Assembly (NCBI RefSeq): GCF_001429285.1
Contig: NZ_LMJJ01000014.1
Span: forward strand, 1 to 64,000
DNA: 64,000 nt
Source of the DNA: Ensifer sp. Root278
Lineage (GTDB): Bacteria; Pseudomonadota; Alphaproteobacteria; Rhizobiales; Rhizobiaceae
Direction: 5' to 3'
Shown in pieces: positions 1 to 64,000 of this stretch. Below the pieces are notes generated by a model, which was not told the DNA's origin, did no database searches, and was given only the letters and a program-made list of their open reading frames with translations. Position 1 is the stretch's first letter. The number at the start of each line of letters is the position of its first letter. Made by a program: the position numbers and the translations under genes.

Positions 1-1
1 G

Positions 2-220
2 GGCATCGCCAACCCGATCGCGATGATCGCCTCCTTTGCCATGTGCCTGCGTTATTCCTTCAACCTGGTGAGGGAAGCCGACAATCTGGAGAAGGCGATC
101 GCCGCCGTGCTCGACCAGGGCATCCGCACCGGCGACATCATGGCCGAGGGTGCGAAGAAGGTCGGCACGACGGAAATGGGCGACGCCATCCTCGCCGCGT
201 TCAAGGCACTGTCGGCCTGA
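2..220 (+). CDS. leuB: 3-isopropylmalate dehydrogenase, C-terminal end (partial)
   Basis: The gene enters from the left edge; 72 codons and the stop are visible. The segment carries the C-terminal pattern of isocitrate/isopropylmalate dehydrogenases: GIANPIA, then a helix with LRYSF, then GIRTGDI and an EMGDAIL end. In leucine synthesis the enzyme oxidatively decarboxylates 3-isopropylmalate with NAD in the cytoplasm. Other members of the family (tartrate dehydrogenase, homoisocitrate dehydrogenase) share the fold, so the leuB symbol rests on the close fit of this tail to LeuB. A clear terminator follows 55 bases after the stop, so this is the last gene of its transcript. Confidence 0.85.
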
Positions 221-274
221 GCCACCAACGATTCCAGTCGGCGTGATCTGACGCCGACCTGCAGACAAGAACAG

Positions 275-304
275 ACACCTCCGGCACACATCCGGAGGTG
301 TTTT
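275..304 (+). terminator. Rho-independent terminator after leuB
   Basis: A perfect 10-bp stem (ACACCTCCGG with CCGGAGGTGT) with a 7-base loop is followed by a short T run, directly downstream of the leuB stop. Confidence 0.85.
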
Positions 305-598
305 GCGTTTGCTGATCTCGTACAAACAAGATTGCGAGCTGTTACTGCGACGTCGCAGAAAGGAAGAGGACGTAACCAGATCCTCCTCATTTCTGTGCCT
401 GTCACAGAAATCCAGCCAGACCAAGTCCTTGGGCTGAAAGGCCCTTGACCCGACGGACGTCGGGTCGCTGGATCCCCGCCACAGGGGCGAGGATGAGGGA
501 GATTGGGTTGGCTCCTCTCGGAAAATCGAAAACTTCCGGGTTGAGCAGCGGTCCTCTCCGATGATGTTGCGCCGCCTGTCAGCGGGCGGCCGCGTGCG
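305..598. repeat. Gene-free spacer with several strong inverted repeats
   Basis: No convincing gene lies between leuB and the leftward operon that ends at 599. The spacer holds a perfect 14-base palindrome at 345-358 (CTGCGACGTCGCAG), a 9-bp hairpin at 389-411 (ATTTCTGTG/CACAGAAAT, loop of 5), an 8-bp hairpin at 447-466 (GACCCGAC/GTCGGGTC, loop of 4) and a 6-bp hairpin at 571-590 (GCCGCC/GGCGGC). The last may end the leftward operon, though it lacks a T run. The density of hairpins resembles the intergenic mosaic repeats of rhizobia; I cannot name the family from sequence alone. Confidence 0.6.
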
Positions 599-1348
599 TC
601 AGATCGTAATGCCACCATCGATATTGATCGCCTGGCCGGTGATGAAGGCTGCTTCGTCGGAGGCGAGGAAGGCGCAGATGGCGGCAACCTCCTCCACCGT
701 GCCGAAGCGTCCGGCCGGCTGGCGGCTGATGAAAGACCGGTAAGCCTCGTCACGGCTTCCCAGCTTCTCGCCGAGTTCGCCGATGCGCTCCTCCAGAGAA
801 GGCGACGCGATCGTTCCGGGGCAGATCGAATTGCAGCGAATGCCATGGGACACATAGTCGGCGGCGACCGCCTTGGTGAGACCGATGACACCGCCCTTGG
901 CGGCACCATAGGCGGCGCGCCGCGGAAAGCCCTTGATCGACGAGGCAACCGAACCGATGGTGATGATGCTGCCGCCTTCGGCCTTCATCTTCGGGATCGC
1001 GCCGGCAATGACGTTATAGGCGCTGTCGAGCGTGATGTTGACCGAGCGACGCCAGTCCTCGGCCGAGCACTCCTCGATCGTGCCCTGGTGCACATAGCCG
1101 ACCGCATGGACGAGAATGTCGACCCGTGCGAAGCCGGCGAAGTAGGCGGCGACTGCCGCGTGATCCGTCGCATCGAGCGTCGTCGTTGCGGCACCGTCGA
1201 GCGTTGCGAGCAGGTCGGCATTGATGTCGCTGGCGTGGACCTCCGCACCCTCGGCCATCAACCGCTCGGCAACGGCACGGCCGATGCCCTGGCCTGCGGC
1301 GGTGATCACGGCCACGCGTCCGGCCGATCGTCCCGTATTTCCATTCAT
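599..1348 (-). CDS. Short-chain dehydrogenase, 2-keto-3-deoxy-L-fuconate 4-dehydrogenase-like
   Basis: This is a 249-residue classical SDR. The NAD-binding motif TAAGQGIG is at residues 16-23, the catalytic Ser is near 133-136 and the YxxxK pair is Tyr147/Lys151. It ends in the usual INIDGG tail. It most resembles the DHRS6/2-keto-3-deoxy-L-fuconate dehydrogenase branch, which oxidises a 2-keto-3-deoxy sugar acid at C4 to the 2,4-diketo acid. Its neighbour 23 bases upstream is an FAH-family hydrolase of the type that cleaves exactly such diketo acids, which supports this step. It is the last gene of the ten-gene leftward operon. A ribosome site (AAAGG) precedes the ATG. The substrate (fuconate, rhamnonate or another 6-deoxy acid) is inferred. 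Confidence 0.8.
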   Translation of the reverse strand: MNGNTGRSAGRVAVITAAGQGIGRAVAERLMAEGAEVHASDINADLLATLDGAATTTLDATDHAAVAAYFAGFARVDILVHAVGYVHQGTIEECSAEDWRRSVNITLDSAYNVIAGAIPKMKAEGGSIITIGSVASSIKGFPRRAAYGAAKGGVIGLTKAVAADYVSHGIRCNSICPGTIASPSLEERIGELGEKLGSRDEAYRSFISRQPAGRFGTVEEVAAICAFLASDEAAFITGQAINIDGGITI

Positions 1349-1370
1349 GGTCAGGCCTTTCCGTATCGAT

Positions 1371-2213
1371 CTAGAGGGACTGAACGATCAGCCGCTGGCG
1401 GCCGAGGCCGTCGATCCCGAGTTCCACCACATCGCCGGGCTTCAGATAGCGCGGCGGCCTTTTGCCCATGCCGACGCCCGGCGGCGTGCCGGTGCAGATG
1501 AGATCGCCCGGCTCCAGCACGCAGAACTCGCTCATGTAGGAGACGATGGTCGCGACATCGAAGATCATGCGCGCGGTGGTGCCTACCTGCATGCGTTCGC
1601 CGTTGACGTCGAGCCACATGGAAAGCGCCTGCGGGTCCGGCACTTCGTCGCGGGTGACGAGCCAGGGGCCTGTCGGGCAGAAATTGGGAAAACTCTTGCC
1701 CTTCACCCATTGGCCGCCGCGCTCCATCTGCCAGGCGCGCTCGGAGACATCGTTGACAACTGTGTAACCGAAGACGTGATCCATCGCGTCGGCGCGCGAT
1801 ACGTTCAGCGCGCGCGCGCCGATGACGATGCCCAGTTCGACTTCCCAGTCGAGCTTCGACATTTTTTCGGAATGGAGAAGCGGCGCGTTCGGACCGCAAT
1901 AGGTGCCGGCCGCCTTGTTGAAAAGGATCGGTTCAGTCGGCACCGGCAGGCCCGCTTCTTCCGCGTGGTCGGAATAGTTGAGCCCGACACACCAGATCGT
2001 TCCCGGCCTTGCGACCGGCGGCAGGATATCGGCGTCGATCACCGGCACCACGGGCAGGGCCGATAGATCAATACCAGACAGCGCCACCCTGACAGCTGAC
2101 AGGGTTTCCGCCGTGAAGTCCTGCACGAGCGAGGAGACATCCCGCGCCCGACCCTCGCCATCGAGGATGCAGGGCACGGCGAAGCCGTCGACGGTGAGGC
2201 GCAACAATTTCAT
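1371..2213 (-). CDS. FAH-family 2,4-diketo-3-deoxy-aldonate hydrolase
   Basis: The protein has 280 residues and a fumarylacetoacetate-hydrolase fold. An N-terminal cap is followed by the catalytic domain with the family signatures CVGLNYSDHA, the acidic metal site WEVELGIVIG and the late motif DLICTGTPPGVGMG. It resembles the 2,4-diketo-3-deoxy-L-rhamnonate/L-fuconate hydrolases that split the diketo acid into pyruvate and L-lactate. It lies between the epimerase (41-base gap) and the SDR that would make its substrate, so the two form the terminal pair of the pathway. An AAAGG site sits just before the ATG. Other FAH members act on aromatic ring-cleavage products, but nothing else in this operon is aromatic. 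Confidence 0.82.
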   Translation of the reverse strand: MKLLRLTVDGFAVPCILDGEGRARDVSSLVQDFTAETLSAVRVALSGIDLSALPVVPVIDADILPPVARPGTIWCVGLNYSDHAEEAGLPVPTEPILFNKAAGTYCGPNAPLLHSEKMSKLDWEVELGIVIGARALNVSRADAMDHVFGYTVVNDVSERAWQMERGGQWVKGKSFPNFCPTGPWLVTRDEVPDPQALSMWLDVNGERMQVGTTARMIFDVATIVSYMSEFCVLEPGDLICTGTPPGVGMGKRPPRYLKPGDVVELGIDGLGRQRLIVQSL

Positions 2214-2254
2214 TCTCTTGGCCTTTCAATGCGAAATGTCTGGGCGAGCGACGC

Positions 2255-3277
2255 TCAGCCCAAGCGAGCGGCTTCGACGGAAAGCCGGTAACGGGTGGTG
2301 AAGGTATGGCCGGGCTCGAACGCGATTGCCGTCGCAATGCCGGATGCCGCCAGAGGGTTGGCAGCCGTTGAGATGGAAGGTCCGAGGTCGAAGGCGGAGG
2401 CGATCGGCTCGACGCCGAGCGCCACATGTCGTCCGTCCCAGGGATAGGCCTTGCGGCCGCGGTTGCTGTACCAGAGCAGCAGGCTCGGAAAGTGTTCCTT
2501 CTGCCAGGAAAGCCGCGCGCGAAAACCTTCGTCGCGGTAGTGAAGCGCGACGCTGCCATCGATGCCCGAGAGCTGCAGCAGGTCCTCGGTGTCTTCCATG
2601 AGCGGCACCTGGGTCGCATCCATCGTCGCACCGCAGCGCGCCTCGGCTTTGTCGAGCGACGACCATTGCCGATCGGGCGTGAACAACGCTGCACCCGGTT
2701 CGACATCGCCGGGAACACTCCAGACGCGATCGTAGGCGCCGGGTTCAATGACGACCGAGCCCGGCCGCGGCGACAGGCGAAATGTCGGATGTAGCCCGAT
2801 CGGAAGGCGGCATGGCCGCCGCGCCTCGATTTCCAGCGTGATGTCGATGGCAGCCGCGCTTTGATCCGGAACGATCCGCCGGCGAAGCAACCGGATCGGA
2901 TGGTCGTCGGGGTAGTGGCATTCCATGGTGATCTGGCGGACATCGCAGTCGCCCGAGGTCCAATGGACATTGGAGCCGTGACCATGTGGCACACCGGCAC
3001 CCTCGAAGCTCTCGCCCGTTGCGGACCAGCCTGCGGGGAGCGACCGGTTGGTGTCGCTGCCGAAGGGGACGCAGGGCCATTCGCCGCGCAGTTGTTGCAG
3101 AATTTCCGGCAGTGTCTCGCGCTCGGGATCATTGCCCCAAGGCGCGACATGCAGCGGGCTGACCTGACGTCCATCCGGCAGCAGGAACAGCACGGGGCCG
3201 AGCATGCCGCCGAGCGACTGCACCGAAAGGCACCCATGCGCCCAGGCAAGGGCGCGTCGTGTCGTCTCCGCGCTCAC
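2255..3277 (-). CDS. Aldose 1-epimerase family protein (mutarotase)
   Basis: The protein has 340 residues and a galactose-mutarotase-like beta-sandwich. Recognisable parts are the central PHGHGSN segment, the LHPTFRL strand that carries a catalytic-type His, and the late LGVEPIASAFD segment with the acidic residue. I chose a GTG start whose bases overlap the stop of the upstream lactonase gene (GTGA); longer in-frame readings run through that gene and are unlikely. The enzyme would equilibrate the anomers of the sugar before or during its oxidation to a lactone. The tight overlap with the SMP-30 gene suggests translational coupling. Confidence 0.8.
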   Translation of the reverse strand: MSAETTRRALAWAHGCLSVQSLGGMLGPVLFLLPDGRQVSPLHVAPWGNDPERETLPEILQQLRGEWPCVPFGSDTNRSLPAGWSATGESFEGAGVPHGHGSNVHWTSGDCDVRQITMECHYPDDHPIRLLRRRIVPDQSAAAIDITLEIEARRPCRLPIGLHPTFRLSPRPGSVVIEPGAYDRVWSVPGDVEPGAALFTPDRQWSSLDKAEARCGATMDATQVPLMEDTEDLLQLSGIDGSVALHYRDEGFRARLSWQKEHFPSLLLWYSNRGRKAYPWDGRHVALGVEPIASAFDLGPSISTAANPLAASGIATAIAFEPGHTFTTRYRLSVEAARLG

Positions 3278-4167
3278 TTGGTCGCTACCCCGTAGCGGTT
3301 TTCCGGAAGGCCCGCGACCTCGACCCGCATTGCATAGAGGCTGCCGGCCAGGCGCTCCTCCGGCCCCGAGCCGGCGGTGGTGATGTAAAGCGTCTTCAGA
3401 TCCGCCCCGCCAAAGGTGCAGGTGGTGATGTTGGTGACCGGCATGTCGATCGCCTCGGCAAGACTGCCGTCGGGCGCGATGCGCGTTATGCAACGGCCGC
3501 CATAGCGGCAGTTCCAGAGAAAGCCTTCGCTGTCGATCGCCGAACCGTCGGGCGAACCTCGGTCGAACCCGGTGAAGAAATGCCGCTCTTCCGATATCGC
3601 CCCCACCTTGGCATCGTAGTCGTAGGCGTAGATCTCGTTTGCCAGCGTATCGCCGAAATAGAAGGTGCATCGGTCCGGACTCCAGCAGAGGGTGTTGGAA
3701 ATACCGAGCCCATGCCGCCATTCGCTGACGGCGCCATCCGGCGCGATCCGGTAGAGAATGCCCTCTCCCGGCCCAACCTCGCCAAGCTGACCATCGGGCA
3801 GAACGTTGTTCTTCATCGAACCGACCCAGAAATTCCCGGCCGGGTCGGCGCGACCATCATTGAGCCGCACCCGCGGCGTACCGGGCAGGACGAAGCCGTG
3901 ATCCTCGCGCCGGTCGGTCTGCGGCCACCACCAGATCAGCTTCGATCCAAGCGCGACGAGCAGCCGGCCGTCTTCCTCAGTCAGCGAGATCGCGACCACC
4001 GGCTCCTCGAACAACCAGGTCCGGACGGCACGCGTCGCTTCGTCATAGCGATGGATCAGGAAGCGGTTGATGTCGGTCCAGTAGAGCGCCGCCTCCGCCG
4101 TCGACCAGACGGCGCCCTCGCCGCAGCGGTCGCCGACGGGCGCGACACAGATGAGATCGCGTGCCAT
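3274..4167 (-). CDS. SMP-30/gluconolactonase-family sugar lactonase
   Basis: This 297-residue six-bladed beta-propeller of the SMP-30/regucalcin family has the metal ligands in place: Glu17 in GEGAVW, Asn158 in GISNTLCW and Asp207 in GSPDGSAID, plus the substrate-contacting RLNDGRADP segment at 101-109. Such enzymes hydrolyse aldonolactones (L-fucono-, L-arabino- or gluconolactone) to the free acid. It sits between the UxuA-like dehydratase (9-base gap) and the epimerase (overlap), as expected for the second step of an oxidative sugar pathway. Which lactone it uses cannot be told from sequence. Confidence 0.88.
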   Translation of the reverse strand: MARDLICVAPVGDRCGEGAVWSTAEAALYWTDINRFLIHRYDEATRAVRTWLFEEPVVAISLTEEDGRLLVALGSKLIWWWPQTDRREDHGFVLPGTPRVRLNDGRADPAGNFWVGSMKNNVLPDGQLGEVGPGEGILYRIAPDGAVSEWRHGLGISNTLCWSPDRCTFYFGDTLANEIYAYDYDAKVGAISEERHFFTGFDRGSPDGSAIDSEGFLWNCRYGGRCITRIAPDGSLAEAIDMPVTNITTCTFGGADLKTLYITTAGSGPEERLAGSLYAMRVEVAGLPENRYGVATK

Positions 4168-4176
4168 CTGCGTCTC

Positions 4177-5289
4177 CTATTCCGCTGCCACTCTCGTCGG
4201 GATCGACTGCGACGGCCCAAGCGCCTCAGCGTTTTGCACCAGCGCCTTCATGTAGCCGAGCGCAAAAGCCTTGCCGGCGTGCCAGGAGGCGCCGCAGGTC
4301 ATCGCCGGCGTATGATCCGGGATCATCACGCCCTGATAGTTCTCGTCACGTAGGATGCGGATGATTTCGGCCATGTCGATATCACCCTCGTCGACGAAGG
4401 TTTCGACATAACGCGGCATCTTTCCGCGTACGTTGCGGAAATGGATGTAGCCAATGCGGCCGGAGCGGGCGAAACGGCGGACGTGCTCATAGATATCGCC
4501 GCCCGGCATCTCCTGCAGCGAGCCGAGGCAGAGCTCCAGGCCGTTCGACGGCGAGTCGACGATGGCCATCAGCCGGTCGTATTTTTCTGGCCGATTGACG
4601 AGCCGCGCAGTCCCGCGCAACTCCTCCGCCGGCGGATCATCCGGATGGGCGCCGAGCACCACACCCGCCTCCTCGGCGACCGGGACGACTTCCTTCAAGA
4701 AATGGGCAAGCCGATCCCAGAGCTCCGCCGAACTGACGGAGACCGAAGCGGCTCCCGCGACACCACGGCGGTAGCGCATGTTCCAGACCATGCCGTCGGG
4801 AATCGGCGCATCCGGGCTTGGCGCGATGCTGTTTTCGACCCCGAAGCCGACGGACTCGGCGCCACCACGGGCATAGGGGCCGCGTGTCCAGCCATAGACG
4901 CCGGCGAGCGAGAAGTTATAGCCGATGCAGGGGATGCCGGCGCGACCGGCATCGCGGATCAGCTGTTTCAGCCCCTCGATCTGCTGGGCGCGCTCAGGTC
5001 CATCGAGAAGCACGTCGAACCAAAAGCGCGGCGAGAAATTCTCGATCGCCGCGATCTCCAGGCCGCCGGCGCGCACGTCCTTCACCAGTGCCGACAGCTC
5101 CTCGTAAGTCCAGAGCCGGTCGCCGGAACAATCGCCCCAGCCGCCCTGGTCACCGCTGTCAATCTTCGGATCCTTGCCGGCGAAATAGTTGGTCAGATGC
5201 GCGACCACATGGGTCGCACCTGCCTGCTGCGCAAACTGAAAATTGTCCGGGGTGAGCTGTTCCCGGTAAAGCCCGAGGCCGATCTTCAT
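4177..5289 (-). CDS. UxuA-like (mannonate dehydratase family) sugar-acid dehydratase paralogue
   Basis: The protein has 370 residues and a xylose-isomerase-like TIM barrel of the UxuA family, clearly divergent from the true UxuA at 10825. It keeps counterparts of the metal and catalytic sites: HPDDPP, LCLGS, HFRNVRG and PDHTPAM. The start MKIGLGLY at 5289 has an AGGAA site eight to nine bases upstream; longer in-frame readings enter the neighbouring SDR. Within this operon it fills the place usually held by an enolase-superfamily fuconate or rhamnonate dehydratase: aldonate to 2-keto-3-deoxy-aldonate. That role is inferred from context. D-mannonate itself remains possible. Confidence 0.85.
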   Translation of the reverse strand: MKIGLGLYREQLTPDNFQFAQQAGATHVVAHLTNYFAGKDPKIDSGDQGGWGDCSGDRLWTYEELSALVKDVRAGGLEIAAIENFSPRFWFDVLLDGPERAQQIEGLKQLIRDAGRAGIPCIGYNFSLAGVYGWTRGPYARGGAESVGFGVENSIAPSPDAPIPDGMVWNMRYRRGVAGAASVSVSSAELWDRLAHFLKEVVPVAEEAGVVLGAHPDDPPAEELRGTARLVNRPEKYDRLMAIVDSPSNGLELCLGSLQEMPGGDIYEHVRRFARSGRIGYIHFRNVRGKMPRYVETFVDEGDIDMAEIIRILRDENYQGVMIPDHTPAMTCGASWHAGKAFALGYMKALVQNAEALGPSQSIPTRVAAE

Positions 5290-5308
5290 CTTATCAATTC
5301 CTGTCTGA

Positions 5309-6094
5309 TTACTTGACGCCGATACCGGCAGTGAGGCCGCCGTCGATGCGGAAATCCGAACCGGTGACGAAAGCGGCGCGGTCGGAGGCGAGATAGGCGA
5401 CGAGTTCCGCCACCTCCTCCGGCTCACCGATGCGTCCGACCGGGTGCGCGGCGCCGAAGCGGGCGAAGGCTTCCGCCTCGCTGACGCCCTCGCCGCCATA
5501 GGTGCGGGCCGCGAGCGAGAGCAGCGGCGTGCGTACGGAGCCGGGACTGACCGAGTTTACCCGAACCTTCGCCGCCGCATGGTCCAGCGCCATGGCACGG
5601 GTCAGCGCATGGATCGCGCCCTTGGAGGCGACATAGGCCGCAACGTTCTGCTGGCAGGCATGGCCCTGCACCGAGGAAATGTTGACGATGGCGCCGCCGC
5701 CGCGCTTCATCATTTCCGGAATACCGAAGCGACCGGTCAGATAGATCGAGCCGACATTGACCGAGAGGCAGCGCGCAAAGGTCTCGGCGCTGGTATCGAG
5801 AACCGTGCCATAGGGATGAACGGCCGCCGCATTGACGATGATGTCCAGCCCGCCACGGCGCAGCACCGCTTCGCGCACCGCTGCCTCCACCTCAGCCTCG
5901 ACGGAGACGTCCGTCAGCCGTGTCGACATCGGCAGGTCGCGTTCTTTGGCAATCCGATCGAAGATCTCATTGATGGCGACGTCATTGCCGCAGGCCAGCA
6001 CAGTCGCCCCTGATGAAGCCAGACGGATTGCCGAGGCGAGGCCGATCCCTGAGGTGCCGGTGACCAGCGCGATTTTTCCCTTGAATTCAGTCAT
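5309..6094 (-). CDS. Short-chain dehydrogenase, probable sugar 1-dehydrogenase
   Basis: This 261-residue classical SDR has the nucleotide motif TGTSGIG at 12-18, NAA at 88-90, catalytic Ser140/141, Tyr154 and Lys158, and the C-terminal RIDGGLT. The ATG at 6094 is preceded by GGAGA; longer readings add only untranslated leader. It is the first enzyme gene after the importer and lies 19 bases before the dehydratase. The operon has two SDRs. One (599) pairs with the diketo hydrolase, so this one is the better candidate for the first step, oxidation of the free sugar to its lactone. Coenzyme and substrate are not readable. Confidence 0.78.
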   Translation of the reverse strand: MTEFKGKIALVTGTSGIGLASAIRLASSGATVLACGNDVAINEIFDRIAKERDLPMSTRLTDVSVEAEVEAAVREAVLRRGGLDIIVNAAAVHPYGTVLDTSAETFARCLSVNVGSIYLTGRFGIPEMMKRGGGAIVNISSVQGHACQQNVAAYVASKGAIHALTRAMALDHAAAKVRVNSVSPGSVRTPLLSLAARTYGGEGVSEAEAFARFGAAHPVGRIGEPEEVAELVAYLASDRAAFVTGSDFRIDGGLTAGIGVK

Positions 6095-6170
6095 GATTGT
6101 CTCCGCGATGGATCGCGATGGTCTCGGGCCGCACAGACCCGAAATCACAAGCGTGATCGATTTTCTTGAG

Positions 6171-6196
6171 GGAGCGGGATGCGAGCACCCCGCTCC
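6171..6196 (-). other. Stem-loop between the importer and enzyme genes
   Basis: An 8-bp stem (GGAGCGGG/CCCGCTCC) lies just after the permease stop. There is no T run on the leftward transcript, so it is more likely an mRNA-stabilising or attenuating hairpin than a terminator. Confidence 0.4.
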
Positions 6197-6200
6197 GGTC

Positions 6201-7193
6201 TCAACGCACCCGTTCCAGGACCTGGTTGAGAAGCACGGCGCCGAGGATGATCCCGCCGCGCACGACGTATTGCCAGTACTCGCTGACATTCATCAGCGTC
6301 ATGCCGTTGGAGATGCAGCCGAGGAAAAGGACCCCGATCAGCGTGCCCCAGATACGGCCCTTGCCGCCGAAGAGTGACGTGCCGCCGATGATGACGGCCG
6401 CGATCACGTCGAGCTCCATGCCGGTTGCCGTCGTCCCGGTTCCAGCCCCAATCTGCGAGGCGATCAGCGTGCCGGACACGGCGGTCAGCGCGCCGGTGAG
6501 GCCGAGCGTCAGCGCCTTCACCTTCCAGATGTCGATGCCGGAAAGGCGTGCGGCCTCCATATTGCCGCCGACGGCATAAACCTCGCGGCCGAAGCTCGTG
6601 TACTTCATCAGGAAGTGCATGCCGGCAAAGGTCAGCGCGAAGATATAGACCGGGAACGGAATGCCGAAGAGATAGCCGCCGCCGAGGAAATCGAAGCCCA
6701 GCGGGAAGGACGACATCGGGAAGCCGCCGGTGATCAGGTTGGCGACACCGCGCAGCGCCGCGAAAAGCGCGAGCGTGGTGATGAAGGTCGGCACGTTGAA
6801 CCATTGCCGGAAGCGACCGGTGAGGTAGCCGAGCGTGAAGCCGAGTAACAGCGCCACGCCAAAACCGACCGTGACCGCACCCCAGTCGCCGAAGACACCG
6901 GCGAAGCGGTCGGCGAACCAGGCGACGATGCAGCCGGCGAGCGCGGCACCGGCTCCGACCGAAAGGTCGATTTCGCCGCTGATGATCACGGCGGTCATGC
7001 CGAAGGCGATGATGCCGAGCATCGAGACCGTGCGCAGCACGTTCAGCACATTGCCGGTAGAGGCGAAGCCGGGCGCGACCAGGATCAGAAAGATCACCAG
7101 CGCCGCGAGAATGATCTCCATCGGGTAGGTTTTGAGGAACTTGAGCGGCGTGTTCTGGCCACCAGCTTCGGTCGTTTGGCTCACAAGTGTCAT
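6201..7193 (-). CDS. Ribose-type (CUT2) sugar ABC transporter permease
   Basis: The protein has 330 residues and is mostly hydrophobic, with about eight to ten membrane segments. It carries the RbsC-family signatures GEIDLSVGA, GGNMEAARLSGI and IGGTSLFGGKGR. It forms the membrane channel of the importer encoded with the ATPase and binding protein. The ATG at 7193 overlaps the TGA of the ATPase gene (ATGA), so the two are coupled. A longer reading starting inside the ATPase gene is not supported. The sugar is not identifiable from the permease; downstream genes suggest a 6-deoxy-hexose or related sugar. Confidence 0.9.
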   Translation of the reverse strand: MTLVSQTTEAGGQNTPLKFLKTYPMEIILAALVIFLILVAPGFASTGNVLNVLRTVSMLGIIAFGMTAVIISGEIDLSVGAGAALAGCIVAWFADRFAGVFGDWGAVTVGFGVALLLGFTLGYLTGRFRQWFNVPTFITTLALFAALRGVANLITGGFPMSSFPLGFDFLGGGYLFGIPFPVYIFALTFAGMHFLMKYTSFGREVYAVGGNMEAARLSGIDIWKVKALTLGLTGALTAVSGTLIASQIGAGTGTTATGMELDVIAAVIIGGTSLFGGKGRIWGTLIGVLFLGCISNGMTLMNVSEYWQYVVRGGIILGAVLLNQVLERVR

Positions 7194-8734
7194 TGCTTGG
7201 CCCCTTCCATGCACAGGCCGTAAAGTTCGGTAAGGTCGGTTTTCGTCGGATCCACCTCGGCGACGACAGCGCCGTGGTGCATGACGAGGATGCGGTCGGC
7301 GACTTCCAGCACTTCCTCGAGTTCCGTCGAGACGAAGAGGCTGGCGAGACCGTCAGCCGCCTGCTGCCAGATGATGTCGAAGATCTGCCGCTTGGCCTGG
7401 ACATCGACGCCGCGGCTCGGCTCGTCGAAGAACATCACCGAGGGCTGCCGGTTCAGCCATTTGCCGATCACCACCTTCTGCTGGTTGCCGCCTGACAGCG
7501 ACGACACCGGCAGTTCCGGATCGCCGCACTTGATGTGCAGATCGGCAATCTGACGGCGGACATGCGGCTGCTCGCGCCGGCGCGAGATGAAGCCGTTGCG
7601 TGAAATCGGCCCGAGGCTCGCCATGCAGAGATTGTCCGCCGTCGAGAGCGACTGCACGAGGCCGACCTCCTTGCGGTTTTCCGGCGTATAGCCGAGCCCG
7701 GCCTTGCGCATGTCGCGCGGGCTGGCACCGGTCATGTCGCGACCGTCGAACGTGACCGAACCGCCGTCGATCCGGTCGGCCCCAAAAATCGCCCGCATGA
7801 GCTCGGTGCGGCCGGCACCAAGCAGACCGGCGATGCCGAGGATCTCGCCGGGATAGAGATCGAAGGAGACATCCTGAAAATGTCCGGCCCGACTGAGATT
7901 GCGGACCTCGAGCACGGGTTTGGCGCGGTCAAGCGTTCGCCGCGGCGGACGTGTGGCGCGCGCCGCATCGCCGAACATCATGCCGACAATCGCGGAAGGC
8001 GTCGTCTCCTTCATCGCAACGGAACCGATATAGTGGCCGTCGCGGATCACCGTGCAAGTATCGGCGATTTCGAAGAGTTCGCTCATGCGGTGGGTGATGT
8101 AGATCATCGTCACGCCACGGGCGCGCAGCCGCTCGATCAGCGCGAAGAGCTGCTTGACCTCGCGGGAAGCGAGCGCCGAGGTCGGCTCGTCCAGAAGCAG
8201 GATAGACGGGTTGAAGGACATTGCCTTGACGATCTCGACCACCTGCTGCTGGCCGACGCTGAGTGCGGAGACCGGTTGGCGGGAATCGATCGCAAGCCCC
8301 ATGTCGGCGAGCAGTTCGCCGGCGCGCCGGTGCAGGCCGGCCCAGTCGACGACGCTAAAGCCGGCGCGGCGGCGGTGCGGCAGCCGACCGAGAAAGATGT
8401 TCTCGCCGACAGAGAGCTCCGGCACCAGCGAGAGCTCCTGGTGGACGGTGACGATGCCGGCGGCAAAGGCATCATGCGGCGATGTGAAATGGCGGTCCTC
8501 GCCATTGACGCTGATCGTGCCGGATGTCGGCTCGGTCACGCCGGCGAGAAGCTTGACAAGCGTCGACTTGCCCGAGCCGTTCTTGCCCATGAGGGCATGC
8601 ACCTGGCCGGGTGCGAAGCTGTGGGTGAATTCGGAGAGGGCTACAGTCGGGCCGTAACGCTTGGTCACGGTCCGAAAGTCCAGCCGTCCCTGCACCCCTT
8701 GCAACGCGGCTGACCTTGGCTGCGGATAACTCAT
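7190..8734 (-). CDS. Ribose-type (CUT2) sugar ABC transporter ATP-binding protein, double domain
   Basis: The protein has 514 residues and two fused ATPase domains, as in RbsA/XylG. The N-terminal half is canonical: Walker A GKNGSGKST, signature LSVGQQQ and Walker B ILLLDEPTSAL. The C-terminal half has the degenerate Walker A GLLGAGRTE, signature LSGGNQQ and an acidic FFDEPSRGVD, the usual asymmetry of this family. It energises uptake at the inner face of the membrane. It follows the binding-protein gene after a 69-base spacer with a strong hairpin and overlaps the permease gene by 4 bases. Confidence 0.92.
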   Translation of the reverse strand: MSYPQPRSAALQGVQGRLDFRTVTKRYGPTVALSEFTHSFAPGQVHALMGKNGSGKSTLVKLLAGVTEPTSGTISVNGEDRHFTSPHDAFAAGIVTVHQELSLVPELSVGENIFLGRLPHRRRAGFSVVDWAGLHRRAGELLADMGLAIDSRQPVSALSVGQQQVVEIVKAMSFNPSILLLDEPTSALASREVKQLFALIERLRARGVTMIYITHRMSELFEIADTCTVIRDGHYIGSVAMKETTPSAIVGMMFGDAARATRPPRRTLDRAKPVLEVRNLSRAGHFQDVSFDLYPGEILGIAGLLGAGRTELMRAIFGADRIDGGSVTFDGRDMTGASPRDMRKAGLGYTPENRKEVGLVQSLSTADNLCMASLGPISRNGFISRRREQPHVRRQIADLHIKCGDPELPVSSLSGGNQQKVVIGKWLNRQPSVMFFDEPSRGVDVQAKRQIFDIIWQQAADGLASLFVSTELEEVLEVADRILVMHHGAVVAEVDPTKTDLTELYGLCMEGAKQ

Positions 8735-8761
8735 GCGGATTTCCTGCTGTCGGCGGCGAAG

Positions 8762-8786
8762 GAGCGGCGGGCGATGCCCGCCGCTC
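8762..8786 (-). other. Perfect hairpin between binding-protein and ATPase genes
   Basis: An 11-bp perfect stem (GAGCGGCGGGC/GCCCGCCGCTC) with a GAT triloop sits just after the binding-protein stop, with no T run. Its position is typical of 3' stabilising stem-loops that keep binding-protein mRNA more abundant than the membrane components. Confidence 0.6.
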
Positions 8787-8803
8787 GGTTCACTCTTAGG
8801 CTC

Positions 8804-9769
8804 TTACTTCAGGGCCTTCAGGCCTTCCTTGTAGGCAGCGACCCCTTCAGCGTTGACGCGTGTCAGAGGCAGAACGGGCACGTTGACCTTGGTCTCGATC
8901 TTTTTGCCGTCGAGCAGGTTCTGCGCGGCTTCGATTGCCTGCTTGCCGACCTCGAGCGGCTGCTGCGCCGTCGTCGCCTGCAGCACGTTGTCGGAGTTTA
9001 AGAGCATATTGGCGAGTTGCTCGGAACCGTCGGTGCCGAAGACGAAGACCTTGCCTTCAAGGCCCGCCTTCTTGACCGCCTGCACTGCACCGATCGTGCC
9101 GCCTTCGTTGGCAGCATAGATCACCCGGATATCGGGATTGGCCGTCAGCATGTCGCTTGCGACGGCGAGTGCCTTTTCGGCGAGCCAGGCGTCCTGTTGC
9201 GCGACGATGTCCACCTGATCCTTGACGACACTCAGGAAACCATCGACGCGGGCATTCGACTGTTCGGGAAGCAGCGCCTTGAAGGCGAGCGTGCCGATCT
9301 TGACCTTCTCGCCGTTGCCGAGCGTCTTCAAGAAATCGGTCGCGGCCTTGCCAGTGCCGATGCCGATATCGCGGTCCGAGCTCGTCACCGTCGCCTGGGC
9401 GACGTCGCCATTGGCCGAGGTGCCGTAGGTGACGACCGTGATGCCGGCGTCACGCGCTTTCTTCAGAGCCGGCACCGAAGCGTCGGCCGAAAGCGGCGCG
9501 ACGACGATCGAGTTCACGCCGCGGGCGATGTAGGTGTCGATGAGCTGAGCTTCCTTCTCCAGCTTGCTGTCGCTGTTGCCGGCGAGCAGTTCGTCGCCGG
9601 CGGCTTCGGCCGCCTTTTCCATCCCGATCTGGATGCCGCGGAAATACTGGTCCTGCTGAAAGACGATGCCGGCGATCGCCTTGCCGCCGGCATGTGCCGC
9701 ACCCGGCGCAAGGCTGACGGTGGCAAGCAATGCTGCAAGCGCCAGAATGTGACGTTTCGAATTGTTCAT
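8804..9769 (-). CDS. Ribose-type sugar ABC transporter periplasmic binding protein
   Basis: The protein has 321 residues. It starts with a Sec signal peptide (MNNSKRH, hydrophobic core, likely cleavage after AHA near residue 26) and continues as a type I periplasmic-binding fold (peripla_BP_4, RbsB-like): IDTYIARGVNSIVVAPLS, VIYAANEGGTIGA and VFGTDGS. It captures the sugar in the periplasm for the permease and ATPase encoded downstream. The ATG at 9769 has GGAGA seven bases upstream; longer readings cover the promoter. A probable operator half-match lies 36-46 bases upstream of the start. Confidence 0.92.
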   Translation of the reverse strand: MNNSKRHILALAALLATVSLAPGAAHAGGKAIAGIVFQQDQYFRGIQIGMEKAAEAAGDELLAGNSDSKLEKEAQLIDTYIARGVNSIVVAPLSADASVPALKKARDAGITVVTYGTSANGDVAQATVTSSDRDIGIGTGKAATDFLKTLGNGEKVKIGTLAFKALLPEQSNARVDGFLSVVKDQVDIVAQQDAWLAEKALAVASDMLTANPDIRVIYAANEGGTIGAVQAVKKAGLEGKVFVFGTDGSEQLANMLLNSDNVLQATTAQQPLEVGKQAIEAAQNLLDGKKIETKVNVPVLPLTRVNAEGVAAYKEGLKALK

Positions 9770-9804
9770 GTCGGTTCTCCTCCCAAGTGCCCTGTTCGTG
9801 CCGC

Positions 9805-9815
9805 CGGACCAACGG
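9805..9815 (-). promoter_or_regulatory. Possible FadR-type operator upstream of the binding-protein gene
   Basis: On the minus strand the site reads CCGTTGGTCCG and shares the 8-base core GTTGGTCC with the operator copies beside the regulator gene. Its place just ahead of the binding-protein start suits repression of the transport and enzyme operon. It is a single weak copy, so this is tentative. Confidence 0.4.
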
Positions 9816-9887
9816 GCGAGCGGATCCGGCAAACGGATGCCAGCACCGCCCATTTGGGGAGCGGTCCAGGCGAAAATCTCTATGTGC

Positions 9888-10631
9888 TCATCGCGACGGC
9901 TGGCCGCCGGGCGCGGCATCGACGAAGCGGATGCCGAACTCCAGGTGGCGGCTCATCAGGTAGACGTAGGCGATGCGGTCGCGGGCCCTCAGCGCCCTGA
10001 TGATCTCGGCATGGGCCTCGAAAGTCGCCGCATGCACCGGGCGCTCCGCCTTGCCGAGCCGCATGACCTCCTCGATCACCGAGCGCAGCATGTGGTAGGC
10101 GGCGACCGTCGTGCGATTGCCGGATAGCTCCACGATCGCCTGATGGAACTGGTAGTCGCACTGCGCCGCTTCCTCGACGCTGTCCGCTTCTAGGATCCGC
10201 GCGTTGATCGCATCCAGCCGGTCGAAATCGGCGTCAGCAGCCGTCAGGATGATGTGCTCGCCGACACCCGTCTCGATGATGCGGCGGAAGCCCTGCAGGT
10301 CGCGGAAAGAGTCCGGCGAGATGCCGTTGTGAAAAGCAAAGAGCCGGCGGATCGCCTCGCCGTGGCCGCCGCTGATAACGGCGCCGACCTTCGGTCGCGT
10401 CTCGACCATGCCATAGGCGCGCAGCACCTGCAGCGCCTCGCGCACCGTGTTGCGCCCGGCCTGGAATTGTTCGCCAAGATCGCGCTCGGTCGGAAGCGCA
10501 TCGCCGATACCGAGACCGCGCTCGGAGATCATGTCGCGGATCTGCTCGACCAGCCGGTCCACGGCCGAGGTCTTGCCTGGCTCGACGGGCTCCACACCCG
10601 ACAACGCCTCTTCTCGTACAGAACTGCTCAC
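9888..10631 (-). CDS. GntR-family transcriptional regulator, FadR subfamily (FCD domain)
   Basis: The protein has 247 residues. An N-terminal winged helix (LPTERDLGEQFQAGRNTVREAL) is followed by an all-helical FCD ligand domain with the metal-site residues D-x(3)-H (CDYQFHQAIV) and later His residues. FadR-type regulators of this kind bind sugar acids or other carboxylates. It is encoded upstream of the sugar operon and divergent from uxuA, with three copies of one palindromic motif in the shared promoter, so it most likely represses both directions until an intermediate such as a ketodeoxy acid or mannonate appears. Confidence 0.9.
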   Translation of the reverse strand: MSSSVREEALSGVEPVEPGKTSAVDRLVEQIRDMISERGLGIGDALPTERDLGEQFQAGRNTVREALQVLRAYGMVETRPKVGAVISGGHGEAIRRLFAFHNGISPDSFRDLQGFRRIIETGVGEHIILTAADADFDRLDAINARILEADSVEEAAQCDYQFHQAIVELSGNRTTVAAYHMLRSVIEEVMRLGKAERPVHAATFEAHAEIIRALRARDRIAYVYLMSRHLEFGIRFVDAAPGGQPSR

Positions 10632-10657
10632 CGGCCATCCTCCCTGCGATGCTCTAT

Positions 10658-10796
10658 TTGTTGGTCCAGTTTGCGCGTTCAGTCAAGCGCAATCTCTCAA
10701 AATTCGCGCAAAGTTGCCAACATCGTCCGAAATTGCGCCCATAAGGCTTGAATTGTTGGGCCAATCGGACATTATTGACAGGCGTGGTCCAACAAT
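10658..10796. promoter_or_regulatory. Divergent regulator/uxuA promoter with three FadR-type operator copies
   Basis: Between the two start codons the motif TTGTTGGTCCA occurs at 10658-10668. A variant, TTGTTGGGCCA, is at 10753-10763, and an inverted copy (TGGTCCAACAA) is at 10785-10795. The shared core TTGGNCCAA is palindromic. Three copies within 140 bases, flanking the start of a GntR gene and of uxuA, strongly suggest binding sites for that regulator. The site at 10785 is 30 bases before the uxuA start. Confidence 0.75.
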
Positions 10797-10824
10797 AGCC
10801 ACTGACGCGGGGTAGGAGTTCTGC

Positions 10825-12024
10825 ATGAGACTGATGGAAGAGTGTTTTCGCTGGTATGGGCCAAATGATCCGGTGCCGCTCAGCCATATCCGGCAGGCGG
10901 GGGCCACGGGGATCGTCTCGGCGCTGCATCATATCTATGACGGATCGCCCTGGTCGGATGAAGCGATCCTTGCCCAAAAGGCGCTGATTGAAGACGCCGG
11001 TATGCGCTGGAGTGTCGTCGAGAGCATCCCGGTGCACAACTCGATCAAGCTCGCGACCGCCGACAGCGCCCGCTACATCGGCTGGTACAAGGACACGCTG
11101 CGAGCGCTGGCGCGCGCGGGTATCACGACCGTCTGCTACAACTTCATGCCGGTGGTCGACTGGACGCGCACGGAGTTGATGCAGCCGTTGGCGAATGGCG
11201 GTTACGCATTGCGATTCGATGCGATCGACTTTGCCGCCTACGACCTCTTCGTGCTGAAGCGGCCGCGCGTCGCGGATAGTTACTCCGAGCGGCAGATTTT
11301 CGCCGCCCGCCAGCGTTTCGATCAGATGGACCAGGCGAAGATCGACCGGATCGAACGCAATCTCATTGCCGGCCTGCCGGCAACCGAGCGGCAGTTCAAT
11401 CGGTCGAGCTTTCTGGCCGCCCTTGCCGAGTATGACGGCGTGACGGCAGACGCCCTACATGCCAACCTGGCGCGCTTCCTCAAGGAGATCGTTCCGGTGG
11501 CGGAGGAGGTCGGTATCCGGCTTTGCATCCACCCCGATGATCCGGCCTTTTCGCTCTATGGCCTGCCGCGCATCGTTTCGACGGCCGCGGATGTAAGGCG
11601 CATCCTCGCCGCCGTCGACAGCCAAGCCAACGGCATCACCTTCTGCACCGGATCCTATGGCACGCGCACCGACAATGATCTGCCAGCCATGGTTCGTGAA
11701 TTCGGCCCACGCATTCACTTTGCCCACCTTCGCAATGTCCAGCGGGAGGAGGACGGCTCCTTCTACGAGGCCGATCATCTCGGCGGATCGAGCGACATGC
11801 CGGCAGTGATCCTTGCGCTGATGCAGGAACAGGAGCGTCGGCTACAGGAAGGCCGCGCCGACTGGCAAATCCCGCTTCGCCCGGATCACGGGCACCTCCT
11901 GGCCGACGACATCGGCAAGGAGCGGATCAACCCCGGCTATTCGCTGATCGGCCGGTTGAAGGGCCTCGCGGAAATCAGAGGCGTGATGCAGGGCATCGCT
12001 ACCGCCATGGCACACATGGCTTGA
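10825..12024 (+). CDS. uxuA: Mannonate dehydratase
   Basis: The 399-residue protein matches UxuA along its full length: the opening [45 protein letters not shown], the metal-binding HPDDP, FCTGSYG and HLRNVQRE blocks, and a late RPDHGH. The enzyme dehydrates D-mannonate to 2-keto-3-deoxy-D-gluconate with Mn2+ or Fe2+ in the cytoplasm. An AGGAG site precedes the ATG. It is divergent from the FadR-type regulator, under three operator copies, and is followed 10 bases later by an RraA-family gene. No fructuronate reductase or KDG kinase is in the window, so mannonate must be made and KDG used by genes elsewhere. Confidence 0.93.
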
Positions 12025-12034
12025 GGGAAGAGAA

Positions 12035-12727
12035 ATGACACGTTTTGAAGACGATACCGAACTGTTTACCGCCATGCGCAGCCGTCTGTTCACGGCCGTG
12101 GTCGGCGACATCCTCGACACGATGGGGCTGCAACACCAGTTCCTGCCGCCGCAGATCCGGGCGCTCCGCGACGACATGGTCGCCGTCGGGCGGGCGATGC
12201 CCGTACTCGAAGCCGATTTCTTCGCAACCGCCGAGGCGAGCGGCCATTCGGAATTCAGCTCGAAACCGTTCGGCCTGATGTTCCACGCGCTCGATAGCCT
12301 GAAACCCAACGAGATCTATGTCTGTTCCGGCTCCTCGCCACGTTACGCCGTCTGGGGCGAGCTGATGTCGACCCGTGCAATGAAACTAAAAGCCGCCGGC
12401 GCGATCTGCGACGGCTATTGCCGCGACAGCGCCGGCATTCTTGCGCTCGATTTTCCGACTTTCTGCTACGGATCCTATGCGCAGGACCAGGGGCCGCGCG
12501 GCAAGGTCGTCGACTACGGTATCCCGATCGAGATCGGCGGCATCCGCATCCGGCCGGGCGATATCCTCTTCGGCGACCGTGACGGCGTGCTCGTCATCCC
12601 GCGCGAGGCGGAACGGGAAGCAATCGCGCTGGCGCTGGAAAAGGCCGAAACCGAAAGCAAGGTGCGCCTCGCGATCGAGGCCGGCATGAGCACGGTCGAG
12701 GCCTTCGAGCGCTTCGGCGTGATGTGA
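12035..12727 (+). CDS. RraA-family protein (HMG/oxaloacetate aldolase-like)
   Basis: The protein has 230 residues and an RraA/MenG fold, with the family's GDGYCRDSAGI-like loop (here CDGYCRDSA), a PxFCYGSYAQD stretch and the late PGDILFGDRDGVLVIP. Members are either divalent-metal aldolases or decarboxylases acting on 4-hydroxy-4-methyl-2-oxoglutarate or oxaloacetate, or RNase E inhibitors. The metabolic version is favoured here because it is co-transcribed with uxuA, possibly acting on a 2-keto acid derived from mannonate. The exact reaction is unknown. A strong ribosome site (GAGGGAAGAG) lies upstream. It ends at a hairpin shared with the convergent Lrp-type gene. Confidence 0.75.
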   Translation: MTRFEDDTELFTAMRSRLFTAVVGDILDTMGLQHQFLPPQIRALRDDMVAVGRAMPVLEADFFATAEASGHSEFSSKPFGLMFHALDSLKPNEIYVCSGSSPRYAVWGELMSTRAMKLKAAGAICDGYCRDSAGILALDFPTFCYGSYAQDQGPRGKVVDYGIPIEIGGIRIRPGDILFGDRDGVLVIPREAEREAIALALEKAETESKVRLAIEAGMSTVEAFERFGVM

Positions 12728-12738
12728 CCACAAAATGG

Positions 12739-12757
12739 GGCGCCGGAGCCCGGCGCC
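12739..12757. terminator. Hairpin between convergent genes, possible bidirectional terminator
   Basis: An 8-bp perfect stem (GGCGCCGG/CCGGCGCC) with an AGC triloop fills the 30-base gap between the RraA-like and Lrp-type genes. On the leftward transcript it is followed by CCCATTTTG, a weak U-run; on the rightward transcript it is not. Confidence 0.55.
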
Positions 12758-13240
12758 TTACTTCAACCGGCTGAGATCCACCGGGCGATTGTTGATGATC
12801 GCCTCCATGGAAAAGAAGCCCGTGACCGTGGCGAGATCGAAGTTGGTGATGAGCTTCTGATAAAAGGCGTCGTAGCCGCCCATGCCCCGGGTCACCACCT
12901 TGATTAGATAGTCCCAGTCCCCGCCGATCCTGTAGAAGTCGATCACTTCCGGCAGTCGCTCGACATGCTGCCGGAAGCCGTCGCTCCATTCCTTGGAGTG
13001 ATGGCGTGTGCGGATCATCACGATCACCGTCAGATCCAGGCCCAGAGCACTGAGATCGATGTCGCAGTGCGAACCCCGGATCATGCCGATCGACTGCAGA
13101 CGCTGAAGGCGCCGCCAGCAGGCATTTTGCGATAACCCGACCCGCTCGGCCAACTCACGCTGCGAGAGGCTCGAATCCTTTTGCAGCAACGTCATGATCT
13201 TCAGATCAAAACTATCTATTTTTGATGATTCTTCGATCAT
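12758..13240 (-). CDS. Lrp/AsnC-family transcriptional regulator
   Basis: The protein has 160 residues. An N-terminal winged helix (LSQRELAERVGLSQNACWRRLQRL) is followed by the RAM ligand-sensing domain (DFYRIGGDWDYLIKVV, YDAFYQKL). I use the ATG at 13240; a TTG three codons upstream is the only alternative. Regulators of this branch often sense cysteine or another amino acid and activate a divergent catabolic gene. Here the divergent gene encodes a cysteine-desulfurase-like enzyme, followed by a persulfide-dioxygenase-like hydrolase and a sulfite-type exporter, so cysteine or a persulfide source is a reasonable inferred effector. Confidence 0.9.
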   Translation of the reverse strand: MIEESSKIDSFDLKIMTLLQKDSSLSQRELAERVGLSQNACWRRLQRLQSIGMIRGSHCDIDLSALGLDLTVIVMIRTRHHSKEWSDGFRQHVERLPEVIDFYRIGGDWDYLIKVVTRGMGGYDAFYQKLITNFDLATVTGFFSMEAIINNRPVDLSRLK

Positions 13241-13343
13241 TTGACACAATACAGCGCGACTGGCGCAGGAAGATAGGTGAATTTTTTGACCATGAAGGGG
13301 AATATAATCGCTGTCAATGTTCGCTCCAAGGGAGGTCAGCGAG

Positions 13344-14840
13344 ATGATCGTTCCAACAGTTCACCGCCACTCCTGTGAGGAGCTTAGCCCGCTTGCCAAG
13401 TTCCGCCAGGCTTTGAACCGCCCGGGCGTGATTGCCGATCTTCGCGACGATCTCGTCGGCGCGAAGGCGCAGATCGTCGGCCCATACGGCACGAAGCCGC
13501 TCGTCTATGCTGACTATGTCGCTTCCGGCCGGGCACTGCGGGTGATCGAAAGCTTCGTGCTCGACGAAGTCCTGCCCTATTACGCCAACAGCCACACGGA
13601 AGCCTCCTATTGCGGCGGCTTCATGACCCGGTTGCGGCGGGAAGCGCGCGCGCTGATCGGCGAATTCTGTGGCGCGACTGCCGACCACGCCGTGATTTTC
13701 ACAGGTTCCGGCGCCACTTCGGGCATCAACCGGTTGGTCAAGCTGTTCGGCGTCACCGCGGCGGCTGAGGCGGGCAAACAGGTCCGCGTCATCATCGGCC
13801 CCTATGAGCACCACTCCAACATCCTTCCCTGGCGCGAAAGCGGCGCCGAGATCGTGGAAATCGCCGAATGCCAGGCGGGCGGTCCGGATCTTGGCCAACT
13901 TGCCCAAGCGCTAAACGCCGGTTCACGGGACCTGACGGTCTGCACGCTCTCTGCCGGTTCGAACATCACCGGCATCACCAGCGACGTCGCGGCGATCACC
14001 CGGATGGTCAAGGCGGCCGGCGCGAAGATGATCTGGGACTATGCAGGCGCCGGTCCTTACGTTCCGATTTCCATGTCGCCTGCCGGTTTCGAGATCGACG
14101 CCATTGTCGTCTCGCCGCACAAGTTCATCGGCGGTCCGGGCGCCTCCGGCATCCTGATCGTTCGCCGCGACCGCGTCGTGACCGACAAACCGACCTGGCC
14201 GGGTGGCGGCACCGTGAAGTTCGTTTCGCCTGATACCCACGACTACAGCGGCAATCTCGAAGCACGCGAAGAAGCGGGAACACCGAATGTCGTCGGCGAC
14301 ATCCGCGCAGCCCTCGCCTTCATCGTCAAGCATGCGATCGGTCTTGAAGAAATGGAAAGGCGCAACCGCGCGCTGGCCCAACAGGCCCTTGCCGCCTGGA
14401 AGACCGTCCCGCAGCTGGAGCTGCTCGGCCTTAAGGAACCGGATCGCCTGCCGATCTTCTCCTTCCGCATCAGGAACGGCAAGGGCGGCTATGTCCACCA
14501 GCAGCTCGTTACTCGCATGCTCAGCGATCGCTTCGGCATCCAGGCACGCGGCGGCTGCGCCTGTGCCGGGCCCTACGTACACCGGCTGCTGTCGATCGAT
14601 GCCGAACACTCCGAACAGATCCGACAGGCGATCCTCGCCGGCGAAGAGATCGAGAAGCCCGGGTTCACACGGCTGAACTTCAGCGTCCTGCTTTCGGACG
14701 AAAAGGTGAAGTTCATCCTCGATTGCGTCGCCCAGCTGGCGGCGGACGCGCCCACCTTCGAAGCCGATTACGATTTTGACCCCGCTCGCGCAATCTTCTT
14801 CCCGTGCGCAACGGCTGAAGAGGCGCTCGCCTATGCATAA
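13344..14840 (+). CDS. Class V aminotransferase, cysteine-desulfurase-like
   Basis: The PLP enzyme has 498 residues. The PLP lysine is in VSPHKFIGG (Lys260), with the fold-type I features FTGSGATSGINRL, YEHHSN and WDYAGAGPY. The C-terminal part has RGGCACAGPYVHRLL, where SufS-type desulfurases carry their catalytic cysteine; two Cys are available. The family removes sulfur or selenium from cysteine-like substrates, giving alanine and a persulfide. The start at 13344 follows GGAGG by eight bases; the ATG at 13317 has no ribosome site. It overlaps the downstream hydrolase gene by 8 bases, so desulfuration and persulfide oxidation look coupled. A selenocysteine lyase or kynureninase-like role cannot be excluded. 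Confidence 0.8.
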   Translation: MIVPTVHRHSCEELSPLAKFRQALNRPGVIADLRDDLVGAKAQIVGPYGTKPLVYADYVASGRALRVIESFVLDEVLPYYANSHTEASYCGGFMTRLRREARALIGEFCGATADHAVIFTGSGATSGINRLVKLFGVTAAAEAGKQVRVIIGPYEHHSNILPWRESGAEIVEIAECQAGGPDLGQLAQALNAGSRDLTVCTLSAGSNITGITSDVAAITRMVKAAGAKMIWDYAGAGPYVPISMSPAGFEIDAIVVSPHKFIGGPGASGILIVRRDRVVTDKPTWPGGGTVKFVSPDTHDYSGNLEAREEAGTPNVVGDIRAALAFIVKHAIGLEEMERRNRALAQQALAAWKTVPQLELLGLKEPDRLPIFSFRIRNGKGGYVHQQLVTRMLSDRFGIQARGGCACAGPYVHRLLSIDAEHSEQIRQAILAGEEIEKPGFTRLNFSVLLSDEKVKFILDCVAQLAADAPTFEADYDFDPARAIFFPCATAEEALAYA

Positions 14841-15708
14841 GCCCGATGTGACCGGCTTTTACGACGTCCGCACCGGCAGCATCCAGTATGTTGTTGCCGA
14901 TCCGGCGACGGGCAAATGCGCGATCATCGACCCGGTGCTCGATTTCGACGAGAAGTCGGGCTCGACCGCCACGCGGAATGCCGACGCGATCCTCGACCAT
15001 GTCGCGGCCAAAGGCCTGACCGTCGAATGGATCCTCGACACCCACCCTCATGCCGACCATTTCTCGGCGGCGCGCTATCTCAAGGCCCGGACGGGAGCGC
15101 CGACGGCGATCGGCGAACACGTGAAGGGCGTGCAGGGGATCTGGAAAGCGATCTATAACTGGCCGGATTTCGCCTGCGACGGTTCGCAATGGGACCGGCT
15201 GTTTACTGACGGCGAGACGTTCCGGATCGGCGAGCTCAAGGCTCGCGTCCTGCATTCGCCCGGCCACACACTCGCGTCCATCAGCTATGTGATCGGCGAC
15301 GCAGCCTTCATTCACGACACGCTGTTCATGCCCGATAGCGGCTCGGCCCGCGCCGATTTCCCGGGGGGCAGCGCTGCCGACCTCTGGCGTTCGATCCAGG
15401 CGATCCTGGCACTGCCGGATGAGACTCGGCTGTTCACCGGCCACGATTATTGCCCGGGCGGCCGCAAGGCGCGCTGGGAAAGCACGGTCGCCGAGCAGAA
15501 GTCCAAAAACCCCCATGTCGCCGGCAAGTCCGAGGCCGATTTCGTCGGCTTGCGCGAGGCGCGCGACCGTACCTTGCCGATGCCGAAACTCATTCTGCAT
15601 GCGCTGCAGGTGAATGTCCGCGGCGGCGAGCTCCCGGCCACCGAAGACAATGGCCGGCGCTACCTGAAAATCCCGCTCGACGCCCTTCCCGGTTCGGTCT
15701 GGGGGTAG
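14833..15708 (+). CDS. Metallo-beta-lactamase-fold hydrolase, ETHE1/Blh-type persulfide dioxygenase-like
   Basis: The protein has 291 residues with the MBL motif THPHADHFSAARYL, a second His in HSPGHTLASISY and a third in LFTGHDY, plus a conserved Asp in HDTLF. The order and spacing match ETHE1/Blh persulfide dioxygenases (mononuclear iron, glutathione persulfide to sulfite) better than glyoxalase II. There is no fused rhodanese or DUF442 domain. The ATG lies within the last codons of the upstream desulfurase-like gene, and a TauE/SafE exporter follows after 7 bases. Together they would turn a persulfide into sulfite and export it. Confidence 0.85.
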   Translation: MHKPDVTGFYDVRTGSIQYVVADPATGKCAIIDPVLDFDEKSGSTATRNADAILDHVAAKGLTVEWILDTHPHADHFSAARYLKARTGAPTAIGEHVKGVQGIWKAIYNWPDFACDGSQWDRLFTDGETFRIGELKARVLHSPGHTLASISYVIGDAAFIHDTLFMPDSGSARADFPGGSAADLWRSIQAILALPDETRLFTGHDYCPGGRKARWESTVAEQKSKNPHVAGKSEADFVGLREARDRTLPMPKLILHALQVNVRGGELPATEDNGRRYLKIPLDALPGSVWG

Positions 15709-15715
15709 AGGCATC

Positions 15716-16498
15716 GTGGCGGATCCTTTCCAGCAAATGCTGCTCGCGATCGGCTCCGGCTCGCTCACCGGCTTCACGCTCGGCCTGATCGGTGGCGGCG
15801 GCTCGATCCTGGCAACCCCGCTCCTCATCTATGTGGTCGGCATTCGCGACGTGCATACGGCGCTCGGCACCGGAGCGCTCGCCGTTTCCGCAAACGCCTA
15901 TCTCAACCTCATCAGCCATGCGCTTCGCGGCCACCTCTGGTGGCGGTGCGCTCTGATTTTCACGGTGGCCGGCTCGCTCGGCGCCTATCTTGGCTCTAGC
16001 CTCGGCAAACTGGTCGACGGCCAGCGCCTGCTGTTCCTGTTCGGGCTGGTGATGATGTTCGTCAGCTTCGCCATGAAAAAGGTAAAGTGCGACACGGCGG
16101 CCACGCCGCAATCGCTTTCGATCGGGACGCACGGCAAGACCGGAGTGACGGCGCTTTTGACCGGTACCTGCTCCGGTTTCTTCGGCATCGGCGGCGGTTT
16201 CCTGATCGTCCCCGGCCTCCTGCTTGCAACCGGCATGCCGCTCATCAATGCGGTCGGCACGTCGTTGCTTGCCGTCGGCACCTTCGGCCTGACGACCGCG
16301 ATCAACTACGCTTCCTCGGGTTTGGTGGACTGGCGCATCGCCGGCTACTTCATCGCCGGCGGCATTTTGGGCGGAATCGTCGGCACCTTCGTCTCCACCC
16401 GGCTTGCGACCCAGCGCGATACGCTGACGCAGATTTTCCGCGCCATCATCTTTTCCGTCAGCCTCTATGTTCTCTGGCGCAGCTACGGGGCACCGTGA
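15716..16498 (+). CDS. TauE/SafE (TSUP) family sulfite/sulfoacetate-type exporter
   Basis: The membrane protein has 260 residues, seven to eight predicted segments and the two internally repeated glycine-rich motifs of the TSUP family: GLIGGGGSILATPLLIYVVG near the start and GFFGIGGGFLIVPGLLL in the middle. Members export or import small sulfur anions across the inner membrane. The reading starts with GTG (VADPF) or the ATG equivalent a few codons on; the start is not certain. It lies 7 bases after the persulfide-dioxygenase-like gene and is the third gene of the unit, so sulfite export is the likely job. Confidence 0.88.
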   Translation: MADPFQQMLLAIGSGSLTGFTLGLIGGGGSILATPLLIYVVGIRDVHTALGTGALAVSANAYLNLISHALRGHLWWRCALIFTVAGSLGAYLGSSLGKLVDGQRLLFLFGLVMMFVSFAMKKVKCDTAATPQSLSIGTHGKTGVTALLTGTCSGFFGIGGGFLIVPGLLLATGMPLINAVGTSLLAVGTFGLTTAINYASSGLVDWRIAGYFIAGGILGGIVGTFVSTRLATQRDTLTQIFRAIIFSVSLYVLWRSYGAP

Positions 16499-16657
16499 CC
16501 CGGCCGCGGTGGTCGGCAACCGACCTGGCGGCGATACTGAGCGGTCCTTGGCCGGAAACATACGCAGCCAGTCCGAAATCGTACTGTTTGCATCATTCAA
16601 GACAAAGGTGTAGCGTGTTTTAATCCTGTCAGCACTCTTTCGGACAGGAACAAGCCA
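16499..16657. promoter_or_regulatory. Spacer with probable promoter of the SLAC1 gene
   Basis: No gene is evident. An inverted repeat TCCTGTC/GACAGGA (16624-16649, 12-base spacer) lies immediately before the SLAC1-family start and could be an operator or a leader hairpin. No clear terminator of the upstream unit is visible. Confidence 0.35.
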
Positions 16658-17653
16658 ATGACCGTTCAATCCATAGATCTCTCGAACAGCACGCCGCTGA
16701 CCAAGCGGTCGATCTCGCAGCTTCCGATCAACCTGTTCGCATCGGTAATGGGCATCACGGGCCTGAGCCTCGCCTGGCGCGAAGCCACCAGGACGATCGG
16801 ACTGCCGGCCCTTCCCGGGGAATATGTCGGCTGGCTCGGTACCTCGATCTTTCTGAGCCTTGCCCTGGGCTATGCCATCAAATGGCGCCGGTACCCTGGC
16901 TTGGTCGCCGCTGAATTCGCCCATCCGGTTCAAAGCAACTTCTTTGCGACCGTCGCAATCGGCCTGCTTCTGCAGTCTGCCTTTCTGAACCTTTACAGCC
17001 CGCTGCTGTCAGAGGTCGTCTGGACCATCGCGTCTGCGCTGACCTTCGCCCTCGCCTATGTCGTCGCCAGAGGCTTCCTCGGCCGGCAGCAGTCGCGCGA
17101 TACCACCCTGCCGCCGCTACTCATCCCCGGCGTCGCCACCCTTGATATCGCCGTTACCGGCCACGCCATGCCGTTCTCCTGGGCGCATGAAGTCAATATG
17201 CTTGCCTTTTCGGTCGGCAGCGTCATCGCCGCGGTCTTTATCGCGCTCATCTTCTCGCGGTTGCGCCACGAAGATCCGCTTCCGGCGCTGGCTCGGCCGT
17301 CCCTCATGGTTCTCGTCGCCCCCTTTGCCGTCGGCTTCCTCGCCTATACTAACGTCACGGGTTCGGTCGATCTCTTCGCCACGGTCCTGTTCTACTTTGC
17401 CCTGTTTCTCATGCTCGTCCTGTCGCCGATGGTGTTCCGCTCCCATGTTCCCTTTAGCGTCACCTGGTGGGCCATCAGCTTTCCGCTTGCTGCCCTGTCG
17501 ATCGCCTTCTTCCGGTATGCCGCTTCTGCCGGGAGCGCTATCCTGACCGGCCTGGCGGGACTGTTCTTCCTGTTTCTGGCCGGCGCCATCGCTGTCGTCT
17601 TCTATCGTACGGTCAGCATCGTCCTGACCGGCAGATTGTTCGAGGTTCGTTAA
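16658..17653 (+). CDS. SLAC1/TehA-family anion channel or exporter
   Basis: The protein has 331 residues and about ten hydrophobic segments, with the family opening (PINLFASVMGITGLSLAWR) seen in TehA, yeast Ssu1 and plant SLAC1. It probably passes a small anion across the inner membrane. Relatives handle tellurite, malate, nitrate or sulfite. It lies downstream of a sulfite-type exporter unit but has its own spacer, and its stop overlaps the start of an AraC-type regulator by one base (TAATG), so the two are co-expressed. Substrate unknown. Confidence 0.85.
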   Translation: MTVQSIDLSNSTPLTKRSISQLPINLFASVMGITGLSLAWREATRTIGLPALPGEYVGWLGTSIFLSLALGYAIKWRRYPGLVAAEFAHPVQSNFFATVAIGLLLQSAFLNLYSPLLSEVVWTIASALTFALAYVVARGFLGRQQSRDTTLPPLLIPGVATLDIAVTGHAMPFSWAHEVNMLAFSVGSVIAAVFIALIFSRLRHEDPLPALARPSLMVLVAPFAVGFLAYTNVTGSVDLFATVLFYFALFLMLVLSPMVFRSHVPFSVTWWAISFPLAALSIAFFRYAASAGSAILTGLAGLFFLFLAGAIAVVFYRTVSIVLTGRLFEVR

Positions 17654-18612
17654 TGGCCGTTCACAAGATCGCCATCGTCGCCATGCAGGGCGTGCAGCTT
17701 CTCGACGTCATCGGGCCCTCGGACGTGTTTGCGGAGGCCAACCGTCAGAGCGGCACCGACCATTATTCCGTGGAGGTCGTCAGCGCGTCCGGCAGTCCGG
17801 TGCGCGGATCTTCCGGGTTGACGCTGCTGCCGGATCGGTCGCTGGAGGAAGGTTTTTCCGACATCGATACGTTGCTTGTGGCCGGGGATCCGCTCATTCA
17901 TGAACGGCCACTGCCGGCATCGCTTCTCGCCTGGGTGAAGGAAGCATCGGCTCGCGCCAGCCGTTTCGGATCGGTGTGCTCCGGCGCCTTCGTGCTCGGC
18001 GAGGCGGGCCTCTTAAACGGCAGGCGGGCGACGACGCATTGGTCGCAAGCGGCGGAATTCGGCAAGCGCTTCCCGGAGGTGAAACTCGAGCCCAACCGCA
18101 TTTTCACCAAGGACGGCAACGTCTGGACCTCAGCCGGCGTAACGGCCGGCATCGACCTGGCGCTTGCCATCGTCGAGAAGGATCTCGGCCTGGACATCGC
18201 TTTGAAGGTCGCGCGTGAACTCGTTGTCTTTCTCAAGCGGCCCGGAGGCCAGACCCAGTTCAGCACCCTTCTCGCCGGCCAGCTTGCACAGAAGACACCC
18301 ATTCGTGCGGCTCAGGATTTTATTGCCGACAATCTCTCTGCCGACCTCAGCGTCGCAGCGGTTGCCCGGCGCGTCGGCATGAGCGAGCGAAACTTCTCCA
18401 GGCAGTTCAAACAGGAGGTGGGCATGACGCCCGCCGACTATGTGGAGAGCATGCGGCTGGAGGCGGGGCGCAGGCTTGCCGAAGACACCGGCATTCCACT
18501 CAAAAAGATTGCCACGGATATCGGCTTCCATGACGATATCGCCTTCCGTCGTTCCTTCGTTCGTCGATTCGGCACGTCGCCGGCCGCCTATCGCAAGAGC
18601 TTCGGATCGTAG
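17653..18612 (+). CDS. GlxA-type AraC-family regulator (DJ-1/PfpI domain plus HTH)
   Basis: The protein has 319 residues. The N-terminal DJ-1/PfpI-like domain (IVAMQGVQLLDVIGPSDVF, and the nucleophile-elbow-like SVCSGAFVLGEAGLL) is followed by a C-terminal AraC double helix-turn-helix (LSVAAVARRVGMSERNFSR and IATDIGFHDDIAFRRSF). Regulators of this architecture sense nitrogenous or other small ligands. It overlaps the SLAC1-family gene upstream and lies 49 bases before a cytosine-deaminase-family gene, so it may control both and itself. The ligand cannot be told. Confidence 0.88.
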   Translation: MAVHKIAIVAMQGVQLLDVIGPSDVFAEANRQSGTDHYSVEVVSASGSPVRGSSGLTLLPDRSLEEGFSDIDTLLVAGDPLIHERPLPASLLAWVKEASARASRFGSVCSGAFVLGEAGLLNGRRATTHWSQAAEFGKRFPEVKLEPNRIFTKDGNVWTSAGVTAGIDLALAIVEKDLGLDIALKVARELVVFLKRPGGQTQFSTLLAGQLAQKTPIRAAQDFIADNLSADLSVAAVARRVGMSERNFSRQFKQEVGMTPADYVESMRLEAGRRLAEDTGIPLKKIATDIGFHDDIAFRRSFVRRFGTSPAAYRKSFGS

Positions 18613-18661
18613 GCATGCCAGCTTGGTCCACAAGCGGCGCTGACATCTGGAGAAGCCAGCC

Positions 18662-19960
18662 ATGTTCGACCTGATCATCCGCAACGCCAACCTTCCGGAC
18701 GGACGCCAGGGCATTGATGTCGGTGTTGTGGGCGGAAAGATCGCCGCAATCGAGCCGGACCTTGCCGCGACCGCAGGCGAAGAGATCGACGCCACCGGCC
18801 GGTTGCTGAGCCCACCCTTCTGCGATCCGCATTTCCACATGGACGCAACGCTGTCGCTCGGCCTGCCACGGATGAACGTCTCCGGCACCCTGCTTGAGGG
18901 CATCGCGCTCTGGGGCGAGTTGCGCCCAACCTTGACCAAGGAGGCGCTGGTCGAGCGGGCGCTGCGTTATTGCGATCTCGCCGTCAGCCAGGGGCTTCTC
19001 GCCATCCGCAGCCATGTGGACACGTCGGATCCTCGGCTGGTCACGGCCGAAGCGCTGCTCGAGGTCAGGCAGAAGGTCGCGCCCTATATCGACCTGCAGC
19101 TCGTTGCCTTCCCGCAGGATGGCTACTACCGCGCGCCCGATGGCGTCGCATCGCTTGAGCGTGCGCTCGACATGGGCGTCGATATCGTCGGCGGCATTCC
19201 CCATTTTGAGCGGACGATGGAGGATGGCGCACGCTCGGTGGAGGCGCTCTGCCGCATCGCTGCCGAGCGCGGCCTGCCCGTCGACATGCATTGCGACGAG
19301 ACCGATGACCCGCTGTCGCGCCACATCGAGACGCTGGCGGCCGAGACCGTGCGCTTCGGATTGCAGGGACGCGTTGCGGGCTCGCATCTCACTTCGATGC
19401 ACTCGATGGACAACTACTATGTTTCCAAGCTCATCCCGCTGATGGTGGAAGCGAAGATCAACGTGATCCCCAATCCGCTGATCAACATCATGCTGCAGGG
19501 GCGCCACGACAGCTATCCCAAACGCCGCGGCATGACACGAGTGAAGGAGTTGATGGCGGCGGGGCTCAACGTCGCCTTCGGGCACGATTGCGTCATGGAT
19601 CCCTGGTACTCGATGGGGTCGGGCGACATGCTGGAAGTCGCCCATATGGCTGTTCACGTGACGCAGATGGGCGGCATCGAGGACAAGCGCAGGATCTTCG
19701 ACGCGATCACCGTGAACTCGGCGAAAACCATGGGCCTTGAGGGCTATGGGCTGGAGGTGGGCTTCAAGGCCGATCTGGTCCTCTTGCAGGCGGCCGATGT
19801 CAGCGAGGCCCTGCGGCTGAAGCCAAACCGGTTGTTCGTGATCAAGGCTGGCAAGGTCATCGCCCGGACGGCGCCGCGCATCGGTGAGCTCTTTCTCGAT
19901 GGGCGCCCGACATCGATCGATATTGCGCGGGATTACATCCCGCAGGCGACCCAGGGCTGA
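18662..19960 (+). CDS. codA: Cytosine deaminase-family amidohydrolase
   Basis: The 432-residue protein aligns with CodA along its length. Matching blocks are the metal-binding HFHMD, SGTLLEGIALW, the substrate-contacting LQLVAFPQDG, the HCDETDD block, HLTSMHSMDNYY, and the catalytic-Asp block GHDCVMDPWYSMGSGDML. The enzyme deaminates cytosine or a related ring (isocytosine, creatinine-type) to its oxo form, releasing ammonia in the cytoplasm. It follows the GlxA-type regulator by 49 bases and probably shares its transcript. No cytosine permease is adjacent, so the physiological substrate could be another cyclic amidine. Confidence 0.82.
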   Translation: MFDLIIRNANLPDGRQGIDVGVVGGKIAAIEPDLAATAGEEIDATGRLLSPPFCDPHFHMDATLSLGLPRMNVSGTLLEGIALWGELRPTLTKEALVERALRYCDLAVSQGLLAIRSHVDTSDPRLVTAEALLEVRQKVAPYIDLQLVAFPQDGYYRAPDGVASLERALDMGVDIVGGIPHFERTMEDGARSVEALCRIAAERGLPVDMHCDETDDPLSRHIETLAAETVRFGLQGRVAGSHLTSMHSMDNYYVSKLIPLMVEAKINVIPNPLINIMLQGRHDSYPKRRGMTRVKELMAAGLNVAFGHDCVMDPWYSMGSGDMLEVAHMAVHVTQMGGIEDKRRIFDAITVNSAKTMGLEGYGLEVGFKADLVLLQAADVSEALRLKPNRLFVIKAGKVIARTAPRIGELFLDGRPTSIDIARDYIPQATQG

Positions 19961-20030
19961 ACGGAGACTTCGAATTTTGGACGCGATTCCGGACAGAAAA
20001 CCGCTGCACACTTTTCCTGGTATCGCTGCC

Positions 20031-20135
20031 TAGAGCATCCTGCCCTCAAGTGGAATCATTTGAGGCAGAAAGATGCTCTAGAATCAAAGTGCTAGAGCGT
20101 CCTTTGTGCGTTCAAACGAACGCACGGCGCTCTAG
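20031..20135. repeat. Pair of rhizobial-type intergenic palindromic repeats
   Basis: Two adjacent imperfect palindromes lie here. The first (20031-20080) pairs TAGAGCATC with GATGCTCTA and an inner CTGCCCTCAA with TTGAGGCAG. The second (20092-20135) pairs CTAGAGCG with CGCTCTAG and an inner GTGCGTTC with GAACGCAC around an AAAC loop. The CTAGAGC ends resemble the dispersed RIME-like intergenic elements of rhizobia. The last palindrome supplies the TAG stop of the RpiR gene (20132-20134), so the element has abutted a coding end. Confidence 0.7.
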
Positions 20136-21001
20136 TCCTCGAAATCGCCGAAGATGTTCTGCAGCCGGGTCAGCTGGGCGACGCGCTCACCGACATCATC
20201 GCCGAGCACGACAATGATGTTGCTCAAGAGCAGGTCCATGACCGCGACGGTTGTCGCCGCCCCGTCCCACAGCGGACCGTGCGACCCGGGCACAATGAGG
20301 CAGATATCGGAGACCTCAGGTGCCCAGGGGCAGAACTCGTCGGTATAGAGGATGACCTTGACGCCGGCGCGGCGGGCTTCCTCGGCAAGCGGCCGCGCCT
20401 TGGCGGCGAAACGGCGCACATCGTGCAGGAACAGCACACGCCCCTCGACCGAGCCATCGAGCAGCTCGGCATAGGTGCCGTTGAGGCCGTCGACGAACTG
20501 CACGCGCGGCCGGGTATAGGACAGTTGGCTGGCGAAATATTGCGCGATGCCGCGAACGTTCTGATAGGCGGCGACATAGACTTCGCTCGCAGCAATCAGG
20601 GCGTCGATCGTCTGCTGCCATTCCGGCGCGGTCGTCAGCTCGTAGATCATGCCGAGATTGTCGACCTGCTGCTGGATCAGGCCGGCAAGCAGCTTGCCTT
20701 CGCGGTTATCCTCCCGCAACCGGCCGACAGAGCCCTTGACCTGCCAGGCGGGATTGTTGGAGCCGTCACGCCTGAGCTCGTGCTTCAGCTGGTCGAGGCC
20801 ATCGAAGCCTAAACGCCGGAGATAGCGCCCGACGGTCATCGGCGAGACCTCGAGGCGGGTCGCGATCGAGCGCGCCGTTTCGAAGGGGATCTCGGCGAGG
20901 TTGCGCTCGATGTAGTTGGCGATGAGCTTGTCCGACTTCGAGCGTCTCATCTCGTCGCTGCGCAGCAGCTTCAGGATGCGCGGTGCCACGTCCCCTCCCA
21001 T
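20132..21001 (-). CDS. RpiR-family transcriptional regulator (HTH plus SIS domain)
   Basis: The protein has 289 residues. An N-terminal RpiR helix-turn-helix (ARSIATRLEVSPMTVGRYLRRLGFDGLDQLK) is followed by a SIS domain (EVYVAAYQNVRGIAQYFASQLS, ILYTDEFCPWAPEVSD) that binds phosphosugars or other ligands. It is transcribed in the same direction as the PotD-like binding-protein gene, 159 bases downstream of it, and is the obvious candidate regulator of that importer and the DmpA-type peptidase. Its stop codon lies inside an intergenic palindrome, so the last residues may have been changed by that element. Confidence 0.88.
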   Translation of the reverse strand: MGGDVAPRILKLLRSDEMRRSKSDKLIANYIERNLAEIPFETARSIATRLEVSPMTVGRYLRRLGFDGLDQLKHELRRDGSNNPAWQVKGSVGRLREDNREGKLLAGLIQQQVDNLGMIYELTTAPEWQQTIDALIAASEVYVAAYQNVRGIAQYFASQLSYTRPRVQFVDGLNGTYAELLDGSVEGRVLFLHDVRRFAAKARPLAEEARRAGVKVILYTDEFCPWAPEVSDICLIVPGSHGPLWDGAATTVAVMDLLLSNIIVVLGDDVGERVAQLTRLQNIFGDFED

Positions 21002-21108
21002 TCTACAGCGCCACCGGTCTTATCAGACGGAAAAAGGTCGCTGCAGCACTTTGAATTGCTGCATGTTTATCCTCAGCCACGAGGTAAGGAAACACGCAAG
21101 TCTGCCGA

Positions 21109-21140
21109 AGCGGATGCCGGGTAACAAACCCGCATCCGCT
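21109..21140 (-). terminator. Strong stem-loop after the PotD-like gene
   Basis: A 13-bp stem (AGCGGATGC plus GGGT paired with ACCC plus GCATCCGCT, one bulged base, loop of 5) lies 20 bases beyond the binding-protein stop. No T run follows, so it may stabilise the 3' end or partly end transcription before the RpiR gene. Confidence 0.5.
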
Positions 21141-21160
21141 CCTGTCATCGCATCGCGTGT

Positions 21161-22240
21161 TTATTCCGCCGTCTTCACCTTCGTCCAGACCCGGTCGAGC
21201 TGGCGCACGCCGGGGCCGAGGTCTTCGAAGATTTGCAGCTTCTGCATGGTTTCCGGCGGCGGGTTGATTTCCTTGCTGTTCTTGATCTGCTCGGGGGTCA
21301 ATTGCCGCGCCGGCACGTTGGCCGTCCCGTTGGTCTGCTGTTCAATATTGAGCGCCGCGACGTCCGGGCGCGTATAGAACTGCAGGAACTTGACCGCGTT
21401 GTCCTTGTTGGGGGCCGACTTCAGGACGCAGATATCCTCCTGGTACATCGTCGCCCCTTCCTCCGGGATCACGTAACCGAGATCCTTGGGGTTGGCGAAG
21501 ACATCGACCATCGAGCCGACGAAGAAGTGACCAGCCGCGACATCGCCGGCGGCGACCATCGGGCGGGTGTCATAGGTAAAGGCGGCAACGTCGGGCTTCA
21601 TCGCGATGATCGTATCGGCAGCCTGCTGCAATTCCGCCGGGTCGGTGGAATTGACCTTGTGACCGTTGAGGATCAGACCCACCGAAAGCACCTCGCGCAT
21701 GTCGTCGAGCAGCGTGAACTTCAGCCCTTTCGCCTTCACCGTCTCGATCAGGTCGCGCCAGCCGGTCACGTCCTTGCCGAGAAGTTTTCTGTTGTAGAGG
21801 ATGCCGACCGAGCCGAAGGCGTAAGGGAGGCAATACTCGCCCTTCGGATCGCTCTTGGCCCGAAGGAAGGTCGGGTCGATATTCTTGAAGCCCTCGTAGT
21901 CGTTGATGTCCGTCTTTTCGAGCAGGTCGAGCTTGGCCATAATGTCCTGCATGTGGACCGACGGGAAGACGATGTCGTAACCCGTGGCCCCACCCTGGAT
22001 CTTCGCCAGCATCTCCTCGTTCGAGGAATAGGTGGAGAGGTTGACCTTGATCTGGGTCTCTTCCTCGAACTTCTTGAGGACAGCCGGATTGATGTATTCG
22101 CCCCAGTTGTAGATGTTGAGCTCGGCCGCTTCGGCGGTGCCGAACAGAGCGGAAAGTGTCGTCAGCAAAACGGCCACGCCACGTGCGCGGGTGGCGAAAG
22201 GCCTCTTGCCTTCACACGTCACCCCATTCGTCATTGTCAT
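21161..22240 (-). CDS. PotD/PotF-like ABC transporter periplasmic binding protein
   Basis: The protein has 359 residues with a signal peptide (hydrophobic GVAVLLTTLSALFGTAEA, likely cleavage after AEA). The mature start AELNIYNWGEYINPAVLKKFEEE is the hallmark of spermidine/putrescine-type binding proteins. Several ATGs lie in a row (22246, 22243, 22240, 22234); 22240 is best spaced from GGAG. It is divergent from the ATPase and two permease genes, so the importer is split over two transcripts from one promoter region. The ligand may be a polyamine, but the linked aminopeptidase suggests a small amide or peptide instead. Confidence 0.9.
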   Translation of the reverse strand: MTMTNGVTCEGKRPFATRARGVAVLLTTLSALFGTAEAAELNIYNWGEYINPAVLKKFEEETQIKVNLSTYSSNEEMLAKIQGGATGYDIVFPSVHMQDIMAKLDLLEKTDINDYEGFKNIDPTFLRAKSDPKGEYCLPYAFGSVGILYNRKLLGKDVTGWRDLIETVKAKGLKFTLLDDMREVLSVGLILNGHKVNSTDPAELQQAADTIIAMKPDVAAFTYDTRPMVAAGDVAAGHFFVGSMVDVFANPKDLGYVIPEEGATMYQEDICVLKSAPNKDNAVKFLQFYTRPDVAALNIEQQTNGTANVPARQLTPEQIKNSKEINPPPETMQKLQIFEDLGPGVRQLDRVWTKVKTAE

Positions 22241-22360
22241 CATCATTCTCCTCTGATGGTCATGGCCGTTCGGCCCCTCTACGGCCCTTGCCGGCCGCTT
22301 CCGGATCACGGCTTCTGGTGGCCGTTGACTCCGATAGGCAAATGGTATCCATATATCGGA

Positions 22361-22374
22361 AACGCACAAGCGTT
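22361..22374. promoter_or_regulatory. Inverted repeat in the divergent importer promoter
   Basis: The repeat AACGC-ACAA-GCGTT lies between the divergent PotD-like and PotA-like genes, 30 bases before the latter's start. It is a candidate operator for the RpiR regulator; this is inferred from position only. Confidence 0.35.
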
Positions 22375-22403
22375 ATTTGCATAACATTTTGGGGAACAGA
22401 AGT

Positions 22404-23498
22404 ATGCAGAATTCCATCGTCCGGCTGGTGGAGGCGAGCAAGGCCTTCACCACTCCGGAAGGCGGCATCGTGACCGCTCTCGACAGCATCGATCTCGACG
22501 TCCGCCGCAACGAATTCCTGACCTTGCTCGGGCCTTCCGGCTGCGGCAAGACCACCCTGCTGCAGGCGATCAGCGGTTTCGTCGAACTCGACGGCGGCTC
22601 GATCCTCATCGACGGCGAGGACATCACCGACCGGCCGCCCTACCGCCGCCCGGTCAACACGGTCTTCCAGAACTATGCGCTGTTTCCGCACATGACGGTC
22701 GGCGAAAACGTCGCCTATTCGCTGGAAGTCGCGGGCGTCGCCAAGCCGGCGCGCCGTGAAAAGGTCTCCGCCGCCTTGAAGATGGTAGGACTGGAAGGTA
22801 TGGAAGGCCGCAGGCCGCGCCAGCTCTCCGGCGGCCAGCAACAGCGTGTGGCGCTGGCCCGCGCCATCATCGCCCGGCCGAAACTCTTGCTGCTCGACGA
22901 ACCGCTGTCGGCGCTCGACAAGAACCTGCGTCAGGCGATGCAGATCGAACTGAAGACGCTGCAGAACGAGCTCGGCATCTCCTTCATCTTCGTCACCCAC
23001 GACCAGCAGGAAGCGCTGACGATGTCGGATCGCGTCGCCGTGCTCTCCGGTGGCCGCATCCAGCAGCTCGATACGCCGCGCGCCATCTACGACCACCCGG
23101 TCAACACCTTCGTCGCCACCTTCATCGGCGCCAGCAACCTGTTCGAGGGCACGCTCGACGGCGACCGGCTGATGACGGCGGATGGCATGGCGATCCGCCA
23201 CCAGCCCTGCGACAAGAAAATTTCGACCAAAGCGACGGCATTGATCCGGCCGGAACAGTTCTTCCTTGCGGAGGAAAACGCCCCCTTTCCGACGATCGAC
23301 GTCGATCTCGACCAGATCGTTTTTGTCGGCTCCACCTTCGAGCTGTTCGGCCGCACTGCCGAGGGACGCAAGGTGATTGCGGAAGTTCCCGCCAATCGGC
23401 GCAATCTCGTCGGCACGGTCGAACGGACACGCAAGGCGCGGCTTGCCTATGACCCTGCTGCCGTGCACTTCATCGGTGCCAATGCCGGGGGTGCGTGA
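22404..23498 (+). CDS. PotA-like ABC transporter ATP-binding protein
   Basis: The protein has 364 residues. The ATPase domain (Walker [11 protein letters not shown]-loop [10 protein letters not shown], signature [11 protein letters not shown], Walker [13 protein letters not shown], switch His in VTHDQQEA) is followed by a C-terminal TOBE domain, as in PotA. The start at 22404 has GGGGAA upstream; the ATG 27 bases earlier has no ribosome site. It energises the importer with the two permeases that follow (the first starts 1 base after the stop) and the divergent PotD-like protein. Confidence 0.92.
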
Positions 23499-23499
23499 G

Positions 23500-24399
23500 A
23501 TGTCGATCGCCAGCCGCCGCCGCTTTCAGCTCGCCGTTTTGCTCGGACCCGTCTCGGCCTTCCTTGCCGTCTTCTTCCTCGGGCCGCTCGCGATCATGGT
23601 CGTCACCAGCCTTCTCGCGCCCGGCCTCTATGGTGGGGTGGAGTGGACCTTCTACCCGCATAACTTCGGTCGCATCCTCGGTTTTGCCGATCCGATGTTC
23701 GAGGAGTTCGATCCGATCTACATCGCGATCTTCCTGCGCTCGGTCGAGATCGCGGCCCTGACGGTGCTCGCGACCCTTCTCGTCTGCTATCCCGCCGCCT
23801 TCTGCATCGCCCGGCTTTCCGAGCGCTGGAAGAATTTCTGCCTGTTCCTGATCACGCTGCCTTTCTTCACCAGCCTGATCGTGCGGCTCTTCGTCTGGGT
23901 GTTGATCCTGCGCCAGACCGGCCTCGTCAACGAGATGCTTCTGTCAACGGGGCTGATCGAGCGGCCGCTCGACCTGATCTACACCAGGGGCGCGATCATC
24001 CTCGGCATGACCTATGTGTTCATTCCCTTTATGTTCATGCCTGTTTATGCCAGCGTCGAGAAACTTGACTGGACGCTGGTGCGCGCCTCGCTCGATCTCG
24101 GCGCCGGGCCGCTGCGCACCTTCTGGCGCATCATCCTGCCCCTGACCGCTCCCGGCATTGCCGGCGGCGCGGTCATCGTCTTCATTCCGGCGCTTGGCAA
24201 CTTCGTCGTGCCGGCGGTGCTCGGCGGCGCCAAGGTGATGATGTTCGGCAACCTGATCGAACAGCAGTTCCTCGCGGCCCGCAACTGGCCCTTCGGGGCC
24301 GCACTGGCGATGATGGTGATGACCGTCATGCTGATCATGATGATCGCCCATGTGGTTCTTTCCGGTCGGCGCAGCGCCGCCGCTGCGCTGGCACGGTGA
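23500..24399 (+). CDS. PotB-like ABC transporter permease
   Basis: The protein has 299 residues, about six membrane segments and the EAA-type cytoplasmic loop (RASLDLGAGPLRTFWRIILPLTAPGIAGG) that docks to the ATPase. It belongs to the polyamine/spermidine permease branch. The ATG lies one base after the ATPase stop (TGAGATG). An in-frame ATG further upstream lies inside the ATPase gene and is unlikely. It is followed by the PotC-like partner after 8 bases, giving the heterodimeric channel. Confidence 0.9.
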   Translation: MSIASRRRFQLAVLLGPVSAFLAVFFLGPLAIMVVTSLLAPGLYGGVEWTFYPHNFGRILGFADPMFEEFDPIYIAIFLRSVEIAALTVLATLLVCYPAAFCIARLSERWKNFCLFLITLPFFTSLIVRLFVWVLILRQTGLVNEMLLSTGLIERPLDLIYTRGAIILGMTYVFIPFMFMPVYASVEKLDWTLVRASLDLGAGPLRTFWRIILPLTAPGIAGGAVIVFIPALGNFVVPAVLGGAKVMMFGNLIEQQFLAARNWPFGAALAMMVMTVMLIMMIAHVVLSGRRSAAAALAR

Positions 24400-24407
24400 G
24401 GTGATCC

Positions 24408-25238
24408 ATGAAGATCGCTCGAACCCTCTTTACCGGTAGCCTGCTCGCCTATACCGGCCTCTTCTTCGCCTTCATCTACATTCCGCTCGTCGTCATCGCC
24501 GTCTATTCGTTCAACGCCAATCCGGTGAACATGATGACCTGGACGGGCTTCACCACCGAATGGTACGCCCAGGTTCTCGGCTTCAAGACCAAGGTCTCCG
24601 AAAGCGCTCTCTACATCGAATCGACGGGCCAACTGCTGCAGGCGGTCTGGAACAGTCTGGTGATCGCCGCCTCTACGACAGCCATTGCGACCATCTTCGG
24701 CACGGCGATCGCCATCGGCCTCTATCGCTTCGAATTCGTCGGCCAGCGCTTCTACCGCGTGGTGATGTTCATGCCGATGCTGATGCCGGATATCGTGCTC
24801 GGCATCGCGCTTCTGATCTTCTTCGTCAATTCCGGCATCCGGCTGGGGCTGACGACGATCATCATCGGCCAGTGCACCTTCCTGATCTCCTACGTCTTCA
24901 TCGTCGTCTCGGCCCGACTTGCCGGCATGGACCGGACGCTGGAGCACGCGTCCGCCGATCTCGGCGCCAATGAATGGATGACCTTTCGCCGGGTGGTGCT
25001 GCCGCAGCTCTTTCCGGCAATCGTCGGCGGCGCGCTGCTCGCCTTCATCATCTCGATGGACGATCTCGTCATCACCTATTTCATCGCCGGCGTCGACGTC
25101 ACTACGCTGCCGATGTTCATCTTCTCCATGCTTCGGCGCGGCATCAAACCGGAGATCAACGCGATTGCCGTGATGATGCTCTCCTTCTCCTTCGTCGTCG
25201 CCTCGCTCGGCCTCTACCTTCGCTCTCGGCAGAAATGA
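24408..25238 (+). CDS. PotC-like ABC transporter permease
   Basis: The protein has 276 residues and six membrane segments. The EAA loop is ASADLGANEWMTFRRVVLPQLFPAIVGG, and ends with SMDDLVITYFIAG, typical of PotC-type permeases. A GAGGTG site precedes the ATG. It pairs with the PotB-like protein. Its stop overlaps the start of the P1-family aminopeptidase gene (ATGA), so importer and peptidase are translationally coupled, which is unusual for a plain polyamine importer. Confidence 0.9.
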   Translation: MKIARTLFTGSLLAYTGLFFAFIYIPLVVIAVYSFNANPVNMMTWTGFTTEWYAQVLGFKTKVSESALYIESTGQLLQAVWNSLVIAASTTAIATIFGTAIAIGLYRFEFVGQRFYRVVMFMPMLMPDIVLGIALLIFFVNSGIRLGLTTIIIGQCTFLISYVFIVVSARLAGMDRTLEHASADLGANEWMTFRRVVLPQLFPAIVGGALLAFIISMDDLVITYFIAGVDVTTLPMFIFSMLRRGIKPEINAIAVMMLSFSFVVASLGLYLRSRQK

Positions 25239-26365
25239 TCATGAACGATAAAACTCCCGCCTCGCCCACCGCTCGCGCCCGCGATATCGGGCTGCCCTTT
25301 TCCGGCCGCACCGGCCGCTTCAACGCCATCACCGACGTCGAAGGCATAACCGTCGGCTTCCGCACGATCGCGGAAGAGACGCCGCGCCCGGGCCGCAAGC
25401 GTCCTGTCCGCACCGGCGTCACCGCCATCCTGCCGCATGCCGCTTCGGCCACCCCCGTCCCGGTCTACGCTGGGGTGCATCGCTTCAACGGCAACGGCGA
25501 GATGACCGGCACCCACTGGATCGAGGACGGCGGCTTCTTCCTCGGGCCGGTCATGATCACCAACACCCACGCCGTCGGCATGACCCATCACGCCACCATC
25601 AGGTGGATGCTGGAGCGCTACCGGTCGACCTACGACAGCGACGACTTTCTATGGTTGATGCCGGTCGTGGCGGAGACCTATGACGGCGTTCTGAACGACA
25701 TCAACGGCCAGCCGATCACCGAGACAGATGTGCGCGCAGCACTCGACAGCGCCACCTCGGGCCCGGTGCAGGAGGGCAATTGCGGTGGCGGCACCGGCAT
25801 GATCGCCTATGGCTTCAAGGGCGGCACCGGCACCGCATCCCGCGTCGTCGAATTCGGCGGTCGCGACTATACGATCGGCACGCTGGTGCAGGCCAATCAC
25901 GGCCAGCGCGACTGGCTGACGATCCGTGGCGTTCCGGTCGGCGAGCACATGCGCGACGGCACGCCGCAAAGCCAGATGCAGGAGCGCGGCTCGATCATCG
26001 TCGTGATCGCCACCGACCTGCCGATGGCGCCGCACCAGTTGAAGCGGCTGGCGCGACGGGCGGCGATCGGCATCGGCCGCAATGGTACTCCGGGTGGCAA
26101 CAATTCCGGCGACATCTTCCTTGCCTTCTCCACGGCCAATACCCAGCCGATGGCGCACAAGGCGCCGCCGCGCCTCTCGCTGGAGATCGTCAACGACGAC
26201 CTGCTCGACCCGGTCTATCTCGCGACTGTCGACAGCGTCGAGGAAGCGGTGGTCAACGCGATGATCGCGGCGGAAGATTCCGGCGGCACCGCCCATGATC
26301 GCTTCAAGATCCAGGCGATCCGGCATGTGCCGCTGATCGAGGTGATGCGGAACTACGGCCGATAG
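25235..26365 (+). CDS. P1-family (DmpA-type) aminopeptidase
   Basis: The protein has 376 residues and a DmpA/BapA-type N-terminal-nucleophile fold. The precursor is expected to cleave itself before the Ser of GGNNSGDIF (about residue 291) into alpha and beta chains. Other marks are ITDVEGITVGF, the NCGGGTGMIAYGFKGGTGTASR glycine-rich stretch and TNTHAVGM. Family members release N-terminal D-amino acids or beta-amino acids from small peptides and amides. The start could be 25235 or 25241. Its coupling to the PotABC-like genes suggests that it processes the imported compound in the cytoplasm. Confidence 0.88.
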   Translation: MIMNDKTPASPTARARDIGLPFSGRTGRFNAITDVEGITVGFRTIAEETPRPGRKRPVRTGVTAILPHAASATPVPVYAGVHRFNGNGEMTGTHWIEDGGFFLGPVMITNTHAVGMTHHATIRWMLERYRSTYDSDDFLWLMPVVAETYDGVLNDINGQPITETDVRAALDSATSGPVQEGNCGGGTGMIAYGFKGGTGTASRVVEFGGRDYTIGTLVQANHGQRDWLTIRGVPVGEHMRDGTPQSQMQERGSIIVVIATDLPMAPHQLKRLARRAAIGIGRNGTPGGNNSGDIFLAFSTANTQPMAHKAPPRLSLEIVNDDLLDPVYLATVDSVEEAVVNAMIAAEDSGGTAHDRFKIQAIRHVPLIEVMRNYGR

Positions 26366-26411
26366 TCGGCGACCAACGTGGCAATGCGTTATCTTTTCGG
26401 GACCGGCAATC

Positions 26412-27290
26412 TTAGCCGGCTCCTGACGAGCTCACCCGCGCGCGGCGCCAGTCGCTCGGCGCCTCGCCCACGCGTAACCGAAAGAAGCGCGAGAAATAGG
26501 CGGCATCGGCAAAGCCGATCTCATAGGCGATGTCTTCCAGCGGCCGTACAGTGAAGAGCAGCAGGCGCTTGGCCTCGAGCAATCGACGCTCGTTGATGAG
26601 CTCCTTGACCTGCATGCCGAAGGCGTCCCTGCTCGCCTTGGCGATGAGGTGCGGTGTCGTTGCCAGCGCGTCGGTGTATTGCGCGACGCTCCAGTTTTCC
26701 CGGAAGTGCAAATCGATAAGCCGGCGCAGCTGAGCCGCCAGCATCGCCTGCGACGGCTGGGCCGGAGATGGCGTGGCGGATGCCAGACGGGCGATCTGGG
26801 TGAGGACGGCCGCGACCAGCGAGGCGAGCATCTGTTGGGTGCCGGGCGCACCGCCGGCATATTCGTCGGCAACGATATCGAGCAGTTCGGCAAGACGGCG
26901 CCAGCCCCGGTCCTCGCCGTCGCCACGGATCATGACCGGCGCATCAACAGGAAGCGTGGTGTTCTCCCGGATCGAGAGCAGCGCGCCATCAGCGACCGAG
27001 ACGACGACCGCGTCGCTCGTCTCAGGATCGACGGAAAAACCATGCACGATGCCGCTCGGCACGAAGCTGACGGCCGGTGCCAAAAAGTCCAATGGCCTGT
27101 CGTCGATGAAATAGGTGCCGCGGCCGCTCATCCAGAAGGTGATCTGCCCCATCTGATCGTGTTTATGCGCCTTCACCTGTCCCTGATGCAGGTTACGCCG
27201 CGCCATCACCGTCTCGACATGGAAAAATCCGGGTTCGAGTTGTTGCTCCGGTTCACCGTAGACGAAGAAACTTGGAATGGCGTCGGTCAT
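26412..27290 (-). CDS. AraC-family regulator of 4-hydroxyphenylacetate hydroxylation (HpaA-like)
   Basis: The protein has 292 residues. An N-terminal cupin (HKHDQMGQITFWMSGRGTYFIDD, VPSGIVHGF) is followed by a C-terminal AraC DNA-binding domain (WSVAQYTDALATTPHLIAKAS and LEDIAYEIGFADAAYFSRFFR). This is the layout of HpaA/PobR-type activators that respond to 4-hydroxyphenylacetate or hydroxybenzoate. It is divergent from hpaB with about 95 bases between starts, so it most likely activates hpaBC. The start at 27290 follows GGTGG; an upstream ATG at 27311 is possible. Confidence 0.85.
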   Translation of the reverse strand: MTDAIPSFFVYGEPEQQLEPGFFHVETVMARRNLHQGQVKAHKHDQMGQITFWMSGRGTYFIDDRPLDFLAPAVSFVPSGIVHGFSVDPETSDAVVVSVADGALLSIRENTTLPVDAPVMIRGDGEDRGWRRLAELLDIVADEYAGGAPGTQQMLASLVAAVLTQIARLASATPSPAQPSQAMLAAQLRRLIDLHFRENWSVAQYTDALATTPHLIAKASRDAFGMQVKELINERRLLEAKRLLLFTVRPLEDIAYEIGFADAAYFSRFFRLRVGEAPSDWRRARVSSSGAG

Positions 27291-27384
27291 GGCCCACCGA
27301 AAAAAGTACAAGTCATTTTGCCATTCTGTCCATGGCGGCCAATGATTTCAACGCCTAGCCTTGACGAAACTCAAGGAGGAGAAA

Positions 27385-28947
27385 ATGAGAGCAGAGGATT
27401 TCCGCGCCGACAGGACGCGGCCCTTCACCGGCGCCGAATATCTGGAAAGCCTGCGCGACGGCCGCGAGGTCTATATCAACGGCGAACGCATCAAGGACGT
27501 GACCAGCCATCCGGCGATGCGCAATTCCACCCGGTCGCTCGCCAGGCTCTATGACGCGCTGCATGATCCGGCAAAGAGGGACATCCTGACGGCGCCGACC
27601 GACACGGGCTCCGGCGGCTACACCCACAAATATTTCCGCGTCGCCCGCTCCTCCGCCGATCTTGCCGCCCAGCAGGGCGCGATCGCCGAATGGGCACGCA
27701 TGTCCTATGGCTGGATGGGCCGCACCGCCGACTACAAGGCGGCGCTGATGAACACGCTCGGCGCCAATGCCAATTGGTATGGCCCGTTCAAGGACAACGC
27801 GCTCGCCTGGCATAAACGCGCCCAGGAAGCGGCGCTCTTCATGAACCACGCGATCGTCAATCCGCCGATCGATCGGCACAAGCCGGCGGACGCGGTCAAG
27901 GACGTCTTCGTCCACATCACCAAGGAAACGGACGCCGGCATCTACGTCTCAGGTGCCAAGGTGGTCGCGACCTCCTCGGCACTGACGCACTACAATTTCC
28001 TGGCGCAAAGTTCGGCGACGGTAACGGAGGATCCCTCGCTCTCGGTGATGTTCATCGTTCCGATGAACGCGCCCGGGATCAAGATGTTCTGCCGCGTCTC
28101 CTACGAGCAGACAGCCAACACCGTCGGCCATCCCTTCGACTATCCGCTGTCGTCGCGCTTCGACGAGAACGATGCGATCCTGGTGCTCGACAACGTCTTC
28201 GTGCCGTGGGAGGACGTCCTGGTCTTGCGCGATGCCGCCAAGATCCTCTCCTTCCACCCGGCTTCCGGCTTCATGCACGGCTACTGCTTCCAGGGCTGCA
28301 CCCGTTTCGCCGTGAAACTCGACTTCCTGGCAGGCCTGCTTGCCAAGGCGCTGCGCGCCACCGGCGGCGACGCCTTCCGCGGCAATCAGGCAGCACTCGG
28401 CGAGGTGATCGCGCTCCGCCACATGTTCTGGAGCTTCTCCAATGCCATGGCCCACAATCCCATTCCTTGGGCCGACGGCGCCGTGCTTCCCAATCTGGAA
28501 GCCGCGCTTTCCTATCGAACCTTCATGTCGGAGGCCTATCCGCGTGTCGTCGAGACGATCCGCAAGGTGATTGCATCGGGGCTGATCTACCTGCCGTCCT
28601 CCGTGCGTGACTTCGGCAATCCCGAGATCGACCGCTACCTGGCGCAATATGTCCGCGGCTCTAACGATATGGGGCACATCGAGCGCATCAAGATCATGAA
28701 ACTGCTCTGGGACGCGACCGGCACGGAGTTCGGCGGACGCCACGCGCTCTACGAACTCAACTATGCCGGCGCGCCTGAAGAGGTTCGGCTGCAGGTATTG
28801 AAAGGGGCCGAACGCGGCGGGCGTCTCAAGGAGATGGAAGCGCTCGTCGACCAGTGCATGGCGGACTATGACGAGAACGGCTGGACCGGCAGCACCTGGC
28901 TGCCGCCGCTCGACGATGCGTCCGCTCTGCGCAACGCCGCCGAATGA
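27385..28947 (+). CDS. hpaB: 4-hydroxyphenylacetate 3-monooxygenase, oxygenase component
   Basis: The 520-residue protein has the standard HpaB length and features: the N-terminal FTGAEYLESLRDGREVYINGERI, GSGGYTHKYFRVARS, the flavin/substrate region THYNFLAQ and the late VRGSNDMGHIERIKIMKLLWDATGTEFGGRHALYE. It uses FADH2 and oxygen to turn 4-hydroxyphenylacetate into 3,4-dihydroxyphenylacetate (homoprotocatechuate). An AAGGAGG site precedes the ATG at 27385. The reductase gene hpaC follows with a short gap, and the ring-cleavage genes lie 12 kb further on at 41-48 kb. Confidence 0.95.
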   Translation: MRAEDFRADRTRPFTGAEYLESLRDGREVYINGERIKDVTSHPAMRNSTRSLARLYDALHDPAKRDILTAPTDTGSGGYTHKYFRVARSSADLAAQQGAIAEWARMSYGWMGRTADYKAALMNTLGANANWYGPFKDNALAWHKRAQEAALFMNHAIVNPPIDRHKPADAVKDVFVHITKETDAGIYVSGAKVVATSSALTHYNFLAQSSATVTEDPSLSVMFIVPMNAPGIKMFCRVSYEQTANTVGHPFDYPLSSRFDENDAILVLDNVFVPWEDVLVLRDAAKILSFHPASGFMHGYCFQGCTRFAVKLDFLAGLLAKALRATGGDAFRGNQAALGEVIALRHMFWSFSNAMAHNPIPWADGAVLPNLEAALSYRTFMSEAYPRVVETIRKVIASGLIYLPSSVRDFGNPEIDRYLAQYVRGSNDMGHIERIKIMKLLWDATGTEFGGRHALYELNYAGAPEEVRLQVLKGAERGGRLKEMEALVDQCMADYDENGWTGSTWLPPLDDASALRNAAE

Positions 28948-28955
28948 GGCCCGTC

Positions 28956-29468
28956 ATGGAACCGCTCGTTTCGAAGACGGAGTTTCGCAACGCCATGGCG
29001 CGGGTCTGCGCGCCGGTCAACGTCATCACCACCAACGGACCCGCCGGACGCGGCGGGTTCACCGCCACCGCCATGTGCTCGGTGACCGACGAGCCGCCGA
29101 CGCTGCTCGTCTGCATGAACCGCAACTCCACCCAATGCGGCCTTTTCATCGACAACCGGCGCTTCTGCGTCAACGTGCTCAGCCACGACCATAGGGATCT
29201 CGCCGGCCACTTCGCCGGCGCGACGCAGGATATGGCGGCCCGCTATGCCGCGGCCGACTGGGTCGAGATGCAATCCGGCAGCTTCGCGGTCAAAGACGCC
29301 ATCGTCTCGCTCGACTGCGAACTCGCCGAGGCGCGGCTGCTTGGAACACACCACATCCTCATCGGCCGGGTCGTCGGCATCCGCTCGCGCAGCGACGGCA
29401 ATGCGCTGCTCTATTTCGATCGCAACTACGTGCATGTACCGACGCAGCTCGGAAGTTTCGGCGGCTAG
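28956..29468 (+). CDS. hpaC: Flavin reductase component of 4-hydroxyphenylacetate 3-monooxygenase
   Basis: The protein has 170 residues and a flavin-reductase split-barrel fold, with the family stretches VCAPVNVITTNG, FTATAMCSVTDEPPTLLVCMNR and FCVNVLSHDHRDLAGHFAG, and a closing DRNYVHV. It supplies reduced flavin to HpaB from NADH. The start at 28956 has GAGG six bases upstream; an alternative ATG at 28944 overlaps the hpaB stop. A GC-rich hairpin follows the stop. Confidence 0.92.
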   Translation: MEPLVSKTEFRNAMARVCAPVNVITTNGPAGRGGFTATAMCSVTDEPPTLLVCMNRNSTQCGLFIDNRRFCVNVLSHDHRDLAGHFAGATQDMAARYAAADWVEMQSGSFAVKDAIVSLDCELAEARLLGTHHILIGRVVGIRSRSDGNALLYFDRNYVHVPTQLGSFGG

Positions 29469-29470
29469 GC

Positions 29471-29495
29471 GTAGGCGGGGTCTCGCCCCGCCTAC
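29471..29495 (+). terminator. Hairpin after hpaC
   Basis: A 10-bp perfect stem (GTAGGCGGGG/CCCCGCCTAC, loop TCTCG) lies two bases after the hpaC stop, with no T run. It probably ends or protects the hpaBC transcript. Confidence 0.5.
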
Positions 29496-29626
29496 ATGAA
29501 CACGGCCCATTGACGGACGTTTCGCCAAAGAGCCGAGGCAATCCACATCCACGTGCTGTTCAGTGCCTTTTGTTTTTTCCGTAAAACGCTCTATTTGCTT
29601 GGCGCGCAATGAGAAAGGAAAACGGA

Positions 29627-30880
29627 ATGGTGGTTGCTGAGCCAGCCGGGCGGCCGACGACGGACGCGAAAGGCAGGGAATTCGATCGCCTGACCGCCCT
29701 TGGACATCTCGACATTCTCGACACGCCGAAGGATCAGGGCCTTGAACGGATCGTGCGGCTGATAAAGCAGATCTTCGCCATCGACATCGGCATCATCTCT
29801 TTGGTCGACGCACATCGACAATGGTACAGGGCCTGCTCGGGGCTTGCATTAGACGAAGTTCCCCGGGAAGACACTTTCTGCCGATATGTTGTCGCCTCGG
29901 AGGAACCGCTTGTCGTGCACGACGCCACGCAGGATCCGCGGTTTTCGCGACATCCCGCCGTCACCGGCCCGGAACATGTTCGGTTCTACGCAGGCGTTCC
30001 GTTCAAGACGCGGGATGGTCATACGGTCGGGACCGTATGCGCGATCGACCGCGCGCCGAGACACTTCACCGACAAAGACCTGACGATCCTGACCGAACTG
30101 GCGGGCGTGGCGATGGACCGGATCGATTTGCTCCGGTCGGCCGCGACGGATGGGCTCACCGGCACGTTGACGCGCCGCGCCTTCCGCGAGGAGGCGGACA
30201 AGCTGATTTCGCTCGCCATAAGGCACCAGCACGACGTGTCGTGCATCGTCCTCGACGTCGACCACTTCAAGCGGGTCAACGACACGCACGGGCATGCGGC
30301 AGGAGACGAGGTCTTGAAGGCCGTGAGCGCCGTCTGCCAGTCCAATCTGCGGGCAAGCGATCTGTTCGGGCGGCTCGGCGGCGAGGAGTTCGCCATCGTG
30401 CTGCCGCACGTCGACGCGAACGGCGCACTCGCCGCAGCGGAAAAGCTGCGGGCAGCGATTGCCGCTCAAACAATCCACGGAGACTTTGGTCAGCTTGCAG
30501 TCACCGCGAGCTTCGGCACATCGGCGCTATCGCTCAAGAGCAGGGAGATCGGTACATTGCTCGCCCAGGCGGACGCGGCAATGTATCTCGCCAAGGCCAG
30601 CGGACGGAACCGCTGCGTCGAGTGGAGCAGTCTCGAAGTCGGCTATCCGCTGGGTCCTCGTCAGCGCGTACTGAAAGCCGGCACCATTCTTTTCGACGAC
30701 AGGCATTCAAAGATAGAGTGCACTATCCGGTCGCTTGGTGCCGATGGCGCTGCGGTCACGGTTTCGAATTCGGCCGGCATACCACCGGAGCTGGTTCTGG
30801 TCGTCGCCGGCGAGGGTTTCGAGACCAAATGCCATGTGGTGGCGCGAGACCGGCAAAATCTCGAACTCGCCTTCGGATAG
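29627..30880 (+). CDS. GAF-GGDEF-PilZ diguanylate cyclase
   Basis: The protein has 417 residues. A GAF domain (about 20-165) with the DTFCRYVVASEEPLVVHDATQDPRF pattern is followed by a GGDEF domain (about 170-325) with an intact active site RLGGEEFAIV and, five residues upstream, an RASD inhibitory I-site. A PilZ-like domain follows (about 335-417, RVLKAGTILF). It should make c-di-GMP and sense it through the I-site. The PilZ second motif, usually [DN]xSxxG, reads SLGADG, so nucleotide binding there is doubtful. The start at 29627 fits the AAGGAAA site. It has no membrane segment and lies alone between hpaC and the convergent aldehyde dehydrogenase. Confidence 0.9.
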   Translation: MVVAEPAGRPTTDAKGREFDRLTALGHLDILDTPKDQGLERIVRLIKQIFAIDIGIISLVDAHRQWYRACSGLALDEVPREDTFCRYVVASEEPLVVHDATQDPRFSRHPAVTGPEHVRFYAGVPFKTRDGHTVGTVCAIDRAPRHFTDKDLTILTELAGVAMDRIDLLRSAATDGLTGTLTRRAFREEADKLISLAIRHQHDVSCIVLDVDHFKRVNDTHGHAAGDEVLKAVSAVCQSNLRASDLFGRLGGEEFAIVLPHVDANGALAAAEKLRAAIAAQTIHGDFGQLAVTASFGTSALSLKSREIGTLLAQADAAMYLAKASGRNRCVEWSSLEVGYPLGPRQRVLKAGTILFDDRHSKIECTIRSLGADGAAVTVSNSAGIPPELVLVVAGEGFETKCHVVARDRQNLELAFG

Positions 30881-30933
30881 CACGGTCCCGACAGACACGC
30901 GCGGTCGTCCGGCCCCGGTCCCTGCGAGCCCGG

Positions 30934-32412
30934 TCAGAGCTGAATCCAGGCGGTCTTCAGATCGGTGTATTTGTCCAGCGCGTGCAACGACTTGTCGTGG
31001 CCGTTGCCCGATTGCCTGACGCCGCCGAGCGGCACCGTGTTGTCGGCGCCGCCATAGGTATTGACGTGCACGACGCCGGCGCGGATGCCGCGCACCATCC
31101 GGTGCGCGCGCGACAGGTTTGCGGTCCAGACTGCGGAAGCCAGCCCGTAGTCCGTCGCATTGGCGATCCGGAGTGCGTCGGCATCGTCGTCGAAGGGAAT
31201 GATTGCAAGTACCGGCCCGAAGACCTCTTCCTTCGCCAGCTTCATTTCAGGCTGAATGTCGAAGACGGTCGGCTGCATGTAATAGCCGCCAGTCTCTTCA
31301 AGGATGCGCTTGCCGCCCCAACGCAGGCGCGCGCCTTCCACTTCCGCTTCACGGACGAAATCGAGGTTCTTGCTCAGCTGGACGCTGCTCGAAATCGCTC
31401 CAGCCTCGGTCGAAAGAAGCAGCGGATCGCCAACCTTCATACCTGCCGCGATCGCTGCCACCTTCTCCGCGAAGGCTTCGTGAATGGAGCGCTCGACCAG
31501 CAACCGTGAACCGGCAACACAGACCTGGCCGGAGTTGCGGAAGATGCCATAGGCCGAGATGCGCGCGGCCTGATCGAGATCCGGCGCATCGGCGAAGACG
31601 ACGTTCGGCGACTTGCCGCCGAGTTCGAGATAGACGCGTTTCAGGTTCGAGCGTGCCGAATATTCGAGCAGCCGGCGGCCGACACCGCCCGAGCCGGTGA
31701 AGGCGAGCACGTCGATATCTCCATGCAGCCCGATAGCCTCACCCGTCGTCGCACCCAGGCCGGTCACAACATTCAGAACGCCCTCCGGCAGGCCGGCTTC
31801 GGCGCAGATTTCGGCGAGCCTGAGCAAGCTGAGCGAGGCGCCCTCCGCCGGCTTCAGCACCACGGAATTGCCGGCGGCGAGCGCCGGCGCGATCTTCCAG
31901 GCGCCGATCATCAAAGGGAAATTCCAGGGAACGATCGCGGCGACCACGCCGATCGGTTCGCGATGCACGAGGCCGAGAATGTTGTCGGCGGTCGGCGCGA
32001 TTTCGCCATAGACCTTGTCGAGCGCCTCGGCATAGTAGCGGAAGGTTCCGGCGGCGCTGCCAGGCTCGGCCTTCAGCGCCATCGAAATTTCGGTGCCATT
32101 GTCGCGCACGCCAAGGACCGCAAGCTCCAGCGCCTGCGCTTCGATGATTTCGGCAATGCGCGTCAGCACCTTCTTGCGGAACGCCGGAGCCGCCTTCGAC
32201 CAGCTTCCTTTTTCGAAAACGGCGCGCGCGGCACGGACCGCCGCGTCGACGTCGGATGCGCCCGCGTCTGCTATCGTCGTCAGGTGGCTGCCGTCGATCG
32301 GCGAGACGACGTCGAGCGTTTCGCCGGACAAGCTCTCCTGCCAGTGGCCGTTGATGAACAGCTTTTGGCCCTCGACGGCGAGGCTACGCAATTGGTCGAT
32401 CTTGTCCTGCAT
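30934..32412 (-). CDS. PuuC-type aldehyde dehydrogenase
   Basis: The 492-residue NAD(P)-dependent aldehyde dehydrogenase has the oxyanion and cofactor blocks VPWNFPLMIGAWK, FTGSGGVGRR, the catalytic Glu in LELGGKSPN and the catalytic Cys in SGQVCVAGSR. The C-terminus SGNGHDKSLHALDKYTDLKT closely resembles E. coli PuuC (gamma-glutamyl-aminobutyraldehyde dehydrogenase). The start at 32412 has GGGAG nine bases upstream. It follows the APC permease on the same strand and is divergent from the aminotransferase and kinase cluster, so it may oxidise the aldehyde formed there. 4-Hydroxyphenylacetaldehyde, given the nearby hpa genes, is another candidate. Confidence 0.85.
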   Translation of the reverse strand: MQDKIDQLRSLAVEGQKLFINGHWQESLSGETLDVVSPIDGSHLTTIADAGASDVDAAVRAARAVFEKGSWSKAAPAFRKKVLTRIAEIIEAQALELAVLGVRDNGTEISMALKAEPGSAAGTFRYYAEALDKVYGEIAPTADNILGLVHREPIGVVAAIVPWNFPLMIGAWKIAPALAAGNSVVLKPAEGASLSLLRLAEICAEAGLPEGVLNVVTGLGATTGEAIGLHGDIDVLAFTGSGGVGRRLLEYSARSNLKRVYLELGGKSPNVVFADAPDLDQAARISAYGIFRNSGQVCVAGSRLLVERSIHEAFAEKVAAIAAGMKVGDPLLLSTEAGAISSSVQLSKNLDFVREAEVEGARLRWGGKRILEETGGYYMQPTVFDIQPEMKLAKEEVFGPVLAIIPFDDDADALRIANATDYGLASAVWTANLSRAHRMVRGIRAGVVHVNTYGGADNTVPLGGVRQSGNGHDKSLHALDKYTDLKTAWIQL

Positions 32413-32529
32413 GATGTCTGCTCCCGTTTGCATTGCCGGGACGGCGGAGGGTCCGCCATCCCTTCTTAGGTGATACGCAGTTCCGGACGGAAGCCGCTTG
32501 GCGTCGTTCCGGGAACTGCGTGGCAGCGA

Positions 32530-33981
32530 TCAGATCTCCTGGCCTGCGCCAAGGCGGGCGAACTCGATCGGATTGCCCGACTTCAGCGATGCCGCAAGCG
32601 CCAGACCGATAACACCGAAGATCACGACAAGGCCCGGCAGGAACACGGCGAGCATGCCGGTGGCGCCTGCCAGGTCACCGAAGTTGACCGCAATTGCGAT
32701 GATGACGGCAACGAGGATCAGGCCGGTGACGACGGGAATGACTTTGGTCACCAGCGGGTTCCGTTCGAGGCCGGGATTGCGGCTGAAGAAGGCGACGATC
32801 GCGAAGGCGGTGAAGGCCATCAACGTCATGACGGCGAGCGTGCCGACATTCGTCAGCCACGAGAACAGCGCCAGCACCGGATCCTGACCCGTTGCCGCAA
32901 AGAGTGCCACGACGAGGACGGCGATCACGGTCTGGATCAGCGAGCCGACATGCGGGCTGTGGTAGACCGGATGGGTGACGCCGATCGAGGCGGGCAGCAG
33001 CCGTTCGCGGCCGGCGACGTAGAGATAACGGGCGACGCCGTTGTGGAAGGCCAGAACACCGGCAAAGAGGCTGGTGACGAAGAGCACGTTCATCAGCGGC
33101 GGCAGCCAGCCGCCGGCATAACGCTCGGCGAGGCCGAAGAGGAAAGTGGTCGGATCGGCAAGGCCCTGCAGTTCCGGCACCAGCTTGTCGGCGCCGGCGG
33201 CGTTCACCATCAGCCAGGAGGTGAACATGTAGAAAACGCCGATGATCAGCACCGAGATATAGGTGGCGCGCGGCACCGTCCTTGCCGGATCGCGGGCCTC
33301 CTCGCTGTAAATCGTCGTCGCCTCGAAGCCGATGAAGGCGGCAAAGCAGAAGAGAATGCCGATCGACGGCGAGCCGGACAGAACGGCCGAAGGCGTAAAC
33401 GACGTCATCGTCAGCCCGCTGTCGCCGCCCTTGGCAAGGATCGCCACGTCAATGACGAGCACGACAAGATATTCGAGGATGACGAGAACCGTCAGCACCT
33501 TGGCGGAGAGGTCGACGCGGCGATAGCCGAGAACGCCGACGGCGGCGATGCCCACGAACGTCCAGACCCACCAGGGTAGATCGACCCCCAGACCAGCGAA
33601 GAGCCCGGCGGTCGCCGCCCCGAACAGGCCGAAGACGCCGATCTGCATGGCGTTGTAAGCAAGGATCGCGATCATCGCCGCGGCACCGCCCATCAGGCCA
33701 CCGAGGCCCTGGGCCGTATAGGCGTAGAAGGCGCCGGCATTGCGGATATGCCGTGCCATGGCGACATAGCCGACGGAAAACAACAGCAGGATCAGCGTGA
33801 CGAGCAGGAAGGTGCCGGGAATGCCGGCGCCGTTTCCAAGCATCATCGACAACGGCACGCCGCCGGCGACCGCGGTCAGCGGTGCGGCAGCGGATACGAC
33901 AAGAAAGGTGACCGCGCCGACGCCAAGGGCGTTCTTGCGCAACTGGTTCGCGCCGGTCACGGGCGAAGATGGATTGTCCAT
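32530..33981 (-). CDS. APC-family amino acid or amine permease
   Basis: The protein has 483 residues and about twelve membrane segments. The APC signature AAAPLTAVAGGVPL in segment 1 and GFEATTIYSEEARDPARTVPRATY in the middle place it with amino acid/polyamine permeases. An N-terminal cytoplasmic tail precedes segment 1. It is divergent from the IclR-led cluster and 117 bases upstream of the PuuC-like gene on the same strand. I read it as the uptake system for the amine or amino acid that the divergent aminotransferases and kinase act on. Specificity is not readable. Confidence 0.9.
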   Translation of the reverse strand: MDNPSSPVTGANQLRKNALGVGAVTFLVVSAAAPLTAVAGGVPLSMMLGNGAGIPGTFLLVTLILLLFSVGYVAMARHIRNAGAFYAYTAQGLGGLMGGAAAMIAILAYNAMQIGVFGLFGAATAGLFAGLGVDLPWWVWTFVGIAAVGVLGYRRVDLSAKVLTVLVILEYLVVLVIDVAILAKGGDSGLTMTSFTPSAVLSGSPSIGILFCFAAFIGFEATTIYSEEARDPARTVPRATYISVLIIGVFYMFTSWLMVNAAGADKLVPELQGLADPTTFLFGLAERYAGGWLPPLMNVLFVTSLFAGVLAFHNGVARYLYVAGRERLLPASIGVTHPVYHSPHVGSLIQTVIAVLVVALFAATGQDPVLALFSWLTNVGTLAVMTLMAFTAFAIVAFFSRNPGLERNPLVTKVIPVVTGLILVAVIIAIAVNFGDLAGATGMLAVFLPGLVVIFGVIGLALAASLKSGNPIEFARLGAGQEI

Positions 33982-34276
33982 AGTCTTAGGCTCCCCTGGT
34001 TGGCGCGAACGCCTTTTCGCCTCCGGTCCTTCTCTCCGGAAGCAGCTCCCTGAAGCGGACTGGAAGCGCGGGGGTTTGCTTTTTTCTTGGCCGCGCAAGT
34101 CTTTCGGTTCAATATATGAACCTTAGCTTCAAATATAGACTTGCAAATTGCGTTCGGCCCTGTCAAGTTATTTCGCATGTTAAGTATCTCAGCTGGAGAC
34201 AATGAGGGCGGCCGCACCGCCCCATGGCGGGAACAGGCGGAGATGACTTGCGACGGCGCTCAACGAGGAGGAATGG
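33982..34276. promoter_or_regulatory. Divergent promoter region of APC permease and IclR cluster
   Basis: The 295-base spacer contains no gene. An inverted repeat GGTTCA-ATATA-TGAACC at 34106-34122, followed by an AT-rich stretch with a second TTCAAATATA half-site, is the best operator candidate. IclR-family regulators commonly bind this size of palindrome. A strong ribosome site (GAGGAGG) precedes the IclR start. Confidence 0.55.
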
Positions 34277-35059
34277 ATGAGCACCATCGGTAAGGCCCTA
34301 ACTTTGCTCGACACGATCTCGCGCCTGGAGAAGGAAGCGGGCTTGAGTGACATCGCGCGGCACTGCGGGCTCGACAAGGCGACCACCCGGCGCTTTCTGG
34401 TCGAACTGGAGAAACACGGTTTCGTTGAACAGGATCCGGAAACGCGGCGCTATCGCCTCGGCGGCGCGCCGGTGCGCCTTGCCCGCATCCGCGAGACGCG
34501 CTTCCCCTATCTGAGCGTGGCGACCCCCTTCGCCCGGGAGCTTGCGAGCCTAGCGGGCGAGACCGTTCACCTTTCTGAATACGCCGCCGGCCGCCTTTCG
34601 ACTGTTCATGTGGAGGACTCGCAGCGGGCCCACCGCGTCATCGTCGATGTCGGGAGCATCCTGCCTTTCCACGCGACCGCGTCCGGCCTTGGCTTCCTTG
34701 CCTTCTGCCCGCCGAAGGACATCGACGCGGTCCTGTCGGCGCCGCTCGAGGCCTTTACCGATCAGACGCTGACGGACCCCGCAATCCTGCGCCAGACCCT
34801 GAGCGAGACTCTCCGGCGCGGCTACTCGATCTGCCATCACGGGCTCGAAACCGGAGTCGTCAGTGTCGCCGCACCGATCCGCGCGCCAGGCAGCACACCG
34901 GTCGGCGCGATCGCCGTCGCCGCCCCGGCAACGCGGGCGGAGAAGGAGACGGTGGAGCAGATGGGCCGCGCCGCGATGACAGCGGCCAGACGCATTTCCG
35001 AAAGACTTTTCGGGTTGGAGCAGGTTGCTGCCGATCCGCTGGCAAGGAGGGCCGGCTGA
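34277..35059 (+). CDS. IclR-family transcriptional regulator
   Basis: The protein has 260 residues. The N-terminal winged helix (AGLSDIARHCGLDKATTRRFLVELEKHGFVEQD) is followed by the IclR effector domain (VHLSEYAAGRLSTVHVEDSQR, LPFHATASGLGFLAF, and the late VSVAAPIRAPGSTPVGAIAVAAP). It heads a six-gene rightward run: its stop overlaps the Tm-1-like gene by 1 base, and nearly every later junction is within a few bases. It probably responds to the substrate of that pathway and also controls the divergent permease. Confidence 0.9.
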   Translation: MSTIGKALTLLDTISRLEKEAGLSDIARHCGLDKATTRRFLVELEKHGFVEQDPETRRYRLGGAPVRLARIRETRFPYLSVATPFARELASLAGETVHLSEYAAGRLSTVHVEDSQRAHRVIVDVGSILPFHATASGLGFLAFCPPKDIDAVLSAPLEAFTDQTLTDPAILRQTLSETLRRGYSICHHGLETGVVSVAAPIRAPGSTPVGAIAVAAPATRAEKETVEQMGRAAMTAARRISERLFGLEQVAADPLARRAG

Positions 35060-36312
35060 TGAATGCAATGAACCGTCTCCCCAACATTCTTGTCGTGGGT
35101 ACGGGAGACACCAAATGCGACGAACTCCAGTTCATGGCGTCCGTCATCCGCGAAGCCGGCGGCCTGCCCGTGATGATGGATGTCAGCATTCTCGGTGATC
35201 CGCCCTATGTGCCCGAATACTCGCGCCATGACATCGCCGAAGCCGCGGGTGTCACCATTGAAGCGATTGCGGCCAGCGGCGACGAACACAGCGCCATGGC
35301 GCTGATGGCAAGTGGTGCTTCTGCCCTCACCCGTTCCCTTTACGAAGCCGGCCAGGCCGATGGCGTCATCATTCTCGGCGGCTCGATGGGCACGGATCTC
35401 GCCCTCGACGTCGCCGCGGCCCTGCCGCTCGGCGTGCCGAAATTCATCGTCTCGACCATCGCCTATTCGCACCTGCTGCCGCCCGAGCGCATTGCGCCCG
35501 ACCTGATGATGATCCTGTGGGCCGGCGGCCTCTACGGCCTCAACGGCATCTGCCGCTCGGTTCTCTCCCAGGCCTGTGGCGCGGTCGTTGGTGCCGCACG
35601 TTTCGGCACCAGGCCGGACAAGACGCGGCCGCTGATTGGCATGACCTCGCTCGGCTCGAGCTGCCTCAAATACATGAAATACCTGAAGCCCGAACTCGAA
35701 CGCCGCGGCTATGACGTCGCTGTCTTCCATTCGACCGGCATGGGCGGCCGCGCCTTCGAGGCGATCGCGGCTGAGAAGGGCTTTACCGCGGTTTTCGACT
35801 TCTGCATTCAGGAGGTCAGCAACCATCACCACGGAACTGTCGTCACATCAGGGCCCGACCGGCTGGAGAATGCCGGACGTGCCGGAATCCCACAGATCGT
35901 CGCGCCAGGCGCCGTCGACATGGTCGACCTGCCGGCCTGGCAACCGATTCCGCAGGCCTTTGCCGATCGCCCCTATCACGCCCACAACCGGCTGCTCGGC
36001 TCGGTGACCACATCTTCCGAGGGACGACGCGAGATCGCCCGCGTCATCGGCGGCAAATTGAACGGCACCAGTGCCGAGGTCGCCTTCATCCTGCCGCTCA
36101 AGGGGATTCAGGAATGGGACCAGCCTGACGAGCCTCTCTACGAACCGGAAGCGCTCGACGCCTTCATCGACGAGATGCGCCGGCAGATCCCCTCAGGCGT
36201 CGCCCTGCATGAGGTCGACAGCCACATCAATGCGCCGGCGTTCTCGCAAGCCGCGCTTGCGATCTTCGACGACTGGGTGGCGCGTGGCATCGTGCCCGAG
36301 GGCCGGCCATGA
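35059..36312 (+). CDS. Tm-1-like ATP-binding family protein (UPF0261)
   Basis: The protein has 417 residues. The N-terminal half is typical of UPF0261/Tm-1: VVGTGDTKCDELQFM, GGSMGTDLALDVAAALPLGVPKFIVST. The second half continues with GMTSLGSSCLKYMKYLKPELERRGYDVAVFHSTGMGGRAFE and a closing DSHINAPAFSQAAL. Tomato Tm-1 is known to bind ATP, but bacterial homologues have no established reaction. It lies between the regulator (1-base overlap) and a HAD hydrolase (4-base overlap), so it is a structural part of this catabolic unit rather than a stray gene. Confidence 0.85.
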   Translation: MNAMNRLPNILVVGTGDTKCDELQFMASVIREAGGLPVMMDVSILGDPPYVPEYSRHDIAEAAGVTIEAIAASGDEHSAMALMASGASALTRSLYEAGQADGVIILGGSMGTDLALDVAAALPLGVPKFIVSTIAYSHLLPPERIAPDLMMILWAGGLYGLNGICRSVLSQACGAVVGAARFGTRPDKTRPLIGMTSLGSSCLKYMKYLKPELERRGYDVAVFHSTGMGGRAFEAIAAEKGFTAVFDFCIQEVSNHHHGTVVTSGPDRLENAGRAGIPQIVAPGAVDMVDLPAWQPIPQAFADRPYHAHNRLLGSVTTSSEGRREIARVIGGKLNGTSAEVAFILPLKGIQEWDQPDEPLYEPEALDAFIDEMRRQIPSGVALHEVDSHINAPAFSQAALAIFDDWVARGIVPEGRP

Positions 36313-36995
36313 CGAACACTATGCCCGACACCATGAGCGACAAGGCACTGATCCTCGATTTCGGCGGCGTCGTCACCCGCACGCTGTTCGAAACCCACGA
36401 CATCACGGAGCGTGCGCTCGGGCTCGCGCCCGGCACTCTTACGTGGCGCGGTCCCTTCGACCCCGCAACCGACCCGCTCTGGGCCGCCATGCAGCGGCGC
36501 GAAATCACCGAACGGGACTACTGGACGGAACGCACCCGCGAAGTCGGCCGCCTGCTTGGCGAAGACTGGAGCGACATGAAAACCTTCGTGCAGCGGGCGC
36601 GTGGGGCGGAACCGGAACTGGTGCTCCGGCCCGAGACGCGCGACGCGATCCTCGCCGCCCATAAGGCCGGCATTCGGCTCGCGATCCTCTCCAATGAACT
36701 CGACCTCTTCTATGGCGTCGCGTTCCGTCAGCGCTTCCCGCTGATCGAGCTCTTCGAGACGATCGTCGACGCCACCTACACCAACATCCTGAAGCCCGAT
36801 CCGCACGCCTACGAGCTGGTGCTGAGCCAGCTTGGCCTGCCGCGCGAAGCCTGCGTCTTCGTGGATGACCAGTTGAAGAACATCGAGGGTGCGCGGGCCG
36901 TCGGCCTGCCTCACGTCCATTTCGACGTCACCCGACCCGCAGAAAGCTACGCCAGAGCGCTTCAGATGCTCGGCCTCGAACTGACAGGAGCATGA
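36309..36995 (+). CDS. HAD-superfamily hydrolase (subfamily IA)
   Basis: The protein has 228 residues. Motif I is DFGGV, so only the nucleophilic Asp is present and the second acid of DxD is replaced by Gly, as in dehalogenase or epoxide-hydrolase-N-domain-like members. Motif II is LAILSNE, the Lys is in NILKPDP, and the acidic motif is CVFVDDQLKNIEGA. The enzyme could hydrolyse a small phosphate ester. The first ATG overlaps the upstream stop; a second in-frame ATG lies four codons on. In a cluster with a kinase and a phospho-lyase-like enzyme, removal of a misdirected phosphate is a plausible role. Confidence 0.82.
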   Translation: MTNTMPDTMSDKALILDFGGVVTRTLFETHDITERALGLAPGTLTWRGPFDPATDPLWAAMQRREITERDYWTERTREVGRLLGEDWSDMKTFVQRARGAEPELVLRPETRDAILAAHKAGIRLAILSNELDLFYGVAFRQRFPLIELFETIVDATYTNILKPDPHAYELVLSQLGLPREACVFVDDQLKNIEGARAVGLPHVHFDVTRPAESYARALQMLGLELTGA

Positions 36996-36997
36996 CC

Positions 36998-38353
36998 ATG
37001 CGCGAAACCAACTTCCTCATCGAGAACAACGCCCGCCACCTCTGGCACCCGATGGCGCATCCGGCCGAGATGCAGGCAACGCCACCGCGCATCATCAATG
37101 CCGGCGAAGGTGTCGAGATCGTCGACATCCATGGCAAGAAGGTGCTCGATGCGGTCGGCGGCCTCTGGAACGTCAATCTCGGCTATTCCTGCGAACCGGT
37201 GAAGGAGGCGATCCGTCGCCAGCTCGACGAGCTGCCCTATTACTCGACGTTTCGCGGCACCACCAACTCACCGCTGATCGAGCTTTCCTACGAGCTCGCC
37301 GAATGGTTCCGCGAGGATGGGCTGACGCGCTCGTTCTTCACCTCGGGCGGTTCCGACTCCGTCGAGACCTGCCTTCGCCTCGCCCGCCAGTACCACAAGC
37401 TCAACGGCCAGCCGGAACGCACCAAGTTCGTCGCGCTGAAGAAGGGCTACCACGGCACCCATTTCGGCGGCGCCTCGGTCAATGGCAATGCCAATTTCCG
37501 CCGCAACTACGAGCCGCTGCTGCCGGGCGTCTACCACCTGCCGGCGCCCTATACCTATCGCAACCCCTTCGACACGACCGATGGCGCCGTAATCGCCAAG
37601 GCGATCGCGCGGCTCTTCGAAGACGAGATCGCCTTCCAGGGCGCCGACACGATCGCGGCGCTGATCATGGAGCCGGTGCTCGGCGCCGGCGGCGTGATCG
37701 TGCCGCACGAAATCTTCATGCCGCTGATGCGCGAGATCTGCGACCGCCACGGCATCCTCCTGATCGCCGACGAGGTGATCACCGCGTTCGGCCGCACCGG
37801 TGCCTGGACCGGCTCGCGTCTCTTTGGCGTGAAGCCGGATTTCATGTCGACCGCCAAGGCGATCACCAATGGCTACTATCCCTTCGGCGCCGTGATGATC
37901 TCGGACAAGGTTGCCGAGGCTTTCGAAAGCAACAAGACGGCTGCCGGTTCGATCGGCCATGGCTACACCTATTCCGGCCATCCGGTGGGTGCTGCGGCAG
38001 CACTCGCAACCCTGAAGGAAACGCGCAAGCACAATGTCGCTGCAAATGCCAAGGCACGCGGCGATGAGCTGATCGCCGGCCTCGAAGCGCTGAAGGCCCG
38101 GCACGAACTGATCGGCGACGTGCGCGGCAAGGGGCTGATGTGCGCGATCGAGCTCGTCTCGGACAGGGAGAAGAAGGCCGGTGCCGCAAAGGATGTCGTC
38201 CAGAAGGTTCAGGACGTGACCTATGATGCCGGCGTCATGGTGCGCACATCCGGCGCCAACGTCATCCTGTCGCCGCCGCTGATCGTGACCGCAGGCGACG
38301 TCGCCCGTATCCTCACGGCCCTCGACGCCGGCCTGACCGCAGCACGGGGCTAG
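36998..38353 (+). CDS. Class III omega-aminotransferase
   Basis: The protein has 451 residues and PLP fold type I. The motifs are WHPMAHP, the phosphate-binding SGGSDSVET, the aspartate block LLIADEVITAFGRTG, and the PLP lysine Lys287 in STAKAITNGYYPFGAV. It belongs with beta-alanine/omega-amino acid-pyruvate and diamine transaminases, which move a terminal amino group to pyruvate. The start at 36998 has AGGAG seven bases upstream; the ATG two codons earlier is too close. It overlaps nothing and is followed 4 bases later by a second class III enzyme of a different branch. Confidence 0.87.
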   Translation: MRETNFLIENNARHLWHPMAHPAEMQATPPRIINAGEGVEIVDIHGKKVLDAVGGLWNVNLGYSCEPVKEAIRRQLDELPYYSTFRGTTNSPLIELSYELAEWFREDGLTRSFFTSGGSDSVETCLRLARQYHKLNGQPERTKFVALKKGYHGTHFGGASVNGNANFRRNYEPLLPGVYHLPAPYTYRNPFDTTDGAVIAKAIARLFEDEIAFQGADTIAALIMEPVLGAGGVIVPHEIFMPLMREICDRHGILLIADEVITAFGRTGAWTGSRLFGVKPDFMSTAKAITNGYYPFGAVMISDKVAEAFESNKTAAGSIGHGYTYSGHPVGAAAALATLKETRKHNVAANAKARGDELIAGLEALKARHELIGDVRGKGLMCAIELVSDREKKAGAAKDVVQKVQDVTYDAGVMVRTSGANVILSPPLIVTAGDVARILTALDAGLTAARG

Positions 38354-38357
38354 CGCG

Positions 38358-39641
38358 ATGGGCGACAACCGGGACCTGATTGCGCGCCGCGAGCGGCTGC
38401 TCGGGCGCAACATGTCGCTGTTCTACGAGGAGCCGGTGCATCTCGTGCGTGGCGAAGGCGTTTGGCTTTTTGATGCTGACGGCCGCCGCTACCTAGACTG
38501 CTACAACAACGTACCGCATGTCGGCCATTGCCATCCGCGGGTGACCGAGGCGATCGCCCGGCAGGCCTCAACCCTCAACACCCACACCCGCTATCTGCAT
38601 GAAGGCATTCTCGACTATGTCGAGCGTCTGACCGCCACCTTCGACAACAGCCTCGACACGGCGATCCTGACCTGCACCGGCAGCGAGGCGAACGACGTGG
38701 CGCTGCGCATGGCCCAGGCCGTGACCGGCAAGACCGGGGTGATCGCCACCGACCACACTTATCACGGCAATACCGCCGCCGTTTCTCAGCTTTCGACCCG
38801 GATGCCGCCGGTCGGCGGCTTCGGCGGCCATGTCCGCCACGTGCCGGCGCCCGACAGCTACCGGCCGCTTGGCGGCGAGCCGGGCGCCGCTTTTGCCGCG
38901 GCCTTCACCGCCAAGGTCGAGGAAGCGATCGCCTCGCTGCAGCAAAGCCCGCACGGCTTCGCCGCGCTGATCATCGATCCCTTCTTCGCCAACGAAGGAT
39001 TTCCGGAACTGCCCTCCGGCTTTCTCGACGGCGCCGTCGCCGCCGTCAGAAAGGCAGGCGGGCTCCTGATAGCCGACGAAGTGCAGCCGGGCTTCGGCCG
39101 AACCGGCGGCCATATGTGGGGGCACCAGAAGGCGGGCATCGTTCCCGATATCGTCACGCTTGGAAAGCCGATGGGCAACGGCCACCCGATCGGCGGCGTC
39201 GTTGCGGGCACCGAAACGCTCAACGCCTTCCGCAAAGCGTTTCGCTACTTCAACACTTTCGGCGGCAATCCGGTCTCCTGCGCAGCGGCCATGGCCGTGC
39301 TCGATGTGATCGCAGACGAAAACCTCATCGAGAACGCCGCCCAAGTCGGCGCCTATGCCAAGGCCGGCCTCGCGCGGCTTGCGGACAAACATGGAATGAT
39401 CGGCGACATCAGGGGCAGCGGACTATTCTTCGGCGCGGAGCTCGTCACCGATCGCGCGGAAAAAACGCCAGCAAGCGCGCTCGCGACCAAGGTGATCAAC
39501 GACATGAGCGAGCGCGGCGTGCTGATGGGCAAGCTCGGCATCCACCAGTGCACGACCAAGATCCGACCGCCGATGCCCTTTACCCGCGACAATGCGGATT
39601 TGATGCTGTCGACGCTCGACGACGTGCTTTCGGGCCTATGA
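38358..39641 (+). CDS. Class III PLP enzyme of the AGXT2L (phospho-lyase) branch
   Basis: The protein has 427 residues. Although aminotransferase-like, it matches the AGXT2L1/AGXT2L2 branch (ethanolamine-phosphate and 5-phosphohydroxylysine phospho-lyases) in several blocks: CYNNVPHVGHCHPRVTEAI, RYLHEGILDYVERLTATF, ADEVQPGFGRTG, and the PLP Lys273 in GKPMGNGHPIGGV, then FNTFGGNPVSCAAAMAVLDVI. Those enzymes eliminate phosphate and ammonia from a phosphorylated amino alcohol to give an aldehyde. The gene is followed 7 bases later by an APH-family kinase, the natural partner. Simple aminotransferase activity cannot be excluded without assay. Confidence 0.82.
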   Translation: MGDNRDLIARRERLLGRNMSLFYEEPVHLVRGEGVWLFDADGRRYLDCYNNVPHVGHCHPRVTEAIARQASTLNTHTRYLHEGILDYVERLTATFDNSLDTAILTCTGSEANDVALRMAQAVTGKTGVIATDHTYHGNTAAVSQLSTRMPPVGGFGGHVRHVPAPDSYRPLGGEPGAAFAAAFTAKVEEAIASLQQSPHGFAALIIDPFFANEGFPELPSGFLDGAVAAVRKAGGLLIADEVQPGFGRTGGHMWGHQKAGIVPDIVTLGKPMGNGHPIGGVVAGTETLNAFRKAFRYFNTFGGNPVSCAAAMAVLDVIADENLIENAAQVGAYAKAGLARLADKHGMIGDIRGSGLFFGAELVTDRAEKTPASALATKVINDMSERGVLMGKLGIHQCTTKIRPPMPFTRDNADLMLSTLDDVLSGL

Positions 39642-39648
39642 GCGACTG

Positions 39649-40659
39649 ATGACGGCGGACCTGCCCAAACCCTTTCGCGACGCGCTCGACAACCGGGCGT
39701 GCCAGGCACTTGCCCATTGGGGCGTTGCTGACCAAGAGCCGGAGTTGCTGAAGTACCGGGAAAACGCCGTGTTTCGCGTCCACCTGGCCGATGGTCGCCC
39801 GGCGGCGCTGCGGCTGCACCGCGCCGGCTATCACAGTGCGGCGGCACTGCACTCGGAACTGCAATGGATGGCAGCACTCGGCAACAGCGGTCTCGCGGTG
39901 CCGCAACCGATCGCGACGACGGACGGGCGCTTACTTGTCGCCCTGCCTGAAGGTGGCGCGTTTGCCGCACAGCATGCCGATGTGATCAACTGGATGGATG
40001 GAGAGCCATTGGGCGAAAGCGGTAAACCGCTGTCCCACTCACCCGAGAGGCTCGTCGAGATCTTCTCGGCGCTCGGCGCCTCCATGGCCGAGATGCATAA
40101 CCTCGCCGATCGCTGGACGCCGACCGAGGGCTTTTGGCGTCCGACTTGGGATGAGGAAGGCCTGCTTGGGGATCGTCCGTTGTGGGGGCGCTTCTGGGAT
40201 TGCGAGGGCCTATCGCCGGCCCAAGCCATGGCGCTATCGGCTTTGCGCGGTGACCTCAGGCGGCGCCTCGCAACTCTGCCGACTCCGGCTAAGGATTTCG
40301 GCCTCATCCATGCGGACCTCGTTCGGGAAAATGTGCTGGTCGGCGAGGCGGGCGTCAAACTCATCGACTTCGACGATGCTGGCTGGGGTTACCGCCTGTT
40401 CGATATCGCCACCGCCCTGCTGAAGAACCGACGCGAGCCGGCCTATGGAGCGATCGAGGCGGCGTTGATATCAGGCTATCGCAGCCGGCGCGCGCTCAGC
40501 GCCGAGATGCTGTCCAGCCTGCCGCTGTTTCTTGTGCTTCGCAGTCTCACCTATATCGGCTGGTTCTCGGCGCGGCCGGAACTGCCGGGCGCCCGCGAGC
40601 GTGTTCTGCGCTACGCCGACGAGGCGCTGGCGCTTACCAAAGAGCTGGGCTTCACATGA
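39649..40659 (+). CDS. APH-family small-molecule kinase (hydroxylysine kinase-like)
   Basis: The protein has 336 residues and a protein-kinase-like aminoglycoside phosphotransferase fold. It shows the catalytic loop IHADLVRENVL (Asp in HAD, Asn after) and the metal motif LIDFDDAGWGYRLFDIA. Relatives phosphorylate small hydroxylated metabolites: homoserine, choline, hydroxylysine. It is the last gene of the IclR-led unit, directly after an AGXT2L-type phospho-lyase-like gene. In animals and some bacteria hydroxylysine kinase and phosphohydroxylysine phospho-lyase act as a pair, so this is the best reading. Antibiotic resistance is unlikely in this setting. Confidence 0.82.
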   Translation: MTADLPKPFRDALDNRACQALAHWGVADQEPELLKYRENAVFRVHLADGRPAALRLHRAGYHSAAALHSELQWMAALGNSGLAVPQPIATTDGRLLVALPEGGAFAAQHADVINWMDGEPLGESGKPLSHSPERLVEIFSALGASMAEMHNLADRWTPTEGFWRPTWDEEGLLGDRPLWGRFWDCEGLSPAQAMALSALRGDLRRRLATLPTPAKDFGLIHADLVRENVLVGEAGVKLIDFDDAGWGYRLFDIATALLKNRREPAYGAIEAALISGYRSRRALSAEMLSSLPLFLVLRSLTYIGWFSARPELPGARERVLRYADEALALTKELGFT

Positions 40660-40679
40660 TGACCGAGAGCCAAAAACGC

Positions 40680-41168
40680 TCAGTCGTTGAGGCTGGCCAG
40701 TTCGTCCAGCATGTCGAGCAGGACTTCGACGCGCTCACGACCGTAGCGGGTTTCGAGGTCCTCGTAGATCGCCCGGCTCTCGGGGCTGACGTCGGCGATC
40801 ACCCGCATGCCCTCCGGCGCGATCTCAAGCAAAACGCGCCGGCCGTCGTCAGCATCCTTGTGCTTGGTGATCAGGCCCCGCTCCTCGAGCGAGCGGATGA
40901 TGCGGGTGAGGCTCGGCGCCAGGATGAAGGCCTTGTCGGCCATTTCCGACGCATCGACCCGGCCGGCTTCCGCAAGGATGCGGATCACCCGCCATTGCTG
41001 CTCGGTAATGTCGTGGCGCGCCAGCATCGGCCGGAAATGCGCCATGACCGCTTCGCGTGCCCGCAACAGGGCAATCGGCAGCGAACGGCGGGTGTTGTGC
41101 GGCAAAAGGGCGTCGTGGCCAAGGTCAGCAGGGGTTTTCTCGCGGCTCATGAGCGTTCTATCGGACAT
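40680..41168 (-). CDS. hpaR: MarR-family repressor of the homoprotocatechuate operon
   Basis: The protein has 162 residues with a MarR winged helix: SLPIALLRAREAVMAHFRPMLARHDITEQQWRVIRIL, the recognition region DASEMADKAFILAPSLTRIIRSLEERGLI, and a wing KDADDGRRVLLEIAPEG. This matches HpaR, the homoprotocatechuate operon repressor. It is divergent from hpaF with 108 bases between the starts. The start at 41168 or the ATG at 41150 are both possible. It probably represses the hpaFED-GHI operon until homoprotocatechuate or 4-hydroxyphenylacetate binds. Confidence 0.88.
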   Translation of the reverse strand: MSDRTLMSREKTPADLGHDALLPHNTRRSLPIALLRAREAVMAHFRPMLARHDITEQQWRVIRILAEAGRVDASEMADKAFILAPSLTRIIRSLEERGLITKHKDADDGRRVLLEIAPEGMRVIADVSPESRAIYEDLETRYGRERVEVLLDMLDELASLND

Positions 41169-41235
41169 TTTCTTTCGTTCTGCAATTGGCAGGCGCGGGC
41201 AGAGACTTCGACCTTCTTGACACCGCCATCGATTT

Positions 41236-41249
41236 CGTTAACGTGTTAA
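41236..41249. promoter_or_regulatory. Candidate HpaR operator
   Basis: The sequence CGTTAACGTGTTAA holds the palindrome CGTTAACG and the inverted repeat TTAAC-GT-GTTAA, 28 bases before the hpaF start in the divergent hpaR/hpaF promoter. MarR proteins bind short palindromes of this kind. Confidence 0.5.
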
Positions 41250-41276
41250 ATATATGAGAGCGCATCGGGAGGAAAG

Positions 41277-41669
41277 ATGCCGCACCTGACAATCGAATAC
41301 TCAGGCAATCTCGACGACCGCGTCGACTTCGCCCGGCTTTGCCGGACCGTCCACAAGACGATCCTCGGCACCGGCCTTTTCGAGCTCGGCGCCGTCAGGG
41401 TGCGCACGATCCGCAGCGCCGATTACGCGATCGCCGACCTTTTGCCGGACAACAGCTTCATCGACATGTCCTTCCGCATCGGTCGCGGCCGCAGCGAGGC
41501 AGAGAAGAAGGCCACCGGCGAAGCCATCTTCAAGGCCGTGAGCGACGAACTTTCGGAGCTTTTCGCCACACCGCATTTTGCTCTCAGCCTGGAGATCCGC
41601 GAGATCGACCCGGATCTGAGCTGGAAGAAAAACGCCATTCACCCCCGGCTGCGCGCCACCAAAGGCTAG
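41277..41669 (+). CDS. hpaF: 5-carboxymethyl-2-hydroxymuconate delta-isomerase
   Basis: The protein has 130 residues and a tautomerase fold. Pro2, exposed after removal of the initiator Met (MPHLTIEYSGNL), is the expected catalytic base. The stretches DYAIADLLPDNSFIDMSFRIGRGRSEAEKK and the ending DLSWKKNAIHPRLR are typical of CHM isomerase. It isomerises 5-carboxymethyl-2-hydroxymuconate to 5-oxo-pent-3-ene-1,2,5-tricarboxylate in 4-hydroxyphenylacetate breakdown. A GGGAGGAAAG site precedes the ATG. It is the first gene of the meta-cleavage operon. Confidence 0.93.
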   Translation: MPHLTIEYSGNLDDRVDFARLCRTVHKTILGTGLFELGAVRVRTIRSADYAIADLLPDNSFIDMSFRIGRGRSEAEKKATGEAIFKAVSDELSELFATPHFALSLEIREIDPDLSWKKNAIHPRLRATKG

Positions 41670-41732
41670 ACGCAGCCACCCCCAAAGCACAGCAGCGCGC
41701 GGCGAAAGTCTGCGCCAGCATCGGAGAACACC

Positions 41733-43250
41733 ATGTCCAAGCTCGATGAAAACCTCGCCAAGGCGGAAAGCTACCTCGCCCGCTTCAAGAGCGAAGGCGT
41801 GCTCAATCACATCAACGGCGAAGCGATGCCGGCACTTGACGGTGAGACTTTCGAAACGATTTCGCCCGTTGACCTGAAACCGCTTGCGAAGATCGCCCGC
41901 GGCAAGGCTGCCGACATCGACCGGGCGGCAAAGGCCGCGAAAGCTGCTTTCGCCGAATGGGCCGCTATGCCCGGCGAAACGCGCAAGAAACTGCTGCACA
42001 AGATTGCCGACGCGATCGTTGCCCGCGCCGAAGAGATCGCCTTTGTCGAGTGCATGGACACCGGACAACCGCTGAAATTCATGGCCAAGGCGGCGTTGCG
42101 CGGTGCCGAGAACTTCCGCTTTTTCGCCGACCGGGCGCCTGAAGCGCGCGACGGCAAGGTGCTGCGTGGCGGCAATCAGATCAACATGACGACACGCGTG
42201 CCGATCGGCCCGGTCGGTATCATCACCCCCTGGAACACGCCGTTCATGCTGTCGACCTGGAAGATTGCGCCTGCGCTTGCCGCCGGCTGCACGGTCGTGC
42301 ACAAGCCGGCGGAATTCTCGCCGCTGACGGCGCGGCTGCTGGTCGAGATCGCCGAGGAAGCCGGCCTGCCGAAGGGCGTGTGGAACCTCGTCAACGGCTT
42401 CGGCGAGGATGCCGGACGCGCACTCACCGAGCACCCCGACATCAAGGCGATCGGCTTCGTCGGCGAAAGCCGCACCGGCTCGATGATCATGAAGCAGGGT
42501 GCCGAGACGCTGAAGCGGGTTCATTTCGAACTCGGCGGCAAGAACCCGGTGATCGTCTTTGCCGATGCCGATCTCGAGCGCGCCGCCGATGCGGCGGTCT
42601 TCATGATCTACTCGCTGAACGGCGAACGCTGCACCTCGTCCTCACGCCTGCTGGTCGAGGACAGCATCTACGAACGCTTCACCGGGCTCGTCGCCGAAAA
42701 GGCGAAACGCATCAAGGTCGGCCATCCGCTCGATCCGGAAACCGTCGTCGGCCCGCTCATCCATCCGGTGCATGAGAAGAAGGTATTCGACTATATCCGC
42801 ATCGGCCGAGAGGAAGGTGCTACTGTTGCCGCCGGCGGCGAGAAGTTCGCGGGGCCTGGCGGTGGCTGCTACGTCACCCCGACGCTCTTCACCGGCGCCA
42901 ACAACCGCATGCGCATCGCCCAGGAGGAAATCTTCGGGCCAGTACTGACGGCGATCCCGTTCAAGGACGAGGCAGACGCGCTGGCGCTTGCCAATGACGT
43001 ACAATATGGCCTCACCGGTTATCTCTGGACCTCCGACGTCACCCGCGCCTTCCGCTTTACCGATCACCTCGAAGCCGGGATGATCTGGGTAAACTCGGAG
43101 AACGTGCGCCACCTGCCGACGCCGTTTGGCGGCGTCAAGAGCTCGGGCATCGGCCGCGACGGCGGCGACTGGTCGTTCGATTTTTATATGGAAACCAAGA
43201 ACATCGCCTTTGCCAGCTCGGCGCATGCGATCGCCAAGCTTGGCGGTTGA
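41733..43250 (+). CDS. hpaE: 5-carboxymethyl-2-hydroxymuconate semialdehyde dehydrogenase
   Basis: The 505-residue NAD-dependent aldehyde dehydrogenase has TPWNTPFMLSTWKIAPALAAGCTVVHKPAE, the catalytic Glu in FELGGKNPV and the Cys in NGERCTSSSR. The Thr-Ser-Ser after the Cys and the N-terminus (LNHINGEAMPALDGETFETISPVD) agree with HpaE. It oxidises the ring-opened semialdehyde made by HpaD to the dicarboxylate that HpaF uses. A GGAGAACACC site lies upstream. It sits between hpaF and hpaD in the order usual for this pathway. Confidence 0.93.
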   Translation: MSKLDENLAKAESYLARFKSEGVLNHINGEAMPALDGETFETISPVDLKPLAKIARGKAADIDRAAKAAKAAFAEWAAMPGETRKKLLHKIADAIVARAEEIAFVECMDTGQPLKFMAKAALRGAENFRFFADRAPEARDGKVLRGGNQINMTTRVPIGPVGIITPWNTPFMLSTWKIAPALAAGCTVVHKPAEFSPLTARLLVEIAEEAGLPKGVWNLVNGFGEDAGRALTEHPDIKAIGFVGESRTGSMIMKQGAETLKRVHFELGGKNPVIVFADADLERAADAAVFMIYSLNGERCTSSSRLLVEDSIYERFTGLVAEKAKRIKVGHPLDPETVVGPLIHPVHEKKVFDYIRIGREEGATVAAGGEKFAGPGGGCYVTPTLFTGANNRMRIAQEEIFGPVLTAIPFKDEADALALANDVQYGLTGYLWTSDVTRAFRFTDHLEAGMIWVNSENVRHLPTPFGGVKSSGIGRDGGDWSFDFYMETKNIAFASSAHAIAKLGG

Positions 43251-43283
43251 GCGCGCTGGCAGAAAAATCTGGAGGAGACATCA

Positions 43284-44264
43284 ATGCCCTTGCCGAAACC
43301 GAACCTCTACCCGCCCTTCAACATCGTGCGGCTGAGCCATGTGGAACTCGCCGTCACCGATCTCGCAAGATCGCGCGCCTTCTATGTGGACGTGCTGGGT
43401 CTGCAGGTCACCGACGAGACGGCGGACACGATCTATCTCAGGGCCATGGAGGAGCGCGGCCACCATTGCATTATCTTGAAGAAGGCGGCGACTGCCGAGG
43501 CCCGCGACCTGGGGTTCAAGGTCTATGGCGAGGAGGATCTCGAAAAGGCCGCGCATTTCTTTGGGGCCAAGGGCCTGCCTGTCGAGTGGATCGAACGCCC
43601 CTACCAGTCGCGGACCTTCCGCACCCGCGACCCGCAGGGCATCTCGCTCGAATTCTATTCGAAGATGGACCGCTTGCCGCCGATCCACCAGAAGTATGCG
43701 CTTTATCGCGGCGTGAAACCGCTGCGCATCGACCACTTCAATTGCTTCTCGCCCGATGTCGATCAGGCGGTCGCCTTCTACAACGAGATCGGTTTCCGGG
43801 TAACGGAATACACCGCCGACGAGGAGACCGGACGGCTCTGGGCCGCCTGGACCCATCGCAAGGGCGGCGTGCACGACATCGCCTTTACCAACGGCCGCGG
43901 ACCGCGGCTGCACCACACCGCGTTCTGGGTGCCGACGCCGCTCAACATCATCGACCTGCTCGACCTGATGTCGACCTCCGGCTGGCTCGCCAATATCGAG
44001 CGCGGCCCGGGCCGACACGGCATCTCCAATGCCTTCTTCCTCTATGTGCGCGATCCGGACGGCCACCGCATCGAGATCTACTGCTCGGATTACCAGACGG
44101 TCGATCCCGATCTCGAGCCGATCAAATGGGACCTGAAGGACCCGCAGCGCCAGACGCTCTGGGGTGCGCCGGCACCGAAATCCTGGTTCGAGGAAGGCAG
44201 CGCGTTTGCCGGTGCCGAGACACGGGACTCGATCCTGAAAACCCAACCGATCATCGCGCCCTGA
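43284..44264 (+). CDS. hpaD: Homoprotocatechuate 2,3-dioxygenase
   Basis: The protein has 326 residues and is an extradiol dioxygenase of the vicinal-oxygen-chelate fold with two domain repeats. The catalytic half shows the metal ligands: His in LRIDHFNCF, His in LHHTAFWV and Glu in GHRIEIYCSDY. It cleaves homoprotocatechuate to 5-carboxymethyl-2-hydroxymuconate semialdehyde with Fe2+ or Mn2+. It lies between hpaE and the decarboxylase gene with a 53-base gap. It is of the Brevibacterium/Arthrobacter-like VOC type rather than the LigB-like HpaD of E. coli. Confidence 0.93.
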   Translation: MPLPKPNLYPPFNIVRLSHVELAVTDLARSRAFYVDVLGLQVTDETADTIYLRAMEERGHHCIILKKAATAEARDLGFKVYGEEDLEKAAHFFGAKGLPVEWIERPYQSRTFRTRDPQGISLEFYSKMDRLPPIHQKYALYRGVKPLRIDHFNCFSPDVDQAVAFYNEIGFRVTEYTADEETGRLWAAWTHRKGGVHDIAFTNGRGPRLHHTAFWVPTPLNIIDLLDLMSTSGWLANIERGPGRHGISNAFFLYVRDPDGHRIEIYCSDYQTVDPDLEPIKWDLKDPQRQTLWGAPAPKSWFEEGSAFAGAETRDSILKTQPIIAP

Positions 44265-44317
44265 CAGTTGGCAACAGGGATCGGGTAGGGCCAAGAGAGC
44301 AGGACGGGAGGAAGCAG

Positions 44318-45754
44318 ATGGATCAGAAGACTTTTGGAGAATGGTCGCTAAGGGCAGCGCAGTGGGGTGCCGACTATCGAGCATCACTGCGCGACCGGCG
44401 AGTGCGTGCCCAGACGGCACCGGGTGCGATCGCCGCGCAGATACCATCGCGTCCGCCGCAGACGGGCGAGGACATGGAAGCGATCTTCGAGGATTTCGAG
44501 AAGATCATCCTGCCGGGCATGACCCACTGGCAGCATCCGCGGTTCTTCGCCTATTTCCCGGCGAACGCCGCACCCGTCTCCGTCGTTGCGGAATACCTGG
44601 TCACCGCCATGGCGGCGCAGTGCATGCTCTGGCAAACCTCGCCGGCGGCGACCGAGCTCGAAACGAAAGTGCTCGACTGGCTGCGCCAGGCGATCGGCCT
44701 GCCGGAGGGCTTCTCCGGGGTGATCCAGGATTCGGCCTCTTCGGCGACGCTCTCGGCCGTCCTTGTCATGCGCGAGAAGGCGCTTGGCTGGAACGGCAAC
44801 AAGAAAGGCCTCGCAGGCCAGCAGCATCTGCGCATCTATTCCTCTGACCAGGTGCACACCTCGATCGACCGGGCGATCTGGGTGTCGGGCATCGGCGAGG
44901 AAAATCTCGTACGCATCCCGGCTAAGGGACCGCGACGCGCGATGGATGCGAGCGCGCTGGAAGCAGCCATCCTCAGGGATAAGGCGGCGGGGCTGCTACC
45001 CGCGGGCGTGATCGCCTGCACCGGCGGGACGAGCACCGGCGCCTGCGACGACATCGCCGAGGTGGTGCGCATCGCGCACGCGCATGGTCTCTACGTCCAT
45101 GTCGATGCCGCCTGGGCGGGTGCCGCGATGATCTGCGAGGAATTCCGGGAACTCTGGGTCGGCGTCGAGAAGGCGGATTCGATCGTCTTCAACCCGCACA
45201 AATGGCTAGGCGCCCAGTTCGACTGCTCGGCGCATTTCATCCGCAGCCCGGACGATCTGGTCAAGACGCTGGCGATCCAGCCGGAATATCTGAAGACCCA
45301 TGGCCGCGACGGCATCATCAACTATTCCGAATGGACGATCCCGCTCGGCCGGCGCTTCCGGGCGTTGAAACTCTGGTTCCTCTTGCGGTTCCACGGGCTC
45401 GCCGGTCTGCAGACGATGATCCGCAATCACGTGCGCTGGTCCGAGCGCCTCGCGGAGCGGCTCGCCGAACACAGGGATTTCGAGATCGTCACTCAACCCA
45501 TGCTGTCGCTGTTCTCTTTCCGCCACCGCACCACCGGAGATGCGGACGCCCACAACATTGCTCTCGTCAATGCGATCAATGACGATGGCCGCATCTACCT
45601 GACGCAAACCCGCGTCGACGGCCACGTGGCGATCCGGTTCCAGGCTGGTCAGTTCGACATGACCGAAGAGGATGCCGACACCGCCTTCGAGGTCATCACC
45701 GAAGTCGCCGGTGCGCTGAACAAACATCGGAACGGAACGAAAGCCGCCCTATGA
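44318..45754 (+). CDS. Aromatic L-amino acid decarboxylase family protein
   Basis: The protein has 478 residues and is a PLP-dependent group II decarboxylase: HWQHPRFFAYFPANAAPVSVVAEYL, the substrate stacking His in SSDQVHTSIDRA, the PLP Asp in HVDAAWAG, and the PLP lysine Lys295 in FNPHKWLGAQFD. This branch holds DOPA, tyrosine and tryptophan decarboxylases. The start has GGGAGG just upstream, and the stop overlaps hpaG (ATGA), so it is a full member of the hpa operon although it is not part of the standard pathway. A role in turning tyrosine or DOPA into an amine that feeds hydroxyphenylacetate is inferred. Confidence 0.87.
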   Translation: MDQKTFGEWSLRAAQWGADYRASLRDRRVRAQTAPGAIAAQIPSRPPQTGEDMEAIFEDFEKIILPGMTHWQHPRFFAYFPANAAPVSVVAEYLVTAMAAQCMLWQTSPAATELETKVLDWLRQAIGLPEGFSGVIQDSASSATLSAVLVMREKALGWNGNKKGLAGQQHLRIYSSDQVHTSIDRAIWVSGIGEENLVRIPAKGPRRAMDASALEAAILRDKAAGLLPAGVIACTGGTSTGACDDIAEVVRIAHAHGLYVHVDAAWAGAAMICEEFRELWVGVEKADSIVFNPHKWLGAQFDCSAHFIRSPDDLVKTLAIQPEYLKTHGRDGIINYSEWTIPLGRRFRALKLWFLLRFHGLAGLQTMIRNHVRWSERLAERLAEHRDFEIVTQPMLSLFSFRHRTTGDADAHNIALVNAINDDGRIYLTQTRVDGHVAIRFQAGQFDMTEEDADTAFEVITEVAGALNKHRNGTKAAL

Positions 45755-46620
45755 CCCACCCCCGACTTGTCACCTTTTCAGCCGGCGAAAGACGGGGCTA
45801 CGGCCTCGTTTCCGGAAGTGGTCTGATCGATCTTTCCAAGCGATATGCGTCGACCTGGCCGACGTTGCGCGAGGTGATCGAAGCAAGCGCGCTCGTTCGC
45901 CTTGCCGACGAGGCAGGCGGGCTGCCGGCAGACATTTCGCTCGATGACATCCGCTTTGAGATCCCGGTGCCGGCGCCGGAAAAAATCATCTGCGTCGGCG
46001 TCAACTTCCCCGACCGCAACGAAGAGTACAAAGACGGCCAGGCGGCACCCTCCAACCCGTCGCTGTTCATCCGCTTCCCGCGCTCGTTTACCGGGCACGG
46101 GCAGCCGCTGATCCGCCCGCCGGAAAGCCCGCAGCTCGATTATGAAGGCGAGATCGTCATCGTCATCGGCAAGGGCGGCCGTCGTATTCCCGAGGCGTCA
46201 GCACTCGACCACATCGCGGCTCTTTCGCTCTGCAATGAGGGCACGATCCGCGACTGGGTGCGCCACGCCAAGTTCAACGTCACGCAGGGCAAGAACTTCG
46301 ACCGAACCGGCTCGATCGGCCCCTGGCTGGTGCCTTTCACCGATGAGGCACAGCTTGCCGATATCAGGCTCGAAACGCGGGTAAACGGCGAGGTGCGGCA
46401 GCAGGACCGCACCAGCCGGATGATCTTCTCCTTTCGCAAGATCATCAATTACGTCTCGACCTTCACGACGCTGGTTCCCGGCGACGTCATCGTTACCGGC
46501 ACCCCCACTGGCGCTGGCGCGCGCTTCGATCCGCCGGTCTGGCTGAAACCCGGCGACATCGTCGAGGTCGAGGCCGAAGGCATCGGCACGCTCATCAACC
46601 CGATCGCCGACGAGGCCTGA
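45751..46620 (+). CDS. hpaG: FAH-family OPET decarboxylase/isomerase (HpaG-like), single domain
   Basis: The 289-residue FAH-family protein has ICVGVNFPDRNEEY, the acidic metal motif LDYEGEIVIVIGKGG, FDRTGSIGPWLV and DVIVTGTPTGAGARFDPP. In the homoprotocatechuate pathway HpaG decarboxylates 5-oxo-pent-3-ene-1,2,5-tricarboxylate and isomerises the product to HHDD. The E. coli version is a fused two-domain protein of about 430 residues. Here one domain must suffice, or a second one is encoded elsewhere. It overlaps the decarboxylase gene by 4 bases and is followed 3 bases later by hpaH. Confidence 0.82.
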   Translation: MTHPRLVTFSAGERRGYGLVSGSGLIDLSKRYASTWPTLREVIEASALVRLADEAGGLPADISLDDIRFEIPVPAPEKIICVGVNFPDRNEEYKDGQAAPSNPSLFIRFPRSFTGHGQPLIRPPESPQLDYEGEIVIVIGKGGRRIPEASALDHIAALSLCNEGTIRDWVRHAKFNVTQGKNFDRTGSIGPWLVPFTDEAQLADIRLETRVNGEVRQQDRTSRMIFSFRKIINYVSTFTTLVPGDVIVTGTPTGAGARFDPPVWLKPGDIVEVEAEGIGTLINPIADEA

Positions 46621-46623
46621 CCC

Positions 46624-47427
46624 ATGCTCGACAAGATCCAGATCGAGGCGGCAGCGACCGCCCTCGACACCGCCGAGCGCGAGCGCGTCCAGACCGGACT
46701 ACTCTCGCTCAAGCACCCCGAGATGACCATGGACGATGCCTATGCGGTGCAGGCCGCGTGGATAAGGCAGAAGATTGCCGCGGGCCGGCGGGTGATCGGC
46801 TGGAAGATCGGCCTTACCTCCAAGGCGATGCAATATGCGCTCAACATCGACATTCCCGATTCCGGCGTGCTGTTCGACGACATGCTGTTCGAGGACGGTG
46901 CGCGCATCCCCGGCACCCGCTTCATCCAGCCGCGCATCGAGGCCGAGATCGCGTTCGTGATGAAGGCGCCGCTTACCGGTCCCAACGTCACGGTTTTCGA
47001 CGTGCTGAATGCGACGGATTACGTGACGCCGGCGCTCGAAATCCTCGACACCCGCATCCTGCGCGTCGATCCGGAAACCAAGAAGGCACGCACCATCGTC
47101 GATACCATCTCCGATAACGCCGCCAATGCCGGCATCGTGCTCGGCGGCCGGCAGATGCGGCCCGACGCGGTCGACATGCGCTGGATGGGCGCAATCGTCT
47201 CACGCAACGCCGAGGTGGAGGAGACGGGGCTCGGCGCTGGCGTGCTCAACCATCCGGCCCGCGGCATCGCCTGGCTCGCCAATCGTCTCTCGCTTTACGG
47301 GGACCGGCTCGAGGCCGGCCAGATCGTGCTTGCCGGTTCCTTCATCCGCCCGGTCGAGGCCCGCCATGGCGATACCATCGTCGCCGATTTCGGACCATCC
47401 GGCACCGTCAGCTGCTTCTTCGAATAG
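46624..47427 (+). CDS. hpaH: 2-oxo-hept-4-ene-1,7-dioate hydratase
   Basis: The protein has 267 residues and belongs to the hydratase/decarboxylase family related to MhpD. Marks are [52 protein letters not shown] and SGTVSCFFE at the end. It adds water to 2-oxo-hept-4-ene-1,7-dioate to give 2,4-dihydroxy-hept-2-ene-1,7-dioate, the substrate of HpaI. Gene order hpaG-hpaH-hpaI, with 3- and 8-base gaps, is standard. Confidence 0.93.
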
Positions 47428-47435
47428 GAACGACC

Positions 47436-48248
47436 ATGCCCGCTCCCCGCAATCCGTTCAAACAGGCTCTCGCCGAGAAACGCACGCAGATCGGGCTGTG
47501 GCTGGCGCTCGCCAATCCCTATACCGCGGAGGTCTGTGGCGGCGCCGGCTTCGACTGGCTGCTGCTCGATGCCGAGCACGCCCCGAACGACGTGCCGCTT
47601 CTGGCGGCACAGCTTCAGGCACTCGCAGCCTCGCCAAGCCACACGATCGTCCGGCCGCCGATCGGCGAAACCTGGATGATCAAGCAGATCCTAGATATCG
47701 GCGCACAGACGCTGCTGATACCGATGGTCGAAAGCGCCGAACAGGCTCGCGCGCTGATGCGCGCCGTGCGCTATCCGCCCCACGGTGTGCGCGGTGTCGG
47801 CGCGGCCCTTGCGCGGGCGTCCGCCTTCAACCGCATCCCGGATTACCTGCAGACGGCCAACGACGAGATCTGCCTGCTGCTGCAGATCGAAAGCCGCGCC
47901 GGCCTTGCCGCCCTTGACGAGATCGCCACGATCGATGGCGTCGACGGCATCTTCATCGGCCCGGCCGACCTTGCTGCCGACATGGGTTTCCTCGGCAAGC
48001 CCGGCGCGCCGGAAGTACAAGAGGCAGTCGAAGCGGCGCTGCTGCGCATCCAGTCGCACGGTAAAGCGGCCGGCATTCTCACGTCCGATCAGACGCTCGC
48101 ACGGCGTTACCTCGAGCTCGGCGCCACCTTCGTCGCCGTCGGCAACGACGTCAGCCTGCTGGTCGGCGCAACGTCTAAACTGGCCGCGGAGTTCAGGGGG
48201 GCCAAAGGTGATGCCGGAGCAGCGGGGCGATTGGGCGGTCCGTATTAA
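47436..48248 (+). CDS. hpaI: 4-hydroxy-2-oxo-heptane-1,7-dioate aldolase
   Basis: The protein has 270 residues and is a HpcH/HpaI-family class II aldolase. It has [11 protein letters not shown], the catalytic Arg in TIVRPPIGE, the metal Glu in [10 protein letters not shown] and Asp in [12 protein letters not shown]. It cleaves the C7 keto acid to pyruvate and succinate semialdehyde, the last step of the pathway. It is the last gene of the operon. The following 120 bases hold the toxin-antitoxin promoter and no clear terminator. Confidence 0.93.
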
Positions 48249-48321
48249 TCTTGCCGGCAGCGGCACCGAATGCGAGCAGGCGCCCGATATCCCGACACCA
48301 CCGGAACGCTGAACATCGTCG

Positions 48322-48352
48322 ACTTAATCAGATTTAATCGCTATGATTAAGT
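48322..48352. promoter_or_regulatory. Palindromic operator of the toxin-antitoxin pair
   Basis: ACTTAATC at 48322-48329 and GATTAAGT at 48345-48352 form an 8-bp inverted repeat, with a third TTAATC at 48334-48339 between them. The region is AT-rich in GC-rich surroundings and lies 20 bases before the antitoxin start, as expected for autoregulation by a ribbon-helix-helix antitoxin. Confidence 0.65.
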
Positions 48353-48371
48353 TCGATCAATGGAGATGCAT

Positions 48372-48632
48372 ATGGAAACGAAAGTACTGACGGCGCATGT
48401 TCCATTGCCGCTTGCGGAAAAGGTCGACCAGCTCGCCGCCCGCCTGGAAAGACCGCGCGGCTGGATCATCAAGCAGGCGCTTGCGGCCTGGGTTGACCAG
48501 GAAGAAGAACGACGCCGTTTGACGCTCGAGGCGCTCGCCGACGTTGATGCCGGAGGCGTCATCGATCACCAGTCGGTCCAGGCCTGGGCCGATAGCCTCG
48601 ACAGCGACACGCCGCCTTCCGTTCCGCAATGA
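48372..48632 (+). CDS. Ribbon-helix-helix (CopG/ParD-type) antitoxin
   Basis: The protein has 86 residues. The N-terminal KVLTAHVPLPLAEKVDQLAARLERPRGWIIKQALAAWVDQEEERR is a ribbon-helix-helix DNA-binding domain, followed by an acidic C-terminal tail that would wrap the toxin. The ATG at 48372 has GGAG seven bases upstream; an upstream ATG at 48360 is less well placed. It overlaps the toxin gene by 4 bases. It should neutralise the ParE-type toxin and repress the operon through the palindrome before it. Confidence 0.88.
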   Translation: METKVLTAHVPLPLAEKVDQLAARLERPRGWIIKQALAAWVDQEEERRRLTLEALADVDAGGVIDHQSVQAWADSLDSDTPPSVPQ

Positions 48633-48907
48633 TGGAGCTGAAATGGACGAAAAAGGCGCTGTCCGATCTGGCGCGCCTTTTTGAGTTTCTGGCACCAGTC
48701 AACAGAAAGGCTGCGGCGCGAACCGTCCAATCCTTGGTTGCCGCTCCGACCCATCTGGTCGAGCAGCCCCGACTCGGCGAGCGGCTGGACGAATTCGCAC
48801 CCCGCGAAGTTCGCCGCCTGCTCGTTGGTCATTACGAGATGCGTTATGAGATTGACAAGACAACGATCTACATCCTCCGCATCTGGCACACACGCGAAGA
48901 TCGTTGA
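48629..48907 (+). CDS. RelE/ParE-family toxin
   Basis: The 92-residue ParE/RelE-fold protein is MELKWTKKALSDLARLFEFLAPVNRKAA at the start, RLGERLDEFAPREVRRLLVGHYEMRYEID in the middle and IYILRIWHTREDR at the end. The pattern of a basic core and the closing IxRxWHxRE is that of ParE-type toxins, which poison DNA gyrase, rather than ribosome-dependent RelE; the sequence alone does not settle this. The start codon overlaps the antitoxin stop. Confidence 0.87.
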   Translation: MMELKWTKKALSDLARLFEFLAPVNRKAAARTVQSLVAAPTHLVEQPRLGERLDEFAPREVRRLLVGHYEMRYEIDKTTIYILRIWHTREDR

Positions 48908-49027
48908 CGCATCGACATCAAGTGAGCGCGACGCGCTCCGTCGCTCAATTCATCATAGATTCCGATTTTGAGAATTCATGCGGCGGGAGTATAGCGATTC
49001 CACGCCCACCAGCATTGGATCCCGCCC

Positions 49028-50260
<1,233 letters not shown>

Positions 50261-50318
50261 GGCAACAACCTCTGCGAAGGGAGACAACGATCGGCATTTC
50301 GCGAACAGAGATCGGGCG

Positions 50319-51251
50319 ATGAGTGCGGCGCGAGGCTCGAAACGGCCGCCGGCCAAGCCGGCTTCGCTGGCGACCAATCCGCCGACCTTCGAGCACATCG
50401 TCACCGGCGTCAACGAGACGTTTTTATGGCGTCTCGACAACTATCCCTGGGAACGGAACGTCTGGAACTTCCATCCGGAAATCGAGATCCATCTCATCCG
50501 GAAAGCCTCTGGCCTTGCCTTCGTCGGCGATCACATCGGCCAGTTCGATCCGGGCTACCTGACGGTCATCGGCAGCAATCTGCCGCATGACTGGGTGACG
50601 GCGACCGAGCCCGACGAAATCATCGAAGGTCGCGACATCGTCATCCAGTTCCATCCGGACCGGATGCGCGAGATCACCGACGCCTTGCCGGAGTTTGCCG
50701 AGCTCGAGGCCTTTTTTGCCCGCGCCGAACGCGGACTGGTATTTCACGGTGAAGCCCGCGCCGAGGGCGCGGATCTGATCGAACGCATGGGCAGCCTTCA
50801 GGGGTTCTCCCGCTTCTCGCTGTTCATCCAGCTCCTCGATCTTCTCGTCAACACCGAGGAATACGAGCTGCTCTCCTCGCCGGAATTCGCGCCAGAGCTC
50901 GACCAGCAATCGCTCGACGTGCTGCGCGGCGCTCTGGCCTTCATCTACGAGAACATCGCAACCGATATCCATCTGGCCGATCTCGCCAGGCGCGCCGGCA
51001 TGAGCGAGACGGCCTTTTCCCGCTTCTTCAAGAAGAACACCGGCAACACCTTTACCGACCACGTCAACAAGCTGCGGATCTGGCAGGCTTGCAAGCTCTT
51101 GGCCGAAACCGACATGCCGATCACCGACATCTGCTTCGAGGTCGGATACCTCAACATCTCCAACTTCAACCGCACCTTCCTGCGCCAGCACAAGATGACG
51201 CCGTCGGCCTATCGACGGCTGACGGGACAGCGCCGTCCGGCACGCTTTTAG
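50319..51251 (+). CDS. AraC-family regulator of the polyol transport operon
   Basis: The protein has 310 residues. An N-terminal cupin-like ligand domain (FHPEIEIHLIRKASGLAFVGDHIGQFDPG) is followed by a C-terminal AraC domain (IHLADLARRAGMSETAFSRFFKKNTGNTF and ITDICFEVGYLNISNFNRTF). It lies 229 bases upstream of, and in the same direction as, a sugar-alcohol-type ABC importer, and is the most likely activator of it. The first residues are poorly conserved in type and the start could be a few codons later. Confidence 0.87.
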   Translation: MSAARGSKRPPAKPASLATNPPTFEHIVTGVNETFLWRLDNYPWERNVWNFHPEIEIHLIRKASGLAFVGDHIGQFDPGYLTVIGSNLPHDWVTATEPDEIIEGRDIVIQFHPDRMREITDALPEFAELEAFFARAERGLVFHGEARAEGADLIERMGSLQGFSRFSLFIQLLDLLVNTEEYELLSSPEFAPELDQQSLDVLRGALAFIYENIATDIHLADLARRAGMSETAFSRFFKKNTGNTFTDHVNKLRIWQACKLLAETDMPITDICFEVGYLNISNFNRTFLRQHKMTPSAYRRLTGQRRPARF

Positions 51252-51480
51252 GGTCGGCTCCCGAACGCAGACGATGAATCCTTGCGTTTGCTGCACCGCA
51301 AATAGCTGATGATGGGTAGAATTACGCAAGAAAGTACAGATTAGCCGCATCGAGCGCGCTAGCTCGGTGCGTCATTGCGCCTATCATCAAGACCAGCGAA
51401 ACGGTTCGCTATCGGGAAGAGCGCGTTGGATCTGAGGAGTTTCCGGCGCGTATCGCAAAGACCTTGGGGAGGTCCTTCAC

Positions 51481-52758
51481 ATGACAAAACCAAAGACGCT
51501 CGTTTCGAGCATCGCCTTCGCATGCCTTCTTTCCACCGGCCTGACGACACTGGCGGTCGCTGCCGAATGCTCCGACACGATCAAGGTGCTGGCCCAGCCG
51601 CGCGACGGCCTGACGCTGCTCGAAGACTACAAGTCCGAATTCGAGAAGCTCTCCGGCGGTGCATCCTTCGAGATCGACTATCTCAACGAAAACGACCGGC
51701 GCGCCAAGACCAAGGCCGACGCTTCGACCATCGGCAAGTACAACGTCTATTACATCGACGAGGCCAACGTCGCGCTCTTTGCGTCCGCCGGCTGGGTCGC
51801 GCCATTGATGGACTACTATCCTGCAGACTACGACTATGCCGATTTCGATCCCGGCCGGCAGAAGGTCGCGACCTATGACGGCAAGGTCTGGTTTGCGCCG
51901 ATCACCGGCGGCGGTGACCTCATGGTCTACCGCAAGGACCTGCTCGAAGCGGCCGGCATCGCGCCGCCGAAGACGCTCGACGAATACATCGCCGCGGTGA
52001 AGAAGCTCAATCAACCGGACCAGGGCATCTATGGCACGGCACTGCGCGGCCAGCGCGGCTCGGGCGCCAATGTCTGGCGCTGGATGCCATTCTTCAAGGG
52101 GTTCGGCGGCAACTGGTTCGACGGCAAGACGCCGGTCTTCGACGGCGAACAGGCAGTCAAGGCGACCGAGACCTATCTCGAACTGTTCAAGTACTCGGCA
52201 CCGGGCAGCCAGACCGGCGGCTGGGACGAGGCAGTCGGCGCCTTCACCTCCGGCCAGGTGGCGATGCTCATCGAATCCACCCCGCTCGTCGGCATGGCGA
52301 TCGATCCGAAATCCTCGAAGGTGGCGGGCAAGGTCGGCTACCTGCCGCCTCCGGCACCGCTGACGGGCGGCGGCTACGGCCATGGTCTCGCGATCGGCGT
52401 GAAGGCCAACAAGGACGAGGCCTCCAAGACATGCGCCGGTCTGTTCATCGCGTGGGCGACCTCCAAGGAAAACGAGGCGCGGCGGCTCGAGGCCAATCAG
52501 TTCAGCGAGCTCAACCGTACCAGCATCATGACCAGCCCGAAATTCGCCGAGCTCTACGGCCCCGATCTCGGCCAGGCGCTGGCCGAGACCGGCAAGCTCA
52601 CCGCCGTCAATTTCTGGCAGAGCCCGCAATGGCCTGACCTCGGCGACCGTTGGGGCATCATCCTGGAAGAGCTGATCACCGGAACGCGCAGCGACATCAA
52701 GGAAGGCCTCGACGAGCTCGACGGCTTTGCCAAGGACCTGGTTGCCCGCAGCCAGTAA
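51481..52758 (+). CDS. Polyol-type ABC transporter periplasmic binding protein (family 1)
   Basis: The protein has 425 residues. It has a signal peptide (MTKPKTLVSSIAFACLLSTG, cleavage near AVA-AE at 28) and the fold of family 1 solute-binding proteins: VYYIDEANVALFASAGWVAPL, TGGGDLMVYRKDLLEAAGI, MLIESTPLVGMAI. With two permeases, a xylitol/sorbitol-type dehydrogenase and an ATPase in the same operon, the ligand is probably a polyol such as xylitol, sorbitol or mannitol. A GGGGAGG site precedes the ATG. The 229-base leader upstream holds no gene. Confidence 0.9.
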   Translation: MTKPKTLVSSIAFACLLSTGLTTLAVAAECSDTIKVLAQPRDGLTLLEDYKSEFEKLSGGASFEIDYLNENDRRAKTKADASTIGKYNVYYIDEANVALFASAGWVAPLMDYYPADYDYADFDPGRQKVATYDGKVWFAPITGGGDLMVYRKDLLEAAGIAPPKTLDEYIAAVKKLNQPDQGIYGTALRGQRGSGANVWRWMPFFKGFGGNWFDGKTPVFDGEQAVKATETYLELFKYSAPGSQTGGWDEAVGAFTSGQVAMLIESTPLVGMAIDPKSSKVAGKVGYLPPPAPLTGGGYGHGLAIGVKANKDEASKTCAGLFIAWATSKENEARRLEANQFSELNRTSIMTSPKFAELYGPDLGQALAETGKLTAVNFWQSPQWPDLGDRWGIILEELITGTRSDIKEGLDELDGFAKDLVARSQ

Positions 52759-52850
52759 GCCGTTTCCTCCCAAGGGCCATCGGCCGGCGAAGCCGCGCCG
52801 GTGGCTCGCACCATCGGGGGCGTTCCACGCCCAGCCGTAGGACGTCTCAC

Positions 52851-53711
52851 ATGAAGCAGAAAAACAGCCTGCCGGCGGTGTTCCTCACCCCGGCCATGGG
52901 GATCCTCGCCGTCCTGGCCCTCGTGCCCACGGCCTATGCGATCTACATCTCCTTCCAGAACCGGGAGCTCAGCCGTCCGGACGGCAGCCTCATTGGCCTC
53001 GCCAACTACATCGACCTGTTCTCGGATCGCCGTTTCATCAACGCCATCGGCGTCTCCCTGACCTGGGAAGCGGTGACCGTCGGCATGACGCTTCTGATCG
53101 CCGTCGGCCTCGGCATCCTTCTGTTCGAATGCGTCTCGCCGCGCACGCGCAATCTGCTGGCGCTGCTCTTCCTCGTGCCAGTGATCCTGCCGCGCGTTTC
53201 GGCCGCCTTCGTCTGGAAATTCGCCTTTCATCCGCTCTATGGCATCGCCACCTATCCCTACAAGGCGATCACAGGCCAGCCGCTCGACCTGCTCTCCAAT
53301 CCAGCAACCGCACTTGCGACCGTCGCGCTGGTTGACGTCTGGCAATGGGGCCTGTTCTTCGCCGTCATCGTGCTGAAGCTGCTGGAAACGCTGCCGCCGC
53401 AGCCCTTCGAGGCGGCACGGCTCGACCACGCCCGCACCTGGGAGATCTATGCCTTTATCGCCTTGCCGATGCTGAAGGCGCCGCTGATCTCGCTCGCCTT
53501 CGTCAAGATGATCGAGTCGCTACGCGCCTTCGACTTGATCTACGTCATGACCCGCGGCGGCCCTGGCATCGCGACCGAAACGCTCGACATGTACGCCTTC
53601 TCGCAAGGCTTCATCGAGTCCGGCCGCATCTCCTATGCCTCCAGCATGGCCGTGCTGATGATGATCGCCACCTCGATCGCCTTCACCTTCATCTGGAAGA
53701 GGGTTCAGTGA
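52851..53711 (+). CDS. Polyol-type ABC transporter permease (first)
   Basis: The protein has 286 residues and six membrane segments of the MalF/UgpA-like CUT1 family. The EAA loop is EAARLDHARTWEIYAFIALPMLKAPLISL, and the motif TRGGPGIATETLDMYAFSQGF follows. It pairs with the second permease, whose start overlaps its stop (TGATG). The 92-base spacer after the binding-protein gene holds a GC-rich imperfect hairpin, probably limiting permease expression. Confidence 0.9.
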   Translation: MKQKNSLPAVFLTPAMGILAVLALVPTAYAIYISFQNRELSRPDGSLIGLANYIDLFSDRRFINAIGVSLTWEAVTVGMTLLIAVGLGILLFECVSPRTRNLLALLFLVPVILPRVSAAFVWKFAFHPLYGIATYPYKAITGQPLDLLSNPATALATVALVDVWQWGLFFAVIVLKLLETLPPQPFEAARLDHARTWEIYAFIALPMLKAPLISLAFVKMIESLRAFDLIYVMTRGGPGIATETLDMYAFSQGFIESGRISYASSMAVLMMIATSIAFTFIWKRVQ

Positions 53712-54532
53712 TGACTGCCCACACTCTTGGCCGCCTCATTGGCCGATTGATCCTCGCCCTTGCCGCTTTCTCCGCCGTCTTTCCGATGTTCTGGACGGCG
53801 CTCAACGCCTTCAAGAACCGCGTCGACATCGTCACGCCGACACCGCTGTTCATCTTTGAGCCGACGCTCGACAACTTCGCCTACGTGCTTGGCCGTGAAA
53901 GTGTCTTTGCCGGCCTCGTCAACTCGCTCTTGATATCAGGCGCTGCGGTTCTGATCGGTGCCATGCTCGGCCTGCCGGCGGCTTATGCGATCGCGCGCTA
54001 TCCCAACCGCTGGTCCCGCGACATCCAGTTCTTCGTGCTGTCGCTGCGCTTCCTGCCGCCGGTGGCGATCGCCATTCCGCTGATGGTGATCTGGCTCGAC
54101 TTCGGGCTTTACGACACGCGCCTGTCGATGATCGTCACCTATTCGCTGCTGACGCTTGCGACCATCATCTGGCTCAGCGTTCCGGCCTTCGCCCGAGTGC
54201 CGAAGGAAGTCGAGGAAGCCGCCCGCGTCGACGGTTATGGCCCCTATGCGATCTTCTTCCTCATCGCGCTGCCGATAGCGCTGCGCTCGCTCATCGGCGC
54301 CGTCGCCTTCGCCTTCGTGCTCGTCTGGAACGAGTTCCTGATCGCACTGATGCTGACGACGTCGGACGCCAAGACCCTGCCGATCGTCGCTTCGGAACTG
54401 ACCCAGCTCGGCCGAGACGTGCCCTGGGGCATTCTCAACGCCTCCGTCGTGCTTCTGTCCATCCCGCCGCTGCTCTTCATCGGGGTCTTAAGCGGCATGC
54501 TCAACAGCGCCTTCAAGCGCAAGACCCAATGA
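53711..54532 (+). CDS. Polyol-type ABC transporter permease (second)
   Basis: The protein has 273 residues, six membrane segments and CUT1 (MalG-like) features. The EAA loop is [30 protein letters not shown], and [20 protein letters not shown] follows. It is translationally coupled to the first permease. The dehydrogenase gene follows: its ATG at 54565 is 32 bases downstream. Confidence 0.9.
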
Positions 54533-54564
54533 AACCCGAGACTGGAAAAACAAGGAAATCCTTC

Positions 54565-55611
54565 ATGCAAGCGTTGGTCCTCGAGCAAAAAGGCAAGCTC
54601 GCGCTCAGGGAGATCGATCTCCCGCTGGAGCTCGGCCCGGATGACGTCAAGATCGCTATCCACACAGTCGGCGTCTGCGGCAGCGACGTGCACTATTACA
54701 CCCACGGCGCGATCGGCCCCTATGTGGTGCGCGAACCGATGGTGCTCGGGCACGAGGCGGCCGGCACCGTCGTCGCGGTCGGCAGCAATGTCGAAACGCT
54801 TGAAGTCGGCGACCGCGTCTGCATGGAGCCGGGTGTTCCCGATCTTTCGTCTCGTGCCTCAAAGCTCGGCATCTACAATGTCGACCCCAAGGTGCGTTTC
54901 TGGGCGACGCCGCCGGTGCACGGCGTGCTCGCCCCCTTCGTCGTCCATCCCGCAGCCTTCACCTACAAGCTGCCGGATAACGTCTCCTTTGCCGAAGGCG
55001 CGATGGTCGAACCTTTCGCCATCGGCATGCAGGCCGCCGCCCGCGCCCGGATCGCACCGGGCGATGTCGCTGCCGTCATCGGCTGCGGGCCGATCGGCAT
55101 CATGGTGGCGTTGGCAGCCCTCGCCGGCGGCTGCAGCCGCGTCTTCATCTCCGATTTCAGCGCCGAGAAGCTGGCGATCGCCGCCCAATATCCGGGCATC
55201 ATCCCGGTCAACATCGCTGATCGCGCCTTTGCCGACGTCATCGCCACCGAGACCGGCGGCTGGGGCGCTGACATCGTGTTCGAAGCAAGCGGCAGTGCCA
55301 AAGCCTTTTCGGGGATCTTCGATCTCGTTCGACCGGGCGGCGCCATCGTGCTGGTCGGTCTGCCGGTCGAAGCCGTCCAGTTCGACGTGCCGGGCGCGAT
55401 CTCGAAGGAGGTCCGCATCGAAACGGTGTTCCGCTACGCCAATATCTTCGACCGCGCGTTGCAGCTGATCGCATCGGGCAAGGTCGACTTGAAGCCGCTG
55501 ATCACAGACACGTTCCGGTTCGAAGACAGCATCAAAGCCTTCGAGCGAGCCGCATCAGCCCGGCCAACCGACATCAAGCTGCAGATCCTCATGGACAGCG
55601 GGAAGGATTGA
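54565..55611 (+). CDS. Zinc-dependent xylitol/sorbitol-type polyol dehydrogenase
   Basis: The 348-residue medium-chain dehydrogenase has the catalytic zinc ligands in [16 protein letters not shown] (Cys), LGHEAAG (His, Glu) and MVEPFAIGM (Glu). The Rossmann motif is [13 protein letters not shown]. The four-cysteine structural zinc site is absent: the segment [18 protein letters not shown] carries none, as in mammalian sorbitol dehydrogenase. It would oxidise the imported polyol to a ketose in the cytoplasm. The start at 54565 fits AAGGAAA; a longer reading from 54529 overlaps the permease stop. The exact polyol is inferred. Confidence 0.88.
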
Positions 55612-55614
55612 GCC

Positions 55615-56697
55615 ATGGCGAACATCGTCTGCTCCAGCGTTGACAAGCAATATGGCGCCGTCGACGTCATCACGGATTTCAACCTCGATGTGGCCGATCA
55701 CGAGTTCATCGTGTTTCTCGGTCCTTCGGGCTGCGGCAAGTCCACACTTCTGCGCATGATCGCCGGTCTTGAGGATATTTCCGGCGGCACCGTGTCGATC
55801 GGCGGGCGGACGGTCAACGACCTGCCGCCACGCGACCGCGGCGTCGCCATGGTTTTCCAGAACTACGCGCTCTACCCGCACATGACGATCTACGACAACA
55901 TCGCCTTCGGACTGAAGCGAATGAAGGTGCCGAAGGCGGAGATCGACACGCGCATCCGTGCTGTGGCTGCGACGCTGGGGCTCGAGCCCTATCTCACCCG
56001 CAAGCCCACAGAGTTGTCCGGCGGACAACAACAACGCGTCGCCATCGCCCGCGCCATGATCAAGACGCCGCGGGTCTTCCTCTTCGACGAACCGCTTTCC
56101 AATCTCGACGCCAAGCTTCGCAACCACATGCGCGTCGAGATCGCACGGCTGCACCAGAAGCTGAAGACCACGACCATCTATGTGACGCACGACCAACTGG
56201 AGGCGATGACGCTCGCAGACCGCATCGTGCTGATGAAGGGCGGTGCGATCGAACAGGTCGGAACGCCGGCCGAAATCTACGAGCGCCCGCGCACGCTCTT
56301 CGTCGCCGGCTTCATCGGCACGCCCAACATGAACTTCATCGACGTCACCACCGAGAAGACCGAAGGCGGATGGCTGCTGCGCAGTGCCGGCGGTAACTTC
56401 TCGATCTCGGATGGAAAGTTCGCCCTGCGCCATGGCCAACCGCTGGTGCTCGGCATACGGCCGGCGGATCTGAAAATCGCCGAGGCCGGCGCCAATCGCA
56501 TGTCAGGTATTGCCGATCTCGTCGAGTTTCACGGCAATGACGCGTTGGTGACCTTCCTTTTTGCCGGCAAGGAAATCGGCGCGCTGGTCAAGGCCAGCGC
56601 CTGCCCGAAACCGGGCGACGCTGTCACCTTCGCGGTCGAGCCCGAAGGTCTCCACCTCTTCGATCGGGAAAGCGGCATCTCCCTGCTGAAATCCTGA
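55615..56697 (+). CDS. Polyol-type ABC transporter ATP-binding protein (UgpC/MalK family)
   Basis: The protein has 360 residues. The ATPase domain (Walker [30 protein letters not shown], signature [15 protein letters not shown], Walker [24 protein letters not shown]) is followed by a C-terminal TOBE/OB regulatory domain. It starts 3 bases after the dehydrogenase stop and ends the operon. It energises the two permeases from the inner face of the membrane. Confidence 0.92.
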
Positions 56698-56707
56698 GAC
56701 GCCTTCG

Positions 56708-57856
56708 TCAGTTCGGATTTGCAAATGAGGCGGCCCGGAGCGGTCCGGCCGTCATCAGCGTAAAATCGAACGGCGCGCGGACGTCGGCATCAAGCACATA
56801 TTGCCGGTGGACCCGAAGAAAATCGCCCTTGATCCTGCGATAGCGTTCCGGTGAAAGCATGTGCTTTAGCCGTATGAAGACGATCGGTGGCTGGGGCGCA
56901 TCATGGTGCCCGGCCAGTGCCACGACCTGGCACCGGTAGAAGTTGATCGCATCGGTCAGGCATTGGACGTCGAACCAGAAGATGTCCTTCACACGGGCGA
57001 TCGCGCCGACGCGCGCCCGCAAGACCTCGGCCGAGCGAAGCAATGCGCATTGCAGGATCGCGCCGCCGAGCGTGACAAAGACGACCCGCTTTCCCGCAAA
57101 CAGGCTCGGCTCCCTTTCCACCAAAGTGCCGATCACCTGAGTGGCGATGCTTGAGCCCATGCTGTGGGAGCTGATGACGTATTCGTCGGCCGGCTCGCTG
57201 AGTGCCGCCCGCACGGACGCCAGGTTATCCTCAACCCACTGCTGGAAATAGGGTTTTTCCAGGCTGGCGACCGCGACGGCCAGCTCCCAATCGGAAAAAA
57301 GGTGCAGCGTATGCCACCGGTCCGACCAGGGAAGAAAGAGCCGGAAGAAGGCCATATGGGCAACGATTGCGCTTAGGATCAGAAGGGATGTGTCAAGCGC
57401 AAGCCAGTAGGGCGCGGTGACGATCAGCACGCTCAGAGCGAGCGCGATTGCCACCAGCAGGAATGGGAAGAGGAAGAACAACCCGAAGCGCCATGCATGC
57501 CTGAAGTAGGAAAAAGCACCACCTTCCCAGACGACGCGCGCGGCACTCGAATATCCCGCAACCATTCTGCGCAGCGTCGACCGGCCGTTCAGGCTTTTGA
57601 CGATTTCGTCGTGATCGAATACATAGACGCGGCTCGACGTTTGCCAGTCGGCACCTTGACTGTCGACATCGAAGTAGCGGCTTTGCCCTTCGGTCTGTAC
57701 CGGTCCCACCTCGACCTCGAAGTCCTGAAGCTTGGCGGTCTTCACCGCCGATCGCTTGTAGCGCGCCTGGTGCCTGACGGCATCCAAGGGCTCAAAGCCC
57801 GGAAAGTGCAGCACGATACGTTTCGTGACGCGCCCGGAGGGTTTGTCGTATGACAA
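56708..57856 (-). CDS. Membrane protein with alpha/beta-hydrolase-like nucleophile elbow
   Basis: The protein has about 382 residues and no named homologue that I recognise. After VLHFPGFEP come about 110 residues, then two hydrophobic segments (FGLFFLFPFLLVAIALALSV and the following stretch), then a serine elbow ISSHSMGSSIATQVIG and FAGKRVVFVTLGGAILQC, consistent with an alpha/beta-hydrolase fold. No ATG fits; a TTG at 57856 is the best start and should be treated as uncertain. A long upward extension of the frame runs through a hairpin region and is unlikely to be coding. It converges with the polyol operon. Confidence 0.65.
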   Translation of the reverse strand: MSYDKPSGRVTKRIVLHFPGFEPLDAVRHQARYKRSAVKTAKLQDFEVEVGPVQTEGQSRYFDVDSQGADWQTSSRVYVFDHDEIVKSLNGRSTLRRMVAGYSSAARVVWEGGAFSYFRHAWRFGLFFLFPFLLVAIALALSVLIVTAPYWLALDTSLLILSAIVAHMAFFRLFLPWSDRWHTLHLFSDWELAVAVASLEKPYFQQWVEDNLASVRAALSEPADEYVISSHSMGSSIATQVIGTLVEREPSLFAGKRVVFVTLGGAILQCALLRSAEVLRARVGAIARVKDIFWFDVQCLTDAINFYRCQVVALAGHHDAPQPPIVFIRLKHMLSPERYRRIKGDFLRVHRQYVLDADVRAPFDFTLMTAGPLRAASFANPN

Positions 57857-58410
57857 GTGGATGATCTCTCGAAAGGCGCAAAACGCCCGCCCCTGCCTCC
57901 CCGAAAAGGAGGCGGAAGCGGGCGCTCGGTGAGCGCCGGGTGGTCCCAGCCTGCGGGAAGAGGTCGACAATCTCGGTGTCGAGAATATGGCCGAATGAAA
58001 CGATACAACGGTGTTGGCAAGATTTTTTTGACGCAGCCGATCCGAAACGCGACCTTCCGCCGGTACTGCGGAGGCGCTGCCTGAAAACGCCACTATGCTC
58101 CAGCCTCTATGGGTTCTTTATGCCCCGCACCTGACTTCCCAAGCGATTTCCTACCTTGGTTCGAGCTAACAGGAGGCGGCGCGAACCCCGATGGCTCCGC
58201 CTTCTTAGCGCCGTTTTTCGATGGCTTGAGACGCGCCGTGCCGCCGGGAACATCGCCGGCATGCGGTACGTGTTATCTTTGCAATATGCGGCCTGGTTGC
58301 AGCGGTGGGTAGACGCCCATCGCGCCCCGCGTGGCAACGACGAGAGAAATGCATAGACGCCTCGGCACCGGTCCTCCCCGGTTCCGGAATGTCTCACGAC
58401 GAGCAAGACA
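57857..58410. other. Mostly gene-free spacer with a large hairpin
   Basis: No ORF here has convincing protein features. At 57884-57924 two stacked stems (CGCCCGC/GCGGGCG and TGCCTCC/GGAGGCG, around a CCGAAAA loop) form a strong hairpin. On the leftward strand the stem is followed by TTTTGC, so it may be a terminator or attenuator ahead of the hydrolase-like gene. The rest is unstructured to the eye. Confidence 0.5.
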
Positions 58411-58716
58411 ATGAAATTCACGAACGGGTTCAAGCCCAGCCCCAAGACCAGCCGCCGATTGCCGACGGAATACTTCATTCTGGCGGATATCGCATTTGAG
58501 GGCGCCGTGATCGGCTCCCTTGCCGGCAGGCCCATACGGGAAGCGGTAAGGGATGGCAGCGGCCTTTGCTATCGCTTCGTCGGCGTGGCTCCGCGGCTCG
58601 CGGGTGGCGGCTTTGACGTGTTGTCGCTTCGCTCCGGCGAGTGGATCGTGGAGCCCGGCCTTGTTTACGCAGCCGATACGGCCACATCAAAGAAAGAAGC
58701 GAATCTGGCCGCCTGA
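58411..58716 (+). CDS. Small hypothetical protein
   Basis: The 101-residue protein begins with a basic stretch and then has FILADIAFEGAVIGSLAGRPI and CYRFVGVAPRLAGGGFDVLSLRSGEWIVEPGLVY, a plausible beta-rich small domain. I do not recognise a family. It has no strong ribosome site, and the composition is in line with coding DNA. It is followed by 263 bases without a gene. Confidence 0.5.
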   Translation: MKFTNGFKPSPKTSRRLPTEYFILADIAFEGAVIGSLAGRPIREAVRDGSGLCYRFVGVAPRLAGGGFDVLSLRSGEWIVEPGLVYAADTATSKKEANLAA

Positions 58717-58979
58717 GCTGCACCGCCTCGCGGTCAGGAAGCCACCCAGTTCACGGCTCTTTTCCGGCAGGCGTCAAACATCTCCGCGATCTGACGCTGG
58801 CTTGTCTGCGGGCCACACGCCGCCCTCCCGCAATGTCCCTGTAATCTTGCCCCTTTAGCAGCGGATTGTCGCCGCCTCGACCCGAAATAACAATCGGGCA
58901 TGCGGCAGGTCAAAGCACGACCGCAGGTTTTGTGCGTCCGGGTGGACGCCTGGCGATGCGGGACAAACCGGGATCCGTC

Positions 58980-59360
58980 ATGTTCTTCAGCAAAGGGCGC
59001 CGCGCCCTCGCATGTTTTGCCGCTACCGCGCTGCTCCTCGCCGGCTGCGCTTCCGACACCATGAAAACCTATATCGGCCAGCCGGTCGAATCCGTCATCA
59101 TCGACTACGGTCCGCCGACGAACATTCTTGATCTCAGTTGGAACGAACGGGCCTATCAATGGCGCAAGATCTCGACGAATGTCGTCTCCGGCACATCGAG
59201 TGGTGAAATCAAGGACACGCGCCGAGGAATGCGCTACGAGGAATACTCGACGCCGGGCTACGTCGAAGAGCAGGAATGCTTCTATACCTTCTACGCGCGC
59301 ATGCAGCAGGGCCGCTGGTACATCACCAATTTCCGCCAGCCGAAGCTGGAATGCGAGTGA
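58980..59360 (+). CDS. Lipoprotein of unknown function
   Basis: The protein has 126 residues with a lipobox LLAGC after a hydrophobic core (ALACFAATALLLAGC), so it is exported and lipid-anchored. The mature part (SDTMKTYIGQPVESVIIDYGPPTNILDLSWNERAYQWRK) has a small beta-domain pattern, with the GQPVESV... opening seen in SmpA/OmlA-like lipoproteins. The start at 58980 is favoured because it gives a normal signal length; an ATG at 58956 is possible. No operon partner is evident. Confidence 0.75.
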   Translation: MFFSKGRRALACFAATALLLAGCASDTMKTYIGQPVESVIIDYGPPTNILDLSWNERAYQWRKISTNVVSGTSSGEIKDTRRGMRYEEYSTPGYVEEQECFYTFYARMQQGRWYITNFRQPKLECE

Positions 59361-59470
59361 TGGCTTCAACCTCACTGGCGAGGCGGATGGAATTCGTTGT
59401 AAGTATTTGAATTTGTGTATGTTTTCATTGAGTAACCTGCTCAGGAAGACCTGCAATCGGGAGAACTGGC

Positions 59471-60145
59471 ATGCGCATCCTGCTGCTGGAAGACGAGCCG
59501 GAGATGGCCTCGGCCCTGAAGGCGGCGCTGGAGCGGCGTCAGGTGATCGTCGATCACGTTGCGACGCTGGCCGATGCCGAAGCCGTCGCCGAGCTCTGGC
59601 CCTATGACGTCGTCGTGCTCGATCGCCGTGTGCCGGATGGCGAGGGCCTGGACCTCATTCCGAAGCTGCGCGGCCTCGGTGTCGGCGCGCCCGTATTGAT
59701 GCTGACGGCGTTGGGGTCGATCAACGACCGCGTCGCCGGGCTCGATGCCGGTGCCGACGACTATCTGTCCAAGCCGTTTGCCGTCGAAGAACTGATGGCC
59801 CGGCTGCGGGCGCTCGCCCGCCGCCCCGTCTCATTGAAAGCCGAGCAGACCAAGGTCGGACGCCTGATCTACGACTTCCATCACCGCGAAGCGGCCGTGG
59901 ACGACAAGCCCCTCGATCTCCTGCGCAGAGAACGTCTTGCGCTCGAAGCCTTGATGCGTCGACCGGGCCGAACCGTGCTCAGGGCGACATTGGAGGAATC
60001 GGTCTACGCCATGGAAGACGAGATCGAATCCAATGCGCTCGACTCGCATCTTTCACGCCTGCGCCGGAAGCTCGATGATGTCGGTGCCGGCGTCGAGATC
60101 AGGGCCATCCGCAACCTCGGCTATCTCCTGCGCGCAACGACATGA
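59471..60145 (+). CDS. OmpR-family response regulator
   Basis: The protein has 224 residues. The receiver domain has the acidic pair in LEDEPEM, the phosphoacceptor Asp51 in VVVLDRRVPDGEGLD, and the Lys in DYLSKPF. The C-terminal winged helix (RRERLALEALMRRPGRTVLRATLEESVYAMEDEIESNALDSHLSRLRRKL) is of the OmpR type. GGGAGAACTGGC precedes the ATG. Its stop overlaps the histidine-kinase start, so the two form a two-component system. The signal is unknown. Confidence 0.93.
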   Translation: MRILLLEDEPEMASALKAALERRQVIVDHVATLADAEAVAELWPYDVVVLDRRVPDGEGLDLIPKLRGLGVGAPVLMLTALGSINDRVAGLDAGADDYLSKPFAVEELMARLRALARRPVSLKAEQTKVGRLIYDFHHREAAVDDKPLDLLRRERLALEALMRRPGRTVLRATLEESVYAMEDEIESNALDSHLSRLRRKLDDVGAGVEIRAIRNLGYLLRATT

Positions 60146-61599
60146 CGAAGGCTCGGCCCCGCTCGCTGCAATGGGTGCTCGTGCGCCGCCTCATCCTGCT
60201 GCAGGCGGCAACGCTGTTTGTCTTTATCGGCCTGCTTTTCGTGGCATTGTTCATCGTCCAGCCGCGCCTCCTCGTCGACAATGAAGCGGCGGTGGATGTT
60301 CTCGACCGCGCCGTCGGGCGCGATGCGAGCGGCGCGTTGATGGTGCGTGAGACCGAAGAGCTGCGCGAGCTACGCCAGGCCCACCCCAATCTCTGGTTCA
60401 TCGTCCGCGACGACGCCGGTCAGTTTCTCCGACAGGGAAACGTTCCTCCTCCCTATGACGAAAGGGGCGGCGACCTGCTCCGACGTGTGGAGGGCGCGAA
60501 GCTGCTCTTCGATGATGGCGGAACGCTACCGGACGCGGTCCTCCACAACGCCGACACCGACGCCGGCCGCGTTCAGATCATCACCTCGACCGTTGCTTCG
60601 CGGCGCGACGATGGCCCGCTGGACGTGCAGATCAGCATCAATGTCGACATGGCACGCGACCTCGACGGCACGACGACCTGGACCGAGGTCGTACCGATGA
60701 TTGCGCTGCTCATCCTCTGCTTCCTGCTGCCGATCGTTCTGGTCATGGGTGTGACCACATTGGTCACGGCACCGGCCGTCGTTCGGCGTTCCTTGGCGAG
60801 CCTCATATCGACCGCTGACCAGGCCGGCCGCATCGATATCGACAATCGCGCGGTTCAGCTCGAAACCGAACAGGTACCGACCGAGATCGCCCCCTTGGTG
60901 CGGGCCTTCAACAAGGCTCTGGCGCGGCTCGGCGAGGGATATGACCAGCGCAACCGCTTCCTCACCGACGCAGCGCACGAATTGCGCACCCCGATCGCGA
61001 TCCTCAGAACCCGTGCCGAACTTCTGCAGGAAGCCCCGGAAAGCGCCCGCCTGAGGCTGGATATCGAGCGTCTGTCCCACCTCGCCCAACAGCTCCTCGA
61101 CCGGCAGGTGCTCGAGCATGCCGGCGGCGCACTCGAAGTGGTAGACCTTGTTGCGCTCGCAAGAAACATCGCCGCCGACTTTGCGCCGTTGGCGTTCGAA
61201 GCAGGCTACGAGCTGGCGTTCGAAACCGAGGTGCCGGAGGCCCGTGTCAGCGCTCGGCCACGCCAGATCGAGCAGGCTGTCGCCAATCTCTTGCGCAACG
61301 CCATCGAACATGGCGGCGGCACCGGCACGATCACCGTGCAGGTAAATGCCGCGGGCGGGTTGGAAATCCAGGACGAGGGCCCCGGAATTCCTGTCGAGGA
61401 ACGCGAGCGCGTATTCGAGCCTTTCTATCGCTTGCGTCCACGTTCCACCGGCGCCGGTTTGGGGCTCAATCTGGCACGGGAGATCGCCCGTCTGCATGGT
61501 GGCCGTGTCGACATCCTTGCCGGCCCGTGGCAGGGGGCCCGCGTCCGCTTGCACTTGCCGCTTCTCGACGGGAGCCACTTGGCGCACCAATCGGCGTGA
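60142..61599 (+). CDS. Sensor histidine kinase
   Basis: The protein has 485 residues. Two membrane segments (near 14-38 and 183-207) flank a periplasmic domain of about 145 residues. A HAMP-like linker follows, then the dimerisation domain with the phospho-His in DAAHELRTPIAILR, then the ATPase domain (N-box LLRNAIEHGGG, G1 DEGPGIP, G2 STGAGLGL). It senses an unknown periplasmic signal and phosphorylates the adjacent response regulator. The start overlaps the regulator stop by 4 bases. Confidence 0.93.
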   Translation: MTKARPRSLQWVLVRRLILLQAATLFVFIGLLFVALFIVQPRLLVDNEAAVDVLDRAVGRDASGALMVRETEELRELRQAHPNLWFIVRDDAGQFLRQGNVPPPYDERGGDLLRRVEGAKLLFDDGGTLPDAVLHNADTDAGRVQIITSTVASRRDDGPLDVQISINVDMARDLDGTTTWTEVVPMIALLILCFLLPIVLVMGVTTLVTAPAVVRRSLASLISTADQAGRIDIDNRAVQLETEQVPTEIAPLVRAFNKALARLGEGYDQRNRFLTDAAHELRTPIAILRTRAELLQEAPESARLRLDIERLSHLAQQLLDRQVLEHAGGALEVVDLVALARNIAADFAPLAFEAGYELAFETEVPEARVSARPRQIEQAVANLLRNAIEHGGGTGTITVQVNAAGGLEIQDEGPGIPVEERERVFEPFYRLRPRSTGAGLGLNLAREIARLHGGRVDILAGPWQGARVRLHLPLLDGSHLAHQSA

Positions 61600-61743
61600 A
61601 TGCGGACGTAACTATCCCCTTTTCTCAAAAGCTATCGGCTTCCCCCTTATCAAGGCGCCGCCGATGCTCCACATTTGCAGCGATACATCGCGAACGTTCG
61701 CCGGAGGAACGGCTGAGCGTTCTACCAGCATGGAGAATTGCAA

Positions 61744-62997
61744 ATGCAGATATCTTCGCAGCCCCCCTCCCCGTCGATCGAAGGAGAAAGCTGGCCGGCT
61801 CGGCGCCGGAGCGTGCTCGACTGGCTGATCATCGAAACCCGCAACGAGCGGTTTATCGACAATATCCTCGTTGACATGTGCGAAAGGCTACAGGCGGTCG
61901 GTGTCCCGGTTGCGCGCGCAACGTTGCATTTCCGGATCAACCACCCGCAGTGGCTGGGTGCCCGCATTCTGTGGCGCAAGGGCCTGGCGGAGGCCGAAAT
62001 CGATCTCTACGACTATGGGACCCAAAACACCGCGCTCTACCTCAACAGCCCGCTCTATGTGATCAACAACGGCGGCACCGAGGTTCGCACGAACCTGGAA
62101 GCCCTGACGGAAGAGCAGTCTCAAAACTCCCTCTATGCCGACCTGAAGGCCGAAGGCCTGACCGAGTACATTGCCTGGCCGCTCGAACACACGCTGGGCA
62201 AACGCCATGTCGTGACCTTCACCACCGACCGAAAGGGCGGCTTCGAGGATGAGCACGTCGGCCTTCTCTCGGATCTTCTACCCGCCCTGGCGCTCGTCAG
62301 TGAAATCCGGCTGAAGAACCGGTTCGTGCGCACGCTGCTCGAAACCTATGTCGGCCCGCATGCCAGCGAGCAAATCCTCGCCGGCGCCACGACACGCGGC
62401 AGTGGCGTCACCGTCGGTGCCGCCATTTTGATCTGCGACCTGCGCGACTTCACGAAACTCTCCGACCTGTGGCCGCGCGACGACGTGATCGATCTGCTCA
62501 ATGGCTATTTCGACGCCATGTCGGAGCCGATCGAACGGCACGGCGGCGAGATCCTCAAGTTCATGGGTGATGGGCTGCTGGCGATCTTTCCGCTCAGCAA
62601 TGCCAATGCTGCCGAAAACCTGCTGCTGGCGATCCGTGAGGCGGAAGCGGCGATCGCTCTCCTCAACAAGGACAACGTCCAAAAAGGCCGTGAGCCCCTT
62701 GGCTACGGAATCGGCGTCCATGTCGGCGACGTGATGTACGGCAATATCGGCTCGCGCCGTCGGCTGGACTTTACGGTGATCGGCCCCGCGGTCAACATCG
62801 CCTCGCGGTTGGAGAGCCTGACCAAGGAAACGAAGCGGCCGGTGCTTCTGTCGCGGGCCTTCGTCGAACTGGCCGGTTGCGCATCCAGCATGGAGCATCT
62901 CGGCTCCTATCCGGTCAGGGGCATTGGCGAGCCGATCGAGGTCTTCGCCTTTTCCGGCAACGGCCCAGCCCCTGTCTTGCGCGTGGTTGGAGAATAG
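61744..62997 (+). CDS. Class III adenylate/guanylate cyclase
   Basis: The protein has 417 residues. An N-terminal domain of about 190 residues without membrane segments (FIDNILVDMCERLQAVGVPVARATLHFRI) has a GAF-like look. The C-terminal class III cyclase domain shows the metal Asp in LICDLRDFTKLSD, FMGDGLLAIFP with the second metal Asp, and the late FTVIGPAVNIASRLESL. It makes cyclic nucleotide in the cytoplasm. GGAG lies eight bases before the ATG at 61744. It follows the sensor kinase after 144 bases and may be independent of it. Confidence 0.9.
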   Translation: MQISSQPPSPSIEGESWPARRRSVLDWLIIETRNERFIDNILVDMCERLQAVGVPVARATLHFRINHPQWLGARILWRKGLAEAEIDLYDYGTQNTALYLNSPLYVINNGGTEVRTNLEALTEEQSQNSLYADLKAEGLTEYIAWPLEHTLGKRHVVTFTTDRKGGFEDEHVGLLSDLLPALALVSEIRLKNRFVRTLLETYVGPHASEQILAGATTRGSGVTVGAAILICDLRDFTKLSDLWPRDDVIDLLNGYFDAMSEPIERHGGEILKFMGDGLLAIFPLSNANAAENLLLAIREAEAAIALLNKDNVQKGREPLGYGIGVHVGDVMYGNIGSRRRLDFTVIGPAVNIASRLESLTKETKRPVLLSRAFVELAGCASSMEHLGSYPVRGIGEPIEVFAFSGNGPAPVLRVVGE

Positions 62998-63020
62998 CCA
63001 GTTGTCCGCGGACAACTGGC
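62997..63020. terminator. Perfect 24-base palindrome between convergent genes
   Basis: GCCAGTTGTCCG and its exact complement form a 24-base perfect palindrome directly at the cyclase stop, between the convergent cyclase and GntR genes. There is no loop and no T run, so it may be a bidirectional terminator or a protein-binding site. Confidence 0.5.
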
Positions 63021-63052
63021 ATGTTGCCAGCCGGTAGCGGAGCGTTAGCCGG

Positions 63053-63826
63053 CTATCCGATCGGACTCGGCGCGAACTGAGCGACGAGTTCGTGGCGATC
63101 ACCGGGATAGGTCAGCCGCACATGCGTGACCGGCGCACGACCGCTCCAGGTGCGGCGTTCGATGACCAGGCAGGCGGTGCCGGTCGAAATGTCGAGCGCC
63201 TGCGCCGCCAGTTTGTTCGCCGCAACGGCGCGAATGCGGTGTTCGGCCGTGCTCCACGGCACCTTGCCAAGCAGCCACGAACCGGGTGCGGCGGCCTCAA
63301 ACAATTCCGCCTCCGCCTCGGGCACCGCCGCTAAGCTGATGAGGCGTTCTTCGAAGCAAAAGGGACGCCCACCGGCAAAATGCCGGCACGTTACATCCAG
63401 CAGCCTCGCCGATGTCGGAAGATCCAGGCGTTCGAAGTCCCGGCTCTCCACCTTGCGAACCTTTCGCTCGTCCAGCTGAAAACTATAGTCGAGCCCCAGA
63501 GATTGGACTTCGAGCTTGACGTCATGGATTTCCATGACCGCCGACTGTACCTGCGGAAACGTAACGTAGCTGCCCGACTTGCGTCGCCGCTCGATCAATC
63601 CGCGCTTGACCAATTCGGTCAGCGCCTTGTTCACGGTCATTCGCGAGCAGTCATACTGTTCAGTCAACTCGTGTTCGAATGGAATGCGGTGACCCGGCGG
63701 CCACTCCCCGGAGAGGATGCGTCCTTCCACATCCCCGAGGATACGCTGATGCAACGACAAGGGCTGTCCTTGGCTATTATCGTCGGGCTGATCGTTCGAA
63801 ACGGTTCGGTCTTGCTTGGTGTCCAT
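63053..63826 (-). CDS. HutC-family (GntR/UTRA) transcriptional regulator
   Basis: The protein has 257 residues. The N-terminal GntR winged helix (IPFEHELTEQYDCSRMTVNKALTELVKRGLIERRRKSGSYV) is followed by a UTRA ligand domain (RHFAGGRPFCFEERLISL and the closing RLTYPGDRHELVAQF). The length and layout match HutC, the histidine-utilisation repressor, and the UTRA domain of this subtype usually senses urocanate. The start at 63826 or an ATG at 63844 is likely, because an operator-like palindrome lies upstream at 63921. The target genes, expected to be hut or similar, are outside the window. Confidence 0.8.
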   Translation of the reverse strand: MDTKQDRTVSNDQPDDNSQGQPLSLHQRILGDVEGRILSGEWPPGHRIPFEHELTEQYDCSRMTVNKALTELVKRGLIERRRKSGSYVTFPQVQSAVMEIHDVKLEVQSLGLDYSFQLDERKVRKVESRDFERLDLPTSARLLDVTCRHFAGGRPFCFEERLISLAAVPEAEAELFEAAAPGSWLLGKVPWSTAEHRIRAVAANKLAAQALDISTGTACLVIERRTWSGRAPVTHVRLTYPGDRHELVAQFAPSPIG

Positions 63827-63913
63827 GACACCGAACTTAATCATTTCCCGGCGGTGAAACAGCCCTTCTCTCGCTGTTTCGCGCTTTTCCACCATGGCGG
63901 CGGATGCCGCGAT

Positions 63914-63938
63914 ACACCTGTGTTGACAGGTGTCAACA
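63914..63938. promoter_or_regulatory. Operator of the HutC-type regulator
   Basis: The 18-base perfect palindrome TGTTGACAGGTGTCAACA at 63921-63938 overlaps a second inverted repeat (ACACCTGT-GTTG-ACAGGTGT, 63914-63933). It lies about 95 bases upstream of the regulator start, and is probably shared with a divergent gene beyond 64000, which begins after a ribosome-site-like AAAGGAG at 63976. Confidence 0.7.
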
Positions 63939-64000
63939 GCTGCAGCGGCAAACACCTCGCCGCCTGATGATCAATAAAGGAGATGCCAGGGCGTCAGGAA

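What the first reader, a model, noticed from the sequence alone, without database searches (positions are those of the whole stretch)
30934..40659. Hydroxylated-amine catabolic cluster pairing an APH-family kinase with an AGXT2L-type phospho-lyase
The final two genes of the IclR-led unit match the kinase/phospho-lyase pair known from hydroxylysine and ethanolamine-phosphate metabolism. An omega-aminotransferase, a HAD hydrolase, a Tm-1-like protein, an APC permease and a PuuC-type aldehyde dehydrogenase complete a coherent route: uptake, phosphorylation, elimination to an aldehyde, oxidation. I know of no bacterial pathway described with this full set.
Basis: inference. Interest (0 to 1): 0.75.

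Follow-up and report, generated by a model that had tools for sequence, protein, structure and literature searches.

The report
Kinase–lyase route for aromatic hydroxy-amines
A soil bacterium carries a kinase and a phosphate-removing lyase inside its gene cluster for degrading 4-hydroxyphenylacetate, which suggests, without proof yet, that it eats octopamine- or noradrenaline-like amines by a kinase-and-lyase route.

Summary
The last two are an APH-fold kinase and a class III PLP enzyme whose nearest solved relatives are two phospho-lyases. In the window's genus (Ensifer) the kinase and HpaE occur in the same 13 of 16 genomes. A kinase tree has two clades. In the window's clade 26 of 52 rows lie near hpa or paa (phenylacetate) genes; in the clade holding the Mycobacterium aminopropanol kinase, 0 of 43 do. 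The linkage recurs in differently arranged loci of distant bacteria. I infer that the pair degrades β-hydroxy-arylethylamines (octopamine, noradrenaline; phenylethanolamine in paa-linked relatives): phosphorylate the β-hydroxyl, eliminate phosphate and ammonia to an arylacetaldehyde, oxidise to an arylacetate, then open the ring. The ω-aminotransferase plus decarboxylase would add a tyrosine/tyramine branch. No substrate was tested. Hydroxylysine is unlikely; ethanolamine or aminopropanol remains possible.

The parts
26412..27311 (-). AraC-family regulator beside hpaB
   Evidence: 51-60% identical to regulators beside hpaB in five related loci (L053, L055, L068-L070); no NCBIfam model at 1e-60
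27361..28947 (+). HpaB-like 4-hydroxyphenylacetate 3-monooxygenase, oxygenase component
   Evidence: TIGR02310 763.6 bits, below its cut-off of 885.2
28944..29468 (+). HpaC-like flavin reductase
   Evidence: overlaps hpaB; 77% identical to the annotated flavin reductase after hpaB in Rhizobium sp. Pop5
30934..32433 (-). aldehyde dehydrogenase, proposed arylacetaldehyde dehydrogenase
   Evidence: PF00171; best NCBIfam PuuC 566 bits (cut-off 850), next StyD phenylacetaldehyde dehydrogenase 450 (cut-off 800); role inferred
32530..34098 (-). APC-family permease, proposed amine importer
   Evidence: PF13520; substrate inferred
34277..35059 (+). IclR-family regulator
   Evidence: PF01614 and PF09339
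35059..36312 (+). UPF0261 (Tm-1-like) protein, function unknown
   Evidence: NF002676 707.9 bits, above cut-off
36309..36995 (+). HAD-IA family hydrolase, role unknown (perhaps clearing dead-end phosphates)
   Evidence: TIGR01509 above cut-off; role is a guess
36992..38353 (+). class III omega-aminotransferase, proposed tyramine/dopamine aminotransferase
   Evidence: NF005683 767 bits, above cut-off; best PDB 6s54 and 5lh9; lacks the phospho-lyase motifs; substrate inferred
38358..39641 (+). PLP-dependent amino-alcohol-phosphate phospho-lyase
   Evidence: 5g4i 425 bits, 6tor 361 bits; motif alignment; conserved residues
39649..40659 (+). APH-fold amino-alcohol kinase, clade A
   Evidence: PF01636; 6ef6 160 bits; clade tree; clade-specific residues
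40680..41168 (-). HpaR regulator
   Evidence: TIGR02337 175 bits, above cut-off
41277..41669 (+). HpaF, 5-carboxymethyl-2-hydroxymuconate isomerase
   Evidence: ORF; genus relatives at the same place are 66-72% identical to the annotated HpaF of Rhizobium sp. Pop5
41733..43250 (+). HpaE
   Evidence: TIGR02299 787 bits, above cut-off
43284..44264 (+). HpaD, homoprotocatechuate 2,3-dioxygenase
   Evidence: TIGR02295 425 bits, above cut-off
44318..45754 (+). aromatic L-amino acid decarboxylase
   Evidence: best PDB 7xin DOPA decarboxylase 369 bits, then AADC and tyrosine decarboxylases; the catalytic-loop Tyr (PEYLK) is kept, read by eye against the recalled DDC sequence; start chosen by me
45751..46620 (+). 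HpaG-like fumarylacetoacetate hydrolase family protein
   Evidence: 82% identical to the gene so annotated in the Rhizobium sp. Pop5 hpa cluster; no NCBIfam model at 1e-60
46624..47427 (+). HpaH
   Evidence: TIGR02312 450 bits, above cut-off
47436..48248 (+). HpaI
   Evidence: TIGR02311 414 bits, above cut-off

Best explanation
The kinase and phospho-lyase form a funnel for β-hydroxy-arylethylamines (octopamine, noradrenaline and kin) into the homoprotocatechuate pathway. Shown by homology: an APH-fold amino-alcohol-type kinase, an AGXT2L/A1RDF1-type phospho-lyase, an aldehyde dehydrogenase, an APC permease, and an hpa cluster around them. Inferred: (1) the APC permease imports the amine; (2) the kinase phosphorylates the side-chain (benzylic) hydroxyl with ATP; (3) the PLP enzyme forms an aldimine on the primary amine, eliminates the β-phosphate, and the enamine hydrolyses to arylacetaldehyde and ammonia; (4) the ALDH gives 4-hydroxyphenylacetate or homoprotocatechuate; (5) HpaBC and HpaD-E-F-G-H-I finish the job. 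The ω-aminotransferase would feed the same aldehyde pool from tyramine or dopamine, which the aromatic amino acid decarboxylase could make. IclR and HpaR would regulate. The roles of the HAD and UPF0261 proteins are unknown.
For: Physical nesting in hpa. Kinase and HpaE occur in exactly the same 13 of 16 Ensifer genomes, side by side in each. In Rhizobium sp. Pop5 the kinase is followed after 53 bases by hpaF, then hpaE and hpaD. Kinase tree: hpa or paa genes in the fetched stretch (mostly 10-14 kb to a side) at 26 of 52 clade-A rows against 0 of 43 clade-B rows (two clade-A pairs are the same locus fetched twice, so 25 of 50 distinct; Fisher 3.5e-9 on the rows, not corrected for relatedness; 7 parsimony changes). 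Enlarged, partly biased set with a looser identity limit (35% instead of 40%): 43 of 103 against 0 of 46, 13 changes. In the samples drawn without regard to context, 9 of 27 clade-A genomes outside the genus are linked within about 12 kb: 8 hpa, 1 paa. Arrangements differ: inverted in a Mesorhizobium clade, hpaI beside the lyase in G731 (L082), other orders in Pseudosulfitobacter, Phaeobacter and Marinobacterium. paa genes adjoin the pair in Mesorhizobium AR07, G205 and Pseudomonas insulae, as expected if the aldehyde is phenylacetaldehyde. Amine neighbours: tyramine oxidase in Phyllobacterium, an amine dehydrogenase heavy chain in a Woeseiaceae MAG, AADC in Shinella, Phaeobacter and S. fredii. 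Kinase positions such as L273 against W and V225 against R separate the clades almost completely. Wild-type A. baumannii HpaBC does not hydroxylate octopamine (PMC10816480 passages), so the side chain would have to go first.
Against: No enzyme was assayed, and no structure or docking was done. About half of the clade-A rows have no hpa or paa gene in the fetched stretch: 26 of 52, 60 of 103. Six of 22 clade-A genomes outside the genus have neither HpaE nor PaaA at the limits used, and 5 of 34 clade-B genomes have one of them. Clade membership and taxonomy are partly confounded. In Pseudomonas taiwanensis the pair sits with a permease and an AraC regulator whose best models are ethanolamine permease and EutR, both below cut-off. 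A1RDF1, which groups with clade A in a quick tree on a long branch and shares clade-A residues at 54, 96, 213 and 307 of the lyase, is recalled to act on phosphoethanolamine. hpa linkage could reflect a shared plant-derived diet rather than a shared pathway. The hydroxyl phosphorylated and the stereochemistry are guesses.
Confidence: 0.62

Rival explanations
1. The pair degrades small aliphatic amino alcohols (ethanolamine, 1-amino-2-propanol): phosphorylation, elimination to acetaldehyde or propanal, oxidation. Its place in hpa is incidental or reflects co-inheritance on a catabolic replicon.
For: Closest solved relatives are 6ef6 (recalled as the M. smegmatis (S)-1-amino-2-propanol kinase; a paper of that title seen in a reference list) and the phospholyases 5g4i and 6tor. 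A clade-A pair in Pseudomonas taiwanensis sits with an ethanolamine-permease-like gene.
Against: 6ef6 lies in the other clade (100/99 support) and differs at near-fixed positions. hpa or paa neighbours were found in the window's clade only. Kinase and HpaE are present together in 13 and absent together in 3 of 16 Ensifer genomes.
Confidence: 0.2
2. Hydroxylysine route: kinase on 5-hydroxylysine, lyase on 5-phosphohydroxylysine giving 2-aminoadipate semialdehyde, then the ALDH.
For: The AGXT2L enzyme family includes a 5-phosphohydroxylysine phospho-lyase (reference title seen).
Against: Aromatic ring-cleavage neighbours. Long-frame paralogues are present in 16 of 16 Ensifer genomes and free to do this job.
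Confidence: 0.05
3. The substrate is aromatic but not an arylethanolamine, for example another hydroxylated amine met together with tyramine; or the PLP enzyme eliminates another leaving group, as PbfA does.
For: The context is aromatic and the substrate unproven. PbfA shows that class III enzymes vary in leaving group (PMC8154272 passages).
Against: The adjacent kinase makes a phosphate leaving group the simplest reading, and an arylethanolamine is the only simple amine I could think of that this chemistry turns straight into an arylacetaldehyde (inference).
Confidence: 0.12

Closest known systems
Aminoacetone/1-amino-2-propanol utilisation (RMM) loci of Mycobacterium and Rhodococcus
   Same: Phosphotransferase (amino-alcohol kinase), aminotransferase-type PLP enzyme, permease and aldehyde dehydrogenase
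   Different: None of the eight cassette genes is named a shell protein or short-chain dehydrogenase; the kinase belongs to a separate clade; genes lie in an aromatic ring-cleavage cluster
Hydroxylysine kinase with AGXT2L1/AGXT2L2 (ETNPPL, phosphohydroxylysine phospho-lyase)
   Same: Kinase plus phospho-lyase chemistry; 6tor is the second-best PDB match
   Different: Context and, by inference, substrate; 44% identical to 6tor over the aligned part
A1RDF1 phospholyase of Arthrobacter aurescens (5g4i)
   Same: Closest solved structure, 47% identical; groups with clade A (long branch) and shares several clade-A residues
   Different: Its genomic context was not examined; recalled to act on phosphoethanolamine
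4-hydroxyphenylacetate/homoprotocatechuate (hpa) pathway
   Same: HpaR, E, D, H and I above model cut-offs; B, C, F and G by similarity
   Different: Carries an amine-processing cassette and an AADC that classical hpa clusters lack (recalled)
Tyramine oxidase/FeaB and aromatic amine dehydrogenase routes (recalled)
   Same: Feed arylacetaldehydes into hpa or paa
   Different: Those oxidise the amine carbon directly; this route would use ATP and β-elimination to handle a β-hydroxyl group

Membership tests
Class III phospho-lyase (ETNPPL/A1RDF1) | Closest sequence relatives are phospho-lyases rather than transaminases | tested here: met
   425 and 361 bits against 210 for the next family in the PDB
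Class III phospho-lyase (ETNPPL/A1RDF1) | PLP lysine and motifs shared by both reference enzymes | tested here: met
   K270, NNVPHVGH, GKPMGNGHP, YFNTFGGNPVS or close forms; the neighbouring omega-aminotransferase lacks them
Class III phospho-lyase (ETNPPL/A1RDF1) | Releases phosphate and ammonia without an amino acceptor | not testable with these tools
   needs an assay
APH-fold amino-alcohol kinase | APH family with catalytic HxDxxxxN and DFD motifs | tested here: met
   PF01636; H221, D223, N228, D240-F-D242 kept in over 90% of both clades
(S)-1-amino-2-propanol kinase (6ef6) | Same clade as 6ef6 | tested here: not met
   100/99 split; clade-specific residues differ
(S)-1-amino-2-propanol kinase (6ef6) | Microcompartment shell genes nearby | not tested
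   no shell-protein search was run; none of the window ORFs given to Pfam or NCBIfam was named as one
hpa pathway | HpaD, E, H, I and R above family cut-offs | tested here: met
hpa pathway | HpaB above the TIGR02310 cut-off | tested here: not met
   763.6 against 885.2 bits; similar, but equivalog status not granted
PuuC aldehyde dehydrogenase | Above the PRK09847 cut-off | tested here: not met
   566 against 850 bits

The most novel reading that the evidence does not exclude
A widespread, genetically undescribed bacterial route breaks down octopamine, noradrenaline and other β-hydroxy-arylethylamines by ATP-dependent phosphorylation of the β-hydroxyl and PLP-dependent phospho-elimination to arylacetaldehydes. 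It has become linked repeatedly to the hpa and paa ring-degradation pathways.
Probability: 0.55. Interest if true: 0.75.

Novelty: new variant of a known kind. Interest (0 to 1): 0.62.

Why it matters
Octopamine, synephrine and noradrenaline are plant and animal signalling amines. An octopamine dehydratase activity (EC 4.2.1.87) was reported decades ago, to my knowledge without a gene (recalled, no call). If correct, this gives a testable gene set for bacterial removal of neuroactive amines, extends kinase/phospho-lyase chemistry from small amino alcohols to aryl ones, and offers residue signatures for re-annotating entries now called 'aminoglycoside phosphotransferase' or 'homoserine kinase'.

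Tried and rejected
Hydroxylysine and homoserine as kinase substrates: NCBIfam homoserine kinase matches far below cut-off (44 of 271 bits), and the context argues against both. PuuC/putrescine reading of the ALDH: below cut-off. Plain transaminase reading of 38358-39641: rejected. Literature, ten searches: octopamine + kinase + phospholyase, 0 papers; aminopropanol + phospho-lyase + kinase, 0; PA4088/PA4090/PA4091, 0. In the listings (25 of 444 papers listed; 12 of 15; 4 of 4; 20 of 74) I saw no title or abstract on a bacterial octopamine kinase/lyase pathway; subscription journals are mostly not held. Searches gave microcompartment and ETNPPL papers. The recalled Pseudomonas aeruginosa PA4088-PA4091 lead was not confirmed.

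Neighbours of some clade-A loci without hpa or paa were sampled by Pfam, a few ORFs each: L088 (6 ORFs; peptide-type ABC transporter parts), L086 (4) and L042 (2) gave nothing aromatic. Ten ORFs of Pseudomonas taiwanensis L138 and Halomonas L147 and others gave no ring-cleavage gene; six of these ORFs were from L138. No structure prediction or fold search was run: by their descriptions the tools return no coordinates for a pocket comparison.

Rows dropped or doubled: only part of the weaker kinase matches was fetched (60 regions; the rest, most of them 30-36% identical, were placed in no tree). In some searches two clade-A pairs are the same locus twice (L030/L054, L075/L127). In one search, L174 and L187 were dropped as duplicates; L078/L205 and the two pairs above remain as doubles; L150 fell out because its kinase hit was short; 56 of the 80 loci gave a usable kinase. 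In one search ten PLP rows of other types or with long branches were left out. The 80 loci are the best of at least 588 and were found with an alignment that included aromatic-linked members, so they are not an unbiased sample. Marker limits were 40% identity and 35%, and the markers came from alphaproteobacteria, so divergent hpa or paa genes could be missed in either clade. No shuffle control was run for the parsimony counts.
Full report
What is there. The eight ORFs of the finding exist at the given places. Six of them (IclR, UPF0261/Tm-1-like, HAD, class III aminotransferase, class III phospho-lyase-like enzyme, APH kinase) run head to tail with overlaps or gaps of 4-7 bases; the aldehyde dehydrogenase and APC permease lie divergently upstream. 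The enzyme at 38358-39641 has its two best PDB matches in the phospho-lyases A1RDF1 (5g4i) and ETNPPL (6tor), with a wide gap to decarboxylases and transaminases, and carries their motifs, which the neighbouring aminotransferase lacks. The kinase's best PDB match is 6ef6, which the PDB names only 'aminoglycoside phosphotransferase'. That it is the Mycobacterium smegmatis (S)-1-amino-2-propanol kinase is recalled; a paper with that title was seen in a reference list.

The cassette is inserted in a homoprotocatechuate cluster. To the left lie an AraC regulator, HpaB-like and HpaC-like genes; to the right HpaR, HpaF, HpaE, HpaD, an aromatic amino acid decarboxylase, HpaG-like, HpaH and HpaI. HpaR, E, D, H and I exceed their curated cut-offs; HpaB does not (763.6 against 885.2 bits), so it is called HpaB-like.

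Conservation in the genus. The window belongs to an Ensifer-like genome: its kinase is 78-82% identical to plasmid-borne copies in eight Ensifer records. Of 16 genomes of the genus, 13 have the kinase and the same 13 have HpaE above its cut-off. In all 13 the cassette and the hpa genes are side by side (for the 12 relatives, the window for the thirteenth). The three without the kinase have no HpaE.

Beyond the genus. In Rhizobium sp. Pop5 the kinase is followed by hpaF-hpaE-hpaD; in Agrobacterium CFBP7129 hpaR and hpaF-E-D follow after one small gene. Three Shinella loci carry the Tm-1/HAD/aminotransferase/lyase/kinase row with an AADC. In Pseudosulfitobacter the lyase-kinase pair lies next to hpaR (one gene between), with hpaF and hpaE within 11 kb. 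In Phyllobacterium it lies beside a tyramine oxidase and an aldehyde dehydrogenase. Marinobacterium rhizophilum, Sphingobium vermicomposti and Ruegeria arenilitoris have hpa genes nearby, and so do G1001 and G174; G174 is Phaeobacter porticola to judge by an identical kinase on a contig of the same length as its plasmid. A Woeseiaceae MAG has the pair with an amine-dehydrogenase heavy chain.

Tree. 95 kinases plus 6ef6 split with 100/99 support into clade A (52 rows, with the window) and clade B (43 rows plus 6ef6). hpa or paa genes (two or more markers at 40% identity or more in the fetched stretch, mostly 10-14 kb to a side) occur at 26 of 52 clade-A and 0 of 43 clade-B rows. Two clade-A pairs are one locus fetched twice, so the distinct count is 25 of 50. 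Fisher's test on the rows gives 3.5e-9, but related rows are not independent; parsimony needs 7 changes on that tree. A larger quick tree with 150 rows, which adds loci found with an alignment that included aromatic-linked members (so biased) and uses a 35% limit, gives 43 of 103 against 0 of 46, and 13 changes. In the samples drawn without regard to context, 9 of the 27 clade-A genomes outside the genus are linked within about 12 kb: G111, G182, G332, G910, G952, G731, G1001 and G174 to hpa, G205 to paa. My rough estimate by chance is well below one (about 1% of a genome lies that close to such a cluster; inference, no control was run). Whole-genome presence points the same way: HpaE or PaaA in 16 of 22 clade-A genomes against 5 of 34 clade-B genomes (taxonomy is a confounder). 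The lyase tree broadly mirrors the kinase tree. Clade-specific kinase residues are close to fixed: L273 (93 of 103; 43 of 43 linked rows) against W (47 of 47), V225 (85 of 103; 43 of 43 linked rows) against R (47 of 47), R309 (103 of 103) against H (43 of 47) (clade B here includes 6ef6).

Mechanism. The documented class III lyases known to the authors of PMC8154272 in 2021 were ethanolamine-phosphate phospho-lyase, a closely related enzyme, and their own PbfA (passages). In phospho-lyase chemistry (established knowledge, recalled) the amine-bearing carbon becomes the aldehyde and the β-carbon loses its phosphate. An arylethanolamine phosphate would therefore give exactly the arylacetaldehyde that an ALDH turns into 4-hydroxyphenylacetate, homoprotocatechuate or phenylacetate. 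That explains why one clade of kinase/lyase pairs should sit beside hpa in some bacteria and paa in others. This step is inference. The wild-type HpaBC of A. baumannii does not act on octopamine (PMC10816480 passages), consistent with side-chain removal first. The ω-aminotransferase and AADC fit a parallel tyrosine-tyramine-aldehyde branch. The AADC keeps the loop tyrosine expected of a decarboxylase rather than an aldehyde synthase (read by eye against a recalled sequence).

Against. About half of clade A shows no such neighbour in the fetched stretch, six of 22 genomes lack both markers, and the Pseudomonas taiwanensis pair looks ethanolamine-like by permease and regulator, both below cut-off. 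A1RDF1, recalled as a phosphoethanolamine lyase, groups with clade A on a long branch and has clade-A residues at several positions. Substrate breadth may therefore be wide, and hpa linkage may mark one use among several. No assay, structure or docking backs the substrate.

Verdict. The nearest known systems are the RMM aminopropanol route and the AGXT2L phospho-lyases. This would be a new variant of that chemistry joined to aromatic catabolism. I did not see it in print in the listings, in an open-licence library only and with lists that were partly capped. On checking this report against the calls I corrected the Pop5 spacing, the duplicate rows, the stretch lengths and the orientation of two paralogues; the odds did not change.

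Noticed in passing
G000:C11:117136-118533 (L131:9137-10534): A second free-standing phospho-lyase-like gene (54-55% identical to the window's) lies near a GntR regulator, an ABC transporter with a family-8 binding protein and a zinc-type dehydrogenase; the only kinase match in this genome at 1e-20 is the window's own.
   Followed up: partly
G000:C41:321134-324946 and G000:C23:103962-105233: Three long-frame (994-1154 aa) homologues of the lyase, two of them adjacent and convergent; the best NCBIfam match of the window lyase is the C-terminal part of a ~1000-aa family (PRK06148). Frames of 976 aa or more with the lyase occur in 16 of 16 Ensifer genomes.
   Followed up: no
window 35059-36312: The UPF0261/Tm-1-like gene travels with the kinase/lyase pair in several alphaproteobacterial loci even without hpa genes nearby (for example L059, L071, L189, L197); its function is unknown.
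   Followed up: no
window 22377-26365: ABC transporter ATPase and two permeases followed by a family S58 peptidase; transporter and P1-peptidase genes also lie near the clade-B kinase on plasmid At of Agrobacterium C58.
   Followed up: no
window 29609-30880: A protein with a GGDEF-like motif (read by eye, no family search) sits between hpaC and the cassette and is kept in some Ensifer relatives.
   Followed up: no
L170:6526-7983: A methylamine-dehydrogenase-type heavy chain (PF06433) beside a kinase/lyase pair in a Woeseiaceae MAG, suggesting a parallel amine oxidation route.
   Followed up: partly
L130:1-10037 (Moraxella osloensis plasmid): A clade-B kinase with two class III enzymes, an APC permease, a FabG-type dehydrogenase and CoA-acylating methylmalonate-semialdehyde dehydrogenase: looks like an aminopropanol-to-propionyl-CoA unit, with no shell gene among the annotated features shown.
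   Followed up: no
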